Assembly (NCBI GenBank): GCA_015039465.1
Contig: MU130034.1
Location: forward strand, 1 to 64,000
Direction of reading: 5' to 3'
DNA from: Phlegmacium glaucopus
Taxonomy: Eukaryota; Basidiomycota; Agaricomycetes; Agaricales; Cortinariaceae
DNA: 64,000 nt
A program made the translations under genes and the position numbers. The notes under the pieces were generated by a model, which was given only the letters and a program-made list of their open reading frames with translations, made no database searches and was not told the origin of the DNA. This document shows, in pieces, positions 1-64,000 of this stretch (positions within the stretch are counted from its first letter, which is position 1; every line of letters starts with the position of its first letter).

Positions 1-291
1 GCACCTCTAGCTGTAACCAAGGGACGCACATGGCGGACTGTATTCGCACATGGGGATTTGGGACCTCACAATATCCTCTGGGATATGAAGAAAGCGGAGA
101 TTGCTGCAATCATCGATTGGGAATTTTCAGGATGGTTTCCAGAGTACTGGGAATACACAAGGGTATACTTTGGGCCTGGGACATTTCGGAACCCTGGTTG
201 GTGGGACATGTTTCAAGAGTACAATGAATGCTATCGCGAGGAGTTAGCTGTTGAAAACGTTCTTTCTGACTACTTTACTCTAAATCTTTGA
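1..291 (+). CDS. APH-family phosphotransferase, 3' fragment (cut by window edge)
   Basis: The reading frame is open from base 1 to a TGA at 289-291 and gives the last ~96 residues of an aminoglycoside-phosphotransferase-fold kinase (Pfam APH type). The catalytic-loop motif HGDLGPHN and the metal-binding IDWE are both present. It is nearly identical to the C-terminus of the complete gene at 2531-3415, with a few substitutions (for example Ala to Ser after IDWEF, and Asp to Ala in the tail). Its start lies left of the window, so whether the full gene is intact cannot be judged. It is the left copy of a tandem duplication. Fungal members of this fold usually have unknown small-molecule substrates; there is no reason to read it as antibiotic resistance. 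Confidence 0.85.
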   Translation, partial: APLAVTKGRTWRTVFAHGDLGPHNILWDMKKAEIAAIIDWEFSGWFPEYWEYTRVYFGPGTFRNPGWWDMFQEYNECYREELAVENVLSDYFTLNL

Positions 292-577
292 AACTGCAGG
301 CTGAGACTTATACTAATTATTGCGGTCGATGATTACTCGTTGCGTTGCACCCCGTCCGTATGCCTATCTACCTTGGGGCTGGAGAGTGCACAACCCATCC
401 TTGTATCAATCAAAACCAGCTATTATTTCGATGATAGAAGTCTTAATTACATACGAGTACTACAGTCCGTTAAAATATACCGATTACTTCGGTACTATCT
501 TTCAATCTCTCATTACATAACCAGCTCACTAAACTCCTCCCTCAAAATTGCTCTCTCTTTCTCATCTCTCTGCAGCT

Positions 578-905
<328 letters not shown>

Positions 906-1142
906 ATATGGGAAACGATAACCGTCCAAGAAGCCTGAGCATTGACAACTCGCACTTTGGAAATTGAGTCATGTTACCTCTCATGGTCGGTTGAAGAAAA
1001 GGCCGACTTGGAAGTTGCTTGGAAGTTCGTAGAATTTAAGACGTCCTTCACTTGTCAAATGAAAAATTATATAACTTTTGGCTCACACTTCAGGTTCGTT
1101 CAGCGCCCTCGTTCACAGTCTGGGGTTTCACTGTAGCCAACA

Positions 1143-2339
1143 ATGCCAGGACAACACAACCTCAACCTAGCCCTTACCGGCTTGATCTTCCTCATCCTGA
1201 CCATCGGCCTCGCAAACCACAACGGAAAACCATCTCAGAGGTCCCACTGGTTATTTTTCACCGCCATAGCCTCCCTATGGATCTACATAGTCTTTTTCTC
1301 AGACCCTCCGGCAGACTATTTTGCCATAGCTTTTATCACCATGCATTTCTTCAGGTCCTTGGATTACATCCTCCTTCGAAAATATCAACGTGAACTTCAA
1401 CCTTCAGGACAGAAACCTCTTTCAGAAATGCCATTAAATAAAAGATTGTGGTGGGCTACCAGTCTTGCAGAAAATCCACGAGGTATTGGGTGGACTCATG
1501 AGCCGACACTGCACATTCCGCCCCGTCCATCGAGCACCCGAGGGAAATTCATTCTATCACAACTCATGTGGCTGGTCTTCTACATCTTCCAATTCGATAT
1601 CAGCAATATATTCACCCGCAAAAATCCATGTTTCGCCACTGGAGGTCCATCTCTGACCGCTTTTGGTTGGTTATGGCGTTCGACGGCATGGTCATTTGTA
1701 TTTTCAGCATACAGCATGTTGTCACTGGTCTATACAGCGTACAGCATCATCTCTGTCACTATAGGAATATCGGAGCCTCGAGATTGGCCTCATCTTTTCG
1801 GTTCGCCTCTAGATGCCTACACTGTGCGGAATTGTTGGGGGTGAGTTGATTAATTTTTCACAAATATATCAGATTTATCTGAAGATGGTTATCTATATAG
1901 TCGTGTCTGGCATCAAATGTTGAGGAAGCTGGTGACAGGTCAAGCTAATTTCATCAGTGAACGGCTACATTTACGAAAAAGCATTTTCACGACCCGCTTC
2001 AAGTTATTCACAGCCTTCTTCGTGTCGGGCCTGATTCATCAGACTGCCGAATACGTTCTCTACCAGAAATGGGAAGGCCACTCTATGGAATTCTTTCTGT
2101 TGCAAGCTGTCGCGATCACTTGCGAAGATATCATCGTAGAATTGGCTGCAAGAGTAGGATTCTCTTCGAAACCCAATCGTTTCTTCAAATTCATAGGATT
2201 TTTATGGGTGTTTGCATGGTTCACTCATACCTTTCCGTTATGGCTAGACAAGCAGATTCACGCAGGGCTTATGGATAAGAGATTCAATTTTAGTTTGATT
2301 TTGGGTCTCTGGAGCGGCGATTGGACACTAAGTCGGTAA
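1143..2339 (+). CDS. Wax-synthase-like MBOAT membrane acyltransferase
   Basis: Two exons (1143-1840 and 1901-2339) are joined by a 60-bp GTGAGT..TAG intron and give 378 residues. The join recreates the family motif NCWGRVWHQ, which confirms the intron. The protein is hydrophobic throughout, with an N-terminal membrane segment (residues ~7-25) and several more. Near residue 280 it carries SGLIHQ, containing the His conserved in membrane-bound O-acyltransferases. It resembles the fungal wax synthase / MBOAT_2 group, whose members transfer acyl or acetyl groups at endomembranes; the substrate here is unknown. The start is the first ATG of the frame. It lies between the two copies of the APH/NKAP duplication, so a second copy may exist left of the window. 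Confidence 0.88.
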
Positions 2340-2530
2340 CTAACTTGGCGGTAAACACATGCAACATCGAATGATTATGCACGTAGATGCTTCTAAATTG
2401 TCTTCATAGAGATGCGTACTCAATGAACATTCAAATATTCAAAGTCCAAAAAATGTGATGTACAATTGTCACGCAACTAGGATGACGAAGCGCGCCTTGC
2501 CCAATACGTAATGTAATCTTTCCTCCATTA

Positions 2531-3415
2531 ATGATTCGGACGACACTATGGAAATCTGACATGTTAGGTAGAAAAGAATCCCTGTCGTATCTTACGCCTC
2601 CAGTACGGGAGCTCCAAGGAGACGAAAAACGGAAATATGAGCGTCATTCTGGCAACAGGGTCAAAACCGCAATGTTTCCCCTGCTAAAAATGCTCTCCCT
2701 ACCTGCCCAACGCTATTTTATAAAATATGGTTATGACGTACGTCTCACCGAAGCAGTCACAAACGAATTCATCGCCAAAAATACTACAATTCCTGTCCCT
2801 CGTATCCTAGACGTCTTCAGGTATAAAGGGACAGTGCGTATCATACAGGAATTCATTGATGCACCCCTTCTTTTCACAGTGTGGCACAAGCTTACACTAG
2901 ATGATAGAAAGCGGTGCATGGTTCAGCTCAAGGGATATATCGACCAGCTTCGTTCCCTGGTTCCTCCCGAACCAGGAAAGGTGCAATCGATCGACGGGGA
3001 AGGTTTTACCGACAACAGACTAGGGCACGCCGAATGGGGACCATTTGAAAGTCATGACGAATTCAACAAATTTTTCCTTCATGAATACGTCCGCAAACAC
3101 CCTACCCGTTATCCTCACGCTCAAGCACCTCTAGCTGTAACCAAGGGACGCACATGGCGGACTGTATTCGCACATGGGGATTTGGGACCTCACAATATCC
3201 TCTGGGATATGAAGAAAGCGGAGATTGCTGCAATCATCGATTGGGAATTTGCAGGATGGTTTCCAGAGTACTGGGAATACACAAGGGTATACTTCGGGCC
3301 TGGCACATTTCGGAACCCTGGTTGGTGGGACATGTTCCAGGAGTACAATGAATGCTATCGCGAGGAGTTAGATGTCGAGAACATTCTTTCTGACTACTTT
3401 ACTCTAAATCTGTGA
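2531..3415 (+). CDS. APH-family kinase-like phosphotransferase
   Basis: A single-exon gene of 294 residues, the usual length for fungal APH-domain proteins. The N-lobe includes a TIPVPRILD stretch typical of the family. The catalytic loop HGDLGPHNILWD lies near residue 213 and the metal-binding IDWEFAGWFPEYWEY near residue 236, so the active-site residues are intact. These proteins phosphorylate small hydroxylated molecules; the substrate is not known. The 5' half is unique in the window, while the last ~96 codons are duplicated at 1-291. It is convergent with NKAP, whose stop lies 163 bp downstream. Confidence 0.9.
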   Translation: MIRTTLWKSDMLGRKESLSYLTPPVRELQGDEKRKYERHSGNRVKTAMFPLLKMLSLPAQRYFIKYGYDVRLTEAVTNEFIAKNTTIPVPRILDVFRYKGTVRIIQEFIDAPLLFTVWHKLTLDDRKRCMVQLKGYIDQLRSLVPPEPGKVQSIDGEGFTDNRLGHAEWGPFESHDEFNKFFLHEYVRKHPTRYPHAQAPLAVTKGRTWRTVFAHGDLGPHNILWDMKKAEIAAIIDWEFAGWFPEYWEYTRVYFGPGTFRNPGWWDMFQEYNECYREELDVENILSDYFTLNL

Positions 3416-3578
3416 AATTGCCAACAACTGTATGCAAGATACTTATTTGCTGGCAGTAGATCCTTTGATCACAACCTCCATCCTCTTAAGTATGGGATTA
3501 TTGCGCTGTTCTGACGATGGAAGTGTTAAAGACATGCTATGTACCATGTACACAGTACACTTCGTTAAAATACACCAA

Positions 3579-5015
3579 TTACTTCGCTCGCGGCTCACTC
3601 GTACTACCTTTCAATCTCTCATTAACCAGCTCACTGAACTCCTCCCTCAAAATTGCCTCCCTCCTCTCTCTCTCATCTCTCTGCAGCTTCAAAATCCCCC
3701 TCTTTTCCTCAGCGCTAATAACTTGGTTTTCCTTCCTCATACGCACAGCGTTCATTCGGCGATGTCGACTACCACTCATCACATACCCAACATCCTCGTA
3801 CTGGGCAATCTGATCCGAGGTCAATCCAATTTCACCACGACGGGGGATACGAGATTCGATGCCGTCCTGCAAGAAAGCTGCCATAGCGCTGCCTTCTCCT
3901 CGTAGCAAAGCACCGCCGTATGAACGTTCGTCAACCTTTTTGCCGCCAACTTTTTGCATGGGTTGAGGACCGATATCGTCGTCGTCAGAATCTTGATTAT
4001 CTGACAGTGGAGGTCCGGAAGAAGCTTGTCGTAGATGAGAGTTGAGAGGTGATCGATTGACAATCCCTGGCAGGTTTTCAACACGGTCGTCTTGATCCAT
4101 TCCATCAGGGCTTCTGCTAAGGCTGCGACTCGCCTGTTGGATGCTCTTGGATCTACTACGGTCCTTGCTTTGGTGTTTAGGTCGTTTATCACCTTCGCTC
4201 TCGTCATCACTGCTCCGACGTCTGCTACGTGAACGATGACGACGTCTCTCTCTCCTTTCATCTTCTTCCTTTGCTTTACGAACTCGTTTCCTCTCTTTCC
4301 TTTCCTTTCGTCTTCTTTCTTCTTCATCGGATGACGTTTCGCTCAAAGAAGGCGATCTCTGTCTCTTAGCCCTTTTGCTAGATTTTTTACGTTTGGGAGC
4401 GCTGCAAACAAGTATTATTTTCAGTCAATAATTAAAATAAGTAGGAGAGATCAACATACAGTTCCCTAGCTGGAGCTTTGGGGGAAGGCGGCCAGATATT
4501 TACGGTTTGAGCTTCACGTTGAGCCCGTCGACTTTTTTAAATTGAAATTTAACATAGTACAAAAAAATCAGAATTATCTTTTCGTACCTTTCCATGAAAT
4601 CAGCGCCTCCTCCGCTGCCATATATTGGTCCTCCATGGCGTGGTTGATCTCCTCTACCTGGATACATCCTTTCTGGTTGTTGTCTCCATGGTGCAGACGA
4701 GTCCACTGGAGGAGGAGGTAGAGTTCGTCGATAATCTTCATATTGAGGGCTTTTTCTTCGGCTTTCCGACCTTCGGCGTCCCTCACGACGTCCATCATTG
4801 CTGCGAGACCTCTCTTTACGGTCGTTTTCATAAGAATCTCTCGTTGTTCTTACTCTACCACTATCACGGTCTCTGCTCCGACTTGGTCGAGTCGGTGGTG
4901 ATGGGCTACGGCGAGAACGACGTGGTGAGGGAGAACGACCGCGAAGCCTTTCTGTTTTTGTTGATCTCATGTCGTGAGGAATGAGACCCATCCGAGAGGG
5001 GTGTATTGTGGCCAT
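3579..5015 (-). CDS. NKAP: NKAP-family nuclear splicing/transcription cofactor
   Basis: Three exons (5015-4588, 4531-4460, 4401-3579) separated by 56- and 58-bp introns encode 440 residues. The first junction recreates the conserved FMESRR block found in animal NKAP. Residues ~15-110 are an RS-rich domain, residues ~170-270 are a basic and acidic low-complexity region, and the C-terminal NKAP domain is complete ([34 protein letters not shown]). NKAP proteins are nuclear and bind RNA and spliceosome components. The start is the ATG at 5015; an in-frame TTG 6 bp upstream is not used. It is the parent of the decayed fragment at 578-905. Confidence 0.93.
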
Positions 5016-5139
5016 GGTCAAAGTCGAGAGTCAGCGTCGACTCAGCGGGAACTTTCATCATCATGTGCCGGGTAGTTAAATAATATGTTACATAATTATT
5101 TAAATATGTTAAATATTAAAATGAGGGCTGATAACTTGT

Positions 5140-5935
5140 GTCATGTAGTGTATCATTCATCAACCCTTACTATAGAATGCCTCACAATCCAAAATAGGAC
5201 GTTGCCGTCCACAACGACACTACTGTCCACAACGATATCTGTATCCCTGCATGCGACCCCTTCCACTAGTACTGGTAGTAATGTTTCCGGAACATCAACC
5301 CAAAGGAAGAGCTCTACTCCAGTCGGTGCCATTGTTGGAGGTGTGGCTGGCGGCCTTGCTCTCATCGTCTTTATTATCTTTGCATTTTCTTCTCCTAGTA
5401 CGCCACCGTCAGAAACGTGCTGCGGAGGCAATTGTTATTAGCTCCACGCCTCAGCCCTTTAATCATCCTCCTCTACGCCCGCCAAGCACCACGCTGGATC
5501 CCTCATTATCGGGTGGCATTTCCCATTCTCAATCCCCGCAGATCACGCACATGGGAAGTTCTGTGACGTATGGAACCAAAGGGCACATATATAGATCAAT
5601 CCCTAGCCTCACAACAAATTCATATCCTGTTCCCCCCCTTCAGCAATCTCCTTTGGCTACAATCAACCTCTTGTTATCTACTCTGCCGCCCGTATCGTCA
5701 TGTCCTTCGCCATTGACTTTACCCAGCGAAACAAACAGAGGTGGAGGAGCTGATTGCGCTCGAACCTCAATTACGGTGCGATGGACCGCCAGATATTGTT
5801 TCTATGCAGAATAACGGCAACCAGGTCCCCCACAAACGTCCCATTACATGAAGACAGTGGCATTAGGATGACCCCAAGTACTCCAACGACAGACATATTG
5901 ATGGATCTTCTGCCTTTGTACACTGCTGACTGAGT
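5140..5935 (+). pseudogene. Decayed copy of the single-pass membrane protein gene at 8003-9620
   Basis: Homology to about 8890-9600 begins abruptly near 5140 (the last part of the ectodomain). It runs through the transmembrane segment (VGAIVGGVAGGLALIVFIIF, from ~5315) into the cytoplasmic tail. A frameshift near 5395, just after the membrane segment, removes the basic RRRQKR stop-transfer motif and ends the frame at 5441. The tail continues recognisably in another frame (QPFNHPPL, GGISHSQSPQ, SVTYGTKGHIY). The N-terminal two thirds are missing. The insert rich in Ser/Thr before the membrane segment is longer than in the intact paralogue. Confidence 0.82.
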
Positions 5936-5995
5936 ACAGATATTAAATGTTCTCCCCAGGCCCGAAGGAAGTTTGATATCATGCGATGTGGACAT

Positions 5996-8002
5996 ATCTG
6001 TACATACACTGCACTCTCGTGAATCTGATCACATATTCAACGGTACCAATTTCCATTCCTTTTAGCAGGGATACATTTGACAATATTACTCTGGTGCGGG
6101 ACTACTTATAAGCTCGGTCGCAATATCTATGTTGTGTAATAGCTCTAAAAAGAAAGTGTATTGATTCACAAGTTTGACGCAGCTTTGAAGATTATAATTA
6201 TTGGTATATCTATCTACCAAATGCGGCGCGCGCCAAATCACATCGCTTGACGTGGACGACCACCCTCTCGTGGCGGCTGCAGTAGATAACCTTGTCTTGA
6301 TTCCAGGTCCATGGGCTTTCTTTACATTTGGATATATTTTTTGGGCTACTAAGTACTGATGGTCAGTCAAACCCGAAGCTTATTCCTGAATTAATTTTTG
6401 TCCTGAAGTACATTGGTGACAGACTATCGTGCTACACCGTATGCGAAATGTTATTATCCCCTCACCAAGCAGTACCAGTTCGCTGCCGTCGCCAAGCCTT
6501 CCTTTTTCCAGCTTCTATTTCCCCCCCTGAATACTATCCATACATCTCCCGACGAATGTTCTCTGCCATTCTTCCACCTTACATCTACTGTCAATACATG
6601 TTTCATCCAAGATGCTTCTCATTTGGTGCCTCCTTGTTTTGCAAACTTGTCAGTCGTTACTTACCTTCTTGGTACATCCTTATATTCCTTTCCCATCGCG
6701 CATTCCCACAAATCGACTACTTCACGCCCTGACAAGCACGCGATCACCACCGCTATTCCTCTTTTTCAGGTGTGTGTTATTACTCTTATCATGAGATATC
6801 ATTAAATAAACACGATACTTCTATCTTAGCTGATACATATTTCTGTCTCTAAGCACCACTCTAGACACCGTTTTATCCCAACAGCACTCACTTCTTCCTG
6901 TCACTCGCCCATTTTCACGGTACACTCTATCACCATTTATTCAGGTCATCATCCGTCTCTCCCACCAGTCCCACTATATCGCTAGCAAGACTGAAATCGA
7001 CGCCATACCTATGAGAGTCATGGTTCACCTACAGGCCATGAGACGAGGAAATCAGTGACAACGAACACGATGATGAGGAGGATGGTCAAGACGAAGCTGT
7101 ACAATTATTTACCGACTTTCTCCGAAACGGATGTGGCTCCCCAACGATGGCGGCGGGGAGATGGTAGTTGCTCATTTATTTCACGGTCAGGCAACTTCAT
7201 CAGGCCCTCTAACGAGATGGGGTTGGGGAGGATTGGTTGAAAAAAGCGGTGGGTGTTGGAGGTGCAAGCGACTACAGATCGAATTTCAGGATAGATGAGG
7301 GATGATTTGATCCTGACGACTGACTTGACTAGTAGTAATCGCTCATTAATGTCCAGAAAACTTGACTCTTCATACAGTGTTGGCTTACTTGCTTGGAAAT
7401 CGGGATGAAAACGGCTGTAAGCCTGCATTTTGATTTTGGCATATTATGTAAATTTCGCATCATTTATTTTTACACCAGCTGTTCATCAATCTATCATGGC
7501 TTGACCGAGTCCCATACTGTCCCATAGCGACCTAGACATCATGCATCATGTGTTGTTAAGTAGTCTCCCCCGAGGCTCGGGCAGATGCCGATACTTATGT
7601 TTCTTTAAATAGGCATGGTAAGTTGAATTATCTGTCGTCCGACACGGACAGAAGTTACATTCTGTCGAACCCTTCACTATTTCTCAGACAGACAGCAATG
7701 TCGAGGTATTCACCTGAATTTCCTGCGCCAGGAACTATACATCAATAGTAGCGGTCAAAGTAGGCGATTTTTAGACGGTTATTTGGTGATTATTGAGCTC
7801 AGGTAATCGCTATTTTTGCAATAATCCCTGCACTGATTTCAACTGTAGTAGTTTTAGGTAAACTTTTCTAGCCGGGAAAAATCGTGACGGTCAAAGGTCG
7901 CACCATTTCTGAGGTGATTAGGTGCTCATAGCTCTCAATATCAATATTCCATCATTGGAAACTTATAATCGCCCTGCTTTGACCCCCACTAAATTACTAC
8001 TA
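5996..8002. other. Intergenic spacer, no gene recognised
   Basis: Only short overlapping frames on both strands (for example 6413-6805 and 7105-7428) are present. None has a recognisable domain, splice pattern or paralogue in the window. No tandem repeats or transposon ends are seen. The last ~200 bp should include the promoter of the gene starting at 8003. Confidence 0.5.
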
Positions 8003-9620
8003 ATGTCGACAACAGTTCCTCGATGGATAGTGGTTGATGATGTTGACCCAAGAATTCAGTATGATGGACCATCATGGTTTCTATACCAAGGCACTCCGAG
8101 CCAGGAGTCTCAAGGAATTTCTGGTCCTCCTTTTCGAAGCACACTCCACGGTACCCAAGAGAATGCAAGCCTTTCATTTACATTTCAAGGTGAGCACTAT
8201 TTTTTCAAAGCACATCAAGTTATTAATCGATTGTCCAGGAACCCAGGTCAAAGTAATTGGCACCAATAATATCACCTACAATTCCACACCATTAGATCCA
8301 ACATGGCAGTGCTTTATCGACAATATCAGTGTCGGTGTGGCAACCGTTACATTCCCAGAGAATACATGGGTTATCTGCAACCACGACTCGCTTTTGGATG
8401 GGCTACATATCATAACTGTCAAAGCTACAGTACAAAACCAAACATTCTGGTTTGATAATATCCAATACGTTCCATCCGCTACTGTACCACTGGATCGGGA
8501 AGTCATCCTCGTCGAAAATCTAGACCCCCAGTTACAATATGGGCAGGGGCAATGGGGAAATTCACCAACAGCGCTTCCAGGTATGAATATGACTTTGGTT
8601 TCTGGATCAACATTAGATTTCAGTTTCATTGGTATGCAAATCACGCCTCTACTTTGGCAATTGATTATCAGCTGATTTACTGTCGTGATGTCAGGTGCTT
8701 CCCTAAGCTGGTATGGATTTTTATTCAGTGAATTGACCAGTGGTCCCCGACCCGCATCGCTAGCAACGTATTCCATTGATGGGCAAATACCGATCAGCTT
8801 TCAGCTACCAACAAACTTCGAGTCATACAACTATCAACAAAAATTCTTTGAAACCGCACAACTTCCCGCAGGATATCACACATTGAATGTAGTGTATCAC
8901 GGCAACAATTTAATACCTCTTACTATAGAATACCTCATAATCCAAAATTGGACATTACCGTCCACAACGACATCGCATACGACCCCTCTAGTTGGCACTA
9001 TCGTTGGAGGTGTGGCTAGCGGCCTTGCTCTCACCATCTTCATTATATTTGGGTTTCTTCTCCTACGCCGCCGCCAGAAACGCGCTGCAGAGGCATTTTC
9101 CATTAGCTCCACCCCTCAGCCCTTTAATCATACTCCTCTATTATACTCCTCAAGCACCATGCTGGATCCCTCATTATCGGGTGGCATTTCCCATTCTCAA
9201 TCCCCGCAGATCACAGACATAGGAAGTATTGTGACGTATGGAACCAAAGGGCACATATATGGATCGATCCCTAGCCGCCATGCTTCGTCTGATGCTATTG
9301 AACATTCAACAAATCTACGTCCTGTTTCCCCCCCCCAGAAACCTCCTTTGGCTACAATCGACCTCTTGTTATCTACTAGTACTCTGCCGTCCGCAGCGTC
9401 ACGTCCTTCGCCATTACCTTTACCCAGTCAAACAAACAGAGAGTCGGAGGGGCTAGCTGCGCTCGGACCTCAACTACGGGGCGATGGACCGCCAGATATT
9501 GTTTCCATGCAGAATGACGGCACCAGGTCCCAATTACATGAAGACAGTGGAATTTGGATGCCCACAAGTACTCCAACGACGAACGCATTGATGGATATTC
9601 CACCTTTGTACACAGAGTAA
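8003..9620 (+). CDS. Single-pass transmembrane protein with duplicated beta-sandwich-like ectodomain
   Basis: Three exons (8003-8189, 8239-8631, 8695-9620) with 49- and 63-bp introns give 501 residues. Both junctions restore conserved FxG motifs (FTFQ/GTQV and FSFI/GAS). The ectodomain has two similar halves, each opening with VDD/VENLDPxxQY and reaching the FxG motif. It is followed by a short Ser/Thr linker, a transmembrane helix (VGTIVGGVASGLALTIFIIF), a basic RRRQKR stop-transfer motif and a long low-complexity cytoplasmic tail. This architecture is a common multicopy family of Agaricomycetes with no assigned function. No signal peptide is visible after the chosen ATG, so either an upstream exon is missing or the helix acts as signal anchor. 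Confidence 0.8.
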
Positions 9621-9764
9621 AGTTACTCAACGGTTACAATGTTCCGTGTTTTAGCAGCCGAATCCGAGCCGTGCAAAGCCGTGACCTTCAGCTCACGCGA
9701 TGGAAAAAGTTCCAAAAAGGCAACGGCAGGCTGAATCCGAATCTGATGTTCAATCCTAATTTTC

Positions 9765-9767
9765 TAT

Positions 9768-9798
<31 letters not shown>

Positions 9799-9800
9799 TT
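9765..9800. repeat. (TTTA)n microsatellite
   Basis: About nine uninterrupted TTTA units lie 145 bp after the stop codon of the membrane-protein gene. Confidence 0.95.
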
Positions 9801-10016
9801 TGCACCTACTAGCTACCATTATTGTCTGCATCCAAACAGGTGCAACATCAATAACAACAAGGACAACATCACTTATCTGACTTTGAAAATAAGGGACACT
9901 GCATAAATGACTAGGAGCAAACTGGGAGTAACAGAGAGATTTTAAGGGGGTCCCAAATTGTGACAGGGACTTAGCCAAAATTTGTTACAAATTTCATTTT
10001 TCTTTCTTTAACTCCA

Positions 10017-10587
10017 TGTTAAGTTTGAGAACTCTATTCTGGAGTATTGGATGGAGTTTGATCAGAACAGAACCATGGAACGGAAAAGGACTATAGCCTC
10101 AGCGTATATGCTGTGCTACCCTAAACCTTCATGTCCTAATTTTGGAGTAAGAATGGAACAGAGTGGAACTGGAAGTTGCAGGAACTTAGAGGAAGAATAG
10201 GAGGAGGAAACTAGGTTGATATTCGAACTGAGGAAAACATACAAGTTTCGAGTACTTAAATAATAATAGGAATTGCAACTGAAATATAAAGTATAAATAT
10301 AAAGTGCTGTGTTCTGCTCTGGAAGGTCCTGCATTCTTGGGGGGAATAATCCATAGCTGGTGTGCTGACTGATAGTGGGAACGTGATGACAAAGAAATAG
10401 TGGTTGTGGTGAAGATGTGGTATTGGGTTTGGAGTATTGTCGGAGGAGCCAGAATGATACAGAGAAGTCTCGGAGTTGGACGTAGGAGGAGTAGAACCGG
10501 AGACAAGGGAAGGTACTGGAATGGAGTACAGAGTACCAGAGACAACTCCGACGGAGCTGGACCAGAGTCACATAACAGAATGTAACA
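10017..10587 (-). mobile_element. Solo LTR (same family as the 18.7-23.4 kb element)
   Basis: The sequence starts TGTTAAGTTT and ends GAATGTAACA, the termini of the complete element at 18745-23443, with which it aligns end to end. It is flanked by a perfect 5-bp target duplication, CTCCA (10012-10016 and 10588-10592). No internal sequence remains, so it arose by LTR-LTR recombination. Strand follows the gag orientation of the complete element. Confidence 0.93.
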
Positions 10588-10849
10588 CTCCACTAAACAT
10601 ACAGACATACTTGTGGGTGAGGGCCATTGCTCTGTGTGGCATATACAAGTCCCTTCTAATGAAATTATACTGGTATTTTTATAGCATCTCCATGAGCATT
10701 GAGTTTCTTAGAGATGCCAGGGATTGACAGAAAAAACAGTGAGTAAATTATTTTCACGCAGCAAATAAGGCCATCACCATCAACACATGCAATTACAGAA
10801 GTTACTGGCAAGTCTTGTGTTACCTTTGAAAGGGTATTTTATAAATTTA

Positions 10850-11110
10850 AACTTAATTCTAATGTAAACTACAACAGACAAATAATGACAAACAAAAATG
10901 GTGATGAATTGGTGTCAGCATTGAACAAATGTCAACAAGTTACAATGAATGATGACAATGGATGAACAAACACAAATGAACAAATGAACAAAAGATGATG
11001 AGTGAATGAATACATGAACAACAAACAAGCAAACAAGCAAATGAACAATGGCAATGAACAAATGAACAATGACAATGACAAACAAACAGCAGGCATTTTC
11101 TTTTTAAATT
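10850..11110. repeat. Low-complexity AATGAACAA-type repeat
   Basis: Degenerate short units based on AATGA/ACAAA on the plus strand, with no reading frame of interest. The same composition recurs at 11720-11830, 12230-12300 and 12640-12960, so the hAT MITE and the ~78-bp repeat interrupt one larger simple-sequence tract. Confidence 0.75.
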
Positions 11111-11137
11111 CAAATTTCCAATGTAAACTATGATGGG

Positions 11138-11704
11138 TAGTGTTTAAAAGTCCAGTCCGGTCCGGTTTTTTGACCCTCAGGGCCTTTAACTGAGACTGTA
11201 ACTGGTTTACCTTGGTCCTAGGACCGAAAAAGACCGGACTGGACTGCTTAGGACCGGTTTACATCGGTTTTTTTCAGTCCTAACTGGTCTTCTGCTGACA
11301 AATATATATTTTTGTGTCAAAAACAGTTGTTAAGTTTAATAATAGCTTTTGAACGAGCCCAAGAACGTCAAATTCCGTTAGGATTTGGATTTTCTACAGT
11401 AATACTAGTAAAATGCCTTATTTTAGTGAATATTTTAGACTATTTTATAGATCTATTTATTTCTCAGCCAGTTTTTATTGGATTTTTATGATCTTGGGCT
11501 CGTTGAAAAGGGGTAAATTAGGGCTACCATTTTGCCAGTTCAAACCGGTCTGAACCTCAAAAGACCGGTTAATCAAGACTGGTCTTTTTCCGGTCTTTGA
11601 TTCTCAAAAATCAAAAGACCAGACCACTGGTCTGGTCTTTTTCCGGTCCAGTCTGGTCTGGTTACAGTCTTTTTCTGGTCTTGTAACCGGACCTTCAAAC
11701 ACTA
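11138..11704. mobile_element. hAT-type MITE with CCGGTC-rich subterminal repeats
   Basis: The 567-bp element has inverted ends TAGTGTTTAAAAGTCC and GGACCTTCAAACACTA, many GACCGG/CCGGTC subterminal motifs and no coding capacity. The flanks ATGATGGG (11130-11137) and ACGATGGG (11705-11712) form an 8-bp target duplication with one mismatch, as expected for the hAT superfamily. Confidence 0.85.
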
Positions 11705-11848
11705 ACGATGGGCAAGTTATGACAAACAAAAAAGTTGAATGAACAGTGACAAATGAATGCCAGCAATGAATGATGACAATAAATGAACACAAATCAACAA
11801 ATCAACAAATGAATCAATGACAACAACAATGCTGAATGAATGGCAGAT

Positions 11849-12196
11849 TGTGAGTGTTGATTTACAACATCACAGTTATTTCTATTTACTGATCCATACA
11901 CAATCTACACAGGATGTGAGTGTTTATTTACAGCATTGTATTCATTTTTATTTGCCAACAAGTTGCTGCTTCTGTGCTTGAATTGTACAGCTTGTGAGTG
12001 TTGATTTGCAATCATTGCATTTGTTTCTATTTGCTGATGAGCTGCTGCTTCTGTGTGTGATCTGCATAGGATGTGAGTGTCAAATTACACCATCATTTCA
12101 TTTCTATTTGTTGATGAGCTTGTAGTTCCAGATGCAATTTAGACAGGCCATAAGTGTTGATTCACAACATCACTTTCATTTCTATCTGCTGACAAG
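11849..12196. repeat. ~78-bp tandem repeat, about five units
   Basis: Each unit begins near GTGAGTGTTGATTTAC and contains CATTTCTATTTGCTGA and a GAGCTGCTGCTT-like block. Units start near 11849, 11917, 11995, 12072 and 12149. They are diverged and not coding. Confidence 0.75.
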
Positions 12197-12299
12197 CTGT
12201 TGAATGACTAACAACACACAACAACAAACAAACAACAACAACAAATGAATCAGAACAATGACAACAAGAAACAAATGATGACAATAAATGAACAAACAA

Positions 12300-12600
12300 T
12301 ATACAGTTGAGGGGAGAAGAGGCTGCACATAGCAAAGGATCAGTGGTATGTGCCTTTTACTTTGGAACTGCACATATATTGATAAAACTAACACTTCATT
12401 TCATTCAATCTTGTTTCACACAGTATCCCAAGAACTGGAGGCTCTCCAAGTCTTAGAACATGATATGATGCTTAACCTCAAAACTCTTTGTGAACTCCAA
12501 AGTGTAGCCCAATATTCACAGACTCAAGATCATCAATTTTGGATGGAGAATATTTGATATTGTATGACCAGGATTGACAGTGTAAGTCCTCAATAAAATA
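12300..12600 (+). other. Unassigned exon-like relic
   Basis: A pyrimidine-rich stretch ending in CACACAG at about 12423 precedes a short frame (LEALQVLEHDMMLNLKTLC and on) that stops at 12557. An AATAAA follows near 12592. It looks like the last exon of a lost gene, but nothing in the window matches it. Confidence 0.3.
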
Positions 12601-12639
12601 CACCTTAATTTGAACTTGAAGTTTTTCTTGTCTTTTTTG

Positions 12640-12960
12640 GTATAAAGAGACATGAACAAGCAAATGAATGATGAATGAACACAAACAAATGGCCAATGAA
12701 CACAAACAAATGATGACAAAGAGATGAACAGATGATGGACAACAAACAAACACAAATACATGATGACAAATAAATAAGAATGAATAAATGAATGGACAAC
12801 AAATGACTCAATGGACAACAAATGACTCAATGGACAACAAATGACTCAATGGACGATGGAACAACTCAACAGATGATGAATGACTGAATGGATGAACAAA
12901 CATGAACAGATGACAACAAATGAACAACTACAAATGAATGAACAAATGAGGGGTCTACTG
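12640..12960. repeat. Low-complexity AATGA/ACAAA tract with an 18-bp tandem
   Basis: Continuation of the simple-sequence tract. Four near-perfect 18-bp units (AATGGACAACAAATGACTC type) lie at about 12790-12855. Confidence 0.8.
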
Positions 12961-13325
12961 TTAGGGAACAACCAGTAAAATGGTTATGCCTTACAGCAGT
13001 ACTTTACAGTGCCCCACGGTTCCGAGTGGAATCCAAGTGGAGTCCGAGCATTCCATCTGGATTCCGAGTGGAGTCCAAGCAGAGTCTGAGTGGAATCATG
13101 GATTCCGAATGGAGTCCACTTGGACTCCACTTGGACTCTGCTTGGAGTCCAAGTCACTAAGTAGATTCCAAACTGAGTCCAAGTGGAATCCGAGTGGAGT
13201 CTGAGTGGAGTCTGAGTGGAGTCCATTTGGAATCCAAATAGAGTCCAAGTGGATTCCAAGCACATTCCAATGAATTCTGAGCCCATTCTAAGGAATATTT
13301 AGCTGTTACAAGGCCTACTTAATAG

Positions 13326-13680
13326 TAGTGTTGTTGAGGCTGGCTTGAGCAATTTTAGTATTTTTCAAATAACATGACACTATGTACTTTGATTGCTTAG
13401 TGTTGGGAAATGGCCCCCCGGCTTATAGGGTCCTTTACATGTGTAAATATTCATAGAATTTTATAGGATTTATTAGAATTGATATTACCATCAAGCCACT
13501 TGACAAATGGCTTGATGGTAATATAAATTCCAATAAATCCTATAAAATTCTATAAATATTTACACATGTAAAGGACCCTATAAGCCGGGGGGCCATTTCC
13601 CAACACTAAGCAATCAAAGTACATAGTGTCATGTTATTTGAAAAATACTAAAATTGCTTAAGCCAGCCTCAACAACACTA
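13326..13680. mobile_element. Hairpin (foldback) hAT-type MITE
   Basis: A 355-bp near-perfect palindrome. Arms of ~173 bp, starting TAGTGTTGTTGAGGCTGG, surround a loop of ~9 bp at about 13499. It is flanked by a perfect 8-bp target duplication, CTTAATAG (13318-13325 and 13681-13688). There is no coding capacity. The TAGTG terminus links it to the MITEs at 11138 and 61251. Confidence 0.93.
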
Positions 13681-13899
13681 CTTAATAGTAAATATTTATA
13701 ACTTAAATTTCATTATCAGTCAGAGTTATTAAATGTTATTTATTTCAACTAATATCATTTATTTCATTGATATAAATAGTATTGAAATACAAAAATAAAA
13801 TTTGCTGGTGTCATGGTTGTAGGCTATAAAAAATACAAAACAAAAAACCCCACTGGCAGGTGAGGTGTTGTGGCCATCATCATCATTATAGCCTACAAA

Positions 13900-14710
13900 C
13901 AAGGGAGGGAGGGGATAAGCACATGTACTCGTCATTGTACATGTATATTTATTGTCATATGTGCATATTCGTCAGCATACACATATATTTGTCATTGTAG
14001 GCATCTATTTGTTGTCATAGAGGTGTAGTTGTTGTCGTAGGCACCTATTCATTGTCATAGGGGTGTATTCATGGTCATAGAGGTGTATTTGTCATCCTAC
14101 ACATATATTCAGTGTCTATTTGTTGTCATAGAGGTGTACTCGTTGTCATAGAGGTGTACTCATTGTCATAGAGGTGTACTTGTTGTTGTACAGGTGTAGT
14201 TGTTGTCATAGGCACCTATTCATCGTCATAGAGTGTATTCATTGGCATACATGTATATTCATCATCACAGGCATCTATTCATTGTCATAGAGGTGTACTC
14301 ATCGTCATACAGGTGTAGTTGTTGTCATAGGTGCCTATTCATCATCATAGAGGTGTATTCATCATCATAGAGGTGTATCCGTCATCATACAGGTATATTC
14401 ATCATTGTAGGTACCTGTTTGTCATTGTTTTGTTGTCATAGAGGTGTACTCATTGTCATACAGGTATATTTGTCATCATAGGCACCTATTCAATGTTGTA
14501 GGTGTCTATCTGTCGTCATACAGGTGTACTCGTCGTTGTACACATATATTTGTCATTGTAGGCACCTATTTGTTGTTGTACAGGTGTTTTTGTTGGTGGT
14601 AATGCATATTTGTTGTTGTACATGTATACTTGTCATTGTACATGTGCATTTGTCATCATAAGCATGTATTTGTGGTGGTAACATGTATTTGTGGTGGTAC
14701 ATGTGTATAA
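13900..14710. repeat. Degenerate minisatellite (~22-30 bp unit)
   Basis: About 30 imperfect direct copies of a unit resembling TTCATTGTCATAGAGGTGTA. The sub-motifs GTCATNGTA and AGGTGTA/GGCACCTATT alternate. Not coding; frames on either strand are artefacts of the repeat. Confidence 0.85.
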
Positions 14711-14739
14711 GTAAAAACTTAGTAGTGAAATTAAAAAAA

Positions 14740-15110
14740 TTAAAAAAACAAACCCACCCCCCTAGCAAAGGGGGTAGAGCTGTCGTTGTGTGGTGACATG
14801 GTGACATGGTGACGTGGCAGGTGGTGGTGGGTTGTTGTGGGGTTCATTGTTGTTAGCCGCTGTTGTTGTTTGTCTTGGTCACTTGAAGCTAGTAAGTAAA
14901 AGATTCATATAGTGAAATAAAAATAATAATAAAAATAAAATAAAAACCACCCCTCTAGCAAGGGGGGTAGAGCCATCGTCGTGGTTGCTAGTCATCATGG
15001 TAATTCATGGCCATCACTGGAAGCTAATAACTGGGGTTAGTATAGTGAAATAAAAACATATAAAAAAAAACATACCACCTCTCTAGTAAGGGGGGTAGAG
15101 CTGTCGTCAT
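14740..15110. repeat. Three direct ~150-bp units with a GGGGGTAGAGC box
   Basis: Units near 14750, 14940 and 15070 share an A-rich stretch, CTCTAGCAAGGGGGGTAGAGC and then a GTCGTCGT-like stretch. This is interior of the KDZ-like element. Confidence 0.65.
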
Positions 15111-15574
15111 CATCCAGCATCATCCAGCATCATTGGTATCCCCATCATCCATCATTCTTGTGCTCATTTGTCCTTGTTGTTGTTTGCAGTTGTGATATGG
15201 CAGTGTAGTGGTGGTGGTGGTTGTAAAGGTGGTGGGTGGTGATGGTGTGATGGTGTGAGATGATGAGTTGTTTGTAGTTGATTTGTGAGATGTCACACAT
15301 GGTCACATGACCACCTTGCAGCTTAAACAAAATATATTATTGTGATGGTAGACATTGCCAGCTTGAATGTATAACTTAAGCATTGTTATATAATTTTAAT
15401 TATTTTAATAATAAGATTTGTTTCTGTGTTACTTTGGAACTGTGGATTGTGATGGGATCAGAGTTGGAGTCCACTTGGAATTGAGTTGGAATTCCCAATT
15501 TGGACTCGGAGTCCGAGTGGATTCTGAGTAATTTACCTGGAATCCACTTGGACTCTGAGTGGATTCTGAGTGGA

Positions 15575-16147
15575 TGTTAAGTTTGGGAACTCTATTCCGG
15601 AGTATTGGATGGAGTTTGATCAGAATGGAACCACAGAATGGAAAAGGACTCTAGCCTCAGCATATGTGCTGTGCTACCCTAAACCTTCGTGTCCTAATTT
15701 TGGAGTAAGAACAGAATGGAGTGGAACTGGAAGTTGTGGGAACTTAGAGGAAGAATAGGAGGAGGAAACTAGGTTGATATTCAAACTGAGGAAAACATAC
15801 AAGTGTTGAGTACTTAAATAATAAAAGGAATTGCAACTGAAATATAAAGGATAAATATAAAGTGCTGCATTCTGCTCCTGGAAGGTCCTGCATTCTTGGG
15901 TGAATAATCCATAGTGGGTGTGCTGACTGATAGTGGGGGAGCAATGACAAAGAAATAGTGCTTGTGGCAAAGATGTGGTATTGGGTTTGGAGTATTGTTG
16001 GAGGAGCCGGAATGATACAGAGAAGTCTCAGAGTTGGATGTAGGAGGAGTAGAACCAGAAACAAGGGAAAGTACTGGAATGGAGTATGGACTACCAGAGA
16101 CAACTCTGACGGAGCTGGACCGGGGTAACATATAACAGAATGTAACA
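15575..16147 (-). mobile_element. Solo LTR inserted in the KDZ-like element
   Basis: Starts TGTTAAGTTTGGGAAC and ends GAATGTAACA, aligning end to end with the solo LTR at 10017-10587. It has a perfect 5-bp target duplication, GTGGA (15570-15574 and 16148-16152). It splits the subterminal GGANTCC array of the KDZ-like element and is therefore younger than it. Confidence 0.93.
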
Positions 16148-16301
16148 GTGGAATACATTCTGACCAAAGTCACAAAATTGAGGGGGTTACCTGCCAGAAA
16201 ATATTCTGCTTGAAGTCCGAGTTTGCTCCTCAGAATGCTTGGAATCCACTTGGATTCCATTCGGATTCCGAGCGGAAACTGTGGGGCACTGTAAAGACCT
16301 C

Positions 16302-16890
16302 ATATTTAGGTTAGATTTAGAGGTTAGGCTTAAGGCTTAGGGTTAATAGTTAGGGATGGGGATTTTTTTCCACATGGTAGCGTGTTCTTAGTTAGGAGAG
16401 GATAGAGGCATGTTAATCTGTGACACTTTTGGGTGATGTGTCAATCATCTGCTCATTTCTCCTTTGGGGAGTGTGTTGAACTATGTACATCCTCTATAAC
16501 TTCCTTGAAAATCACAAAAGTCTGGTAAAATTCTAGTAAAAGTCTGGTGGAAGTCTGGTGGAAGTCCACCAGACTGTGACCAGACATACAGTCCATTCAT
16601 TTTTCTACTTCCACCAGACTCTGACCAGACTCTGACCAGACTCTCACTGGACTCTCAGACTTTTCTGGAGTCTGCTGGACTCTGACCAGACTTTTCTGGA
16701 GTCCGCTGGACTCTGGTCAGTCCAGCGGAAGTCCGGCCGGACAATGTGGGGGGTGTTAGGGCAACCTACATATAAGAGGAGATGGGACTCTAGGGAGAGT
16801 ATACAGTCTATAAAGACTAGGTAACAGTAGCAATAAGCTAGCAAAGTAGGGGGTTCCAGTTGATAATGAGATAAGGACAGTAATTACTGA
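16302..16890. repeat. Transposon-end debris (telomere-like tract and CCAGACTCT repeats)
   Basis: 16303-16355 is a degenerate TTAGG/TTAGGG-like tract. 16515-16740 is made of short direct and inverted copies of CCAGACTCTGA/AGTCTGGTGG, like the subterminal repeats of a DNA transposon. 16745-16860 (TGTTAGGGCAACC onward) looks like the start of another LTR or terminal sequence. No gene is seen. Confidence 0.5.
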
Positions 16891-16893
16891 CTA

Positions 16894-18450
16894 CTACTTG
16901 AAATAAGGTGGTAGCCAAACAATAGCAAACAAGTATGTAAGCAAGTTGAAATAAGAATAAAATATGAACAGTGAATATGGTATGTACCTCAGGGTTATCC
17001 TCTGACAGGGGAGTGTAAAGTCCTCACTAATTGCTTTGTTGTCCACCTCATCTTTGGTGGCTGTGGGATCAACATCATGCACACAATCAAGACCAATATT
17101 GACATCATCTTGATAGTTGACATTTGAGCTCACCTGGGTGGTGTTGGATTTCAACATAATACCTATTCCCTCAAGCAGCTGAACTGTGAATCAGATAATA
17201 GACTAGGAAAGTATGAATCCAGGACATACCTTTATAGCTGCAAGGTGGATAGTATGTGGCATGCATCACATACATGCCACAGAAGCAGAAAATTCAATAC
17301 CTGCACCTTCACACCGTGACTCCAGGGCCTCCATCAATGTGTCATTATTACTAGCATTGTCCATCATTATAGCAATTATCTAGCGGATTTTCAGTCAATT
17401 AAGACAAACAAACAATGAGATATTATTTGAATGAACCTTGTCCTGAATATTATATGTCTCCAATGTTGACCAGACGACAGCAGCCATGTTCTCTCCAGAG
17501 TGTTGCCCAATTAACTCTCAAAAGTCAATGAGGAGTTCCTCTAGGGTAAACATGAGCAGTAGTCAAACAAGTAACCATTGGAAGACTCACCACACTCCCC
17601 TTCATTTGTGATGTAGTGCGTGACAATAGCCAAAAAGCATAGCAGTTACTAGACATCCAGGCATTGAGTGAAAGACTAATCTTTCCCTCCAGAGCCTTGA
17701 CATGAAAAAAGTGAGTGAAGAACATGTTATGACCAAGAAACCATACTGCAAACATAGCCTTAAGGTGCTCAACATTCTCCTCACCAAGCTTCATTACCTG
17801 CCTTCGAACACCATCCCATTTGGGCAGTGTTAATTTACTAGTTCTCCCATAGCTCATAGTTGTGAGAAATTCTGGCTTCTCAACTTCCTCAAAAGGTTGA
17901 TCACAAGTGACCATCCATTCGATTAGGAGTTGCTCAAATATCTCTTGATCCCAAGGTTCCTAAAAGTATTTTTGAGAAAGATATTAATTGTTATGTACAG
18001 CTGCCTTTGCTTGCTGCTTCATGAATGCCTCCTTGATACCTGAAGCCTGCTCCTCAATTATCTTGAGATACTCTGCTTGAAGTGAGTTGTTGAAAGTCTT
18101 CTTTCCCAAAGCCATAAGTATCTCATCAGCGGTGGGAGTGTCATGCCCCTTCATGATGAGATAGAGATCATGCATTGCCTTGAAGTTTGTGTGGATATGT
18201 GCAATCATGGCTGGTAAAACATTAGAATTGAGGAAACACAATGGTAAAGAAACTTAGTAACTTACTGTGGAGATTATAATTGCTTGCTTTTGTGATCATA
18301 AAAATCTTGCGAGTACCATGATGGCACCAATAATGTGAATTGCCTGGATTTCCTGGATTTCCTTCACCATTCACTTCCCATGGTTCATAGAAATGATAGA
18401 TAGGATTCCGTTGAGTAATAAAATATGAAAAGATAAGTGCTAAAATGCCA
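16894..18450 (-). pseudogene. hAT transposase, decayed and 3'-truncated
   Basis: In minus-strand order there is a BED-like zinc-finger remnant (HYWCHHGTRKIF, ~18320). It is followed by a helical block (18241-17984, AMIAHIHTNFKAMHDLY), the core start (17955-17525, DQPFEEVEKPEFL, KLTLPKWDGVRRQVMKL, ALEGKISLSLNAW), GENMAAVVWSTLETYNIQDK (~17500-17440) and DNASNNDTLMEALE (~17380-17320). This order is characteristic of Agaricomycete hAT transposases. The frame is broken several times, and the C-terminal catalytic and dimerisation region is absent. It is a relic of the kind of enzyme that could have mobilised the 8-bp-TSD MITEs nearby. Confidence 0.85.
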
Positions 18451-18489
18451 TAAATATGTTCATTGTATAACTTTGCATAACTGTGACTA

Positions 18490-18744
18490 GAGTTACTCTA
18501 ACTACTTTCAATGTTTTTAGCACTTATTTGTTCATATCTCATTGCTCAATCCATAGATCTTTCCAGTTATTTTTGGATCATCTTCTTTATGCTTTACTAA
18601 TTCTTTGTATCCATTCAGATGATTTCTATCTCATTCTATTTTGTCATGGTAGGGCAATTTTGGTTTTTCAGACATACCTACTCCCTTCCTATATATCATA
18701 TCCACAGGCTATCTCACAGCTATCTTGCACTAACACATCAACAT
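18490..18744. other. AT-rich spacer
   Basis: No feature recognised between the hAT relic and the LTR element, beyond the AACAT target duplicate at 18740-18744. Confidence 0.6.
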
Positions 18745-19343
18745 TGTTAAGTTTAGAACAAAAGGGAAAACATCGGAGTAAAACGTCGGAGTAAAACCAG
18801 ATCGGACGGAGTCTGATTGGAACGGAACTATGGAATGGGAAAGGACTATAGCCTCAGCGTGTGTGCTGTGCTACCCTAAACCTTCATGTCCTAATTTCGG
18901 AGTAAGAATGGAACAGAGTGGAACCAGAAGTTGCGGGAACTTAGAGGATGACTAGGAGGAGGAAACTAGGTTGATATTCGAACTAAGGGAAAACATACAA
19001 GTTTGAGTACTTTAAATATAAAAGGAATTGCAACCGAAATATAGAATATAAATATAAGTGCTGCATTCTGCTCCCGGAAAAGGTCCTGCATTCTTGGGTG
19101 AATAATCTATGGCTGGTGTGCTGACTGATAGGGAAAGTGATGACAAAGGAATAGTTGTTCTGACAAAGGTGTGGTAAGGGGTTTGGGATATTGTCGGAAG
19201 AGTTGGAATGATACGGAGAAGTCTCGGAGTTGGACATAGGAGGAGTAGAGTCAGAGACAAGGGAAAGTACTGGAATGGAGTACGGACTACCGGAAACAAC
19301 TCCAACAGAGTCGGACCGGAGTAACGTGTGACAGAATGTAACA
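18745..19343 (-). repeat. 3' LTR (in gag orientation)
   Basis: 599 bp, TGTTAAGTTTAGAAC to AGAATGTAACA, matching 22843-23443. Confidence 0.95.
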
Positions 19344-19406
19344 GTACCTCCCTGTCAAGGCTGAGACCCTCGAGGCCACGTGATGGTCTGTGCGAGGTTG
19401 GCATGG

Positions 19407-19412
19407 TATAAA
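19407..19412 (+). promoter_or_regulatory. TATA box of the antisense accessory gene
   Basis: TATAAA lies 75 bp upstream of the ATG at 19487, just inside the element, giving the accessory gene its own candidate promoter on the strand opposite gag. Confidence 0.5.
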
Positions 19413-19486
19413 GACCGTCGGAGACTGGTGGAGATTCTTCACTTCGGATAACTTCCTAAACCACCATCCTCTACAACAAAAACACT

Positions 19487-20513
19487 ATGAGTTCCAACAA
19501 CAAAGCTGGCTCCTCCCTCCCCCCTGCTGCACAACAAGCAAGGCTCGAAGAAGCACGAGAACGTCGGCGGAAAGAGTGGGAGGAGGAGGAGAAGCGGGAA
19601 GAAGCAGAGATTGAGGAAGCCCGGAGGCTAGAGGAGGAGGAGGAGAGACTGAAGGCAGAGAGACAACGAGTAGAAGCGGAGAGGAAGAGGGTTGAAGTGG
19701 AAAGGAAGAGCAGGGAGGAGCAGCAGCGGAAACTGCTGGAGATGCAGCGGGTCCGAAAGGTGGAGGAGCAGAGGAGGAAAGAAGTGGAGGTCATCGACAT
19801 AGATGATGAAGAAGTAGAAGAAGAACCGGAAGACAACGGGATGGAGGCAGGGCCCAGTGTCCCGAAGAAAAGAAAGTTAAATGAGAAAGTAAGTGAATTC
19901 TGTTAAAAAGGAAGAGGAACATAAACTAAAAGAATTATAGGAACAAGTAACTCCGACCATGGAGGAAAACCGGCCGGCCTGCGCCCAATGTATGGGCACA
20001 GGCACTATATGCCACAGAAAGACGTGGGGGCCCAGGTGCTGGAGGTGCTACCAGCTGAAAAAGCGCTGCAGCATAGTTGGAGGAAAAAAGAGGACGATGG
20101 TCATGGAAATGCCAGCGGAGAAGGTCGGAAACAAAGGAAAAGGCAAAGCAAAGGAAAAGGAGATGGACGGGATGGAGAGGTTGACGGAGGGGCTGGAGAT
20201 GATAGGAGACATATTGAGGAAGTTGGCGGAGATGCAGGAGGGAATACGGATGGCAATGGAAGTGTGCATGAGGATGGAGGAAAAGAGGGAGGAAAAGCAG
20301 GAGAAGGAGCGGAAGGAGAAAGAGCAGAACAGAGTGGACAAGGGGGTGGAGATGGAAAAGCAAGAGGAGAAAGATGATGAGGAAACGGAGGGGTTGGACG
20401 ATGGGGCGGATTCAGAGATGGAAAGAGGATTGGAAGCGGAGACAGAGAGAATGGATGGAGAGAAGGATGGAGGAGCAGAGATGGAAGGGATGGAAGGAGT
20501 AGAAAAACAGTAG
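19487..20513 (+). CDS. Accessory zinc-cluster / coiled-coil nuclear protein, antisense to gag-pol
   Basis: Two exons (19487-19888 and 19941-20513) with a 52-bp GTAAGT..TAG intron in perfect phase give 324 residues. Residues ~15-110 are a long charged coiled coil. VPKKRKLNEK at ~125-134 matches the SV40-type nuclear localisation signal. Residues ~143-171 hold six cysteines spaced C-X2-C-X6-C-X8-C-X2-C-X6-C, the spacing of fungal Zn(II)2Cys6 binuclear clusters, with basic residues between the last two. A second acidic/basic coiled coil runs to the C-terminus. The intron, TATA box and AATAAA support a transcribed gene. The function is unknown; DNA or RNA binding in the nucleus is an inference from the motif. 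Confidence 0.8.
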
Positions 20514-20520
20514 AGTAGAA

Positions 20521-20526
20521 AATAAA
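20521..20526 (+). terminator. Polyadenylation signal AATAAA
   Basis: AATAAA lies 8 bp after the stop of the accessory gene and is followed by a T-rich tract at 20545-20565. Confidence 0.5.
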
Positions 20527-20559
20527 TTGTATATAATTTTCTGTTCCTTTTTTTTTTTT

Positions 20560-21660
20560 CTTTTTTGTTTGTATATAAAAATAGTGTTTTCTTGACTTTG
20601 TTTGTGGACAGAAGTAAGGCAACGGAAGAAAAAAGCGGAGGATGGAAAAGACATGGAAGGGAACGGAGAAACAAGGAAACGAATGGAAAAGCAATGGGAC
20701 GGAAAGGGAGACAAGGGAGTGGAAGAGGTGGTGTTGTATGCTGGAATGAACATGGAATTTTTTTGGAAAGCAGTTCAGAGACCGAGAGGTGGTCAAAGAA
20801 ATCCATGAGGATTGAGTCCCGGGGACAGGACAGGGCAGGGAGTTGCACAATGTTTGGTTTTTGGAACGTGAACATGTGGTGCAAGTCCGGAACAACTTCC
20901 CAGACAGGATAGGAAGACGTGGTTGAGGCCGCTGCAGAACGACTAGCAACCTCAACCGGAATGAACGGAACGGAAAAGCATTGGCTCCTTTGGAACGGTT
21001 TGCCCTTATGTAAGCTGCAGCAGACACTAAGGAAAATTTAGGAGTGGTCATTGACTTTGGAACAAACGGAAAAAGAACAGAAAGTGGTCCTGGAATAACA
21101 TCAAGAGGAGTTTTGTCCTCTGATTTCACGGAACCTGTATCGGACATAATAATGTCAAATACCGGACAAGGGGCCTAGGTAGAAATGGAAACGGGAACTG
21201 GAAGGATAAAAATATGGCCTCGGAAAGTTACACTGCTATCGACCCAATCAATCAACAGATTATGTAGGGTGAGCCAGTCAAGCCCAAGTACAGGAGGAAA
21301 ATCTGAATCCAGCTTGGTTTTTAATAAAACCCGGATTTAGTGGACGGGACCACAAGCAAACTGAATGGAAACAAGAACGGAACCAATGGTAGCATGGATA
21401 AACATGCCTGGAGATGAGCCATAATAAAATGGAATCTCATCGGAGGAATCCGAAAATAATTGGAAGAAAAGGAAAAGCAGAGACGGAAAAAACGGAAAAG
21501 CTGAGATTTGGAAAATGAAGAAAAAGAAGAGAAACAAAAAACTGTGTGGGTATCTGGAGAGACTATTGCATAGGAATGCAACAAATTCAGCACAGGGGCT
21601 CTCGCAAATCACTGTCTGTGCTGTGACCAGCGAGTTGCTTAGTCTTTTTCCTTCTCCAAA
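20560..21660 (-). pseudogene. Gypsy aspartic protease and linker remnant
   Basis: Minus-strand translation near 21310-21220 reads PPVLGLDWLTLHN..IDWVDSSVTF, the conserved C-terminal end of a Ty3/gypsy aspartic protease. 21147-20960 resembles the linker that precedes reverse transcriptase in basidiomycete gypsy elements (SLVSAAAYIR). The frame changes repeatedly, and homology ends before the RT domain begins. The zone 20560-20900 is shared with the 3' flank of the antisense gene. Confidence 0.65.
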
Positions 21661-21719
21661 CCGGAGTCCTTTGGCGTAGCTGGAACGGAGTCAGGGATGG
21701 AAACAGAAACGGTAGAGGC

Positions 21720-22811
21720 TCAGCCTTTAGCGGAGCTTGCCTTGGCTAAGTTACAGTCAGAAATACGATGACTGGACTTGCCACAAAAAAGACAGAGTTT
21801 ATTATCCATCCGGCATTGCCTTTCTTGCTGGGTAAGTCTACCCCGCGAGTCCAGCTGACCTTCCAGATTGGGAACTGTAGGAGCGGAAACATTACCGGAG
21901 TCTGCAGGCTTAGCGGAATTTTCATCTGAAGGCCGAGGCTGTTTTCTGGAAGTGGAGGAAGGAACAGAAGATGGATTGGAGGAGGATGAAGAAGGAGTAG
22001 GAGGCTTTGGAGGATTTTGTTGCTGGCCAGGGACGGTTTCTCGAGTACGTTCTTGCATACGTTCCCAATGCCGAGCATCAGCACTTTGAGCTTTTTGTCG
22101 CATTGCAGCCAAGGTCCAGGGTTTGCCGTCTCCTTTGGTAATTTCATCCTTGAGTCGGGAAGGTAAACCTTCGTAAAACCTATACCTCAGAGCGGGCTCG
22201 CCCCAAGTACAGCGGACTGCCAAGGAGTTGAACTGGACTAAGTAATCGGAGATACATTGGCCATCCTTCATTTGGAGAGATGTGAGTTCATGTTCTACAT
22301 CAGCGGATTTGTTGAAAGGGCCAAAGTTGGATTGGAGCTCGTCCATGAAGAGATCCCAATCTTCAAGCCAAGATGGAGGTTTGTCGGTGAATCTGGAAAT
22401 TCCAGGTTCAAACCATTCCTGAGCAACGTCCCGGAGATAGGACAGAGCAAATGTTACTCGCTTGGAGCCGTCCCGGAATGTGTCAGAAGAGCTCCGGAAA
22501 CAGAGCCTACACTGGAAAAGAAAAGCTTTCAGTTTCTTAGGGTCCTTCCCCATGAAGGGTTTGGGCTCTCTAAGTCTGCCAGCCGAATCGGACTTGGCTG
22601 AAGATTTCCCAAGGGAATTCAAAGTGGAAATGAGTTGATTGAAAGGGATAGATGGAGACTCAACATTGTCCATAGTACTCCAAGGTTCATCAATATGACT
22701 AGCCTCTTCAACTACATTGGGCACCGGAGTCTGCCTGGTGGGGGAGTGTTCATGGGACATATTTTCTTGTATTGGTAATTGATTTTTGGAAGTTTTAGAA
22801 CGAGTTAGCAT
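21720..22811 (-). CDS. gag: Retrotransposon Gag with CCHC zinc knuckle
   Basis: An uninterrupted frame of 363 residues begins 32 bp inside the 5' LTR. Residues ~60-240 match the retrotransposon gag fold (PKKLKAFLFQCRLCF, YLRDVAQEWFEP, DELQSNFGPFN, RFYEGLPSRLKDEI). A Ser/Pro-rich linker follows. A canonical CX2CX4HX4C knuckle (CLFCGKSSHRISDC) lies near residue 340. Gag packages element RNA into virus-like particles. Being intact while pol is missing, it fits the class of gag-only elements that borrow enzymes in trans. Confidence 0.9.
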   Translation of the reverse strand: MLTRSKTSKNQLPIQENMSHEHSPTRQTPVPNVVEEASHIDEPWSTMDNVESPSIPFNQLISTLNSLGKSSAKSDSAGRLREPKPFMGKDPKKLKAFLFQCRLCFRSSSDTFRDGSKRVTFALSYLRDVAQEWFEPGISRFTDKPPSWLEDWDLFMDELQSNFGPFNKSADVEHELTSLQMKDGQCISDYLVQFNSLAVRCTWGEPALRYRFYEGLPSRLKDEITKGDGKPWTLAAMRQKAQSADARHWERMQERTRETVPGQQQNPPKPPTPSSSSSNPSSVPSSTSRKQPRPSDENSAKPADSGNVSAPTVPNLEGQLDSRGRLTQQERQCRMDNKLCLFCGKSSHRISDCNLAKASSAKG

Positions 22812-22842
22812 AGAAGGAGTGGGTTGAGAAGTTTGAATATAC

Positions 22843-23443
22843 TGTTAAGTTTAGAACAAAAGAGAAAACATTGGAGTAAAACGTCGGAGTAAAACCAGAT
22901 CGGACAGAGTCTGATTGGAACGGAACTATGGAACGGGAAAGGACTATAGCCTCAGCGTGTGTGCTGTGCTACCCTAAACCTTCGTGTCCTAATTTCGGAG
23001 TAAGAATGGAACAGAGTGGAACCAGAAGTTGCGGGAACTTAGAGGATGACTAGGAGGAGGAAACTAGGTTGATATTCGAACTAAGGGAAAACATACAAGT
23101 TTGAGTACTTTAAATATAAAAGGAATTGCAACCGAAATATAGAATATAAATATAAGTGCTGCATTCTGCTCCCGGAAAAGGTCCTGCATTCTTGGGTGAA
23201 TAATCCATGGCTGGTGTGCTGACTGATAGTGGGAAAGTGATGACAAAGGAATAGTTGTTCTGACAAAGGTGTGGTAAGGGGTTTGGGATATTGTCGGAAG
23301 AGTTGGAATGATACGGAGAAGTCTCAGAGTTGGACGTAGGAGGAGTAGAGTCAGAGACAAGGGAAAGTACTGGAACGGAGTACGGACTACCGGAAACGAC
23401 TCCAACAGAGTCGGACCAGAGTAACGTGTGACGGAATGTAACA
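22843..23443 (-). repeat. 5' LTR (in gag orientation)
   Basis: 601 bp, TGTTAAGTTTAGAAC to GGAATGTAACA, matching 18745-19343. Confidence 0.95.
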
Positions 23444-23448
23444 AACAT

Positions 23449-24290
23449 AAAGGAACTATTTAATATATAAATCAACACTTATATATAATAGATACAGATT
23501 ATTGGTATGTAGGGAATGCTAGTACTATTGATTAAGATACCACACCTCCCCCACCTCTATACCCTATGATTTATTGAAAGTGCTCCAAATATGAGTACAT
23601 ATATACACTGACATACCTTTATACTACCATTATATCTAAAAATATAAGCACATTTCATTCTACAGCCTCCATAGGGAAGGGTATGGCCCTTGGGGAACAT
23701 GAGAAGGTATCACTCTATAGAGCTTCAAAATGACTATCATAGCCTGTTATAAATTAATTATATCCCTTTCACAATATACAGCTGGCTTTCCTGAAGGGCC
23801 ATGGTGGCTGTAATCATATGGTTGAGTAGGTGAAGTAATATCTTGGTATATTACTGGAATAGACATGTACTTGTGACTCTATAACCTGATAAACATATTT
23901 TCCAGACTCATGTAGTATATTAGTGTTAATCTGTGGACTTAATTATGTTAATAAACCTTCCTATAGAGAGCTACCAGGGATGATCATCAGGATAAATAAC
24001 AATAGAGTGGTTTACAGTGCTCCTGGATATATATTCATAGTTTTAATGTTATATTATGAATATGTCATGACAATATCTCATATATTGCAAAAAAAAATGG
24101 AAGGAATTGGAGCAGTAACAGTGGAGATAACAAGTTCATCATTGAGGACAGCAGGGAGGACAACATTGGGTGAGTGGGAAATGGATACCATATTTGGTAA
24201 GTGGTAGTGATGGACAGGCACACAAACAATTGATCTTGATGACATGGGCCTGATGGTGATCTAAATTTAGCACAATGATGCAATTTTGTA
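23449..24290. other. AT-rich spacer without recognised genes
   Basis: Short frames only. No transposon ends or domains recognised. Confidence 0.5.
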
Positions 24291-24297
24291 GCTGATA

Positions 24298-24680
24298 GTG
24301 TTGTCCATTCGGTCCTGGCCTGGTCCCTCAGATTATTTTCTGGCTGACTACCCACTCCATCCCAGGGTGATACCCAACAATATATGGCTACCCATTTGGT
24401 CCTGACCTGATCCCCCAGAATATTTTCTGGCTGGCTACTCAATCCATCCTGGGCCGATACACAACAATATATGGCTACCTATTTTGTCTGGACCGGGCCA
24501 CCCATTTGGTCCAGACCTGATCCCCAGAATATTTTCTGACAGGCTACCCATTCTTTCCTGGGCCAATACCCAACACTATATTTCTGCCCATTTGGTCCAG
24601 ACCTGATCCCTCAGAATATTTTCTGGCTAGTGGTGCCCATTTGGTCCAGATCAGGTACCCCAGATATTTTTCAGGTTGGA
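24298..24680. repeat. ~80-bp tandem repeat around CAGAATATTTTCTGGCTGG
   Basis: About five diverged units, each with CCATTTGGTCCAGACCTGATCC followed by CAGAATATTTTCTGGC and CCCAACAATATATGGCTACC. The motif AGAATATTTTCT is palindromic. Probably a subterminal array of an unidentified transposon. Confidence 0.75.
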
Positions 24681-24799
24681 TGCCTACTCAGTCCCAATCA
24701 GCTTCTCCATTTATTTCCAACATTCTTTTTTGGTTCAGAAAGGGTAGCCGGTCCTGGCTGGTGGGCCATCCAACTGCCTTGGTGGAGGTCATCAGCTCA

Positions 24800-25350
24800 C
24801 CAGTCTATAATGGACATATCCCAGCCATGAGCTCACTCTGCTGCTCAGCATAACCATACATAATGTCATTTTGCCTTCTGGTCTTTGACCATACATTCTC
24901 ACTATACTGGCTGGTAAGCAAGGTTTCTCCAGGGTCTAAACAAAACAATCCCTCACTTTTGGCAAATACAAATAAATAAGATACAGTGTCGTTCATGTCT
25001 AAATCCTTTAAAAGCACCAAAATGATGTAGATGATTGTTGTACTTGTTTGTGCCCAGAAGACGCCGGCACACATGTGTTGTTGAATGTGGATGGAAAAAA
25101 GAGGGCACTGGATGAAGATGATGTCTTGGAATTTATCAGACTCAGTGATTAAGTATTTGATAATATGATTAACATTTGGCCAGCATGGGTCTAGCACCTT
25201 GCAAATGAGTGAGTAAAACGGTACAGTACTGCTACTACTCATATCCTAATACTATTGTGCTTACTAATCATTCCTAATCCAGAAGAGCTGTTCAGATGCT
25301 TGAAAAATTCAACATGATGATGCTACAGCAACCAAGGGAGAATCCCCACT
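24800..25350. repeat. Dispersed repeat fragment, copy A (partner 60690-60880)
   Basis: 25125-25320 aligns with 60690-60870 (shared GTAAAACGGTACAGTACTGC and the following ~60 bp, with small indels). On the minus strand both give the same short peptide (MSSSSTVPFY, VCKALDPxWPNVNH). It is an unclassified repeat relic. Confidence 0.7.
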
Positions 25351-25371
25351 CATTAAAATAATGATGTTACG

Positions 25372-25490
25372 GCTTGGCTTGGCTTGGCTTAGGCTTGACA
25401 CAGCCTGTAAAAACCCAGGCCCAAGCCATAGGCCAAACCCTGCATGGCTTGGGCTTGGCCTGGGCTCAGGCCACGGCTTTTTCCCACACA
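25372..25490. repeat. GCTTGG/CCAAGCC-rich palindromic tract
   Basis: Short direct and inverted copies of GGCTTGG and CCAAGCC. A related GCC-rich tract lies at 48911-49062. Both resemble subterminal repeats of small hAT-like elements, but no clean ends were found here. Confidence 0.5.
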
Positions 25491-25654
25491 GTTAGAAGGT
25501 AAGGGAGAACATGAGGGGCAACAAAATTTGTATGAAATCAAAACCCAAAAATGACTGTAAATGACTATCATTGTCTATCAATGGTAAATATTATCAATTA
25601 TACTCTGTTACACTGCTGTTTTAAGTCATCAAAAGTTCTTAAGAAATAAGAATG

Positions 25655-26226
25655 TGTTACATTCCGTCATACGTTACTCCGGTCCGACTCCGTCGGAGTT
25701 GTCTCCGGTAGTCCGTACTCCGTTCCAGTACTTTCCCTTGCCTCCGGATTTGCTCCTTCTATGTCCAACTCCGAGACTTCTCCGTATCATTCCGGCTCTT
25801 CCGACGTTACTCCAAACTCATTTCCACATCTTCGTCACAACCACTATTTCTTTGTCATCACTTTCCCACCATCAGTCAGCACACCAGCTATGGATTATTC
25901 ACCCCAAGAATGCAGGACCTTCGGGAGCAGAACGCAGCATTTATATTTATATTTATATTTCGGATGCTATTCCTTTTATATTTAAGTACTCGAAACTTGT
26001 ATGTTTTCCTCAGTTCGAATATCAACTTAGTTCCCCTCCTCTTGTTTTTCCTCTAAGTCACTGAGGTCTTCCGACTTATTACTTTTCCTTCCGTTCCGAA
26101 ATCAGGACACCTTAGGAGCTGGGCGGCACAGCACATACGCTGAGGCCAACGTCCTTTCCGGGTTACTGTTCCGGTTCCGTTCCGGAGTAACTCCGACGTG
26201 ACTTCTCTTTTGCTTTAAACTTAACA
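25655..26226 (+). mobile_element. Solo LTR, opposite orientation to the other copies
   Basis: Reads TGTTACATTCCGTCATAC to AAACTTAACA, the reverse complement of the LTR family at 18745-23443. A perfect 5-bp target duplication, GAATG, flanks it (25650-25654 and 26227-26231). It lies 25 bp left of the Plavaka terminus. Confidence 0.92.
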
Positions 26227-26251
26227 GAATGCCAAAAATGCGAATTTCGAG

Positions 26252-26465
26252 CATCAGCAAAACATGGGGGTTGTCTTTGGGCATCTTTGGGATCTTTGGA
26301 AAGATCTAAAGACCTCAAAGATGTTGAGATGGTGTGTCTTTGGGGAGACAGGTACATTTTCTTCCAGAGACATGGTCATCTTTGAGAGACTGCCAACAAT
26401 CTTTCAGAGATCAGCAGGGAGCTTCATGAAGATCATCTCTGGCTTTGGATGCCATCTTTTCTAAG
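26252..26465 (+). repeat. Plavaka left terminal inverted repeat and subterminal CTTTG array
   Basis: CATCAGCAAAAC at the tip, then many ATCTTTGG/AAAGATC motifs. It mirrors 48700-48910. Confidence 0.75.
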
Positions 26466-26675
26466 TCTTTTATCAGGTTTATTGTACCATAGATGCACTC
26501 AAATCAATTATATTCAAGGTAGCTACTATGTGAGACCCCAATATGAGATATCCTGCTGTTTCCTTGTCGGTGGAATCCAGATGTTTCGCTCTAAAATTGA
26601 TGGGTCAGGTTTCAGTTTTCAACTGGATAATGGTAGGCTGTCAATCACTTCCACGCTACAAGTGAGCGCAGGCTG

Positions 26676-27600
26676 TCAAGAGGATGATGAAGATGTCCAC
26701 ATATTCATATTCTCCACAGGAGTTGAACAAGAATCATTTAAACGATGACGATGTTGCGCATTTGGAGACCATGTATTCCCTTCAGCTTCCACAAAAAAGG
26801 TTCTTGGAATAGTGTTACTGACGGATCCTGGATCTCTGTTAGTTGCAGATACACCTTTAAGTAGACGAAGATTTCGGTCAAGAATGTCTGTTAACATAGG
26901 GAGTGAACAATTCAGAAATGACTGAGTTAGTGTATTACGAGGTGGCATGAGTGGGTACAGCAGATAACCTGCAACGATTGAAGGGATACGTGCTATAGAC
27001 TTTTGAAAAGGCTCAATTATTAAATAACTGATCTCGGAAAGGCCTACTAGAGAACACTCACATCAGGGAGATGCATATCGAAGAATGACCATCCAACCGC
27101 CCAACGATGCATCTGGCCTTGAACAAACTCTGTAATTGCATAGTTCACAATCTGCTTAGATGTAAAGTAAAAGTAAAAGTGATGATAAGCAACACATACA
27201 GAGCGTTTACGCAAGTTTTGTACAATGGTGGTCACAGATGACATCTTCCCTATCATGGAGGTATACCACCTTGTAAGAATGGTTAATTGGTAGGGGTTTG
27301 GAAAGGGTAAAAACAAACAATGACATACTTGCATCGAGTTTGAAAACATTCACTTTCCTCGACCATTTGACCCACAAATTCTTCCTCCCCACCATCGGCA
27401 AATATCATCTCGATATCAGCTCCCGTACTGTACATACCTAGATTGAATGCTGTTACTATTGACTATCAGACCACAAAGGTAAAAAGTTGCTTACCGCATT
27501 AGGCGCAAGGTCCTTTTCACTCACTGACTGGACCACCTCTTCTGAACTGGTGTAAAAATAATGGGAGATAGGAGCAGGGTTGGTCAGTAGATGCGCAAGG
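26676..27600 (-). pseudogene. METTL16-like adenine-N6 methyltransferase relic carried inside the transposon
   Basis: Exons at about 27580-27480, ~27430-27329, 27269-27062 and 26999-26676 give, in order, FYTSSEEVVQS and KDLAPNA, then DIEMIFADGGEEEFVGQMVEES, then WYTSMIGKMSSVTTIVQNL, then YAITEFVQGQMHRWAVGWSF with LPD, then MPPRNTL and FFVEAEGNTWS. This is the order of conserved blocks of METTL16/METT10D, the U6 snRNA m6A methyltransferase family. The catalytic NPPF region is decayed (it reads NPAPISHYFY), there is a frame problem at the ~27430 junction, and the SAM-binding N-terminus was not found. Three of the introns join in phase. It lies between the Plavaka left end and gene X, so it is probably a captured host gene. 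Confidence 0.68.
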
Positions 27601-27659
27601 CAAGTACAAGGTGGTGGCCTAAATAGATGATATCATATATAAACACTAACAAAAAAAGA

Positions 27660-28640
27660 ATTGACAAACCGATTTCAGCTGACAATGACATACATAGACA
27701 TTTGTTGATGTGGCCACACTGGCACATTTTCTCCATTTTGGCTGTAGACGGAACATAAATAGTGATCAGCAACATTGCCTTGACCTGTATAAGTCAAGCT
27801 GCAAACGATCAAAACAAGCTGGGAGTGATGTTCACAGTAGATGCGCAAGGTGAGTATGAGATAGGTGGTGACTATGCAGCGATGGGAGTTGATGACACCG
27901 TCAAGACTGGCGTTAACGGCTGCCATCTGGGTGGTTACTACTTGCTGATTTGCCAAGTCCTTGTTCTGTTCGAGTTGCTCCTTTAAACAGTGTTTTTTTC
28001 TAGAGGGGAATTCTGACTCAGACGAGCATCATTTGAGGATTCAGATGAAACATACCCAGTTTACAGCCAGACCTGACTCAGACATCGACAGCTTCTCACT
28101 CATTTAAAGCCTAACCATTGACAACAACCTTCAATGAAGAAAGACACATTGCTTGGCCTTTGCGGCCACAGTAAAGAGGTGTTCTGGAGGAAGAACTGTG
28201 ATATGGAAAGATTGTCAGGGATGTCAGGAAGAAGGCGAGAAAAAAAAAAGGGACATAGCGACAGATGTCCTAAACAATGGCATGTATATATGTACCCTGT
28301 TGAATATAGTGCTAAGTCAAAAGAATTAGGTTTGAGAATACATGACACAAAAACTTACCTGGGAAGACAAGCATGGGCGGGATGGGTGCAAGGTAGGTGC
28401 AAGGTAAATAGTGGGTGGGCCATGCGATGGTGGGAATACGAAGGCAAGTTCATCTTTTGACTGTTGATTGTTGAAAACACGGTTGTGTCCATCACATGTT
28501 TTCCTCAGTAAGCTTGCATCTCCGATAGTCAACCTATTTATTGCTCGCAAACATAGCAAGGGGTATGGTAGGTCTGGTAGTTGATAGTTATAATGAACCA
28601 ATAGAGAAAATGAGACATTGGGCAGAGCATATGAAGGTTG
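27660..28640 (-). other. Unassigned coding-like remnants between METTL16-like relic and gene X
   Basis: The minus strand near 27980-27850 reads as a short coiled-coil-like stretch (LKEQLEQNKDLANQQVV). Further frames at 28100-28600 have no recognised domain. They may be 5' exons of the METTL16-like transcript or 3' parts of another accessory gene. Confidence 0.35.
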
Positions 28641-28687
28641 AATTTATGATAGAAAGAGGGTGTGGGATCATGGGGAGGAATGATAAT

Positions 28688-29035
28688 TTACACACTTTTA
28701 TCATCATCATCGGATACCAGTATATATTCCTGAGCTGCTTCCTCTTCTTTGGGGACCTCACTTCCACGAGATGATGCTGAGCGTGAGCATTTACGCTTTG
28801 GCTTATTATTGGCTAGAATATTAGCAATCTCTATGAATATGGCCTCCCAGTGGTCCTTCATGAGGGCTTTCACCGTGGGCATGTACTGAGTTGTGTGACA
28901 GACAAGGACATTGATGGTCCTACCCTTGTCTGATCTTCGTTCAGTGCGATCACTGTAGTTGTCAGCTGAGAAGTGATTGGCGCTGTATCTAGGTTCAATG
29001 TACTCTCCAGTTGTCCAGGCCTTTAAGGCATGCTG
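28688..29035 (-). pseudogene. Gene X, 3' exon (separated from its 5' part by the inversion)
   Basis: The minus strand is open from the KDZ junction (29035) to the stop at 28688. It encodes HALKAWTTGEYIEPRYS, TINVLVCHTTQYMPTVKAL and an acidic tail ending DDDDKSV. The first bases continue exactly from the truncated exon at 42505-42507 (GTC then CAGCAT), which gives VQHALKAW. This is a multicopy transposon-associated family of Agaricomycetes with no known function. Confidence 0.7.
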
Positions 29036-29043
29036 GACCTGAT
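29036..29043. repeat. 8-bp KDZ target duplicate GACCTGAT
   Basis: Its partner is not at the right end of this KDZ copy. It is at 42500-42507 as the reverse complement ATCAGGTC. Confidence 0.85.
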
Positions 29044-29440
29044 GAGGTCTTTACAGTGCCCCATGGTTTCCGCTCGGATTCCATGCATTCCGAGGAGGCT
29101 CCTCGGACTCTGAGCAGCATATTTTCTGGCAGGTAACCTACCCAAATTTGTGACTTTGCTCGGAATATATTCCACTCGGAATCCACTCAGACTCCGAGTC
29201 TGAATTGAGAATTCCACCTCAATTCCACTTGGAATCCACTTGGAATCCGAATGGACTCCACTTGGACTCCACTTGGATTCCACTCAGAATCCGAATGGAA
29301 TCCGAATAGAGTCCACTTGGATTCCACTCAGAATCTGAATGGAATCTGAATGCACTCCACTTGGATTCTGAGTGGAATCCAAGTGGAGTCCATTTGGAAT
29401 TGAGTTGGATTCCACTCAGAAACAGTATTATTTACCAATT

Positions 29441-29516
29441 AAAAAAAAGTGCACTCATTGGGAATTGAACCAGCATCACTGCAACAATAAAGCCTGGCAC
29501 TTAAACACCTGAGCCA
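29441..29516 (-). other. tRNA-like Pol III promoter in KDZ copy 1
   Basis: Minus strand: A-box TGGCTCAGGTG (29516-29506), B-box GTTCAATTC (29470-29462) and a run of eight T (29448-29441). Same as 46065-46140. Confidence 0.6.
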
Positions 29517-29672
29517 TACCAGCAATTTGTAGGGCTTAAAACTTAGTAAATATATTCACATGTGGGAACTATGTCCTAAAGCGTCCAAACCCTTTGCCCT
29601 GTCTGCGTCACAACCTGTCACAACCCATTGTCCTGCGTTGCAACCCATTCCTCTCCTCTATTTCCCTCCATC

Positions 29673-32547
29673 ATGCCCGTCACCACACGCCACCAATCCC
29701 ACCCCAACCTGAACAAGGTCGATGATCCGAAGAGCAGCAGCAACGACGCTGCTTCGACCGTTGGCAACCGGCGCAAGCACCAAGAATCGAACGCGGACGT
29801 GGTCGATGCCCCCAAAAGGCATAAAAAACAGACGAAAAAGGGGAACGGCAGGTACACCCCATCCCATCTCATTTCCTGTACCGATTACTCACACTATGGA
29901 CAGGAAAACCGCCCTCAAGAGGGCAGCAGAGGACATTACGTCCTCTGCTTCAGGTGTACCACCCCACCTCACCCCGTAAGTCCTTTTAAATCATATTCAT
30001 GGTGTATTTAGTTTGCTAACAATTCTACAGGGCCAAACACACGCTCGTAGTGAGTGGCATCTCTGTTGCCCCACCCAAGCGTGCACATTCTCTACTTGTA
30101 ACGACACCTATCCCCACCATTGTCCCCAGACGCCAACATCGATCTGACAGTGGATATCACAGCCCTACTTTGCTTTTCTGGATTCTGGCACTGCTTATGC
30201 TCATAAAACGATCATCATCTGGAATAATGTCTTGCTTAATTCTACTTGCCTGTATGCCTCTGGTCACTGCAGCTCCTACTCAGAATGAATTCCCAGATAT
30301 CACATTCAAAGTCTTCAATGACTTTGTAGCAATAAACTTTAGTTCTAAAGTGTCACTGGCAACGGTTCTACTGGTGCTGTTTTCACTAACAGATAATCCT
30401 GATCTTCTGAACCTGCATGCTCGGCAACAACATCCATCTTGCTCTGGAGAGAAGAAAAGTGCCTCATCTGGATGGATTAAAAGTCTGGCATGAACTCTAC
30501 AGTCACATTTAGAGCATGAGACTTTGGATTTATTTAAAAAGTCTGAAAAGCCTAAAGACATTGAAGATAATGATATTGTTACTTCTCTTGCATTGAAACT
30601 TGGTGCCTTTGCTCAGATCTTGAACTTAAATCCATATCACAAAAATGGGAAATTTGACAAGAAATTGCTTCCTGTTTCTCATAAAGCTATCCAGCCAGTC
30701 TTGGTAATCTGCCCTACCTCTTTGACTTGTGAAGATACAAGATGTGAACCACGTGGACTACTGCAAAATACAAGAGTTAGAGATATTCCCAGTGTAACCC
30801 TTATTAAGGGCATAACAATCTACCAAAATGTCCCAGTGCTGACTGGGGTATGTACAACCTGCAACACAACTTATTCAGCAGATCATGAACGCATTCCTGG
30901 AAACAATGATCTTGCTACCAAAGTCTATCTGAACTCTGCTACACATTTGAAAGTGTGACAAAGTCTTTGGGTAGATAGAATCTTTTCAAGTGCTGTTATA
31001 AAAGCCATGCAAAGCTTTCATGCCTCTGCTGCAGCCTATACTGAATTCTGGAACAATAGTTTTTGAGAAAGTGGCACAGAATCATCTACTATCATTACTA
31101 GGCGACAAGTTTGGAATGCATTTGTCCAGGAGTCTACAAGAACAATAGCTGCAGTATCTGGAGTACATCTAGAACTAAAGGATAACCTGGACATAAATCA
31201 AATTACAGAACAGGCTTTTGTTAAACTTGGTGATCAGGGTCGTATTAAGCCAGCTGATGGACATGCATGTTCAGACTGTTCCCAGCCATACAAAAGAACT
31301 TCAGATACTCTTCCACAACAAAATCCTACTGCACACAATGATCCTGCTGGAATTGTTGGTGAGGATGACAACAGAGTTGTTCCTCCACTTATAAGCAATC
31401 ATAACACCTTATTGGCTCAGAATGTTCCTGAGGTATCAGCTACACTTCACAGAAACTCAGCATCAGATCATATGGAAGTAGATGGTAGAACTGTAAACAT
31501 GGTTGTACTTGATGGTATTGTAATGGGCACAACAGTAAGTATTAAGTTGATATTATCTTTTCTCAGAATTGAATTTATTTCTAGCATTGTGCATATGAAA
31601 ACTGCATTGAGGATCTGGATAATGCATGTGGAGGTGTATTTTGTACTCTTCATGAGCATGAATATGGACCACGTTGTTGTGTGAAAGGGTGCCAAAATAA
31701 CAAAGTGGCACCAACCCAAGCATGCTCTCAACACAAAATGCAATGGGACAAACACACTCATCACCATAGCCATTCAAGTCTTACAGGTGTTCGACGTATG
31801 TTACAAAGACCTGGTGAAAATCTGCCATGGAATCCTGCAACCAGAGGAAATGTACAACCACATGATGAAAATGCCCCAGAACCACTTCGAAGCCACTACT
31901 TTAGTCCTCCCCGTTTTTATTGTGTGGAAACAATCTGTGCACCCTGTGGTGCAGTTATTGCTTGGGCCAAATTTGCAAAATCTGAATCACCAACAAATAT
32001 CTTGAACTTCTTGGACAAGGTGTATCCCACAGAGGAGTCTCGGCCTGACTATATATGCATTGACAAGGCTTGTCTTGTGCTCAGAACTGCTATCAGCAAT
32101 GGATCTTGGAATGAGTGGCAGAAAACTAGTCGCTTCATTGTTGATGCATACCATTATATCAATCATCGCACAAATGATTTTCTTTGCCGGAAGTTTTGTA
32201 ACCCTGGGCCATTAGATGGCTCTGCCCCTAATCTTGTTGTTATGGCCTTGGACAGAAAAAATAAGCCTTATTTGAAACGGGCATTCAATACTCAGGTATG
32301 TTTATTTCTATTATGAGTTTATATTAATTAATTGTGGCTTATTTAGGCATGTGAACAATTGAATGCATGGCTGGGTGGCTTTGACTCTATTCTGAAACGC
32401 ATGACACCAGGCAACTTTAATTGGTTTTTGCATACAATGCTCTTTTACCACACTCAATATGTTCTTGAGAGACAAAGACAGAAGAAGTGGAAAAAGGAGA
32501 AGAAGGATCAGGAGGGAGATGACTCTGACACAGAGAATGAAGATTGA
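29673..32547 (+). pseudogene. CxC5/CxC6-KDZ transposase, copy 1 (nonsense mutations)
   Basis: A multi-exon gene starting MPVTTRHQSH at 29673. A middle exon from ~30524 carries the CxC5-type cluster (SLTCEDTRCEPRG, GVCTTCNTTYSADHERI) and the CxC6-type cluster (CAYENC, CCVKGCQNNKVAPTQACSQH). The KDZ DDE-fold domain runs from ~31900 (FYCVETICAPCGAVIAWAKF, RPDYICIDKACLV, FIVDAYHYINHR, KRAFNTQACEQLNAWLGGF, RMTPGNFNWFLHT) to an acidic tail and stop at 32545-32547. In-frame TGA codons at 30956-30958 and 31064-31066, where copy 2 has GGA, break the protein. KDZ enzymes are cut-and-paste transposases common in Agaricomycetes. Confidence 0.88.
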
Positions 32548-33012
32548 GTTATAGGTATGATATTGTACTATAAAGTAGACCATTGTAACAGAGCCAAATA
32601 TTCCTTGAAATGTTTATAAGATGTTACTGAGATTCCACTCAGACTCCACTTGGAATCCACTGAGAGTCCACTCAGACTCCATTTGGAATCCACTTGGAAT
32701 CCACTTGGAATCCACTGAGAGTCCGCTCAGACTCCATTCGGAATCCACTCGGAATCCACTCGGAATCCACTAAGAGTCCACTCAGACTCTATTTGGAATC
32801 CACTCAAGACTCTACTCGGACTCCACTTGGACTCTGTTCAGAATCTACTTAGTGACTTGGACTCCAAGCAGAGTCCAAGTGGAGTCCGAGTGGACTCCAT
32901 TTGGAATCCATGATTCCACTCGGACTCCACTTGGAATCCACTGGGAATCCAGTCGGAATGCTCGGACTCCACTCGGATTCCGTTCGGAAGCGTGGGGCAC
33001 TGTAAAGTACTG

Positions 33013-33020
33013 GAGATTAC
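33013..33020. repeat. 8-bp KDZ target duplicate GAGATTAC
   Basis: Its partner is at 46538-46545 as the reverse complement GTAATCTC, beside copy 2. Confidence 0.85.
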
Positions 33021-33893
33021 GGCAAAATTTTCGAAACTTGGCACTCTGTTCGTGGTCTTTCTCGGCTAAATAGCAGAAGTTAAGTCAGTTCTTGATACTA
33101 GTAGGAGTACTCCGGCTGGAGTACTTACTTTTTGGGATCGCCAGAAAGGCTAAAAGTGTAACCGCGTTTCAATGAGCATGCTGAACATTGTTATGCACGA
33201 GTCCATTGGATATATATACAGGGGTGATATTCGTTGTTGACAGTGCCAACTGAGACTGTGGTCTTGTTGCTTCCGAGAACTGTAGGACAAAAAGTTGAAC
33301 CATGGTTTGTGGGGTTGTTCGCTATCTCATCCTAGTTCAAAAGTATTTAATCGCTAGATAGGTGAATATTTGTCATATATGTTACATACCGCTTGTCACC
33401 ATGACCAATTTCCAGACATAAAATCTGAATACCTTCGCTTGTCATCCTTATCGCATACGTCCTTTGGTGCAAATTCCATTTCACCAGCATACTCTCAGTT
33501 TCCTAACTGGTTGTGCAGGACAAGCCGAGGATCACGATACCAGATTTCAAAAGGTTTATGCTTCCATGTGGCCGTCTCGCCTTCTTGGATTTCACCATTG
33601 TACGTGACCGTGAAGGAGTTCCAAGGTACATCTCCAAGGTCAAGATTATCAATGGTGTTATACAATTCATTCTTGCTCGCAAAATGGGGATCTTGATCCT
33701 CAGAAAGAGTGGATGCCCAGATCTGAAGAAGATCGTTGATGTGGGTGCTGGACATCTGGTCTCGTTGGAAGAGAAGGTCTGCAAGCTCAAACGCTGCAGA
33801 ATTGTTGAAAGTAGCAAAGTTGTTGTCAGGGTGTTCTTCCCAAGGTGGAGGTGGTGTGCCTGCAGGCAGAAAATTGCCTTGCGCATCACACGG
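33021..33893 (-). pseudogene. Plavaka transposase, middle part (inverted segment)
   Basis: Minus-strand exons give PCDAQGNFLPAGTPPPPWEE (33893-33830), then the conserved block at 33755-33495 (ASTLSEDQDPHFASKNELY, LGDVPWNSFTVTYNGE, EIWYRDPRLVLHN), then EMEFAPKDV and RRYSDFM (~33480-33410). It ends at the KDZ junction within FRKFCRNLF (~33060-33013). The next residues (NLFHGSINQIL) are found in frame at 46538 onward. This is one of three pieces of one gene, with 40265-40584 and 46538-48626. Confidence 0.85.
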
Positions 33894-34828
33894 TGATACA
33901 CTGTCAGTACGCTAGGTGCTGTACTAACTGAGGTGTGATGCGGCTCGGGGCTTCGGTGGCCTAAACACTGAGTCAAGTATATGCAGAAAGGTTCCAACTA
34001 AGGTAGGGCGACGAGATATGAGACGGGCGAAACGAGTGGCGACGCAGTGACGAAGGGGAGATGCAGTGACGAAGGGGAGACGCAGTGACGAAGGGGAGAC
34101 GCAGTGACGAAGGGGAGATGCAGTGACGAAGGGGAGATGCAGTGACGAAGGGGCGATGCAGTGACGAAGTATAGTCGCTGTATGGGCGACTCGCAGTAAA
34201 ACACAATGAAACGAAGGCGAACGAGGAGAGAGACGATGACAAGACTTAATTCAATACTCTGGGGAGAGAGGCAAATACTTTCTTATTGTGCTGTAACTAA
34301 GTTACATGGGTTTTTTATAGTAGAGGTGATTAGAATAAATGGGGGAAATGAAGCACAAGGTGTGTGGAGTAAATAGCATCAAAAAGCATAAGGAGTTAAG
34401 TGAGAAAATACAAAAAGTCGCACCATAAGATAAAAGGAGCATGGAGAAGATCTGGTAGCTAGGTAACAGTAAAATGATGCGAACATGATTTTGGCACGGT
34501 GAGGGGATGCATAAAAGTAGGAATGATAGGAAATCAAAAGAAGCGAAGTGATGCGCAGCATGGGCGACTTTTAGGAAAATGGGTAATGATGAAGATGGTG
34601 AACAGGGTGGAAAGGGCAATGTAGCAACAAGAGGGGTGATGTAGGACTGAAAGGTGTGACATAGTGACAAGGGCAATGTGGCAATGAGAGGGGCGATATG
34701 GCGACTAGAGGGGCGACATGGCGACTAGAGGGGCGACGTAGCGATGAGAGGGGCGACGTAGCGACTAGAGGGGCGACATAGCGATCAAAAGGGCAATTCC
34801 AGTTGGTAGAGCATAGCCATGTTCATCA
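33894..34828 (-). repeat. 3' LTR (in gag orientation) with internal minisatellites
   Basis: Matches 39333-40256. It contains an array of 19-bp GACGAAGGGGAGACGCAGT units (~34030-34170) and a 20-bp GGGGCGACATGGCGACTAGA array (~34680-34790), whose copy numbers differ from the other LTR. Confidence 0.92.
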
Positions 34829-34842
34829 TCGTCCTCCCTACT
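34829..34842 (-). promoter_or_regulatory. Polypurine tract
   Basis: Minus strand AGTAGGGAGGACGA directly abuts the 3' LTR. A near copy of this segment occurs internally at ~35436-35475. Confidence 0.65.
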
Positions 34843-35525
34843 GAAATACTGACTGTCCTCAGTCATTTGGCAAGTCCAGTGATGAGCGCTATGTTGGTCT
34901 TGGTTTCTTGATAATGTAACAGTTTGGAATGAAAAGAAAAGGTGAAGTTGTATATGTTACTATAGAAGTGATGTGAAGGATTTGGACTGAGAAGCGACTA
35001 GAATTATCAAAAAGGAGTGGTAGGAATGAAGAATATAAGATGGGAAAGGTGATAGACTGTGTCTTGATTTGAATGTAAGCACAAGTACTTGGCAAGGAAA
35101 TGAAGGAAGGAGCTCAATAAAATTTGTAAAGGTGAAATGATATGCTATATTGGTGGCCGAAGCGACCAGAGCACTTGTGGGTGCGCATGAGGGCGACTTG
35201 GAGCAAAAATAAGCGAAAGTTGTGGGCGAGCTTTGGTGGAAATATAGGAATATGGCGACAAATGGAGGCTAACGCTTAGCTTGCTTTGTAGTTGAAATTG
35301 CGCCATGTTTGAGAAGTTATATGACTTGAATCAAAGTGTGTGACCGAAAATGGACTGAGCAAACAGATAAATAGGAATTGAAAAGGAGGAGCATAAAGCA
35401 GTGTGGAAAAGCGAAAATATTTGGCTGATGTCGGCTCTTCTCCTCCCTACTGTAATATTGACTGTCCTGAGTCATCATCCAGTGGGTTGGCGTTATTGGT
35501 GTCTTCTTTCTGATCAAGGAAAGAG

Positions 35526-38500
35526 CTAGCATGTGATAGAGGGAGCTGAGTCGCTCTGGAGGAGTTCTTGATATGAGGCAACCTTGTGTCGCTTGAAGGA
35601 GTGGTGATGAAGGTCATATGTATAAATGCAATGAAAAGCGAAAATGGGCAGGAATAACCAGGGGATCGCTATGTCGGCTTGAAGTTGGTGAAAAAGGGAG
35701 CTAATAGGCGATTTGATGGCAAAGATTTGATAGGCCTGAGAGTCAGGGGAGCGGTGGGGAAGACTATAGGTGAAAATGCGATTAAAAGCGAAATGGAGCA
35801 GGAATAACCAAGAAATTGCCATGTCGGCTTGACGTCGGTGGGAAAGGGAGCTAATAGGCGATTTGATGGCAAAGATTGGATAGAAAAGATTTTGAGAGTC
35901 AAGGGATCGGTGGGAAAGACTATAGGTGAAAATCCAACAAAAAGCGAAAAGGAGCAGAAATATCCAAGAAATCATTAAGTCGGCTTGAAGTGGGTGTAAA
36001 AGCGCAAAAATAGGCGACCTAAAGGCAAAGATTAGAGGGGCTTGGGTGTTGAAGGAGCAGTGATGAGGACTATAGGTGAAAAGGTGATAGAAAGTGAAAA
36101 GAAGTAGAAATGGCCAGGAAATCGCTAAGTTGGCTCGACACCGATGGAAGTAGGAGCAAATAGGCAACATAGAGGCAAATATTGCATAGTCTTGGGAGTT
36201 GAAAGAGCAGTGATGACAACAGTAGGTAAGAATGCGATGAAAGGCAAAAAGGAGTAGGAATAACCAAGAAATTGCCACGTCGGCTTGAAGTCGGTGGGAA
36301 AGGGAGCTAATAGGCGATTTGATGGCGAAGATTGGATAGAAAATATTTTGAGAGTCAAGGGAGTGGCAGGATTTGCATATAATACTCATTTTGCCAATTA
36401 CTGATGAAATGGATAATGCTGGCGATGTAGCATGATGCTGAAGCGAAATATGAGGTAGACTGCTGCATATAATCATCAGGTTCCCCATTATTAGTCGAAG
36501 CGCTGACCAGAGGACTAGGAGCATGATATTACTGCAAGAGCGATGTTGGGTGAATATAGTGGCATTATTGAGCGCTTTATGATTCTGGGACATCGCATAC
36601 ATGAGGAAAGGAGCAGAGGTATATGTAAGAGGAGATATAGATGAGAGATTGAGGGAGCGATGATTTTCCAAGGTTGTAGCCTGAATTGAGCTATAGGGCG
36701 ACGCAATTAGTAATTTGATCGCAGTTGATGGGGTTGGGGCGCTTGTAAGTGCAGATAATGGTATTGCAGCGCTTTTAGATGCAGAAGCTGCAGCAACATT
36801 AGAGGACAATGAGCAAGGGTCAGGATGGCGCAGAGGAGGGGATTTGGAAAGGGGGAGGGATTTGCAAGCTGAGAGATGAGAGAGCAAAATACAGTCTGGG
36901 TCAGAGGAGCATAAGGTAGTTGTTGGCTTAGCAACACCTAATATATCAGAATCAGATGTCTTGCTTGATCGGAGCAATTGATGGCAACATTCAATGTAGC
37001 TAGAAACACCAGTGGGGCGCTCCTGAGGTGTGCAATAGGGCACTTTTTGGACAGAAACTGTAGGGAGTGTAGGAGGGTCGCCTTTATCTGTGTTATTGAT
37101 GTGGAGAGCGCTTTGAGCAGCAGAGGTTGTATTTTCAAGAATGCGATGTGGGGAGACTTCTTGAACCTGTGCAGGCACCTTAGGAGCAAGGGACATTAAT
37201 CCTCTTGGTGTGACAGCGATAGGAGCTTCCATTGATCGCTTATAGGTTTTGACTTCGCTAGTGGATCCATGAATATGGGGAAGTGTCTTGTGTGTCGCAT
37301 GTGGTCTATTCTTACACACAGGTGCCTCAAAGGGTGCTCCAATGATCCGTAGTCCAGGAGGAGCATAAGCGGCAGATTTAGCGCATTGATGAGTGTATTT
37401 GGGCATAGTAAGCGGCTGGAAGTTCGGAATACTTGCAGTGGCGACTATATTGGTAGGAGACTGTGTCTGAACCTTCGCTTCTGGGATAGGGCGGTATACA
37501 TGAGGAGGAGCGATTGTTTCTTCCATGCTCTCCCAGGTAGCAGAGTCCTTCGCCTTTTGTGTTCTAGTGCGACTAGGGGCGACAAAATTGGTGTTCTGGG
37601 AGCGGAGATGCGAGAGCTCGGCTTCTATAGTTGCTATGCGGTCTGTTACGGAGAGCTGATAGGAGGAATGAGTACTTCTGATGGGAGTATGATGAAATCG
37701 CTCTGGTCTGATGGTGTACATCATGGTTGCTGTGCCAAGGTGATTTGGGTTGCGATGATGCCATCCATCAATGCGCTCTCGGAGTAAATTGCCGGGGATG
37801 TCTCTGGGAATGAAAGCGCCAGAGGGGAGCACTATTTTGCCGTCTCTACTGCGTTTACACTTTCCAGCTCTGATGTAGTCGCTGACAAGGTCACAATTGC
37901 GAATGAAGTGCGGTTTTCCACAAAAATGGCAGTTGGCATCATAGGCGATGGAGGAGGGAGATGATGTGTTACTAGGGTGACTGTGGTCGCCATGGTTGAG
38001 CGCTTCAACAATGCTCTTAGATAATTCTGCAAAGAGCATTTCTATGCTTTCAATTTTGATAGGAGGGTCGGCTGATGGGAGTGAAGGGGAGCTAAAGGTG
38101 TCCAGAGTCGCTGGGGGAAGGGGAGAATAGTAGCTCTGTGTCGCAGTAGAAGAGCTTTGCAAGATATAGTGGGCGCACTCATAAACAGTTTGGATTTTGT
38201 GAGGTATGTTCGGATGATGGTCTGGGAACTTCATCTGGAGACGATAGGCAATTGCAGATGAAAGCGCAGGCTGGAATGCCTGTAAATAGCAGCGCTTCTG
38301 CTCTAAATCTCCAAGTTGCTGCTTCTCAATGAGCCATGAGGTGATCGCAAGAAAATTCAAATGATAATCGGATAAATCATTGATGGTTGTAATTCCAAGT
38401 CGCTGGCGCTCTCCAATCAAAGTATCCATGTCGCGAAGGGAATAGACATAGTCGCCACATGCATCAGGATAATGGACTAAGATAGCCGCTTTGAATTGGT

Positions 38501-38732
38501 TGTAGGTTTTAGTGGGGTCGGAGTACTCTGGGAATGTTTTCCAGATTTGCTCTATCTCAAAGTCGACATAGCGGAGGACTTGTTTCTTTTTGTCAAGCTC
38601 TGTGACAAGCGCAGCGCGGTCGAGGAGATACTCAAGCTCATCAAAGAACCTGTTGAGCTCTCGTGGTTTGTTTCTGTCAAAGGTGGGAGCAGAGCGCTCA
38701 CCACGGGCAGGCATGCAGAAAAAAGTCGCCAT
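35526..38732 (-). CDS. Gag-like protein fused to five hydrophobic ~50-residue repeats
   Basis: An open frame of 1068 codons. Residues ~20-250 are a gag-type region (RELNRFFDELEYLLDRA, EIEQIWKTFPEYSDP). They are followed by a knuckle variant CX2CX3HX4C (CHFCGKPHFIRNC, ~290) and a block seen in basidiomycete gag proteins (GKIVLPSGAFIPRDIPG). The middle is Ser/Thr/Pro-rich. The C-terminal ~260 residues (35590-36365) are about five tandem repeats, each containing FAIKSPISSL and a strongly hydrophobic AISWLFLLLFAFHRIFTY-like stretch that could span a membrane. No enzyme domain is present. Whether the repeat part is selected as protein or is a minisatellite that happens to be open is unclear. Confidence 0.72.
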   Translation of the reverse strand: MATFFCMPARGERSAPTFDRNKPRELNRFFDELEYLLDRAALVTELDKKKQVLRYVDFEIEQIWKTFPEYSDPTKTYNQFKAAILVHYPDACGDYVYSLRDMDTLIGERQRLGITTINDLSDYHLNFLAITSWLIEKQQLGDLEQKRCYLQAFQPALSSAIAYRLQMKFPDHHPNIPHKIQTVYECAHYILQSSSTATQSYYSPLPPATLDTFSSPSLPSADPPIKIESIEMLFAELSKSIVEALNHGDHSHPSNTSSPSSIAYDANCHFCGKPHFIRNCDLVSDYIRAGKCKRSRDGKIVLPSGAFIPRDIPGNLLRERIDGWHHRNPNHLGTATMMYTIRPERFHHTPIRSTHSSYQLSVTDRIATIEAELSHLRSQNTNFVAPSRTRTQKAKDSATWESMEETIAPPHVYRPIPEAKVQTQSPTNIVATASIPNFQPLTMPKYTHQCAKSAAYAPPGLRIIGAPFEAPVCKNRPHATHKTLPHIHGSTSEVKTYKRSMEAPIAVTPRGLMSLAPKVPAQVQEVSPHRILENTTSAAQSALHINNTDKGDPPTLPTVSVQKVPYCTPQERPTGVSSYIECCHQLLRSSKTSDSDILGVAKPTTTLCSSDPDCILLSHLSACKSLPLSKSPPLRHPDPCSLSSNVAAASASKSAAIPLSALTSAPTPSTAIKLLIASPYSSIQATTLENHRSLNLSSISPLTYTSAPFLMYAMSQNHKALNNATIFTQHRSCSNIMLLVLWSALRLIMGNLMIICSSLPHISLQHHATSPALSISSVIGKMSIICKSCHSLDSQNIFYPIFAIKSPISSLSHRLQADVAISWLFLLLFAFHRILTYCCHHCSFNSQDYAIFASMLPICSYFHRCRANLAISWPFLLLFTFYHLFTYSPHHCSFNTQAPLIFAFRSPIFALLHPLQADLMISWIFLLLFAFCWIFTYSLSHRSLDSQNLFYPIFAIKSPISSLSHRRQADMAISWLFLLHFAFNRIFTYSLPHRSPDSQAYQIFAIKSPISSLFHQLQADIAIPWLFLPIFAFHCIYTYDLHHHSFKRHKVASYQELLQSDSAPSITC
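35590..36365. repeat. ~150-bp tandem repeat within the gag-fusion ORF
   Basis: About five imperfect units with the core GTCGGCTTGAAGT..GGGAAAGGGAGCTAATAGGCGATTTGATGGC. They keep the reading frame. Confidence 0.85.
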
Positions 38733-39311
38733 AGGTAGTTGTGTAGGTTGAATAGGTTTTGTTGTGAAGAAAGGGTAGGACCGATTAAAGCGAAATCAGT
38801 AGGAGACAATGAAAGGTTGGTTGGCGAAGTGTTATCAGATGAAGAGGATGGGAGATCTGGAGGTAGAAGGCTGGCAACAAAAATGGGAGAAAGGTGACAA
38901 AATGGAAGGGGGGCGACGAAATGGAGGAAAGGCGATGAGATGAGGCTTTTGTGGCGCTGTTTCTCTGAAGGGAGCTCTATGAAGAGCAAAGGCGATGAAA
39001 TGGAAGGAAGGGTAGGACCAATGAAAGCGAAATCTGTAAAGGACTTGGAGGAGACAATGGAAGGTTTGTTGGTGAAGTGCTATAAGACGAAGAGGGAGAT
39101 CACTAGGTAGAAATAGAGGCGATGAGATGGGAGGGAGATTGTTGTGTCGTTGTCGGTCTGGAGGCAGCTCTATAAAAAGTGATTCGTCCTCTAGATTGAG
39201 TGGGTTCTGGAAGGTAGTGACAAGCTCTTCTCTAAGAGTTGTTGGAGGTAATTCTGCTACCGATGGCGATCGGTTGACTTGTCTGGTAGAAGGTGCAATT
39301 GTAATAGAAAC

Positions 39312-39329
39312 CCCTCGCGGTGGGCTCCA
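39312..39329 (-). promoter_or_regulatory. tRNA primer binding site
   Basis: Minus strand TGGAGCCCACCGCGAGGG starts 3 nt inside the 5' LTR. The TGG start and position are those of a retrotransposon primer site pairing with a tRNA 3' end (CCA). The tRNA species was not identified. Confidence 0.75.
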
Positions 39330-39332
39330 AAA

Positions 39333-40256
39333 TGATACACTGTCAGTACGCTAGGTGCTGTACTAACTGAGGTGTGATGCGGCTCGGGGCTTCGGTGGCC
39401 TAAACACTGAGTCAAGTATATGCAGAAAGGTTCCAACTAAGGTAGGGCGACGAGATATGAGACGAGCGAAACGAGGAGCAATGTAATGACGAAAGGGCGA
39501 CGAAGGAACGAAGTGGCGACGCAGTGACGAAGGGGAGATGCAGTGACGAAGGGGAGACGCAGTGACGAAGGGGAGACGCAGTGACGAAGGGGACGCGCAG
39601 TAAAACGCAATGAAACGAAGGCGAACGATGAGAGAGACGATGACAAGACTTAATTCTATACTCTGGGGAGAGAGGCGAATACTTTCTTATTGTTCTGTAA
39701 CTAAGTTACATGGGTTTTTTATAGTAGAGGTGATTAGAATAAATGGGGAAATGAAGCACAAGGTGTGTGGAGTAAATAGCATCAAAAAGCATAAGGAGTT
39801 AAGTGAGAAAATACAAAAAGTCGCACCATAAGATAAAAGGAGCATGGAGAATAACTGGTAGCTAGGTAACAGTAAAATGATGCGAACATGATTTTGGCAC
39901 GGTGAGGGGATGCATAAAAGTAGGAATGATAGGAAATCAAAAGAAGCGAAGTGATGCGCAGCATGGGCGACTTTTAGGAAAATGGGTAATGATGAAGATG
40001 GTGAACAGGGTGGAAAGGGCAATGTAGCAACAAGAGGGGTGATGTAGGACTGAAAGGTGTGACATAGTGACAAGGGCAATGTGGGCAATGGGACTAGAGG
40101 GGCGACATGGCGACTAGAGGGGCGACATGGCGACTAGAGGGGCGACATGGCGACTAGAGGGGCGACGTAGCGATGAGAGGGGCGACGTAGCGACTAGAGG
40201 GGCAACATGGCAACAAAAGGGCAATTCCAGTTGGTAGAGCATAGCCATGTTCATCA
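39333..40256 (-). repeat. 5' LTR (in gag orientation)
   Basis: 924 bp; matches 33894-34828 apart from repeat copy number. Confidence 0.93.
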
Positions 40257-40264
40257 ACGGTAGC

Positions 40265-40584
40265 CCTAAATAGTATGCTCAGTATTTATTTCTTTTAACG
40301 AGAAAAACATGAGGTGGCGCACCATTAATGAATGGATGGTCAGTAATCTTCTCTTTAGCTGCTTTTTCAGGATTCACAGGATGATCCTGAGCATCGTCTT
40401 CAAGATCTACTGGAATGTTGTCTTCATATTCGTTGACTGGTGGTTGATGTGCTGGCAGTTCACAATTCACCTGTGGCTTACGATGCATTCGGATATGATT
40501 TTTTAGGCCACCTTGATTTGTAAATTGTCGAGTACAAGATTTGATGGGGCAAGGAATGTATCGAACTTTAAAAGAACGGGGCAT
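40265..40584 (-). pseudogene. Plavaka transposase, N-terminal exons (inverted segment)
   Basis: The minus-strand ATG at 40584 opens a C2H2 zinc finger with CX4CX12HX3H spacing (CPIKSCTRQF..HIRMH), typical of the N-terminus of Plavaka transposases. An acidic linker follows, up to the splice donor after HPFING (40323). The next exon begins at 40265 (GLPCDAQG when read across the LTR element). The gene then runs into the LTR insertion at 40257. Confidence 0.85.
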
Positions 40585-40790
40585 GGTAGATGTAGGGTAA
40601 AATTACCACTGTGAGCACCTATTTGTTGACGGATGCAAATGAGGACGGGTGCAAAGCGAGCTATTGAGTGAACAAACACACCTTATTGACCATAATGCTA
40701 CCCAGTAAAAATCTCCTCCCTCCACCGTTTGCTCCTACTCAACCTTCTACTTGCACGAAGAACAGAGATGCTCAACCAGGTGCTATCGAC

Positions 40791-42507
40791 ATGCCCAAAC
40801 CACGCAGAACAGCTGCAGAGATGCAGGCCATCCGGGATCAGCAGGCATCTGATAAGCAGGAAAAAAAGTGAAAGCAAGAGGAAGCATTGAAAAATGCCGC
40901 TGATATTGAAGATGAACAGCGCCAAGAGGACGTTCGACGTGCCGCCCAATCAAATTTCCGCAAGCCACAGGTTGCGGTTTTTCATCCACCCACCCCTGTG
41001 GAGCCTGTTGATACTGAAAATCCAGCTCAGCATATGTCTATGTACACTTCTTGAGAAATAACTCTCACCAATTGATTTCCAGTTCGAGCAACCAGAAGCT
41101 TGGACGTGATCTTGCCCAATGGCATAGAGTCTGATGACAGTGATAAAGATAGGTACTGACCAGAGGACACAGATGATATGCAATCGGAGGGCAGCAACAA
41201 AGATGAGTTTGCAAGTGAAGAAGAAGTTGTGTCCAAAAAAGGAAAAAAAAGAAACTAGGACGCCATGAGATCACAGCTGTCAGAGTCACCGTTCCCACAA
41301 CGGGATCTAAATCTGCAGCTCAATACTCAAAGCGTGACTGGAGCCCAAGGTCAGTTCAATTATTGTGTCTATATTATCTGGGCTAACTGTCATCCATGGA
41401 ATCCAAAGTGTTTCGCTGTCTCAGACTGTCCAAGCCAAGAAACTGAAAAGGTCAAACCAGATGACCTCAGGCCTTCGTTCTGGCTGGGACTCCATGGATA
41501 AAACAAAACCCAGTGCACCAGCTGCAAAATCCCATCAGGAGGATAATGACTCGCTAGTGCGGTATGGAGGTATGGTTAGTGATGATAGTGACGATGAGGA
41601 GCGGTCAGCCATCATGAGTGACAAAGGGCCCAAACGGAGTCCAAATAATTATGTGCGTGCTTTTATTTGACATCTAAGCAATGAGCTCATATACAAATTC
41701 AGTCATCATCTCTAAAGATAGAAGTAAAGTTGTCTGTCCCCCGCACACAACGAGAAGCCTGGGGTGGGAGCGGGAAAAAATGGAGACTCGAACACCGTCC
41801 AAAAAATACATCGGATGCATTTACCAATCAGCTAGTCCCTCTTGCGAAGAGTCTTGCTGGATCTCTCTCTCTCTGGGAGGGTTTTTCCAGGAAGCAAGTC
41901 CAGGAGCTTGTTGACAAGGTCTATGGGCCTGCACAGTACACCATTCAGAATCCCCCAATCGACCCATGGGCTCCTCTTGTGAGTCTTTTTACTCCTCAAA
42001 ATCTCTTGGATGATGCTAATAAAACATCCCAACATTCAGATCAGCTATTGCTTGAACAATTGGCACAACGGATTTGGTACAAAGGCTGCTGAAGTGCTGA
42101 GGAGATACATTGAGGTTGATCAAGCGGAATTCTTCAAAAATCCTAAGGTTATTGCTGACTGGGTTCAATTTTCACTTGCGCCGGACGGAAATCCACCAAC
42201 CTATCCTTTCCTCTGGAAGGAGTGGAAGATCAACAATGAAACTGGAAAGGTTACAAAAAAGGTATGACTGTCAGCTATCATACTTGACCATTTACTGAGT
42301 GATATGTAGGGACGACTGCAAAATCCATTAGTTTTATACACGCTGGCACTTGCCCACTTTGCGGAATGGGAAGATGTACCGGACCTGGAGCACCTCAGCG
42401 AGAAGGAGAAGCCTCATGGAGCGTTTATTCTTTCTCTTCAAGCAGTGAGTCGTCGCTCCTTGCTCATTTCTCATTTCTCATTTCTCAATCCTTGTTTGTA
42501 TCAGGTC
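40791..42507 (+). pseudogene. Gene X, 5' part (transposon-associated, unknown function)
   Basis: The ATG at 40791 starts MPKPRRTAAEMQAIRDQQAS, a highly charged N-terminus. An in-frame TGA follows KQEKK at ~40869, and another occurs after MYTS near 41050; both sit where CGA is plausible. Later exons give EERSAIMSDKGPKRSPNN (~41640), PKNTSDAFTNQLVPLAKSL and SRKQVQELVDKVYGPAQYT (41785-41945), then ISYCLNNWHNGFGTKAAEVL (~42045), VIADWVQFSLAPDG and LAHFAEWEDVPDLEHL to 42444. The last exon starts at 42505 (GTC) and is cut by KDZ copy 2. It continues at 29035-28688. Confidence 0.7.
42500..42507. repeat. 8-bp KDZ target duplicate ATCAGGTC
   Basis: Reverse complement of 29036-29043; it straddles the splice acceptor of the last gene X exon. 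Confidence 0.85.
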
Positions 42508-42972
42508 CAGTACTTTACAGTGCCCCACGCTTCCGAACGGAATCCGAGTGGAGTCCGAGCATTCCGACTGGATTCCCAGTGGATTCCGAGTGGAGTCCGA
42601 GTGGAATCATGGATTCCAAATGGAGTCCACTCGGACTCCACTTGGACTCTGCTTGGAGTCCAAGTCACTAAGTAGATTCTGAACAGAGTCCAAGTGGAGT
42701 CCGAGTAGAGTCTTGAGTGGATTCCAAATAGAGTCTGAGTGGACTCTTAGTGGATTCCGAGTGGATTCCGAGTGGATTCCAAATGGAGTCTGAGCGGACT
42801 CTCAGTGGATTCCAAGTGGATTCCAAGTGGATTCCAAATGGAGTCTGAGTGGACTCTCAGTGGATTCCAAGTGGAGTCTGAGTGGAATCTCAGTAACATC
42901 TTATAAACATTTCAAGGAATATTTGGCTCTGTTACAATGGTCTACTTTATAGTACAATATCATACCTATAAC

Positions 42973-45908
42973 TCAATCTTCATTCTCTGTGTCAGAGTCA
43001 TCTCCCTCCTGATCCTTCTTCTCCTTTTTCCACTTCTTCTGTCTTTGTCTCTCAAGAACATATTGAGTGTGGTAAAAGAGCATTGTATGCAAAAACCAAT
43101 TAAAGTTGCCTGGTGTCATGCGTTTCAGAATAGAGTCAAAGCCACCCAGCCATGCATTCAATTGTTCACATGCCTAAATAAGCCACAATTAATTAATATA
43201 AACTCATAATAGAAATAAACATACCTGAGTATTGAATGCCCGTTTCAAATAAGGCTTATTTTTTCTGTCCAAGGCCATAACAACAAGATTAGGGGCAGAG
43301 ACATCTAATGGCCCAGGGTTACAAAACTTCTGGCAAAGAAAATCATTTGTGCGATGATTGATATAATGGTATGCATCAACAATGAAGCGACTAGTTTTCT
43401 GCCACTCATTCCAAGATCCATTGCTGATAGCAGTCCTGAGCACAAGACAAGCCTTGTCAATGCATATATAGTCAGGCCGAGACTCCTCTGTGGGATACAC
43501 CTTGTCCAAGAAGTTCAAGATATTTGTTGGTGATTCAGATTTTGCAAATTTGGCCCAAGCAATAACTGCACCACAGGGTGCACAGATTGTTTATAAAAAT
43601 GGCCAGAAAAATTATGGCTTAAAGTGGATCGGGGATTGCATCATGTGGTTGTACATTTCTATAATGAGTTCATGGCAATTAATTGTGCTTCGAAGTAGTT
43701 ATGTGGGCATTTTCATCATGTGGTTGTACATTTCCTCTGGTTGCAGGATTCCATGGCAGATTTTCACCAGGTCTTTGTAACATACGTCGAACACCTGTAA
43801 GACTTGAATGGCTATGGTGATGAGTGTGTTTGTCCCATTGCATTTTGTGTTGAGAGCATGCTTGGGTTGGTGCCACTTTGTTATTTTGGCACCCTTTCAC
43901 ACGACAATGTGGTCCATATTCATGCTCATGAAGAGTACAAAATACACCTCCACATGCATTATCCAGATCCTCAATGCAGTTTTCATATGCACAATGCTAG
44001 AAATAAATTCAATTCTGAGAAAAGATAATATCAACTTAATACTTACTGTTGTGCCCATTACAATACCATCAAGTACAACCATGTTTACAGTTCTACCATC
44101 TACTTCCATATGATCTGATGCTGAGTTTCTGTGAAGTGTAGCTGATACCTCAGGAACATTCTGAGCCAATAAGGTGTTATGATTGCTTATAAGTGGAGGA
44201 ACAACTCTGTTGTCATCCTCACCAACAATTCCAGCAGGATCATTGTGTGCAGTAGGATTTTGTTGTGGAAGAGTATCTGAAGTTCTTTTGTATGGCTGGG
44301 TACATTCTGAACATGCATGTCCATCAGCTGGCTTAATACGACCCTGATCACCAAGTTTAACAAAAGCCTGTTCTGTAATTTGATTTATGTCCAGGTTATC
44401 CTTTAGTTCTAGATGTACTCCAGATACTGCAGCTATTGTTCTTGTAGACTCCTGGACAAATGCATTCCAAACTTGTCGCCTAGTAATGATAGTAGATGAT
44501 TCTGTGCCACTTTCTCCAAAACTATTGTTCCAGAATTCAGTATAGGCTGCAGCAGAGGCATGAAAGCTTTGCATGGCTTTTATAACAGCACTTGAAAAGA
44601 TTCTATCTACCCAAAGACTTTGTCCCACTTTCAAATGTGTAGCAGAGTTCAGATAGACTTTGGTAGCAAGATCATTGTTTCCAGGAATGCGTTCATGATC
44701 TGCTGAATAAGTTGTGTTGCAGGTTGTACATACCCCAGTCAGCACTGGGACATTTTGGTAGATTGTTATGCCCTTAATAAGGGTTACACTGGGAATATCT
44801 CTAACTCTTGTATTTTGCAGTAGTCCACGTGGTTCACATATTGTATCTTCACAAGTCAAAGAGGTAGGGCAGATTACCAAGACTGGCTGGATAGCTTTAT
44901 GAGAAACAGGAAGCAATTTCTTGTCAAATTTCCCATTTTTGTGATATGGATTTAAGTTCAAGATCTGAGCAAAGGCACCAAGTTTCAATGCAAGAGAAGT
45001 AACAATATCATTATCTTCAATGTCTTTAGGCTTTTCAGACTTTTTAAATAAATCCAAAGTCTCATGCTCTAAATGTGACTGTAGAGTTCATGCCAGACTT
45101 TTAATCCATCCAGATGAGGCACTTTTCTTCTCTCCAGAGCAAGATGGATGTTGTTGCCGAGCATGCAGGTTCAGAAGATCAGGATTATCTGTTAGTGAAA
45201 ACAGCACCAGTAGAACCGTTGCCAGTGACACTTTAGAACTAAAGTTTATTGCTACAAAGTCATTGAAGACTTTGAATGTGATATCTGGGAATTCATTCTG
45301 AGTAGGAGCTGCAGTGACCAGAGGCATACAGGCAAGTAGAATTAAGCAAGACATTATTCCAGATGATGATCGTTTTATGAGCATAAGCAGTGCCAGAATC
45401 CAGAAAAGCAAAGTAGGGCTGTGATATCCACTGTCAGATCGATGTTGGCGTCTGGGGACAATGGTGGGGATAGGTGTCGTTACAAGTAGAGAATGTGCAC
45501 GCTTGGGTGGGGCAACAGAGATGCCACTCACTACGAGCGTGTGTTTGGCCCTGTAGAATTGTTAGCAAACTAAATACACCATGAATATGATTTAAAAGGA
45601 CTTACGGGGTGAGGTGGGGTGGTACACCTGAAGCAGAGGACGTAATGTCCTCTGCTGCCCTCTTGAGGGCGGTTTTCCTGTCCATAGTGTGAGTAATCGG
45701 TACAGGAAATGAGATGGGATGGGGTGTACCTGCCGTTCCCCTTTTTCGTCTGTTTTTTATGCCTTTTGGGGGCATCGACCACGTCCGCGTTCGATTCTTG
45801 GTGCTTGCGCCGGTTGCCAACGGTCGAAGCAGCGTCGTTGCTGCTGCTCTTCGGATCATCGACCTTGTTCAGGTTGGGGTGGGATTGGTGGCGTGTGGTG
45901 ACGGGCAT
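42973..45908 (-). pseudogene. CxC5/CxC6-KDZ transposase, copy 2 (rearranged in the DDE domain)
   Basis: Same exon order as copy 1: ATG at 45908 and a 386-codon open exon (45057-43897) holding CxC5/CxC6, without the two TGA codons of copy 1. At 43585-43735 the start of the DDE-fold domain (block FYCVETICAPCG) is replaced by unrelated and locally duplicated sequence that breaks the frame. The rest of the domain (43518-42973) is intact. Few other differences are seen, so both copies came from a recent common source. Confidence 0.88.
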
Positions 45909-46064
45909 GATGGAGGGAAATAGAGGAGAGGAATGGGTTGCAACGCAGGACAATGGGTTGTGACAGGTTGTGACGCAGACAGGGCAAAGGGTTTGGACGC
46001 TTTAGGACATAGTTCCCACATGTGAATATATTTACTAAGTTTTAAGCCCTACAAATTGCTGGTA

Positions 46065-46140
46065 TGGCTCAGGTGTTAAAGTGCCAGGCTTTATTGTTGC
46101 AGTGATGCTGGTTCAATTCCCAATGAGTGCACTTTTTTTT
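46065..46140 (+). other. tRNA-like Pol III promoter in KDZ copy 2
   Basis: A-box TGGCTCAGGTG (46065-46075) and B-box GTTCAATTC (46111-46119) match the consensus TRGYNNANNNG and GWTCRANNC at every defined position. A run of eight T follows at 46133-46140. The acceptor and T stems do not pair well, so it is a tRNA-derived relic rather than a working tRNA gene. Confidence 0.6.
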
Positions 46141-46537
46141 AATTGGTAAATAATACTGTTTCTGAGTGGAATCCAACTCAATTCCAAATGGACTCCACTT
46201 GGATTCCACTCAGAATCCAAGTGGAGTGCATTCAGATTCCATTCAGATTCTGAGTGGAATCCAAGTGGACTCTATTCGGATTCCATTCGGATTCTGAGTG
46301 GAATCCAAGTGGAGTCCAAGTGGAGTCCATTCGGATTCCAAGTGGATTCCAAGTGGAATTGAGGTGGAATTCTCAATTCAGACTCGGAGTCTGAGTGGAT
46401 TCCGAGTGGAATATATTCCGAGCAAAGTCACAAATTTGGGTAGGTTACCTGCCAGAAAATATGCTGCTCAGAGTCCGAGGAGCCTCCTCGGAATGCATGG
46501 AATCCGAGCGGAAACCGTGGGGCACTGTAAAGACCTT

Positions 46538-46545
46538 GTAATCTC
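46538..46545. repeat. 8-bp KDZ target duplicate GTAATCTC
   Basis: Reverse complement of 33013-33020. Confidence 0.85.
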
Positions 46546-48626
46546 TTCCATGGTTCCATCAACCAAATTCTCCAACCTCTGCAGCAATATATGGAGACAC
46601 CTGATATTGTCCGTTATGGTGATGGATATTATTGACATACAATTTATGGAATTGGTCCATATATCGCAGATTATCCCGAGCAAGTTTTGTTGGCATGTGT
46701 TGTACAGGGTTGGTGCCCCAGGTGAGCAACAGTCTCGTCTTCTTGTCCACATCTCATATAATTTTTAGATGTGATGCTAAATGGGATAATCTCGATGACA
46801 ACATTGCTGGATGGCACTCCCACAAGTTAACATGTTCTCTCATTGAAGCTCTGGATAAGAAAAGTTTATGGGATGACTATGGGATTATTAGCGATATCAT
46901 GGTATTTATTCTTGATTAGCCCGCTTGTTCCTGCCCTTACTATGTATTTTCCAGCCATTTACCTATGGCTTTCCTTGGGCCAACATTCATGAGCTGTTGT
47001 CGCTGGACCTTCTCCACCAGATCATCAAAGGCACCTTCAAAGATCACCTGGTAATGTGGGTGACTGCCTACATCAATCTCGAACACCCTCCAGCTGAGGC
47101 CAAATTGATTCTCACTGACATTGACCGGCGGTATGTACTCTTGCAAGTTGAATTTTTTAAATTATGACACATCCAATACTTTTAGCATTGCTGCAGCACC
47201 CTCATTCCCTGGCCTTCATCGCTTTCCGGAGGGTCGTGAATTCAAACAGTGGACAGGGGATGACTCAAAAGCACTCATGAAGGTGTGTAATACTTTTGCT
47301 GGTTGTTTTTTTTTTTTCAATTGTTCTGACTTGTCAAACGGCTCAAACCAGGTATATCTTCCTGCCATTGCAGGCCATGTTCCTCCACAAATGGTCTGTG
47401 CTGTAAGCTCCTTTATGGAGTTTTGCTACCTCGTCTGGCATAACATCATCAACAAAGACAATATTTTGGCTATCAATAACGCCGTCGCCAAATTTCATGT
47501 CGAACGCAGCATTTTTGATGACATCCGCCCTGATGGGTATTCAGTCCCTCGTCAACACTCACTGGTTCATTATACATACCTTATTCAAGAATTTGGGGCA
47601 CCAAATGGTCTCTGTTCATCGATAACCAAATCAAAACATATCAAAGCAGTTAAAGAACCCTGGCGACGATCAAGTCACTACAAGGCTCTGGGCCAGATGC
47701 TTGTCACAAACCAACATTTGGACAAGCTAGCTGCTGCTCGAGTCAACTTCGAAGCATGTGGTATGCTTCATCGACAACCTGGACCACCAGAACTGCCACC
47801 TCCAGACCCACCTGCCAATAATCCAGAAGATGATGAGGATGATGATGGAAGTGCTGTTGATGGAGATATTGATAGTGAGGTGATTCTTGCACAATGTCCC
47901 AGTGAGTCTAGGATAATGTTGTGTCTTATCCATCATTTCTGATTACTATGTCCAGTTTGAAACCTTCCTCTCATAGTTGAAGCTCTTGGAGTGCATCTCA
48001 ATATACCTCACCTTCCAAACCTCGTTCGGCGCTTCCTCCATGAACAACTGGTACAAGTCAATGCAGACATTGAGCTTGATGATGTTCCGCTATTGGATTG
48101 TCCCATTCTTACCAATACAACTAAGATATGGGTTTTCCCCTCCGCGGTTGCCATTTACTATGCCCCAAGTGACCTGTCTGGTACAAGGGGGATGTTTTGT
48201 GAACATATTCAAGCGGTTGATTCCTGGCGTTGTGGTCCTGCGAGACATGATTGTGTTTTTGTTCAACATGACCCTGAGCAACCAGGTTTCTGTGGGCTAT
48301 ATGTTGCATGGGTGCGCCATTTCTTTTCCATTCGCCATAACAATGTCCGCTTCCCATGTGCATTGGTATCCTGGTATTCAACTATCGGTACCACACCATG
48401 TGCAGACACCGGAATGTGGAAGGTACAGCCCGATTTTGATAATATGGGTAATTTGGCTATGTCTATCATCCATCTCGACAGCATGGTGCGCGGTGCGCAT
48501 CTCATGGGTGTGGCAGGTACCACCCAAATTCCTTACCACCTCACTTTTGACCGTAGCCTTGATGCTTTCCGAGCATTTTATGTAAATAAATACGTAGACC
48601 ACCATGCACATGAATATGCCTTTTGA
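46538..48626 (+). pseudogene. Plavaka transposase, C-terminal two thirds
   Basis: Starting at the KDZ junction, exons give RNLFHGSINQILQPLQQYM, DIVRYGDGYY, then HTIYGIGPYIADYPEQVLL and VVQGWCPR (46635-46720). They continue with AKWDNLDDNIAGWHSH, YGFPWANIHELLSLDLLHQ and KGTFKDHLVMWV (46955-47145), then PSFPGLHRFPEGREFKQWTGDD. Further on are HVPPQMVCAVSSFMEFCYL, PRQHSLVHYTYLIQEFGAPNG and KEPWRRSSHYKALGQML (47350-47700), and a C-terminal domain ending at a stop near 48626. This is the standard Plavaka transposase order. The part is open apart from introns; the gene is dead because its 5' portion lies inverted 6 kb or more away. Confidence 0.88.
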
Positions 48627-48699
48627 TAGATACATTTCAATATGATAACTTAAGTACAGATTGTCCCAGAATTGGGTGGTGCAGCTAATGGATATCTAA

Positions 48700-48910
48700 T
48701 GACAATCTCTCCCGGAATGGTAGATGGAAAGATCTTGAGATCAAAAAGACCATGCTTGGGACTCAAAGATGCAAAAGCCTTATCTCGGAGACCAAAGATT
48801 CGTGTTGAAAGACAAAGGTCTTGAAAGACCACTCGTACAAAGACAAAGCACTCAAAGATGTGCCTTCTGGAGATAAAGATGGCAAAGATCACCCTTGCGT
48901 TTTGCTGATG
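48700..48910 (-). repeat. Plavaka right terminal inverted repeat and subterminal CAAAG array
   Basis: Repeated CAAAGAT/AGATC motifs end in GTTTTGCTGATG, the reverse complement of the left tip at 26252. Confidence 0.75.
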
Positions 48911-49062
48911 AGGCTCAGACCCAGGCCGTGCCTAAGCCGCGGCTCACGGCCTGAAAAATCTGAAGCCCGAGCCGTAGGCCGTCAAAGCCGTTGGTACGGC
49001 TTTCCCACGGCTCGGCTCGGCTCGACGGCTTGCGGTTTTGAAGCCGAGCCTTTCACATCACT
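48911..49062. repeat. GCC-rich MITE-like tract
   Basis: Dense inverted copies of GGCTCGGC/GCCGAGCC end in AGCCTTTCACATCACTA, whose reverse complement begins TAGTGATG, like the hAT MITE ends elsewhere in the window. The left end is lost against the Plavaka terminus. Confidence 0.55.
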
Positions 49063-49783
49063 ACATCGAAGGTCCAGCAAAAAAGAAGAAAAAGCAAAAC
49101 AAATGGCAAATACCTTCGATCCTACCCCCTGCATCGAATGGCTACTGATTCAGAATAAATCCTTTCGATGGAATTAGATTATCATGCTGCTTTACAATGA
49201 GTCAAAGTCAGAGCTCGACGCGACGATAATTCAAAGTCCGAACATTAAATAATCATTTTCTAGCAGACTAGCACGGGTTTGGGGGCGCGGTACAAACAAG
49301 ACTACACTTGAAGGTACTTTGAAGGCCATCTCTACAGCCTGCCTTGAGTTTCGCAGAAAACGCCGACAGGGCCCAGGCTAAGCCTCTACCATAGTAACCA
49401 TACATTCCTTCCAATGTCACGTATTTTGAAATGCAAAAGATGCCACTGCAAAAATTTGGCAAAAAATTCGAAGATTTCTTTATAATGAATTTTTGAAATG
49501 CTACGGATGAAACTTGACATTGGAGGAGTCATTGACGATAACCCAAGACCGAAACTGTTTACTACTCGTAGGCTAATAATACAACAAATGAAAGAAAAAA
49601 GGAATTGAAAAGAGATTGGGGAAACGATGATTCTAGAAACCTGTGGCATGGATTCGGGGAGAAATGAAATAAATAGACACATGCATGAGAAAAGGTTGAC
49701 GCGAGAGAAAAAAAACCTGAAGAAAGGGCGTGACCAAAAAGTCAAACCCTAAGAAACCCATCGAGATAAAAAGAAAAAGCCAT

Positions 49784-51706
49784 CTACAACGCCGCTCTCT
49801 GCAACCCAGGCTCAACTCCATCCCTAATTGCCAGATAAGGCATCAAATCACTCGTCAAAAATTCACTAGGCCACTGAGCCCTAATCTGGGTCTTCAAATA
49901 CTCCTCCGCAATACGCACGTTCCCCGGGTTCAGGCCAGCTACAATTTTTCCCAATCCAGGAGCCAACTGCGCAATGAGATTATCCACGTATGTAGCCGTG
50001 ATGAGTTCCCCGGTGTCTGCAATACGCATGCCGTAGTGTACCCATTGCCAGAGCTGCACGCGCGTAATCTCGGCGGTGGCAGCGTCCTCCATGAGATAGT
50101 TTAGAGGGATGCACCCGTTTCCACCTATCCAAGCAGCGGTGTACGCGAGACAGGTCTCCACATTCTCCTTCACACCTAGGACGGTAATCTTGCCCGGCAC
50201 ATTCGTGCTTAACAAATCGGCAGCGGCGACCTTGACTTCAGAACGGAGAACGTGATACTAATACGTTAAAAATTCAAGTCAGATTTGTCATAGATATTTT
50301 TCGTGAAATAGATAGAATTACCTGGTTTGGTCCGAGCATGTTTTGATCAAATATTTCAAGAGCAATTTTGTTGATGAGAGGGTGAGCGATCCACGTCCCG
50401 TCGTGGCCAGCAGTAACTTCGCGGAGCTTATCTGCGCGAACCTTGTTCATTGCGATTTCGTTTGCCTTGGGGTCATCTTTGATGGGAATTTGAGCTGACA
50501 TGCCTCCCATAGCGGCCACCTTGCGCCTAAAAACATAATGAGTTTGACGATTCAAATAAAATCTCAAAAAAGATATTCACTTGTGACATGTCTGGATGAG
50601 AAGACGGACGTAAGCGTCCATAAACGGGACGGTCATGGTGACATCTTTGCGGTCAGGCAAGACAGCACCTCGGTCAGCCCTCCGCTTCTTAATAAAACTA
50701 AAAATATAATCCCATCTAAAAATAGGACATGAATTCTTCATGACTTCATTGACAAAGGGGATCGACAGTACCTTCCACAGTTGAGGCCGGACGAATGATT
50801 TCTTAATTCAAAAAGAATTTCCTCCATGTAGAAAGCCGCAGGGAGAGTTTCAATAAGAACTGTGCCGCGAATGGTGTTGTGCGCCATGCCGATATATGAT
50901 TGAGAAAACACAAAGACATCGTTCCAGAGACGAGCTTCGAGATAATGTTCCATTTTTGGAAGATAGAAATATGGTCCGAAGCCACGTTTTACAAGCTCGT
51001 GAGCATTGTGGTAGAAGTAGAGAGCAAAGTCAAAGAGCGAGCCCGATACGGGGGAGTTGTCGATTGTTACGCGAGGTTCGTCGAGATGCCATCCTCGAGG
51101 GCTAGTATCCAAACCGTTAAGCATGAAAAGAACATGGGGGAGGTAAGATAAAGTTCAAAACGTACCGAACAATGAGAACAGCTGGATTCTCAGTCAACTT
51201 GTACTTCTTTCCACCTACTTCAAAGTCGATTTGACGCCTGATGGCATCGCGGAGGTTAATCTGACCATTGATCATGTTGGCGAAGGTGGGTGCGCTTGAA
51301 TCTTGACAGGTATCAAGTTTCAGTGCCATGATATACCGGGAACGAGCATAATTAACGGACCTTCAAAATCCGCCATGAACGTTTTAGCCCCACTGTTCAA
51401 AGCGTTAATCACCATCTTCCTGTCCGTTGGCCCAGTGATTTCAACTCGTCGATCCTCAAGACCCGGTGCAGGTGGAGCACAGTGCCACGAAGGCTCTGCA
51501 CGTATATGAGCGGTCTCTGGAGGGAAATCAAGGGGAACTCCCGAGTCGAATCTACGCTGAGCATCCTCACGCGCGACGAGCAGAGACTGGCGAGTGGATT
51601 CAAAGGTACGGTGAAGAGCTGCGAGAAACTTGAGAGCGCCGTCTGTGAATAGTTCTTCTTGAGCCTTTGGAGCCTCTTTTGAGTGGATTTTGACGCCAGT
51701 GACCAT
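49784..51706 (-). CDS. MLS1: Malate synthase (glyoxylate cycle)
   Basis: Six exons (51706-51361, 51301-51166, 51101-50772, 50715-50581, 50526-50322, 50257-49784) join in phase to 541 residues, the normal eukaryotic length. The enzyme condenses glyoxylate with acetyl-CoA to give malate, allowing growth on C2 compounds and fatty acids. Family blocks seen are [108 protein letters not shown] and [16 protein letters not shown]. The C-terminus is QRAAL, not a clear SKL-type peroxisomal signal. It is divergent from nothing nearby; GET1 lies 1.5 kb upstream on the same strand. Confidence 0.95.
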
Positions 51707-52017
51707 TGTGTTGTTGTATTGTGTCTGAGAAAAGTTGTCAGTAGATTCTGAGTTTTGTAGGCAAGCCAAATTGGGTCGGCTCCCCGTGATATCCGCCTAA
51801 CGGGATCGACGTCACTCTTTCCAGGATAAAGTATCACATGCAACCTTCTCACTAAGAATCCTTGGCGCCTAAATACATATTCTTTCTCCCAGACTCCCTC
51901 CCAAAAACATATACCTCTCTTCTCTTTTCTCATGTCATAGTGTAAAGCCAACAACGTGAATGCTTTCCAGTCATGCTGGCGGGGATAAAATGAGACTGAG
52001 TGTCGTGTGACTGCCAT

Positions 52018-53229
52018 TGCTTCCTTTCATTGCCAGGTTGTTGACTCGGTGGATGACTCGGTGAATGGAATGAACCAATCATATCAGAACGCACCTCCTT
52101 AGGCTTCAAATTTACATTTACAGTAGTGTAAGTCGGAAAACCTTTATTGAACTTTCGTAATCCTGAGTTCCAACGTTAAAAAACCATAGTGCCGGCAACC
52201 CAACATTTTATATATGAGACAAGCAAGAGACAAGATTTTTTTTTCAAGCCTAAATGGAGTCCGGAGCGGAGTGCTCATGCCGAATCATGTTAAATACGCA
52301 CCTGAAGCCACGGAGCCTGAGCGGCCTCCCGCTTGAGATTGGACGCGTATCTCCACCACGTGCACGACGTTGGCACACCACATTCTGTCAAATTAAGAAC
52401 CTGTAATCGGCTGTTAGCCAAGTTGTCGACGGCTTTACATTGTTACTTTTAGAAAGCAATGTCGCTGTCCCGTCGATACCCACCTTATCTGACAATACTT
52501 GCATTTGATGATGACAAGTTATGATAAAATTACTATCAAGGTGGCAGAATTCCAACACAAGTCTACATCTTGACAGAAATGCTACTACATCAATATCGGT
52601 AATTATCACTCAACAATAAGTTGAATGATACCAAGATAAATAACAAAAACAACAACATTAACAAAGGTTCATGTAAGTAGGTGTGCAAAATAGGTCATGA
52701 TGTCACCTTCCTTCCAAAACGACATATACATCATATCAAAAGGATTTTATCCGGGGGGCAGGCTCGCCAGCGTGTATCACGGAAGGACGTCAATAAAGTC
52801 ACGACTCTTTTTGATGCTTTTCGCCTTTCTTTGGTGTGTTGTTGGGGGTGGGAGCCAGTGAAGAAATGCTTATATCGCTCTTGGAGTCGAGATGTGAGGG
52901 TCCTGAAAGATTGTCAGTGATATATAAAAATAATGAGAGGGACGGACTAATGGGCTTTGGATAGTGAAGAGAGATGCATGATAGAAGAAAAGGAAGATCG
53001 AAAAGGGAAATGATGACACAGAATTTATTTACCTACAAAATTTTTGACGGCTTTCTCGCCAACTACGATGAGCCGTCTGCATGCTATCTGCCAAACGCCT
53101 ACACTGACGGAACCTGCAGAATAGTCGCACAAAAATCAGTCTCCAATTACTTCTATTAATGCGAAAAAGCGGGGAATAGGAGGAATTGGGGTGCCACATG
53201 GATCCATCGTTTATAACATACGTGGCTCA
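52018..53229. other. Intergenic spacer, no gene recognised
   Basis: Contains the malate synthase upstream region and short frames (for example 52974-53159) with no recognised features. Confidence 0.5.
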
Positions 53230-53989
53230 CTATATGTAATTGATACGCAAGGTGACGCGAACAGAAGCGACGTGGCTGACGGCTGCTCGTCGAGGGCCAA
53301 ATGGAAAAGTCATGTCGCACACTGTTCAGGCACAAGAGGTAGGTTGGGAGAAAGCTCGTTCGGGAAGAAGTATTGAAGTACGGAGACAAGAAAGAGAGAC
53401 GTACCTGCAGGAGCGAATGGTAACGCAAGCCACCATCCAAGTGGACCAAGCCATCCTTGAGGGAGGAAAAACACGGGCTGCTTCCTATACCACCATCCGA
53501 CAGCGAACTGCGATCCAGTGGTCAAGAGCCATAATAGCGTATTGAACTTCATGGCGAAGGCAGATTTTGAGGATGCGACTTCTGAGTCTACATCAATAGT
53601 AGATCAATCGGTCGTATTTGGACAAAGGCAGAAAGACAAGGGGGAACGACGGGATGAGGGCCCCAACACTCACTCAACTTCTCAAGATCAGCGAGACCTT
53701 TATCCACACTCCGTCTCAGCTTTGCCCACTTGGCGAACTGATCCTGTGCACTTGTTTTGAGCAGCTCTGATTTTGTTGACAGTATTTCTGTTTTAAGAGA
53801 GCGTTGACGCATCGCCGCTGGCGAACGGGTGACGCGTAGATAGATGTCATAAGTCTTTCCGCTGTCAGTAATTTCTTTCAAGCCAAAAAAATAGTGATAA
53901 CATACGATATCAAGCAACACTGATTTTCCAATCCAAGTGATAAGTTGTGTGATGAAGACGAGGAGGAAGATTGTGATGAGTAGTGACAT
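53230..53989 (-). CDS. GET1: GET1/WRB-type ER receptor subunit for tail-anchored proteins
   Basis: Four exons (53989-53906, 53854-53674, 53587-53405, 53321-53230) give 179 residues. The family architecture is clear: an N-terminal transmembrane helix ([20 protein letters not shown]), a cytosolic coiled coil ([35 protein letters not shown]) that contacts the GET3 ATPase, then two more helices ([33 protein letters not shown]). With GET2 it inserts tail-anchored proteins into the ER membrane. The 51-bp first intron is a multiple of three and has no stop codon, so retention would add 17 residues after the first helix. A conservative ATG was chosen; longer upstream frames lack homology. Confidence 0.92.
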
Positions 53990-54686
53990 TCTGACGAAAC
54001 TTCGTGGTGTGTCGCACAGCGACCTCACTGTCATTGTTTGTACATATTTGCCATTACCATCTAGGTCGGAGAACATACGTGGTTTTCCTAGGACATCTCG
54101 GTTCCCTCCTTGATTTTAGTCGGCATTCTGCATCAGTGACATCTTCAAGATCTGCCTTTTTTGGGTTGTGATAGACTTGGGGAGGTTCATCAAGTATGCT
54201 ATCGATCCACAAAGTAGAGTAAGTTTTTGGACACGTTTTGGTCATTCCCCGTGTTATATTCATCTGAATTATTGTAGATCAACAAACATCCACCCTGCAT
54301 TTCATAGATTCATATTCTGAACATATGATAGCATATGATCCGTCACTAGTGCCAATCAGACCTTTTCCTTTGGTCAGCTGTTCACTGCGGCATCATTGCG
54401 GCCGTTCAGCTGGCTGCTGAACTAATAATAATAATATTGGAACCGAGATGCATAGGTCCTATAAATAGTACCCATGGGTGGAGAACCCCCTAGAACCCCC
54501 TGGGGAACCAAAGGCAGTGGGAAAGTCTGTTCGAACTTTGATGCACTACCATCCATCCTTTGGAGGGTCAAAGCGGGATAAGGACTTCAAGCGTTGAAAT
54601 CCGTGTTGTAAAGGGGAAATCCAAATGCAGAGCCATAACCATGGTGAGCCATGACGATTACCGCGAATAAAATCGTCCCCTGATTC

Positions 54687-56860
54687 TTGATCTACCAAGT
54701 TGATGCGACGTCAACTCAGACTGTAACAATTACAAGAGGACATTTATTTTCTCCTCTGAATCGTCTCTTCAACTTTGGGCTCAAACGATCCAGGCACACT
54801 CTCGTACCCCATCTCCTACATTCTAACTTCCCACCATCTGATTCAGAGAGAGCGGCCGTTTGTGATGTTCTTGCAGTTGTTCAGGAAGAGATTGTGCAGC
54901 TCCAACGCAAAACCACGTTCTCACACCAGAGACGCCAAAGGCTTTCCCTATGTACCGAGATCCTCCGTGTCCACAATGCAGTACTTTCCCCCGTCCGGTG
55001 GCTGCCTCCGGAGATTCTAGAACAGATATTTCGACACTGCACTTGGCAATTTACTCCTGGTCAGAATGGTCATTGGCGAGAACTTCCATGGGCCATATCA
55101 CAGGTCTGTCAAACTTGGAGAGCAGTGGCTTTGAACCTACCTTTCTTGTGGAATCGACTACCCATTCACTTGAGAGACAACACACGTGCGAATTTGGATG
55201 CGCTAGCAACCTTTCTGGAAGGACTTTTAGCAAGATCACGCAACGCACCACTCTACCTGTATGTCTACGCGCCATTCAAGGAATACGATTGGCATCCCCT
55301 TATTAACGTTCTCGTGCCTCATTCCGAGAGAATGGAAGAATTAGCAATCGAATCAAGTACAATCACCGTGAACGCCTTCCAAAAAATCAAAGGACGCCTT
55401 CCTTTACTCCGTAAACTTACCTTATCGAAGGTGTCGCAGCCACGCCATGCGAATGCCATGATAATCGATATCTTCCAACATGCCCCTCTTCTGCGCGAAG
55501 TAACTCTCATTCGGATCTACCTATATGAATTAATGATACCCTGGCCGCAGTTGGTATCTTTCAATGGGAACAGAATCAACCGAACCGGGTTGCGGCAGGT
55601 GGTGGCCAACTCTCCGGACCTAAAGCGCCTCGAAGTTACCGGCTACTGTTACGGCGCAGGACCGAAGCTTGCAACGCTCCACAATCTTACCAATCTTAAG
55701 GTCAAGTTGGAGAATCCCGTCATTAGCTCCAACTTTTTCTTCGGCAGTCTGAATCTTCCTGTAGTTGAGGAGATTGAAGTGGAAGAATATCAAGGAAACT
55801 TGATACCCCACCTTACTACTATGTTATCTCGATATCCCACGCGGCCTTCCGTGTTGAGGAAGCTGGTGCTTAGAACCGTCATCCATGAACCTGGCAATTT
55901 AACATCGCTACTAAGGCTCACACTTCAACTTGTGGAACTCGACCTCGAACTGCCGCCTCTTCATGATCTTCTCCAGTTAATCATAAATCGAGAGAGCCCT
56001 CCTTTGGTACCAATGCTGGAAACCTTGATAATTCACGCCAACATTGGAATTTCCCTCCTCTATCCTTCAGTGACTACTCTCGCCCATTCTCGATGTGACA
56101 TTGACAAGGGGTTAGTGGGGGGGTCCTTCCTCCCCGGCAAGAGAAAACAGCTTAGGACCTTTCGCATCATTTTTCCCAACCCAACTTCATGTCATAAGGC
56201 GCAAGCCAAATTAAATGGATGGCTTGAGGACCCCAGGCCTAGTTCAGATCAAACTCAGCATCTCAGTTTATGGAGACATCTGCTTCACGTGGAACTACCT
56301 GAACTCGACTACAAGCCCCCCCCTCTGAAAAGAACATTCGATCTGAAATTTAGTCACAGACTGGATCATCTTTTAGGAGCCATTGAAGATTTCCAGTTAC
56401 ACGATGTTGGAGCTCTTTACGTGAGTAAGATTATTTTTTTAAAAAACATCTTTTAGTTTTTTTTCCCTCATTCATTGTTTGATAGGCGTCGCAACTGCAT
56501 TCGTCCCTGCGCCGTATCAGTGATATACGGCCTAACCAAATACCTGGAGATAATATATACCACTTTCGGACGCGATCTCATAAAATTTTGGACAATTGGG
56601 CGCCGTCCCTACGAAAGGACCTTGTCTTCCTCCAGTGGGTAATGAAGGGAACAATATCTCTGATTTATATTCCTGTGAACGAGGGTGAGCGTCCAGCCTC
56701 ACAAGGATTTTTTTCCCCCCAGTGGTTATTTGAATCTAATGCGTAACTTACTGTATCTGATCCTCTAGCTCTGCGCGAATCCCCTGAAGCTCTGAATATG
56801 GTGTATGGGTTGGATGAAAATTTCCGGCTGGAAGATACATGTGCGACTGCTCATGTTTAG
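54687..56860 (+). CDS. F-box protein (LRR-type, Agaricomycete family), 5' end unresolved
   Basis: Exons ..56420, 56486-56684 and 56769-56860 join in phase. The F-box (VRWLPPEILEQIFRHCTW.., ISQVCQTWRAVALNLPFLW) lies ~110 residues into the long exon and is followed by diverged leucine-rich repeats. These proteins act as substrate adaptors of SCF ubiquitin ligases; targets are unknown and the family is hugely expanded in mushrooms. In-frame codons before 54687 hit TGA at 54681-54683, and no ATG precedes the F-box in this frame. The true start must therefore be an upstream exon or a later splice acceptor, or the gene is 5'-truncated. Confidence 0.82.
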
Positions 56861-58049
56861 TTGCTGCACCCCCGCAGCAACTGGAGGCGCAGGGGAGTAT
56901 CTGTATTTTGGTGGTTTATAACTGTACGATAACTGTAATATTATACGATTTCAGCTGCATCAGAAAAGCGCATTCATTTCTAGCAGCTTGAACGTGAGAC
57001 TGTCTCCTGATATACTTATCACTACCAGCGGTATACCTGGGAGCCGACTGCATTTGCACGATTTGGAACACTGCTGGCATTAAGAGGCAAGGCATTGAAG
57101 AGCACACGGACCAAGCACCTCATAGGATTTGGTATTGATAAATCGGAATGCGTCGTTGTTGCTTGCCTTTCTTACGACTCCGAGAACTAGGTGGGGCTGA
57201 TGTGATAGAAACCGAAAACAAAGCTTCCCCTAGGATGAGATAAGTCATTCAACAGCAACGACCACATTGAGGATTCTGAATCAGAATGTCATGTTGATAT
57301 GCATGTGCCATAGGTTATGTGTAGGACATGGAATGCAAGGGAAGCGGGTCTGTGACGATGATCTCTCCTCTGCAAGTATTTTTGCCCATGATGTTTGCGA
57401 TTTCTCTACTCCCAACCCCCTCCTTCTGGGACAACGACTATAATCCCAACGCAAAAAGAAGGCTTTAGATGTTCAGTTTGGTCCTTCGCCAGTGACGACG
57501 CTTGGCGTTGTACTAAAGTTGATGTTAGCCTCTATCTATCACAGAACAGGGGTAGAGAAGATAAGATGGGTTTGACGCACTTGAATTTTAGTGTCTGTCT
57601 TTAGGCGGAACCATTGAGGGATGGGCCTGTAAGCAAAACGCAATATGATGAGTCCTCGATCTGCTTTAATCTATATTGAAACCATATCGCACCTGTTTTG
57701 TCGTCCAGCTTTAGCAAGAATTCGTTTTGTGCGGAAGGTCTTTTGGGAAGGCTAGATAAAGTATGAGTATGAAACATAATGTCTCCGCGATAAATACAAA
57801 ACTTGCTCACCATTGTTGTCGGCGGCGGGCTGAGGAATTGCTTGATGGATGTTTGTGTTGTGGTGCAAAAATAAGGTTAGCAAGGTGGCGTCAGCTGTAT
57901 AGTTGTTTGTTTTCAGAACCGTGGGAACTATTACGAGAAAAAGGGAGTCTGTGATGCACGTGATACGCGCAGCGATCGTGTCTTCTGAATCGTGTCCACC
58001 AGTGACCGCGTCAACTTGAATCGTTGCCTTATTCCAATTCGTCGAGAAA
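56861..58049. other. Intergenic spacer, no gene recognised
   Basis: Short frames only (57395-57604 is the longest on the plus strand). It includes the promoter of the FKBP gene. Confidence 0.5.
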
Positions 58050-58712
58050 ATGAAAATCTTCTGCTGGCTATCATGTATTCTCGTCGCTGCTGTTGCTGTT
58101 GCTGCAGAAGATGCCAAAGTACCCCCAACAGAGCTACAAATTGAAACGACATTCAAACCAGAGGAGTGTCCCAACCAGGCTAAGAAGGGAGACCGTATTG
58201 AGGTTCACTATGTAAGTCGTTATAGAGAGACCGCGATACTCGTATGGCCCTTAACAGAGGAAATTCTAGACAGGAACTCTTTTTACCAATGGAAACAAAT
58301 TCGACTCTAGGTGTGTGTGAATATCACCACGTACAGAGCTTCCGCTTACTGTCAACATTGTCAGTCTTGACCGCGGCCAACCTCTTCCTTTGACACGTAA
58401 GAACACTAATTTGTAACTCTGGAAATGCCTTGCTTACTTGCTCTCGCCTTTGCAGTCGGTGTGGGCCAAGTCATCTCAGGCTGGGACCAAGGACTCGTCG
58501 GCATGTGCCTCCATGAGAAGCGCACCCTGACCATCCCTTCGAATATGGCATACGGTATGCAGTATCATTCCACTTCTACCTCCCTAGGATTCTGAACATT
58601 TATTGGATCGACAGGCTCACGTGGGTTTGGAAATGTCATCCCAGCCAACTCTGCCCTCGTATTTACGGTTGAGCTGGTTGGTTTGAAGCCTGTGGTTCAC
58701 GAAGAACTCTGA
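58050..58712 (+). CDS. FKBP2: ER-resident FKBP-type peptidyl-prolyl isomerase (FKBP2/FKBP13-like)
   Basis: Five exons (58050-58211, 58270-58310, 58365-58396, 58456-58554, 58615-58712) give 143 residues. Residues 1-19 are a signal peptide ([19 protein letters not shown]). One FKBP domain follows: [77 protein letters not shown]. The Asp, Trp, Tyr and Phe residues of the rapamycin/FK506 pocket are present. The C-terminus HEEL is an ER-retrieval signal of the HDEL type. It catalyses prolyl cis-trans isomerisation during folding in the ER lumen. The spacing of very small exons is typical of basidiomycete genes. Confidence 0.95.
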
Positions 58713-59059
58713 ATTTTGCACATCCTCTTTGTACTCTTTTGCAAAATATCAGGAACGTTATGGGTTGTAATCATGTATCCACACATGTCGATTGTTGTTC
58801 AGCATCATCCAGAACAGGCGCCTGCCACGCATTTAACATTCAATCTGAGTCCGAGCTGAAAAATATCATGAGCACCCTTCGCCCCAGAGTTTGATGCCTG
58901 CCCGGCAAAACGATGGTTACTTTGTTACACACGAAAGGGAAGATCATATTCAAAAATCGGTATACATGCAAAACGGTGTCCACTGGTGGAATATGTAAGT
59001 ACATTTTTCTTTTTAAGTCAGTTCTCGGTATCTTGTTTTCCGAGGGCAGCATCTCACCC

Positions 59060-60043
59060 TCACGACACGATTAGCTTCAGATTTTCCAGTCCTTCACCGA
59101 CTCTCGCAAGTCCCCTAAACCACACCTTGTCTAATAAGAAGTCCACGCGCCTCACACCTTCATTTCTTATCATAGTCGTGGAACCCATCGCCTTACACCT
59201 TTTAGTATAAGCCCTTGAAATGGCACGCTCTTGCGGAGGAGTCAGCGCCGCCCAATCATATTGTGTTATACCCAAGTGCAGAGAATTATGAATTCCACTC
59301 AATACGTCCCCGAGTGTAATAGGAGGTGCCGCAGTCGGATAGGTGTTAGCCGATCTGTACGGATTGGGGTTGTATTGTAGGATAATAGGCCAATTGGGAA
59401 TGATATCACATTGCATCTGTAATTGGTAGATCGGGGGATGCGTAGCCGGTTGTGCGAGTTCTTCAGATGTGAGCAATACCGTTTGGTTGTTGCCTACGTA
59501 TCGCATTGGTGCGAAGTGTGGGAGGGAAAGATTAAAAATGAAATCAGAACGAGGCATTTCTGCATTTAACCAAGGATGGATAGTGATTTGTGGCAAGAGT
59601 GGTGGAGCGACGTATGGTGAGTAAGGCAGTGGAGGCGGCCAATATCCATCCAACCCCACCGGTTGTTGAAATGGAGAGGCACCAAAAGATCGCGTTTGTT
59701 GACGCTGGTAGCCCTGGAGAGGAGCGTTCAGCCATGCAGTTGTTGCATCAGTGGCTGGCCCATCCCCATGCCATGATGGTCTGCGCCCTCTGCCCCATGG
59801 ATCCGGTGGATACCCGGTATCATCTTGAGATCCTGGGAATGGTATTTGGCTGGTCGCGTACGGCGTAGCAAGAGGTACATATCCAGGGTTGGGGGAAGGT
59901 GGAAGTGAAGCATTTCGAGCATAAGGAGAGCCGCTGAGAGATATATTAGGGATAAATGGAGAGAATGTTTGGTCGTAAATTGGACCAAGATAAGGACTGT
60001 TGCGATAGTTGATCTGTGGCGTGTATACGAAAGTTGAAGTCAT
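59060..60043 (-). CDS. DUF6699-domain protein
   Basis: A single exon of 327 residues, starting at the ATG at 60043. The first ~150 residues are Pro/Tyr/Ser-rich and disordered. The C-terminal ~170 residues match the basidiomycete DUF6699 pattern: ITIHPWLNA, FNLSLPHFAP, TSEELAQPATHPPI, ITLGDVLSGIHNSLHL, GVRRVDFLLDKVWFRGLAR. The function is unknown; the family is expanded in Agaricomycetes. Its promoter lies in 60044-60540. Confidence 0.88.
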   Translation of the reverse strand: MTSTFVYTPQINYRNSPYLGPIYDQTFSPFIPNISLSGSPYARNASLPPSPNPGYVPLATPYATSQIPFPGSQDDTGYPPDPWGRGRRPSWHGDGPATDATTAWLNAPLQGYQRQQTRSFGASPFQQPVGLDGYWPPPLPYSPYVAPPLLPQITIHPWLNAEMPRSDFIFNLSLPHFAPMRYVGNNQTVLLTSEELAQPATHPPIYQLQMQCDIIPNWPIILQYNPNPYRSANTYPTAAPPITLGDVLSGIHNSLHLGITQYDWAALTPPQERAISRAYTKRCKAMGSTTMIRNEGVRRVDFLLDKVWFRGLARVGEGLENLKLIVS

Positions 60044-60689
60044 CGCAGGAATTTATCGGTGGGTTAGATTGTTCAAATATGTCTTCTCCAAAGTGGCAGA
60101 TCGGTAAGCGTCAATAAATGTCTTTTCCCCGTATGTCTGGTTTCTTGAAGAGAGTTGGATTAGAATCTGAATAGACAAATGAATCGCCTCCAAATCGGCA
60201 GGGCTGATTCGAAGCGATTTATAAGTGATTCTGCGAGGTCCGATTCATGCAAATATGATCTTGATGAGCGTAGGTGAATAAGACTCAGAGAAGGACTGAA
60301 AGGAATTAGGGATCGTCACGGCTCCGGGCGCTATTTCTGGATTGAGATGGGCGCTGGATCAGAAAGAGCTCGATTTGGACAATTAGACCTCAGATAACCA
60401 AACTCGTTGAATTGGATTGGAAAAAAAAAGAGAATGCTCTCAGGATTATCTCTGATAGTTATCGGTTACGGTTGTGCTGACCCAAAGTGGCTGAAGCTTC
60501 GAGAAGACAAAGAAGTTAGCATTGAGTTATGTCGAATGATTTACAACGTGCCGAGCGGGCCGAAGGTCATGTGATGTCGCCCTCGTCGTCCTTTCAAGTT
60601 TCCACCCAGCAGCTCTGTGAACACGAAACACACTGAGCAGTGGATTGATGGGATTGACAGGCAAACATGCAAAAACAGAGTGGTGTGTT

Positions 60690-60880
60690 GGAATTTATTG
60701 AACTCAGTGATTAAGTAGTTGAAAATATGATTCACGTTTGGCCAGCGTGGGTCAAGCGCCTTGCAAACGAGTAAGTAAAACGGTACAGTACTGCTACTAC
60801 TCATATCCTATTGTGCTTACTAATCATTCCTAATCGGGAAGAGCTATTCTGATGCTCGAAAATATTCAACATGGTGGCCC
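60690..60880. repeat. Dispersed repeat fragment, copy B (partner 25125-25330)
   Basis: Aligns with 25125-25330, including GTAAAACGGTACAGTACTGC at 60773-60792 and the flanking ~150 bp. It is more GC-rich than copy A; the substitutions are mostly C/T and G/A. Confidence 0.7.
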
Positions 60881-61134
60881 CCAAAAACAGCTTGCTCTGG
60901 ATGTTCCTATTAGCATTATGTAGCTGTCAGTATTTTTTGGGGTCCCAGGATTTTAGTCCATGACCCGAGCCTGCTGAGGGCTTAGAAAATAATTCTAGTA
61001 TCACTTTAAACACACATTTCCTGCTACTAGACAGTATTTCTGCCCTTGTACCATCATAATATAGCTAAATACAGTTCATATTTGCCTTTTGGACAAGGTT
61101 ATTTATGTTTTTAAGGTTTACTTTACCCTCCCTG

Positions 61135-61240
61135 GGTTAATCCATATGGAATCCATACAATGGGGGTGGATTCCATTGAATGGGGGGGTGGAATCCATGA
61201 AACAGGGATGGATTCCATGGAATGTGCACATGGAATGACT
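61135..61240. repeat. GGATTCCAT/ATGGAATCC cluster
   Basis: Six to seven inverted and direct copies of a TGGAATCCAT-like word, reminiscent of transposon subterminal repeats. No ends identified. Confidence 0.5.
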
Positions 61241-61250
61241 TAAACTCACT

Positions 61251-61825
61251 TAGTGATGCCAAAGTTCAGTTCAGTTCAGTTCAGTAGCATCTTTTGCTGA
61301 ACTGAGAACTGAACTGTTAAAGAACTGGTTCGAACTGAACTGAACTGAAGAACTGTTATAAATTTTATGTTTTACCTATTATTGGGAATTTTATGGTCCA
61401 AGGACCATCCTTAGGCCTTAGGCACTTAATTTCTACTCATATATGATCTCAGGACCCCTTGAGGATATATAACACCACTGATTTGTAATTATGTTCCAAA
61501 ATGGATAATGCTAATATATGACATAATCACACCATATACCAAGCCTGGCCATTATCTCCTTCCTCAGTCATTGTTTCAGTCCCAAAAGAACTTCCAAATC
61601 ATTTGTACATCACTGAAAAACTAATTTCCAGGAAACATAGACCAATATATGGGAATTTCTCACCCTTCCAGGACCTAGCAGTTCAGCAGTTCAGTTCAGT
61701 TCGAACTGGATGAACTGCCAATCCTCCAAATGCCTGAACTGAACTGAACTTTTCAGTTCAGTTCAGTTCAGTTCAGTCAGTTCAGGTTCAGTGAGTCAGT
61801 TCAGAACTGAACTTTGGCAACACTA
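61251..61825. mobile_element. hAT-type MITE with AGTTC subterminal arrays
   Basis: A 575-bp element with inverted ends TAGTGATGCCAAAGTTCAG and CTGAACTTTGGCAACACTA. Tandem AGTTC/GAACT pentamers lie inside both ends, and there is no coding capacity. It is flanked by a perfect 8-bp target duplication, AACTCACT (61243-61250 and 61826-61833). Confidence 0.94.
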
Positions 61826-61859
61826 AACTCACTTATGCTGGCAAATTTACACAGGTTTA

Positions 61860-62160
61860 AACAGCTGGGGCCAGAGCATGGCCGCATTAGGCAAGCCAGG
61901 GTTCAATTGGGGTTTGCTCACTCCCCTTGCTCGCTCCCCCCATAGAGCTGCCCCTTATCCAGCCCTTTCCCCTCCCCTCTCTCTCTCTCTAATTAGAGAA
62001 TGCCCTGTATATGTATATAGATAGACAGTGGACCTGCAACCTGCAGGGTTTTTTGTGTTCCCAAGAATGTAGGGCTGGAAATGATGCACAGCCACATCAT
62101 TGCTGCCTTCATGAGTCGCTCTCGGTAGCAACAACCTTCCTTGTGAGTTCCTATTATTCA
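61860..62160 (+). repeat. Possible tRNA-derived SINE-like fragment
   Basis: A B-box-like GGGTTCAATTGGGG at ~61899 follows a weak A-box-like TGGCCGCATTAGG. Then come a CT-rich stretch (61970-61992) and a conserved-looking 3' part. The boxes miss consensus positions and no target duplication was found. Confidence 0.25.
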
Positions 62161-63000
62161 TGGGATGCAAGCAGAGTATGCTAACCTACCCACATTCAAC
62201 TCAACCAGCAACTCCAGTATGGGTGAGCCCCACAGTTGCTCCTCCTCTCCCCAGGACTAATGGGAATGGACCGGAAACAATTCCAACTTTACACCACCAA
62301 TCTCCTCGCTTTGCCACCTGGACCACACAATCTCCAATGGCCACCACCTGAAGTTTGTCTCTTCCACCCCCCAATTCTTGCATCATATCGCCTTCACCTA
62401 CAATCCTGGTTATCTCAGATCTACTGCCAATGCACTACCAACAACATCACCACTTTTGAGCAAATCCAAATATTCCTTGGCTCTTGTTTGTTGCCACCAT
62501 CACTAGCGCTCCTTATTGGTCATTAAATGAAGAAGGCCATCTTGTAATGTACAGTGACATTGCTCATTGCTGCCGTTGCATCAGCTACAATGTCTCCCTC
62601 TATTTCTTTTCTATGCCTGTATGTTCTTTCTTCAATTCCTTGCTTCCAGCTTTCTTATTTTTGCATCAAAGATATCTTTTTTACCTAAGCCTAACAATTT
62701 GCTTGTGAACATTGATACCTTCCTGGAAGTGCTCCTTGGCAGAAAGAGCCAGGTTTAGTTTAATTAAATAATGAATGTAATGTACTTCCTCAGTGTATAC
62801 TCAATACTAAGATGAGAGTAGAGTAAATATACAGTAGCTTGAGTCTCCTGTTGACTGAAAGACAGAGAAAAGAGGGAAAACAGCATTAATGTTACAGTTT
62901 ATGCTGCTTCTTGCTCACATGAGTTTGACTGGTCCTTGCCCATATCAAGTTCAAAAGGTTGGTTATGTTCTTGTCAGCATCAGGGTACTCCTCAAGGAAA
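62160..63000. other. No gene recognised
   Basis: Frames at 62236-62526 and 62484-62708 have no recognised domain. The stretch lies between repeat relics. Confidence 0.45.
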
Positions 63001-63021
63001 CAAGTGTCGCTCTGACCTAGC

Positions 63022-64000
63022 CTATATCCACATGATCATATTAACAATTGGTTTCAAATTGAAAACCAGTGAGGGGGTTCCATACCTTTCATACTCTTCA
63101 AACACAATCTGCCATTGAGATCTTTTACTTCCAGTGACTGTCCTCATCACACCGGTATACCAATGTTTGGGCCAGTATTTCAGCACACACTTTGTTACAG
63201 GATCAACCTCTTGCCATTGCTTTATTGCTCTCATTTACACACTGGGACTGTGGCCTAAATCAGGGATGGAGACTCCAGAGATAGGAAGTGTGGATGGAAC
63301 ACCTGAGGTAGCCCCTGAGTTGGGTAGGATTGATTGGTGAAGATTTATGGAAGACGGGATCAATGCAGGTAGTGAAGGGATCTGGACATGATTGGTTTGA
63401 GGGGATTGATGGTAAGATATGTGCATTGATGGCAATTGGTGAATACTAAGCACTGGCATCTCATGACCAGCACAGGAGACTGTATTGGAGGACTCTGCTG
63501 TGACCGATGCAATGGTTGACATGATGTCATCAAGTTTCTCATCTATATGGCCGATGCTATGCTTCAACCTGTAAAATTCCTCTCTAGTTACAGGCTCAAG
63601 AGCAAGGTCATCACCCATTAAAATCTTCTCAGGATCCAGAGGAATTAGATGAAGAGTGTCTCCATGGCCTGACTCATAGCTTTGAAGGGAGTCAACCAGG
63701 TACTTGATCAGTGTATCCACCTGGATGATTATTAATTCTCAGCGTAAGTATACTCACTATTTTCAGATGCCATACATGTTCTCCAATTGCCCAGCCACCC
63801 CACCACCTTATCTGGCTCAATGACCACCACATGCCAATTGGTGCAAACATAAATCGGTATTGTGCACCACCTTGCTGGAAGCAATGAGTAGTGTAATGTT
63901 TCATGATCGGAAAATTTGGCAAGCAAGATCTGAAGCGCAGTGTAGCTCATACCTCGTTTGATGTGAATTACTCCATTAGGAGCAATATAAGGAAAGCAAA
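63022..64000 (-). pseudogene. Unrecognised transposon-associated ORF, broken, running off the right edge
   Basis: The minus strand is open from base 64000 (APNGVIHIKRGMSYTALQI, LLPARWCTIPIYVCTNW) to ~63765. It resumes after an intron-like gap at 63720-63238 (LIKYLVDSLQSYESGHGDTL, EPVTREEFYRLKHSIGHIDE, then Ser/Pro-rich), and after an in-frame TAA at 63237-63235 continues in the same frame to 63022 (AIKQWQEVDPVTKCVLKYW). The gap does not join in phase with an obvious splice pair. No known domain is recognised. Confidence 0.45.

Follow-up and report, generated by a model that had tools for sequence, protein, structure and literature searches.

A segment of 9479 bp in the window (the whole 64,000-nt stretch of Phlegmacium glaucopus DNA analysed here) is, with strong support from sequence comparison, inverted relative to its relatives in the same genome, and the inversion runs exactly between the insertion sites of two oppositely oriented copies of one KDZ-associated DNA transposon (Table 1). 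We draw this conclusion because the 8-bp target duplications of the two copies are crossed and because the segment, once turned back, is colinear with five unoccupied paralogous places. From crossed target duplications one can learn that an inversion took place but not by which mechanism, and the exact way in which the flip happened cannot be proved from one sequence; the route that we prefer, at a probability of roughly 0.6, is local transposition followed by homologous recombination between the inverted copies.

Table 1. Features of the inverted locus, in window coordinates
Feature	Position	Strand	Basis and remarks
Target duplication A, outer half, GACCTGAT	29036..29043	+	left flank of copy 1; read directly and by script
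Copy 1, CxC5/CxC6 (KDZ-associated) DNA transposon	29044..33012	+	3969 bp, internally deleted; family comparison, Pfam
Internal-deletion junction of copy 1 (approximate)	30150..30151	+	about 2.2 kb of copy C16 missing
Target duplication B, moved half, GAGATTAC	33013..33020	+	right flank of copy 1; read directly and by script
Inverted segment	33021..42499	-	9479 bp; part of a Plavaka transposon plus LTR-type insertion; opposite to outer flanks in comparison with paralogs
Plavaka transposase fragment	33495..33908	-	PF18759 profile positions 1-61, 55.4 bits; inside inverted segment
LTR-type element	33894..40256	-	bounded by terminal repeats (about 33894-34828 and 39333-40256) and by matching ACGG/T flanks of its own
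Target duplication A, moved half, ATCAGGTC (reverse complement of GACCTGAT)	42500..42507	-	left flank of copy 2
Copy 2, same transposon	42508..46537	-	4030 bp; same deletion junction at about 45431
Rearranged block of copy 2	43593..43704	-	112 nt where copy 1 has 51 nt; C16 and C13 like copy 1
Target duplication B, outer half, GTAATCTC	46538..46545	+	right flank of copy 2
Plavaka transposase continuation	46540..46722	+	profile positions 182-212 and 215-242; outside inverted segment

The boundaries of both copies were set by comparison with other copies of the family. Read in the orientation of the element, copy 1 is flanked by GACCTGAT and GAGATTAC and copy 2 by GAGATTAC and GACCTGAT: the 5' flank of either copy is identical, at 8/8 positions, to the 3' flank of the other, and the two flanks of each copy, re-measured by script, are mismatched at four of eight positions. 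By our own arithmetic, which assumes equal base frequencies, two such exact 8-mer matches would arise by chance at about 4^-16 = 2e-10. The unlike flanks of each copy and their crosswise pairing had already been described in an earlier note on this DNA, and we can bear them out, the flip interval (33021-42499) and the overall span (29036-46545) being exact on re-measurement; to say, as that note did, that they prove an inversion is too strong, although the duplications together with the paralogs, which add evidence that the note did not have, strongly support an inversion relative to the relatives.

If the inverted segment is flipped back, one would expect both insertion sites to turn into continuous sequence, and we therefore queried the genome of origin with the two joined sites. 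Site A gave eight rows (the two window halves and six paralogs), and site B gave 18 (the two window halves, five near-full-length paralogs and 11 weaker partial matches). Five places, in C140, C200, C225 and twice in C120, contain site A and site B together, with order and strand agreeing and a distance of about 3.2 kb between them. The one that was read through, C140, follows window positions 28851-29043 (+), 42483-40259 (-), 33894-33014 (-) and 46538-46770 (+) colinearly, with each target single and unduplicated at its site (exact at A, 7/8 at B), and the 6.4-kb stretch that it does not have is the LTR-type element with its own matching flanks. Measured against this uninverted reference, which consists of paralogs and not of alleles, the breakpoints show neither loss nor gain. 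The near-full-length matches to the joined sites are paralogs of 80-87% identity, and the only identical sequence is that of the window's own half-matches; the uninverted sister haplotype that the earlier note proposed to look for did not emerge, as searching the assembly with joined sites A and B yielded paralogs only and no uninverted, doubly occupied allele. As a separate observation, two Plavaka copies at C120:1615-9552 (L064, L065) are inverted around a centre near 5.6 kb, and this pair and C225:320-3821, at a contig start, have equal match scores with the site A and B queries, an arrangement that is possibly a palindromic duplication or a haplotype end.

The DNA that received both insertions is, by its transposase matches, a Plavaka transposon that the inversion has split. 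Part of the transposase lies inside the inverted segment and its continuation outside, the latter in two profile parts separated by one in-frame stop (182-212 at 24.2 bits, just below the curated cut-off of 26.3, and 215-242 at 44.5 bits). When the flip is undone, inner and outer parts form one Plavaka transposase frame that crosses junction B uninterrupted; the fragments scanned did not yield profile positions 62-181. The LTR-type element is a passenger within the inverted segment and contains a 1088-aa open frame at 35526-38795 (-), which had no Pfam match at E 0.1. Its terminal repeats show 32 differences at 849 aligned sites, many of them, in our reading of the alignment, in tandem repeats, and we rejected a dating of its insertion against that of the two copies as too noisy to give an order of events. 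Since the affected DNA is a transposon nest, an effect on the host is not apparent.

How insertions of this family normally look can be judged from the source genome (60.5 Mb in 259 contigs), in which the family was located and where its copy numbers are lower bounds. The survey of duplications covered 24 copies readable at both ends, the window pair included, and left aside the unpaired ends (15 on the 5' side and a similar number on the 3' side); for each copy the script took the best of three offsets. Own target duplications were found in 18 of the 24 copies, 15 of them exact and three with one mismatch. Among the 22 copies other than the window pair, 12 have exact 8-bp duplications, three have exact ones shifted by one base, three agree at 7/8 and four have none, namely C16, C203, the window copy at 12997-16301 and C105, whose pairing is uncertain, its two ends lying 10 kb apart. 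Ordinary insertion is thus the rule for the family, with own duplications in 18 of 22 other copies. Of the 24 copies with both ends, the window pair is the only crossed pair within one mismatch, and in a wider list that includes single ends no two other copies match each other exactly; the ends L036 and L021 agree by chance at 7/8. The length of the duplication may vary slightly, as flanks at L053 (C41) and L073/L032 (C246) match over nine bases and not eight. We also observed a family copy of about 1.8 kb (G000 C164:507683-509503, L023 / L031) that has two 3' ends facing outward and unlike flanks, with no 5' end found within 507683-509503; such a structure may have arisen by another kind of aberrant transposition or recombination.

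The copies had been labelled KDZ in the earlier note. We scanned a 657-aa read-through, with X at stops and introns, against Pfam up to E = 5, and found CxC5 (E 8.8e-27) and CxC6 (E 2.7e-10), both over their curated cut-offs, and no match to the KDZ catalytic domain. Two frames read in C16, from the stretch that is deleted in the window copies, have no Pfam match either, and of the longer family copies not every gene is readable. The best 120 of 710 relatives likewise have the same two Pfam domains only, and the organism-named relatives among those listed are agaric fungi (Infundibulicybe, Flammula, Galerina, Laccaria and Amanita). Pfam describes CxC5 and CxC6 as cysteine clusters associated with KDZ transposases. 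Because these two matched and the catalytic domain did not, the label is kept in a reduced form that leans on CxC5/CxC6: we call this a KDZ-associated CxC5/CxC6 element and do not claim full KDZ membership. Its 5' end is GAGGTCTTTACAGTGCCCC (AAGGTC in copy 2 and C235) and its 3' end GGGGCACTGTAAAGTACTG, with the short exact terminal repeat TTTACAGTGCCCC at both ends in inverse orientation. As the Kyakuja families described have 7-bp duplications and no terminal inverted repeats, 8 bp being the Zisupton/Dileera type in the passages of that source that treat duplications (PMC12730594), the 8-bp duplication fits the Zisupton/Dileera side better than the described Kyakuja families. KDZ1-KDZ3 of Cryptococcus neoformans are likewise fungal KDZ-type DNA transposons with terminal inverted repeats and a zinc-binding CxC domain, and their new insertions have 8-bp (KDZ1) or 4-8-bp (KDZ2/KDZ3) duplications, yet they carry a KDZ core with CxC1, measure about 9-11 kb and have terminal inverted repeats of 139-241 bp, according to the sections of the report that describe them (PMC12810828), whereas the window element has its short exact repeat, CxC5/CxC6 and no detected KDZ core.

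The two window copies are sisters, because they have in common a deletion junction that occurs nowhere else in the readable genome. The fully readable C16 has about 2.2 kb where the window copies have nothing, and in five further copies the similarity to copy 1 ends at the same base as the junction; a 101-bp query across it gave 11 matches in the readable genome, of which only those in the two window copies span the whole query, the other nine being one-sided. Copy 1 and copy 2 differ by 15 substitutions in about 3.9 kb and by one block (51 against 112 nt), and copy 1 has two in-frame stops that copy 2 does not have. Over the six outer 300-nt segments the two are 99.3-100% alike; no other copy in the set exceeds 97.8% there, and the closest of the rest is 2 to 6 per cent different. 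Over the seven middle segments this lead is small or absent, with other copies almost matching, equalling or surpassing the likeness between the two. In three of the 13 segments copy 2 is outside the four best matches for copy 1, and one of these holds the rearranged block. The low variation in the middle of the element may, on our reading, reflect coding constraint.

The block in copy 2 is partly a local duplication that repeats the adjacent upstream sequence and partly resembles diverged relatives, and it looks like a templated repair patch; searched in its own genome as a mark of crossover, it returned, apart from itself, two weakly similar stretches, of about 70 nt at 80%, in C219 and C14. 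Chimerism was examined by asking for the nearest relative of each 300-nt segment and by polarising the 15 substitutions with the help of 18 rows from other loci, of which many cannot be read at a given site. Compared with the other readable copies, copy 1 alone deviates at seven of the 15 sites and copy 2 alone at two, where one site in each group has only one other copy with a base, and at the remaining six the minor state is also present in another copy of the family. No chimerism that would mark a crossover was detectable in the two copies by either comparison. Because the two copies form one clade by their shared deletion, any model has to invoke parallel mutation or gene conversion for these shared states, which hence do not discriminate; chimerism, the usual discriminator, gives recombination no support here, the sister copies having source lineages that are indistinguishable.

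Under the preferred route, a Plavaka transposon, which had received its LTR-type insertion already or would do so later, would have been entered by an internally deleted CxC5/CxC6 transposon, and a sister copy would then have inserted nearby in the same Plavaka element and in opposite orientation. With each insertion an 8-bp target duplication of its own would have arisen; homologous crossing-over of the near-identical 4-kb copies, which lie inverted to each other, would then have flipped the 9479 bp between them and swapped one half per duplication. Here the local transposition step and the homologous crossover are what we infer. Inverted repeats of 4 kb that lie 9.5 kb apart are good substrates for recombination. 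It is for this reason that we prefer recombination, and also because most copies of the family are ordinary single insertions and because there is a precedent in a mushroom, Marasmius oreades, in which the authors explain deletions by nonallelic homologous recombination of transposon copies that lie close together, and in which one transposon-related inversion, of a different shape, is described (PMC9674265). A flip of this kind should be reversible, and both orientations may therefore exist among nuclei or strains. What speaks against the preferred route is that sister copies are also expected from transposition in a single step, and the plain attribution of the pattern to ectopic recombination, made previously, goes too far, since hybrid-element and replicative transposition give the same exchanged duplications.

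Such a single step, in which the transposase itself would have made the inversion, either by nearby insertion of a sister-chromatid hybrid element or by intramolecular replicative transposition, seems to us somewhat unlikely. It predicts that sister copies bracket the inverted segment in opposite orientation and that the duplication halves of each copy are one old and one new, and sister copies are indeed found (the deletion junction being common to these two alone, with 15 substitutions in about 3.9 kb); furthermore, it accounts for all of the observations, as the preferred route also does, and requires one event where the preferred route requires two. Nevertheless, hybrid-element events are rare in comparison with normal transposition in known systems, and no further crossed pair occurs among the 24 copies, which indicates that such events are infrequent in this family. 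The copies would also have been identical at birth and are now 15 substitutions and a rearranged block apart, a discrepancy that later mutation explains. Insertion of a hybrid element from sister chromatids likewise yields exchanged duplications, and its outcome is, in the discussion of alternatives in the Galileo study, strikingly similar to that of ectopic recombination, except that the copies are identical and not chimeric (PMC2775673); replicative transposition in trans also yields the same flank pattern (PMC7986276), but no replicative KDZ mechanism is described in the excerpts of the KDZ literature that were examined (PMC12730594, PMC12810828). It is unlikely that transposition of the KDZ-associated element inside its chromosome, whether replicative or through hybrid ends, produced the second copy together with the inversion; if true, a poorly understood transposon group would make inversions directly, without homologous recombination.

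Alternatively, the true chromosome might have normal duplications and the assembly might have placed the segment between the 4-kb copies backwards. Assemblies are well known to mis-orient a segment that lies between near-identical inverted repeats; such an error would leave exactly the observed pattern, and the sequence alone is compatible with it. We nonetheless consider such an error improbable, given that the 64-kb window is without N, that the 259 contigs for 60.5 Mb include one of 2.8 Mb (C144), which suggests long reads able to span 4 kb, and that copy 1 and copy 2 each show substitutions of their own and are set apart by an indel block, instead of having been collapsed into one consensus. 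As for the absence of any inversion, with independent insertions whose flanks match crosswise by chance or with eroded duplications, four of the 22 other copies without a matching duplication do indicate that erosion or deletion occurs, but the odds of about 2e-10 for two exact crosswise 8-mers leave it practically no probability, and it is refuted by the paralogs, against which the segment is backwards at five places with its breakpoints at the insertion sites.

The locus is a clean new example of a kind of rearrangement that is already known. The inversions 2j, 2q7 and 2z3 of Drosophila buzzatii were made by Galileo (PMC2775673), and 2z3, as the breakpoint descriptions in that study have it, is alike in that each of its breakpoints carries a copy of a single DNA transposon, the two being opposite in orientation and having their target duplications exchanged, and in that non-inverted chromosomes have single target copies; it differs in that the Galileo copies were shown to be chimeric and the non-inverted chromosomes were sequenced (PMC2775673), whereas the window has sister copies, an inversion of 9.5 kb inside a transposon nest and a comparison by paralogs rather than with an uninverted allele. 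The bacterial IS6/IS26 elements acting in trans, in the part of the review devoted to them, also give an inversion between an old and a new copy in opposite orientation, each with one old and one new flank and generally with 8-bp duplications (PMC7986276); in contrast to these, replicative transposition of the fungal element is hypothetical. In the titles and abstract openings of eight open-licence records on KDZ elements no KDZ-bounded inversion with exchanged duplications is reported. The present case is a very legible transposon-bounded inversion in a fungus, in which both insertion scars, a colinear reference and the split gene can all be read, and it involves a group of transposons whose transposition chemistry is little known.

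Two further repeats were seen in the left part of the window. The copy at 12997-16301 is related to the same element but shorter, and its flanks are unlike each other; it holds a 20-bp tandem repeat as well as a near-perfect palindrome of 179 nt (13324-13682), and at the left window end positions 1-3916 contain a direct repeat with a spacing of about 3.1 kb, 94-96% alike.
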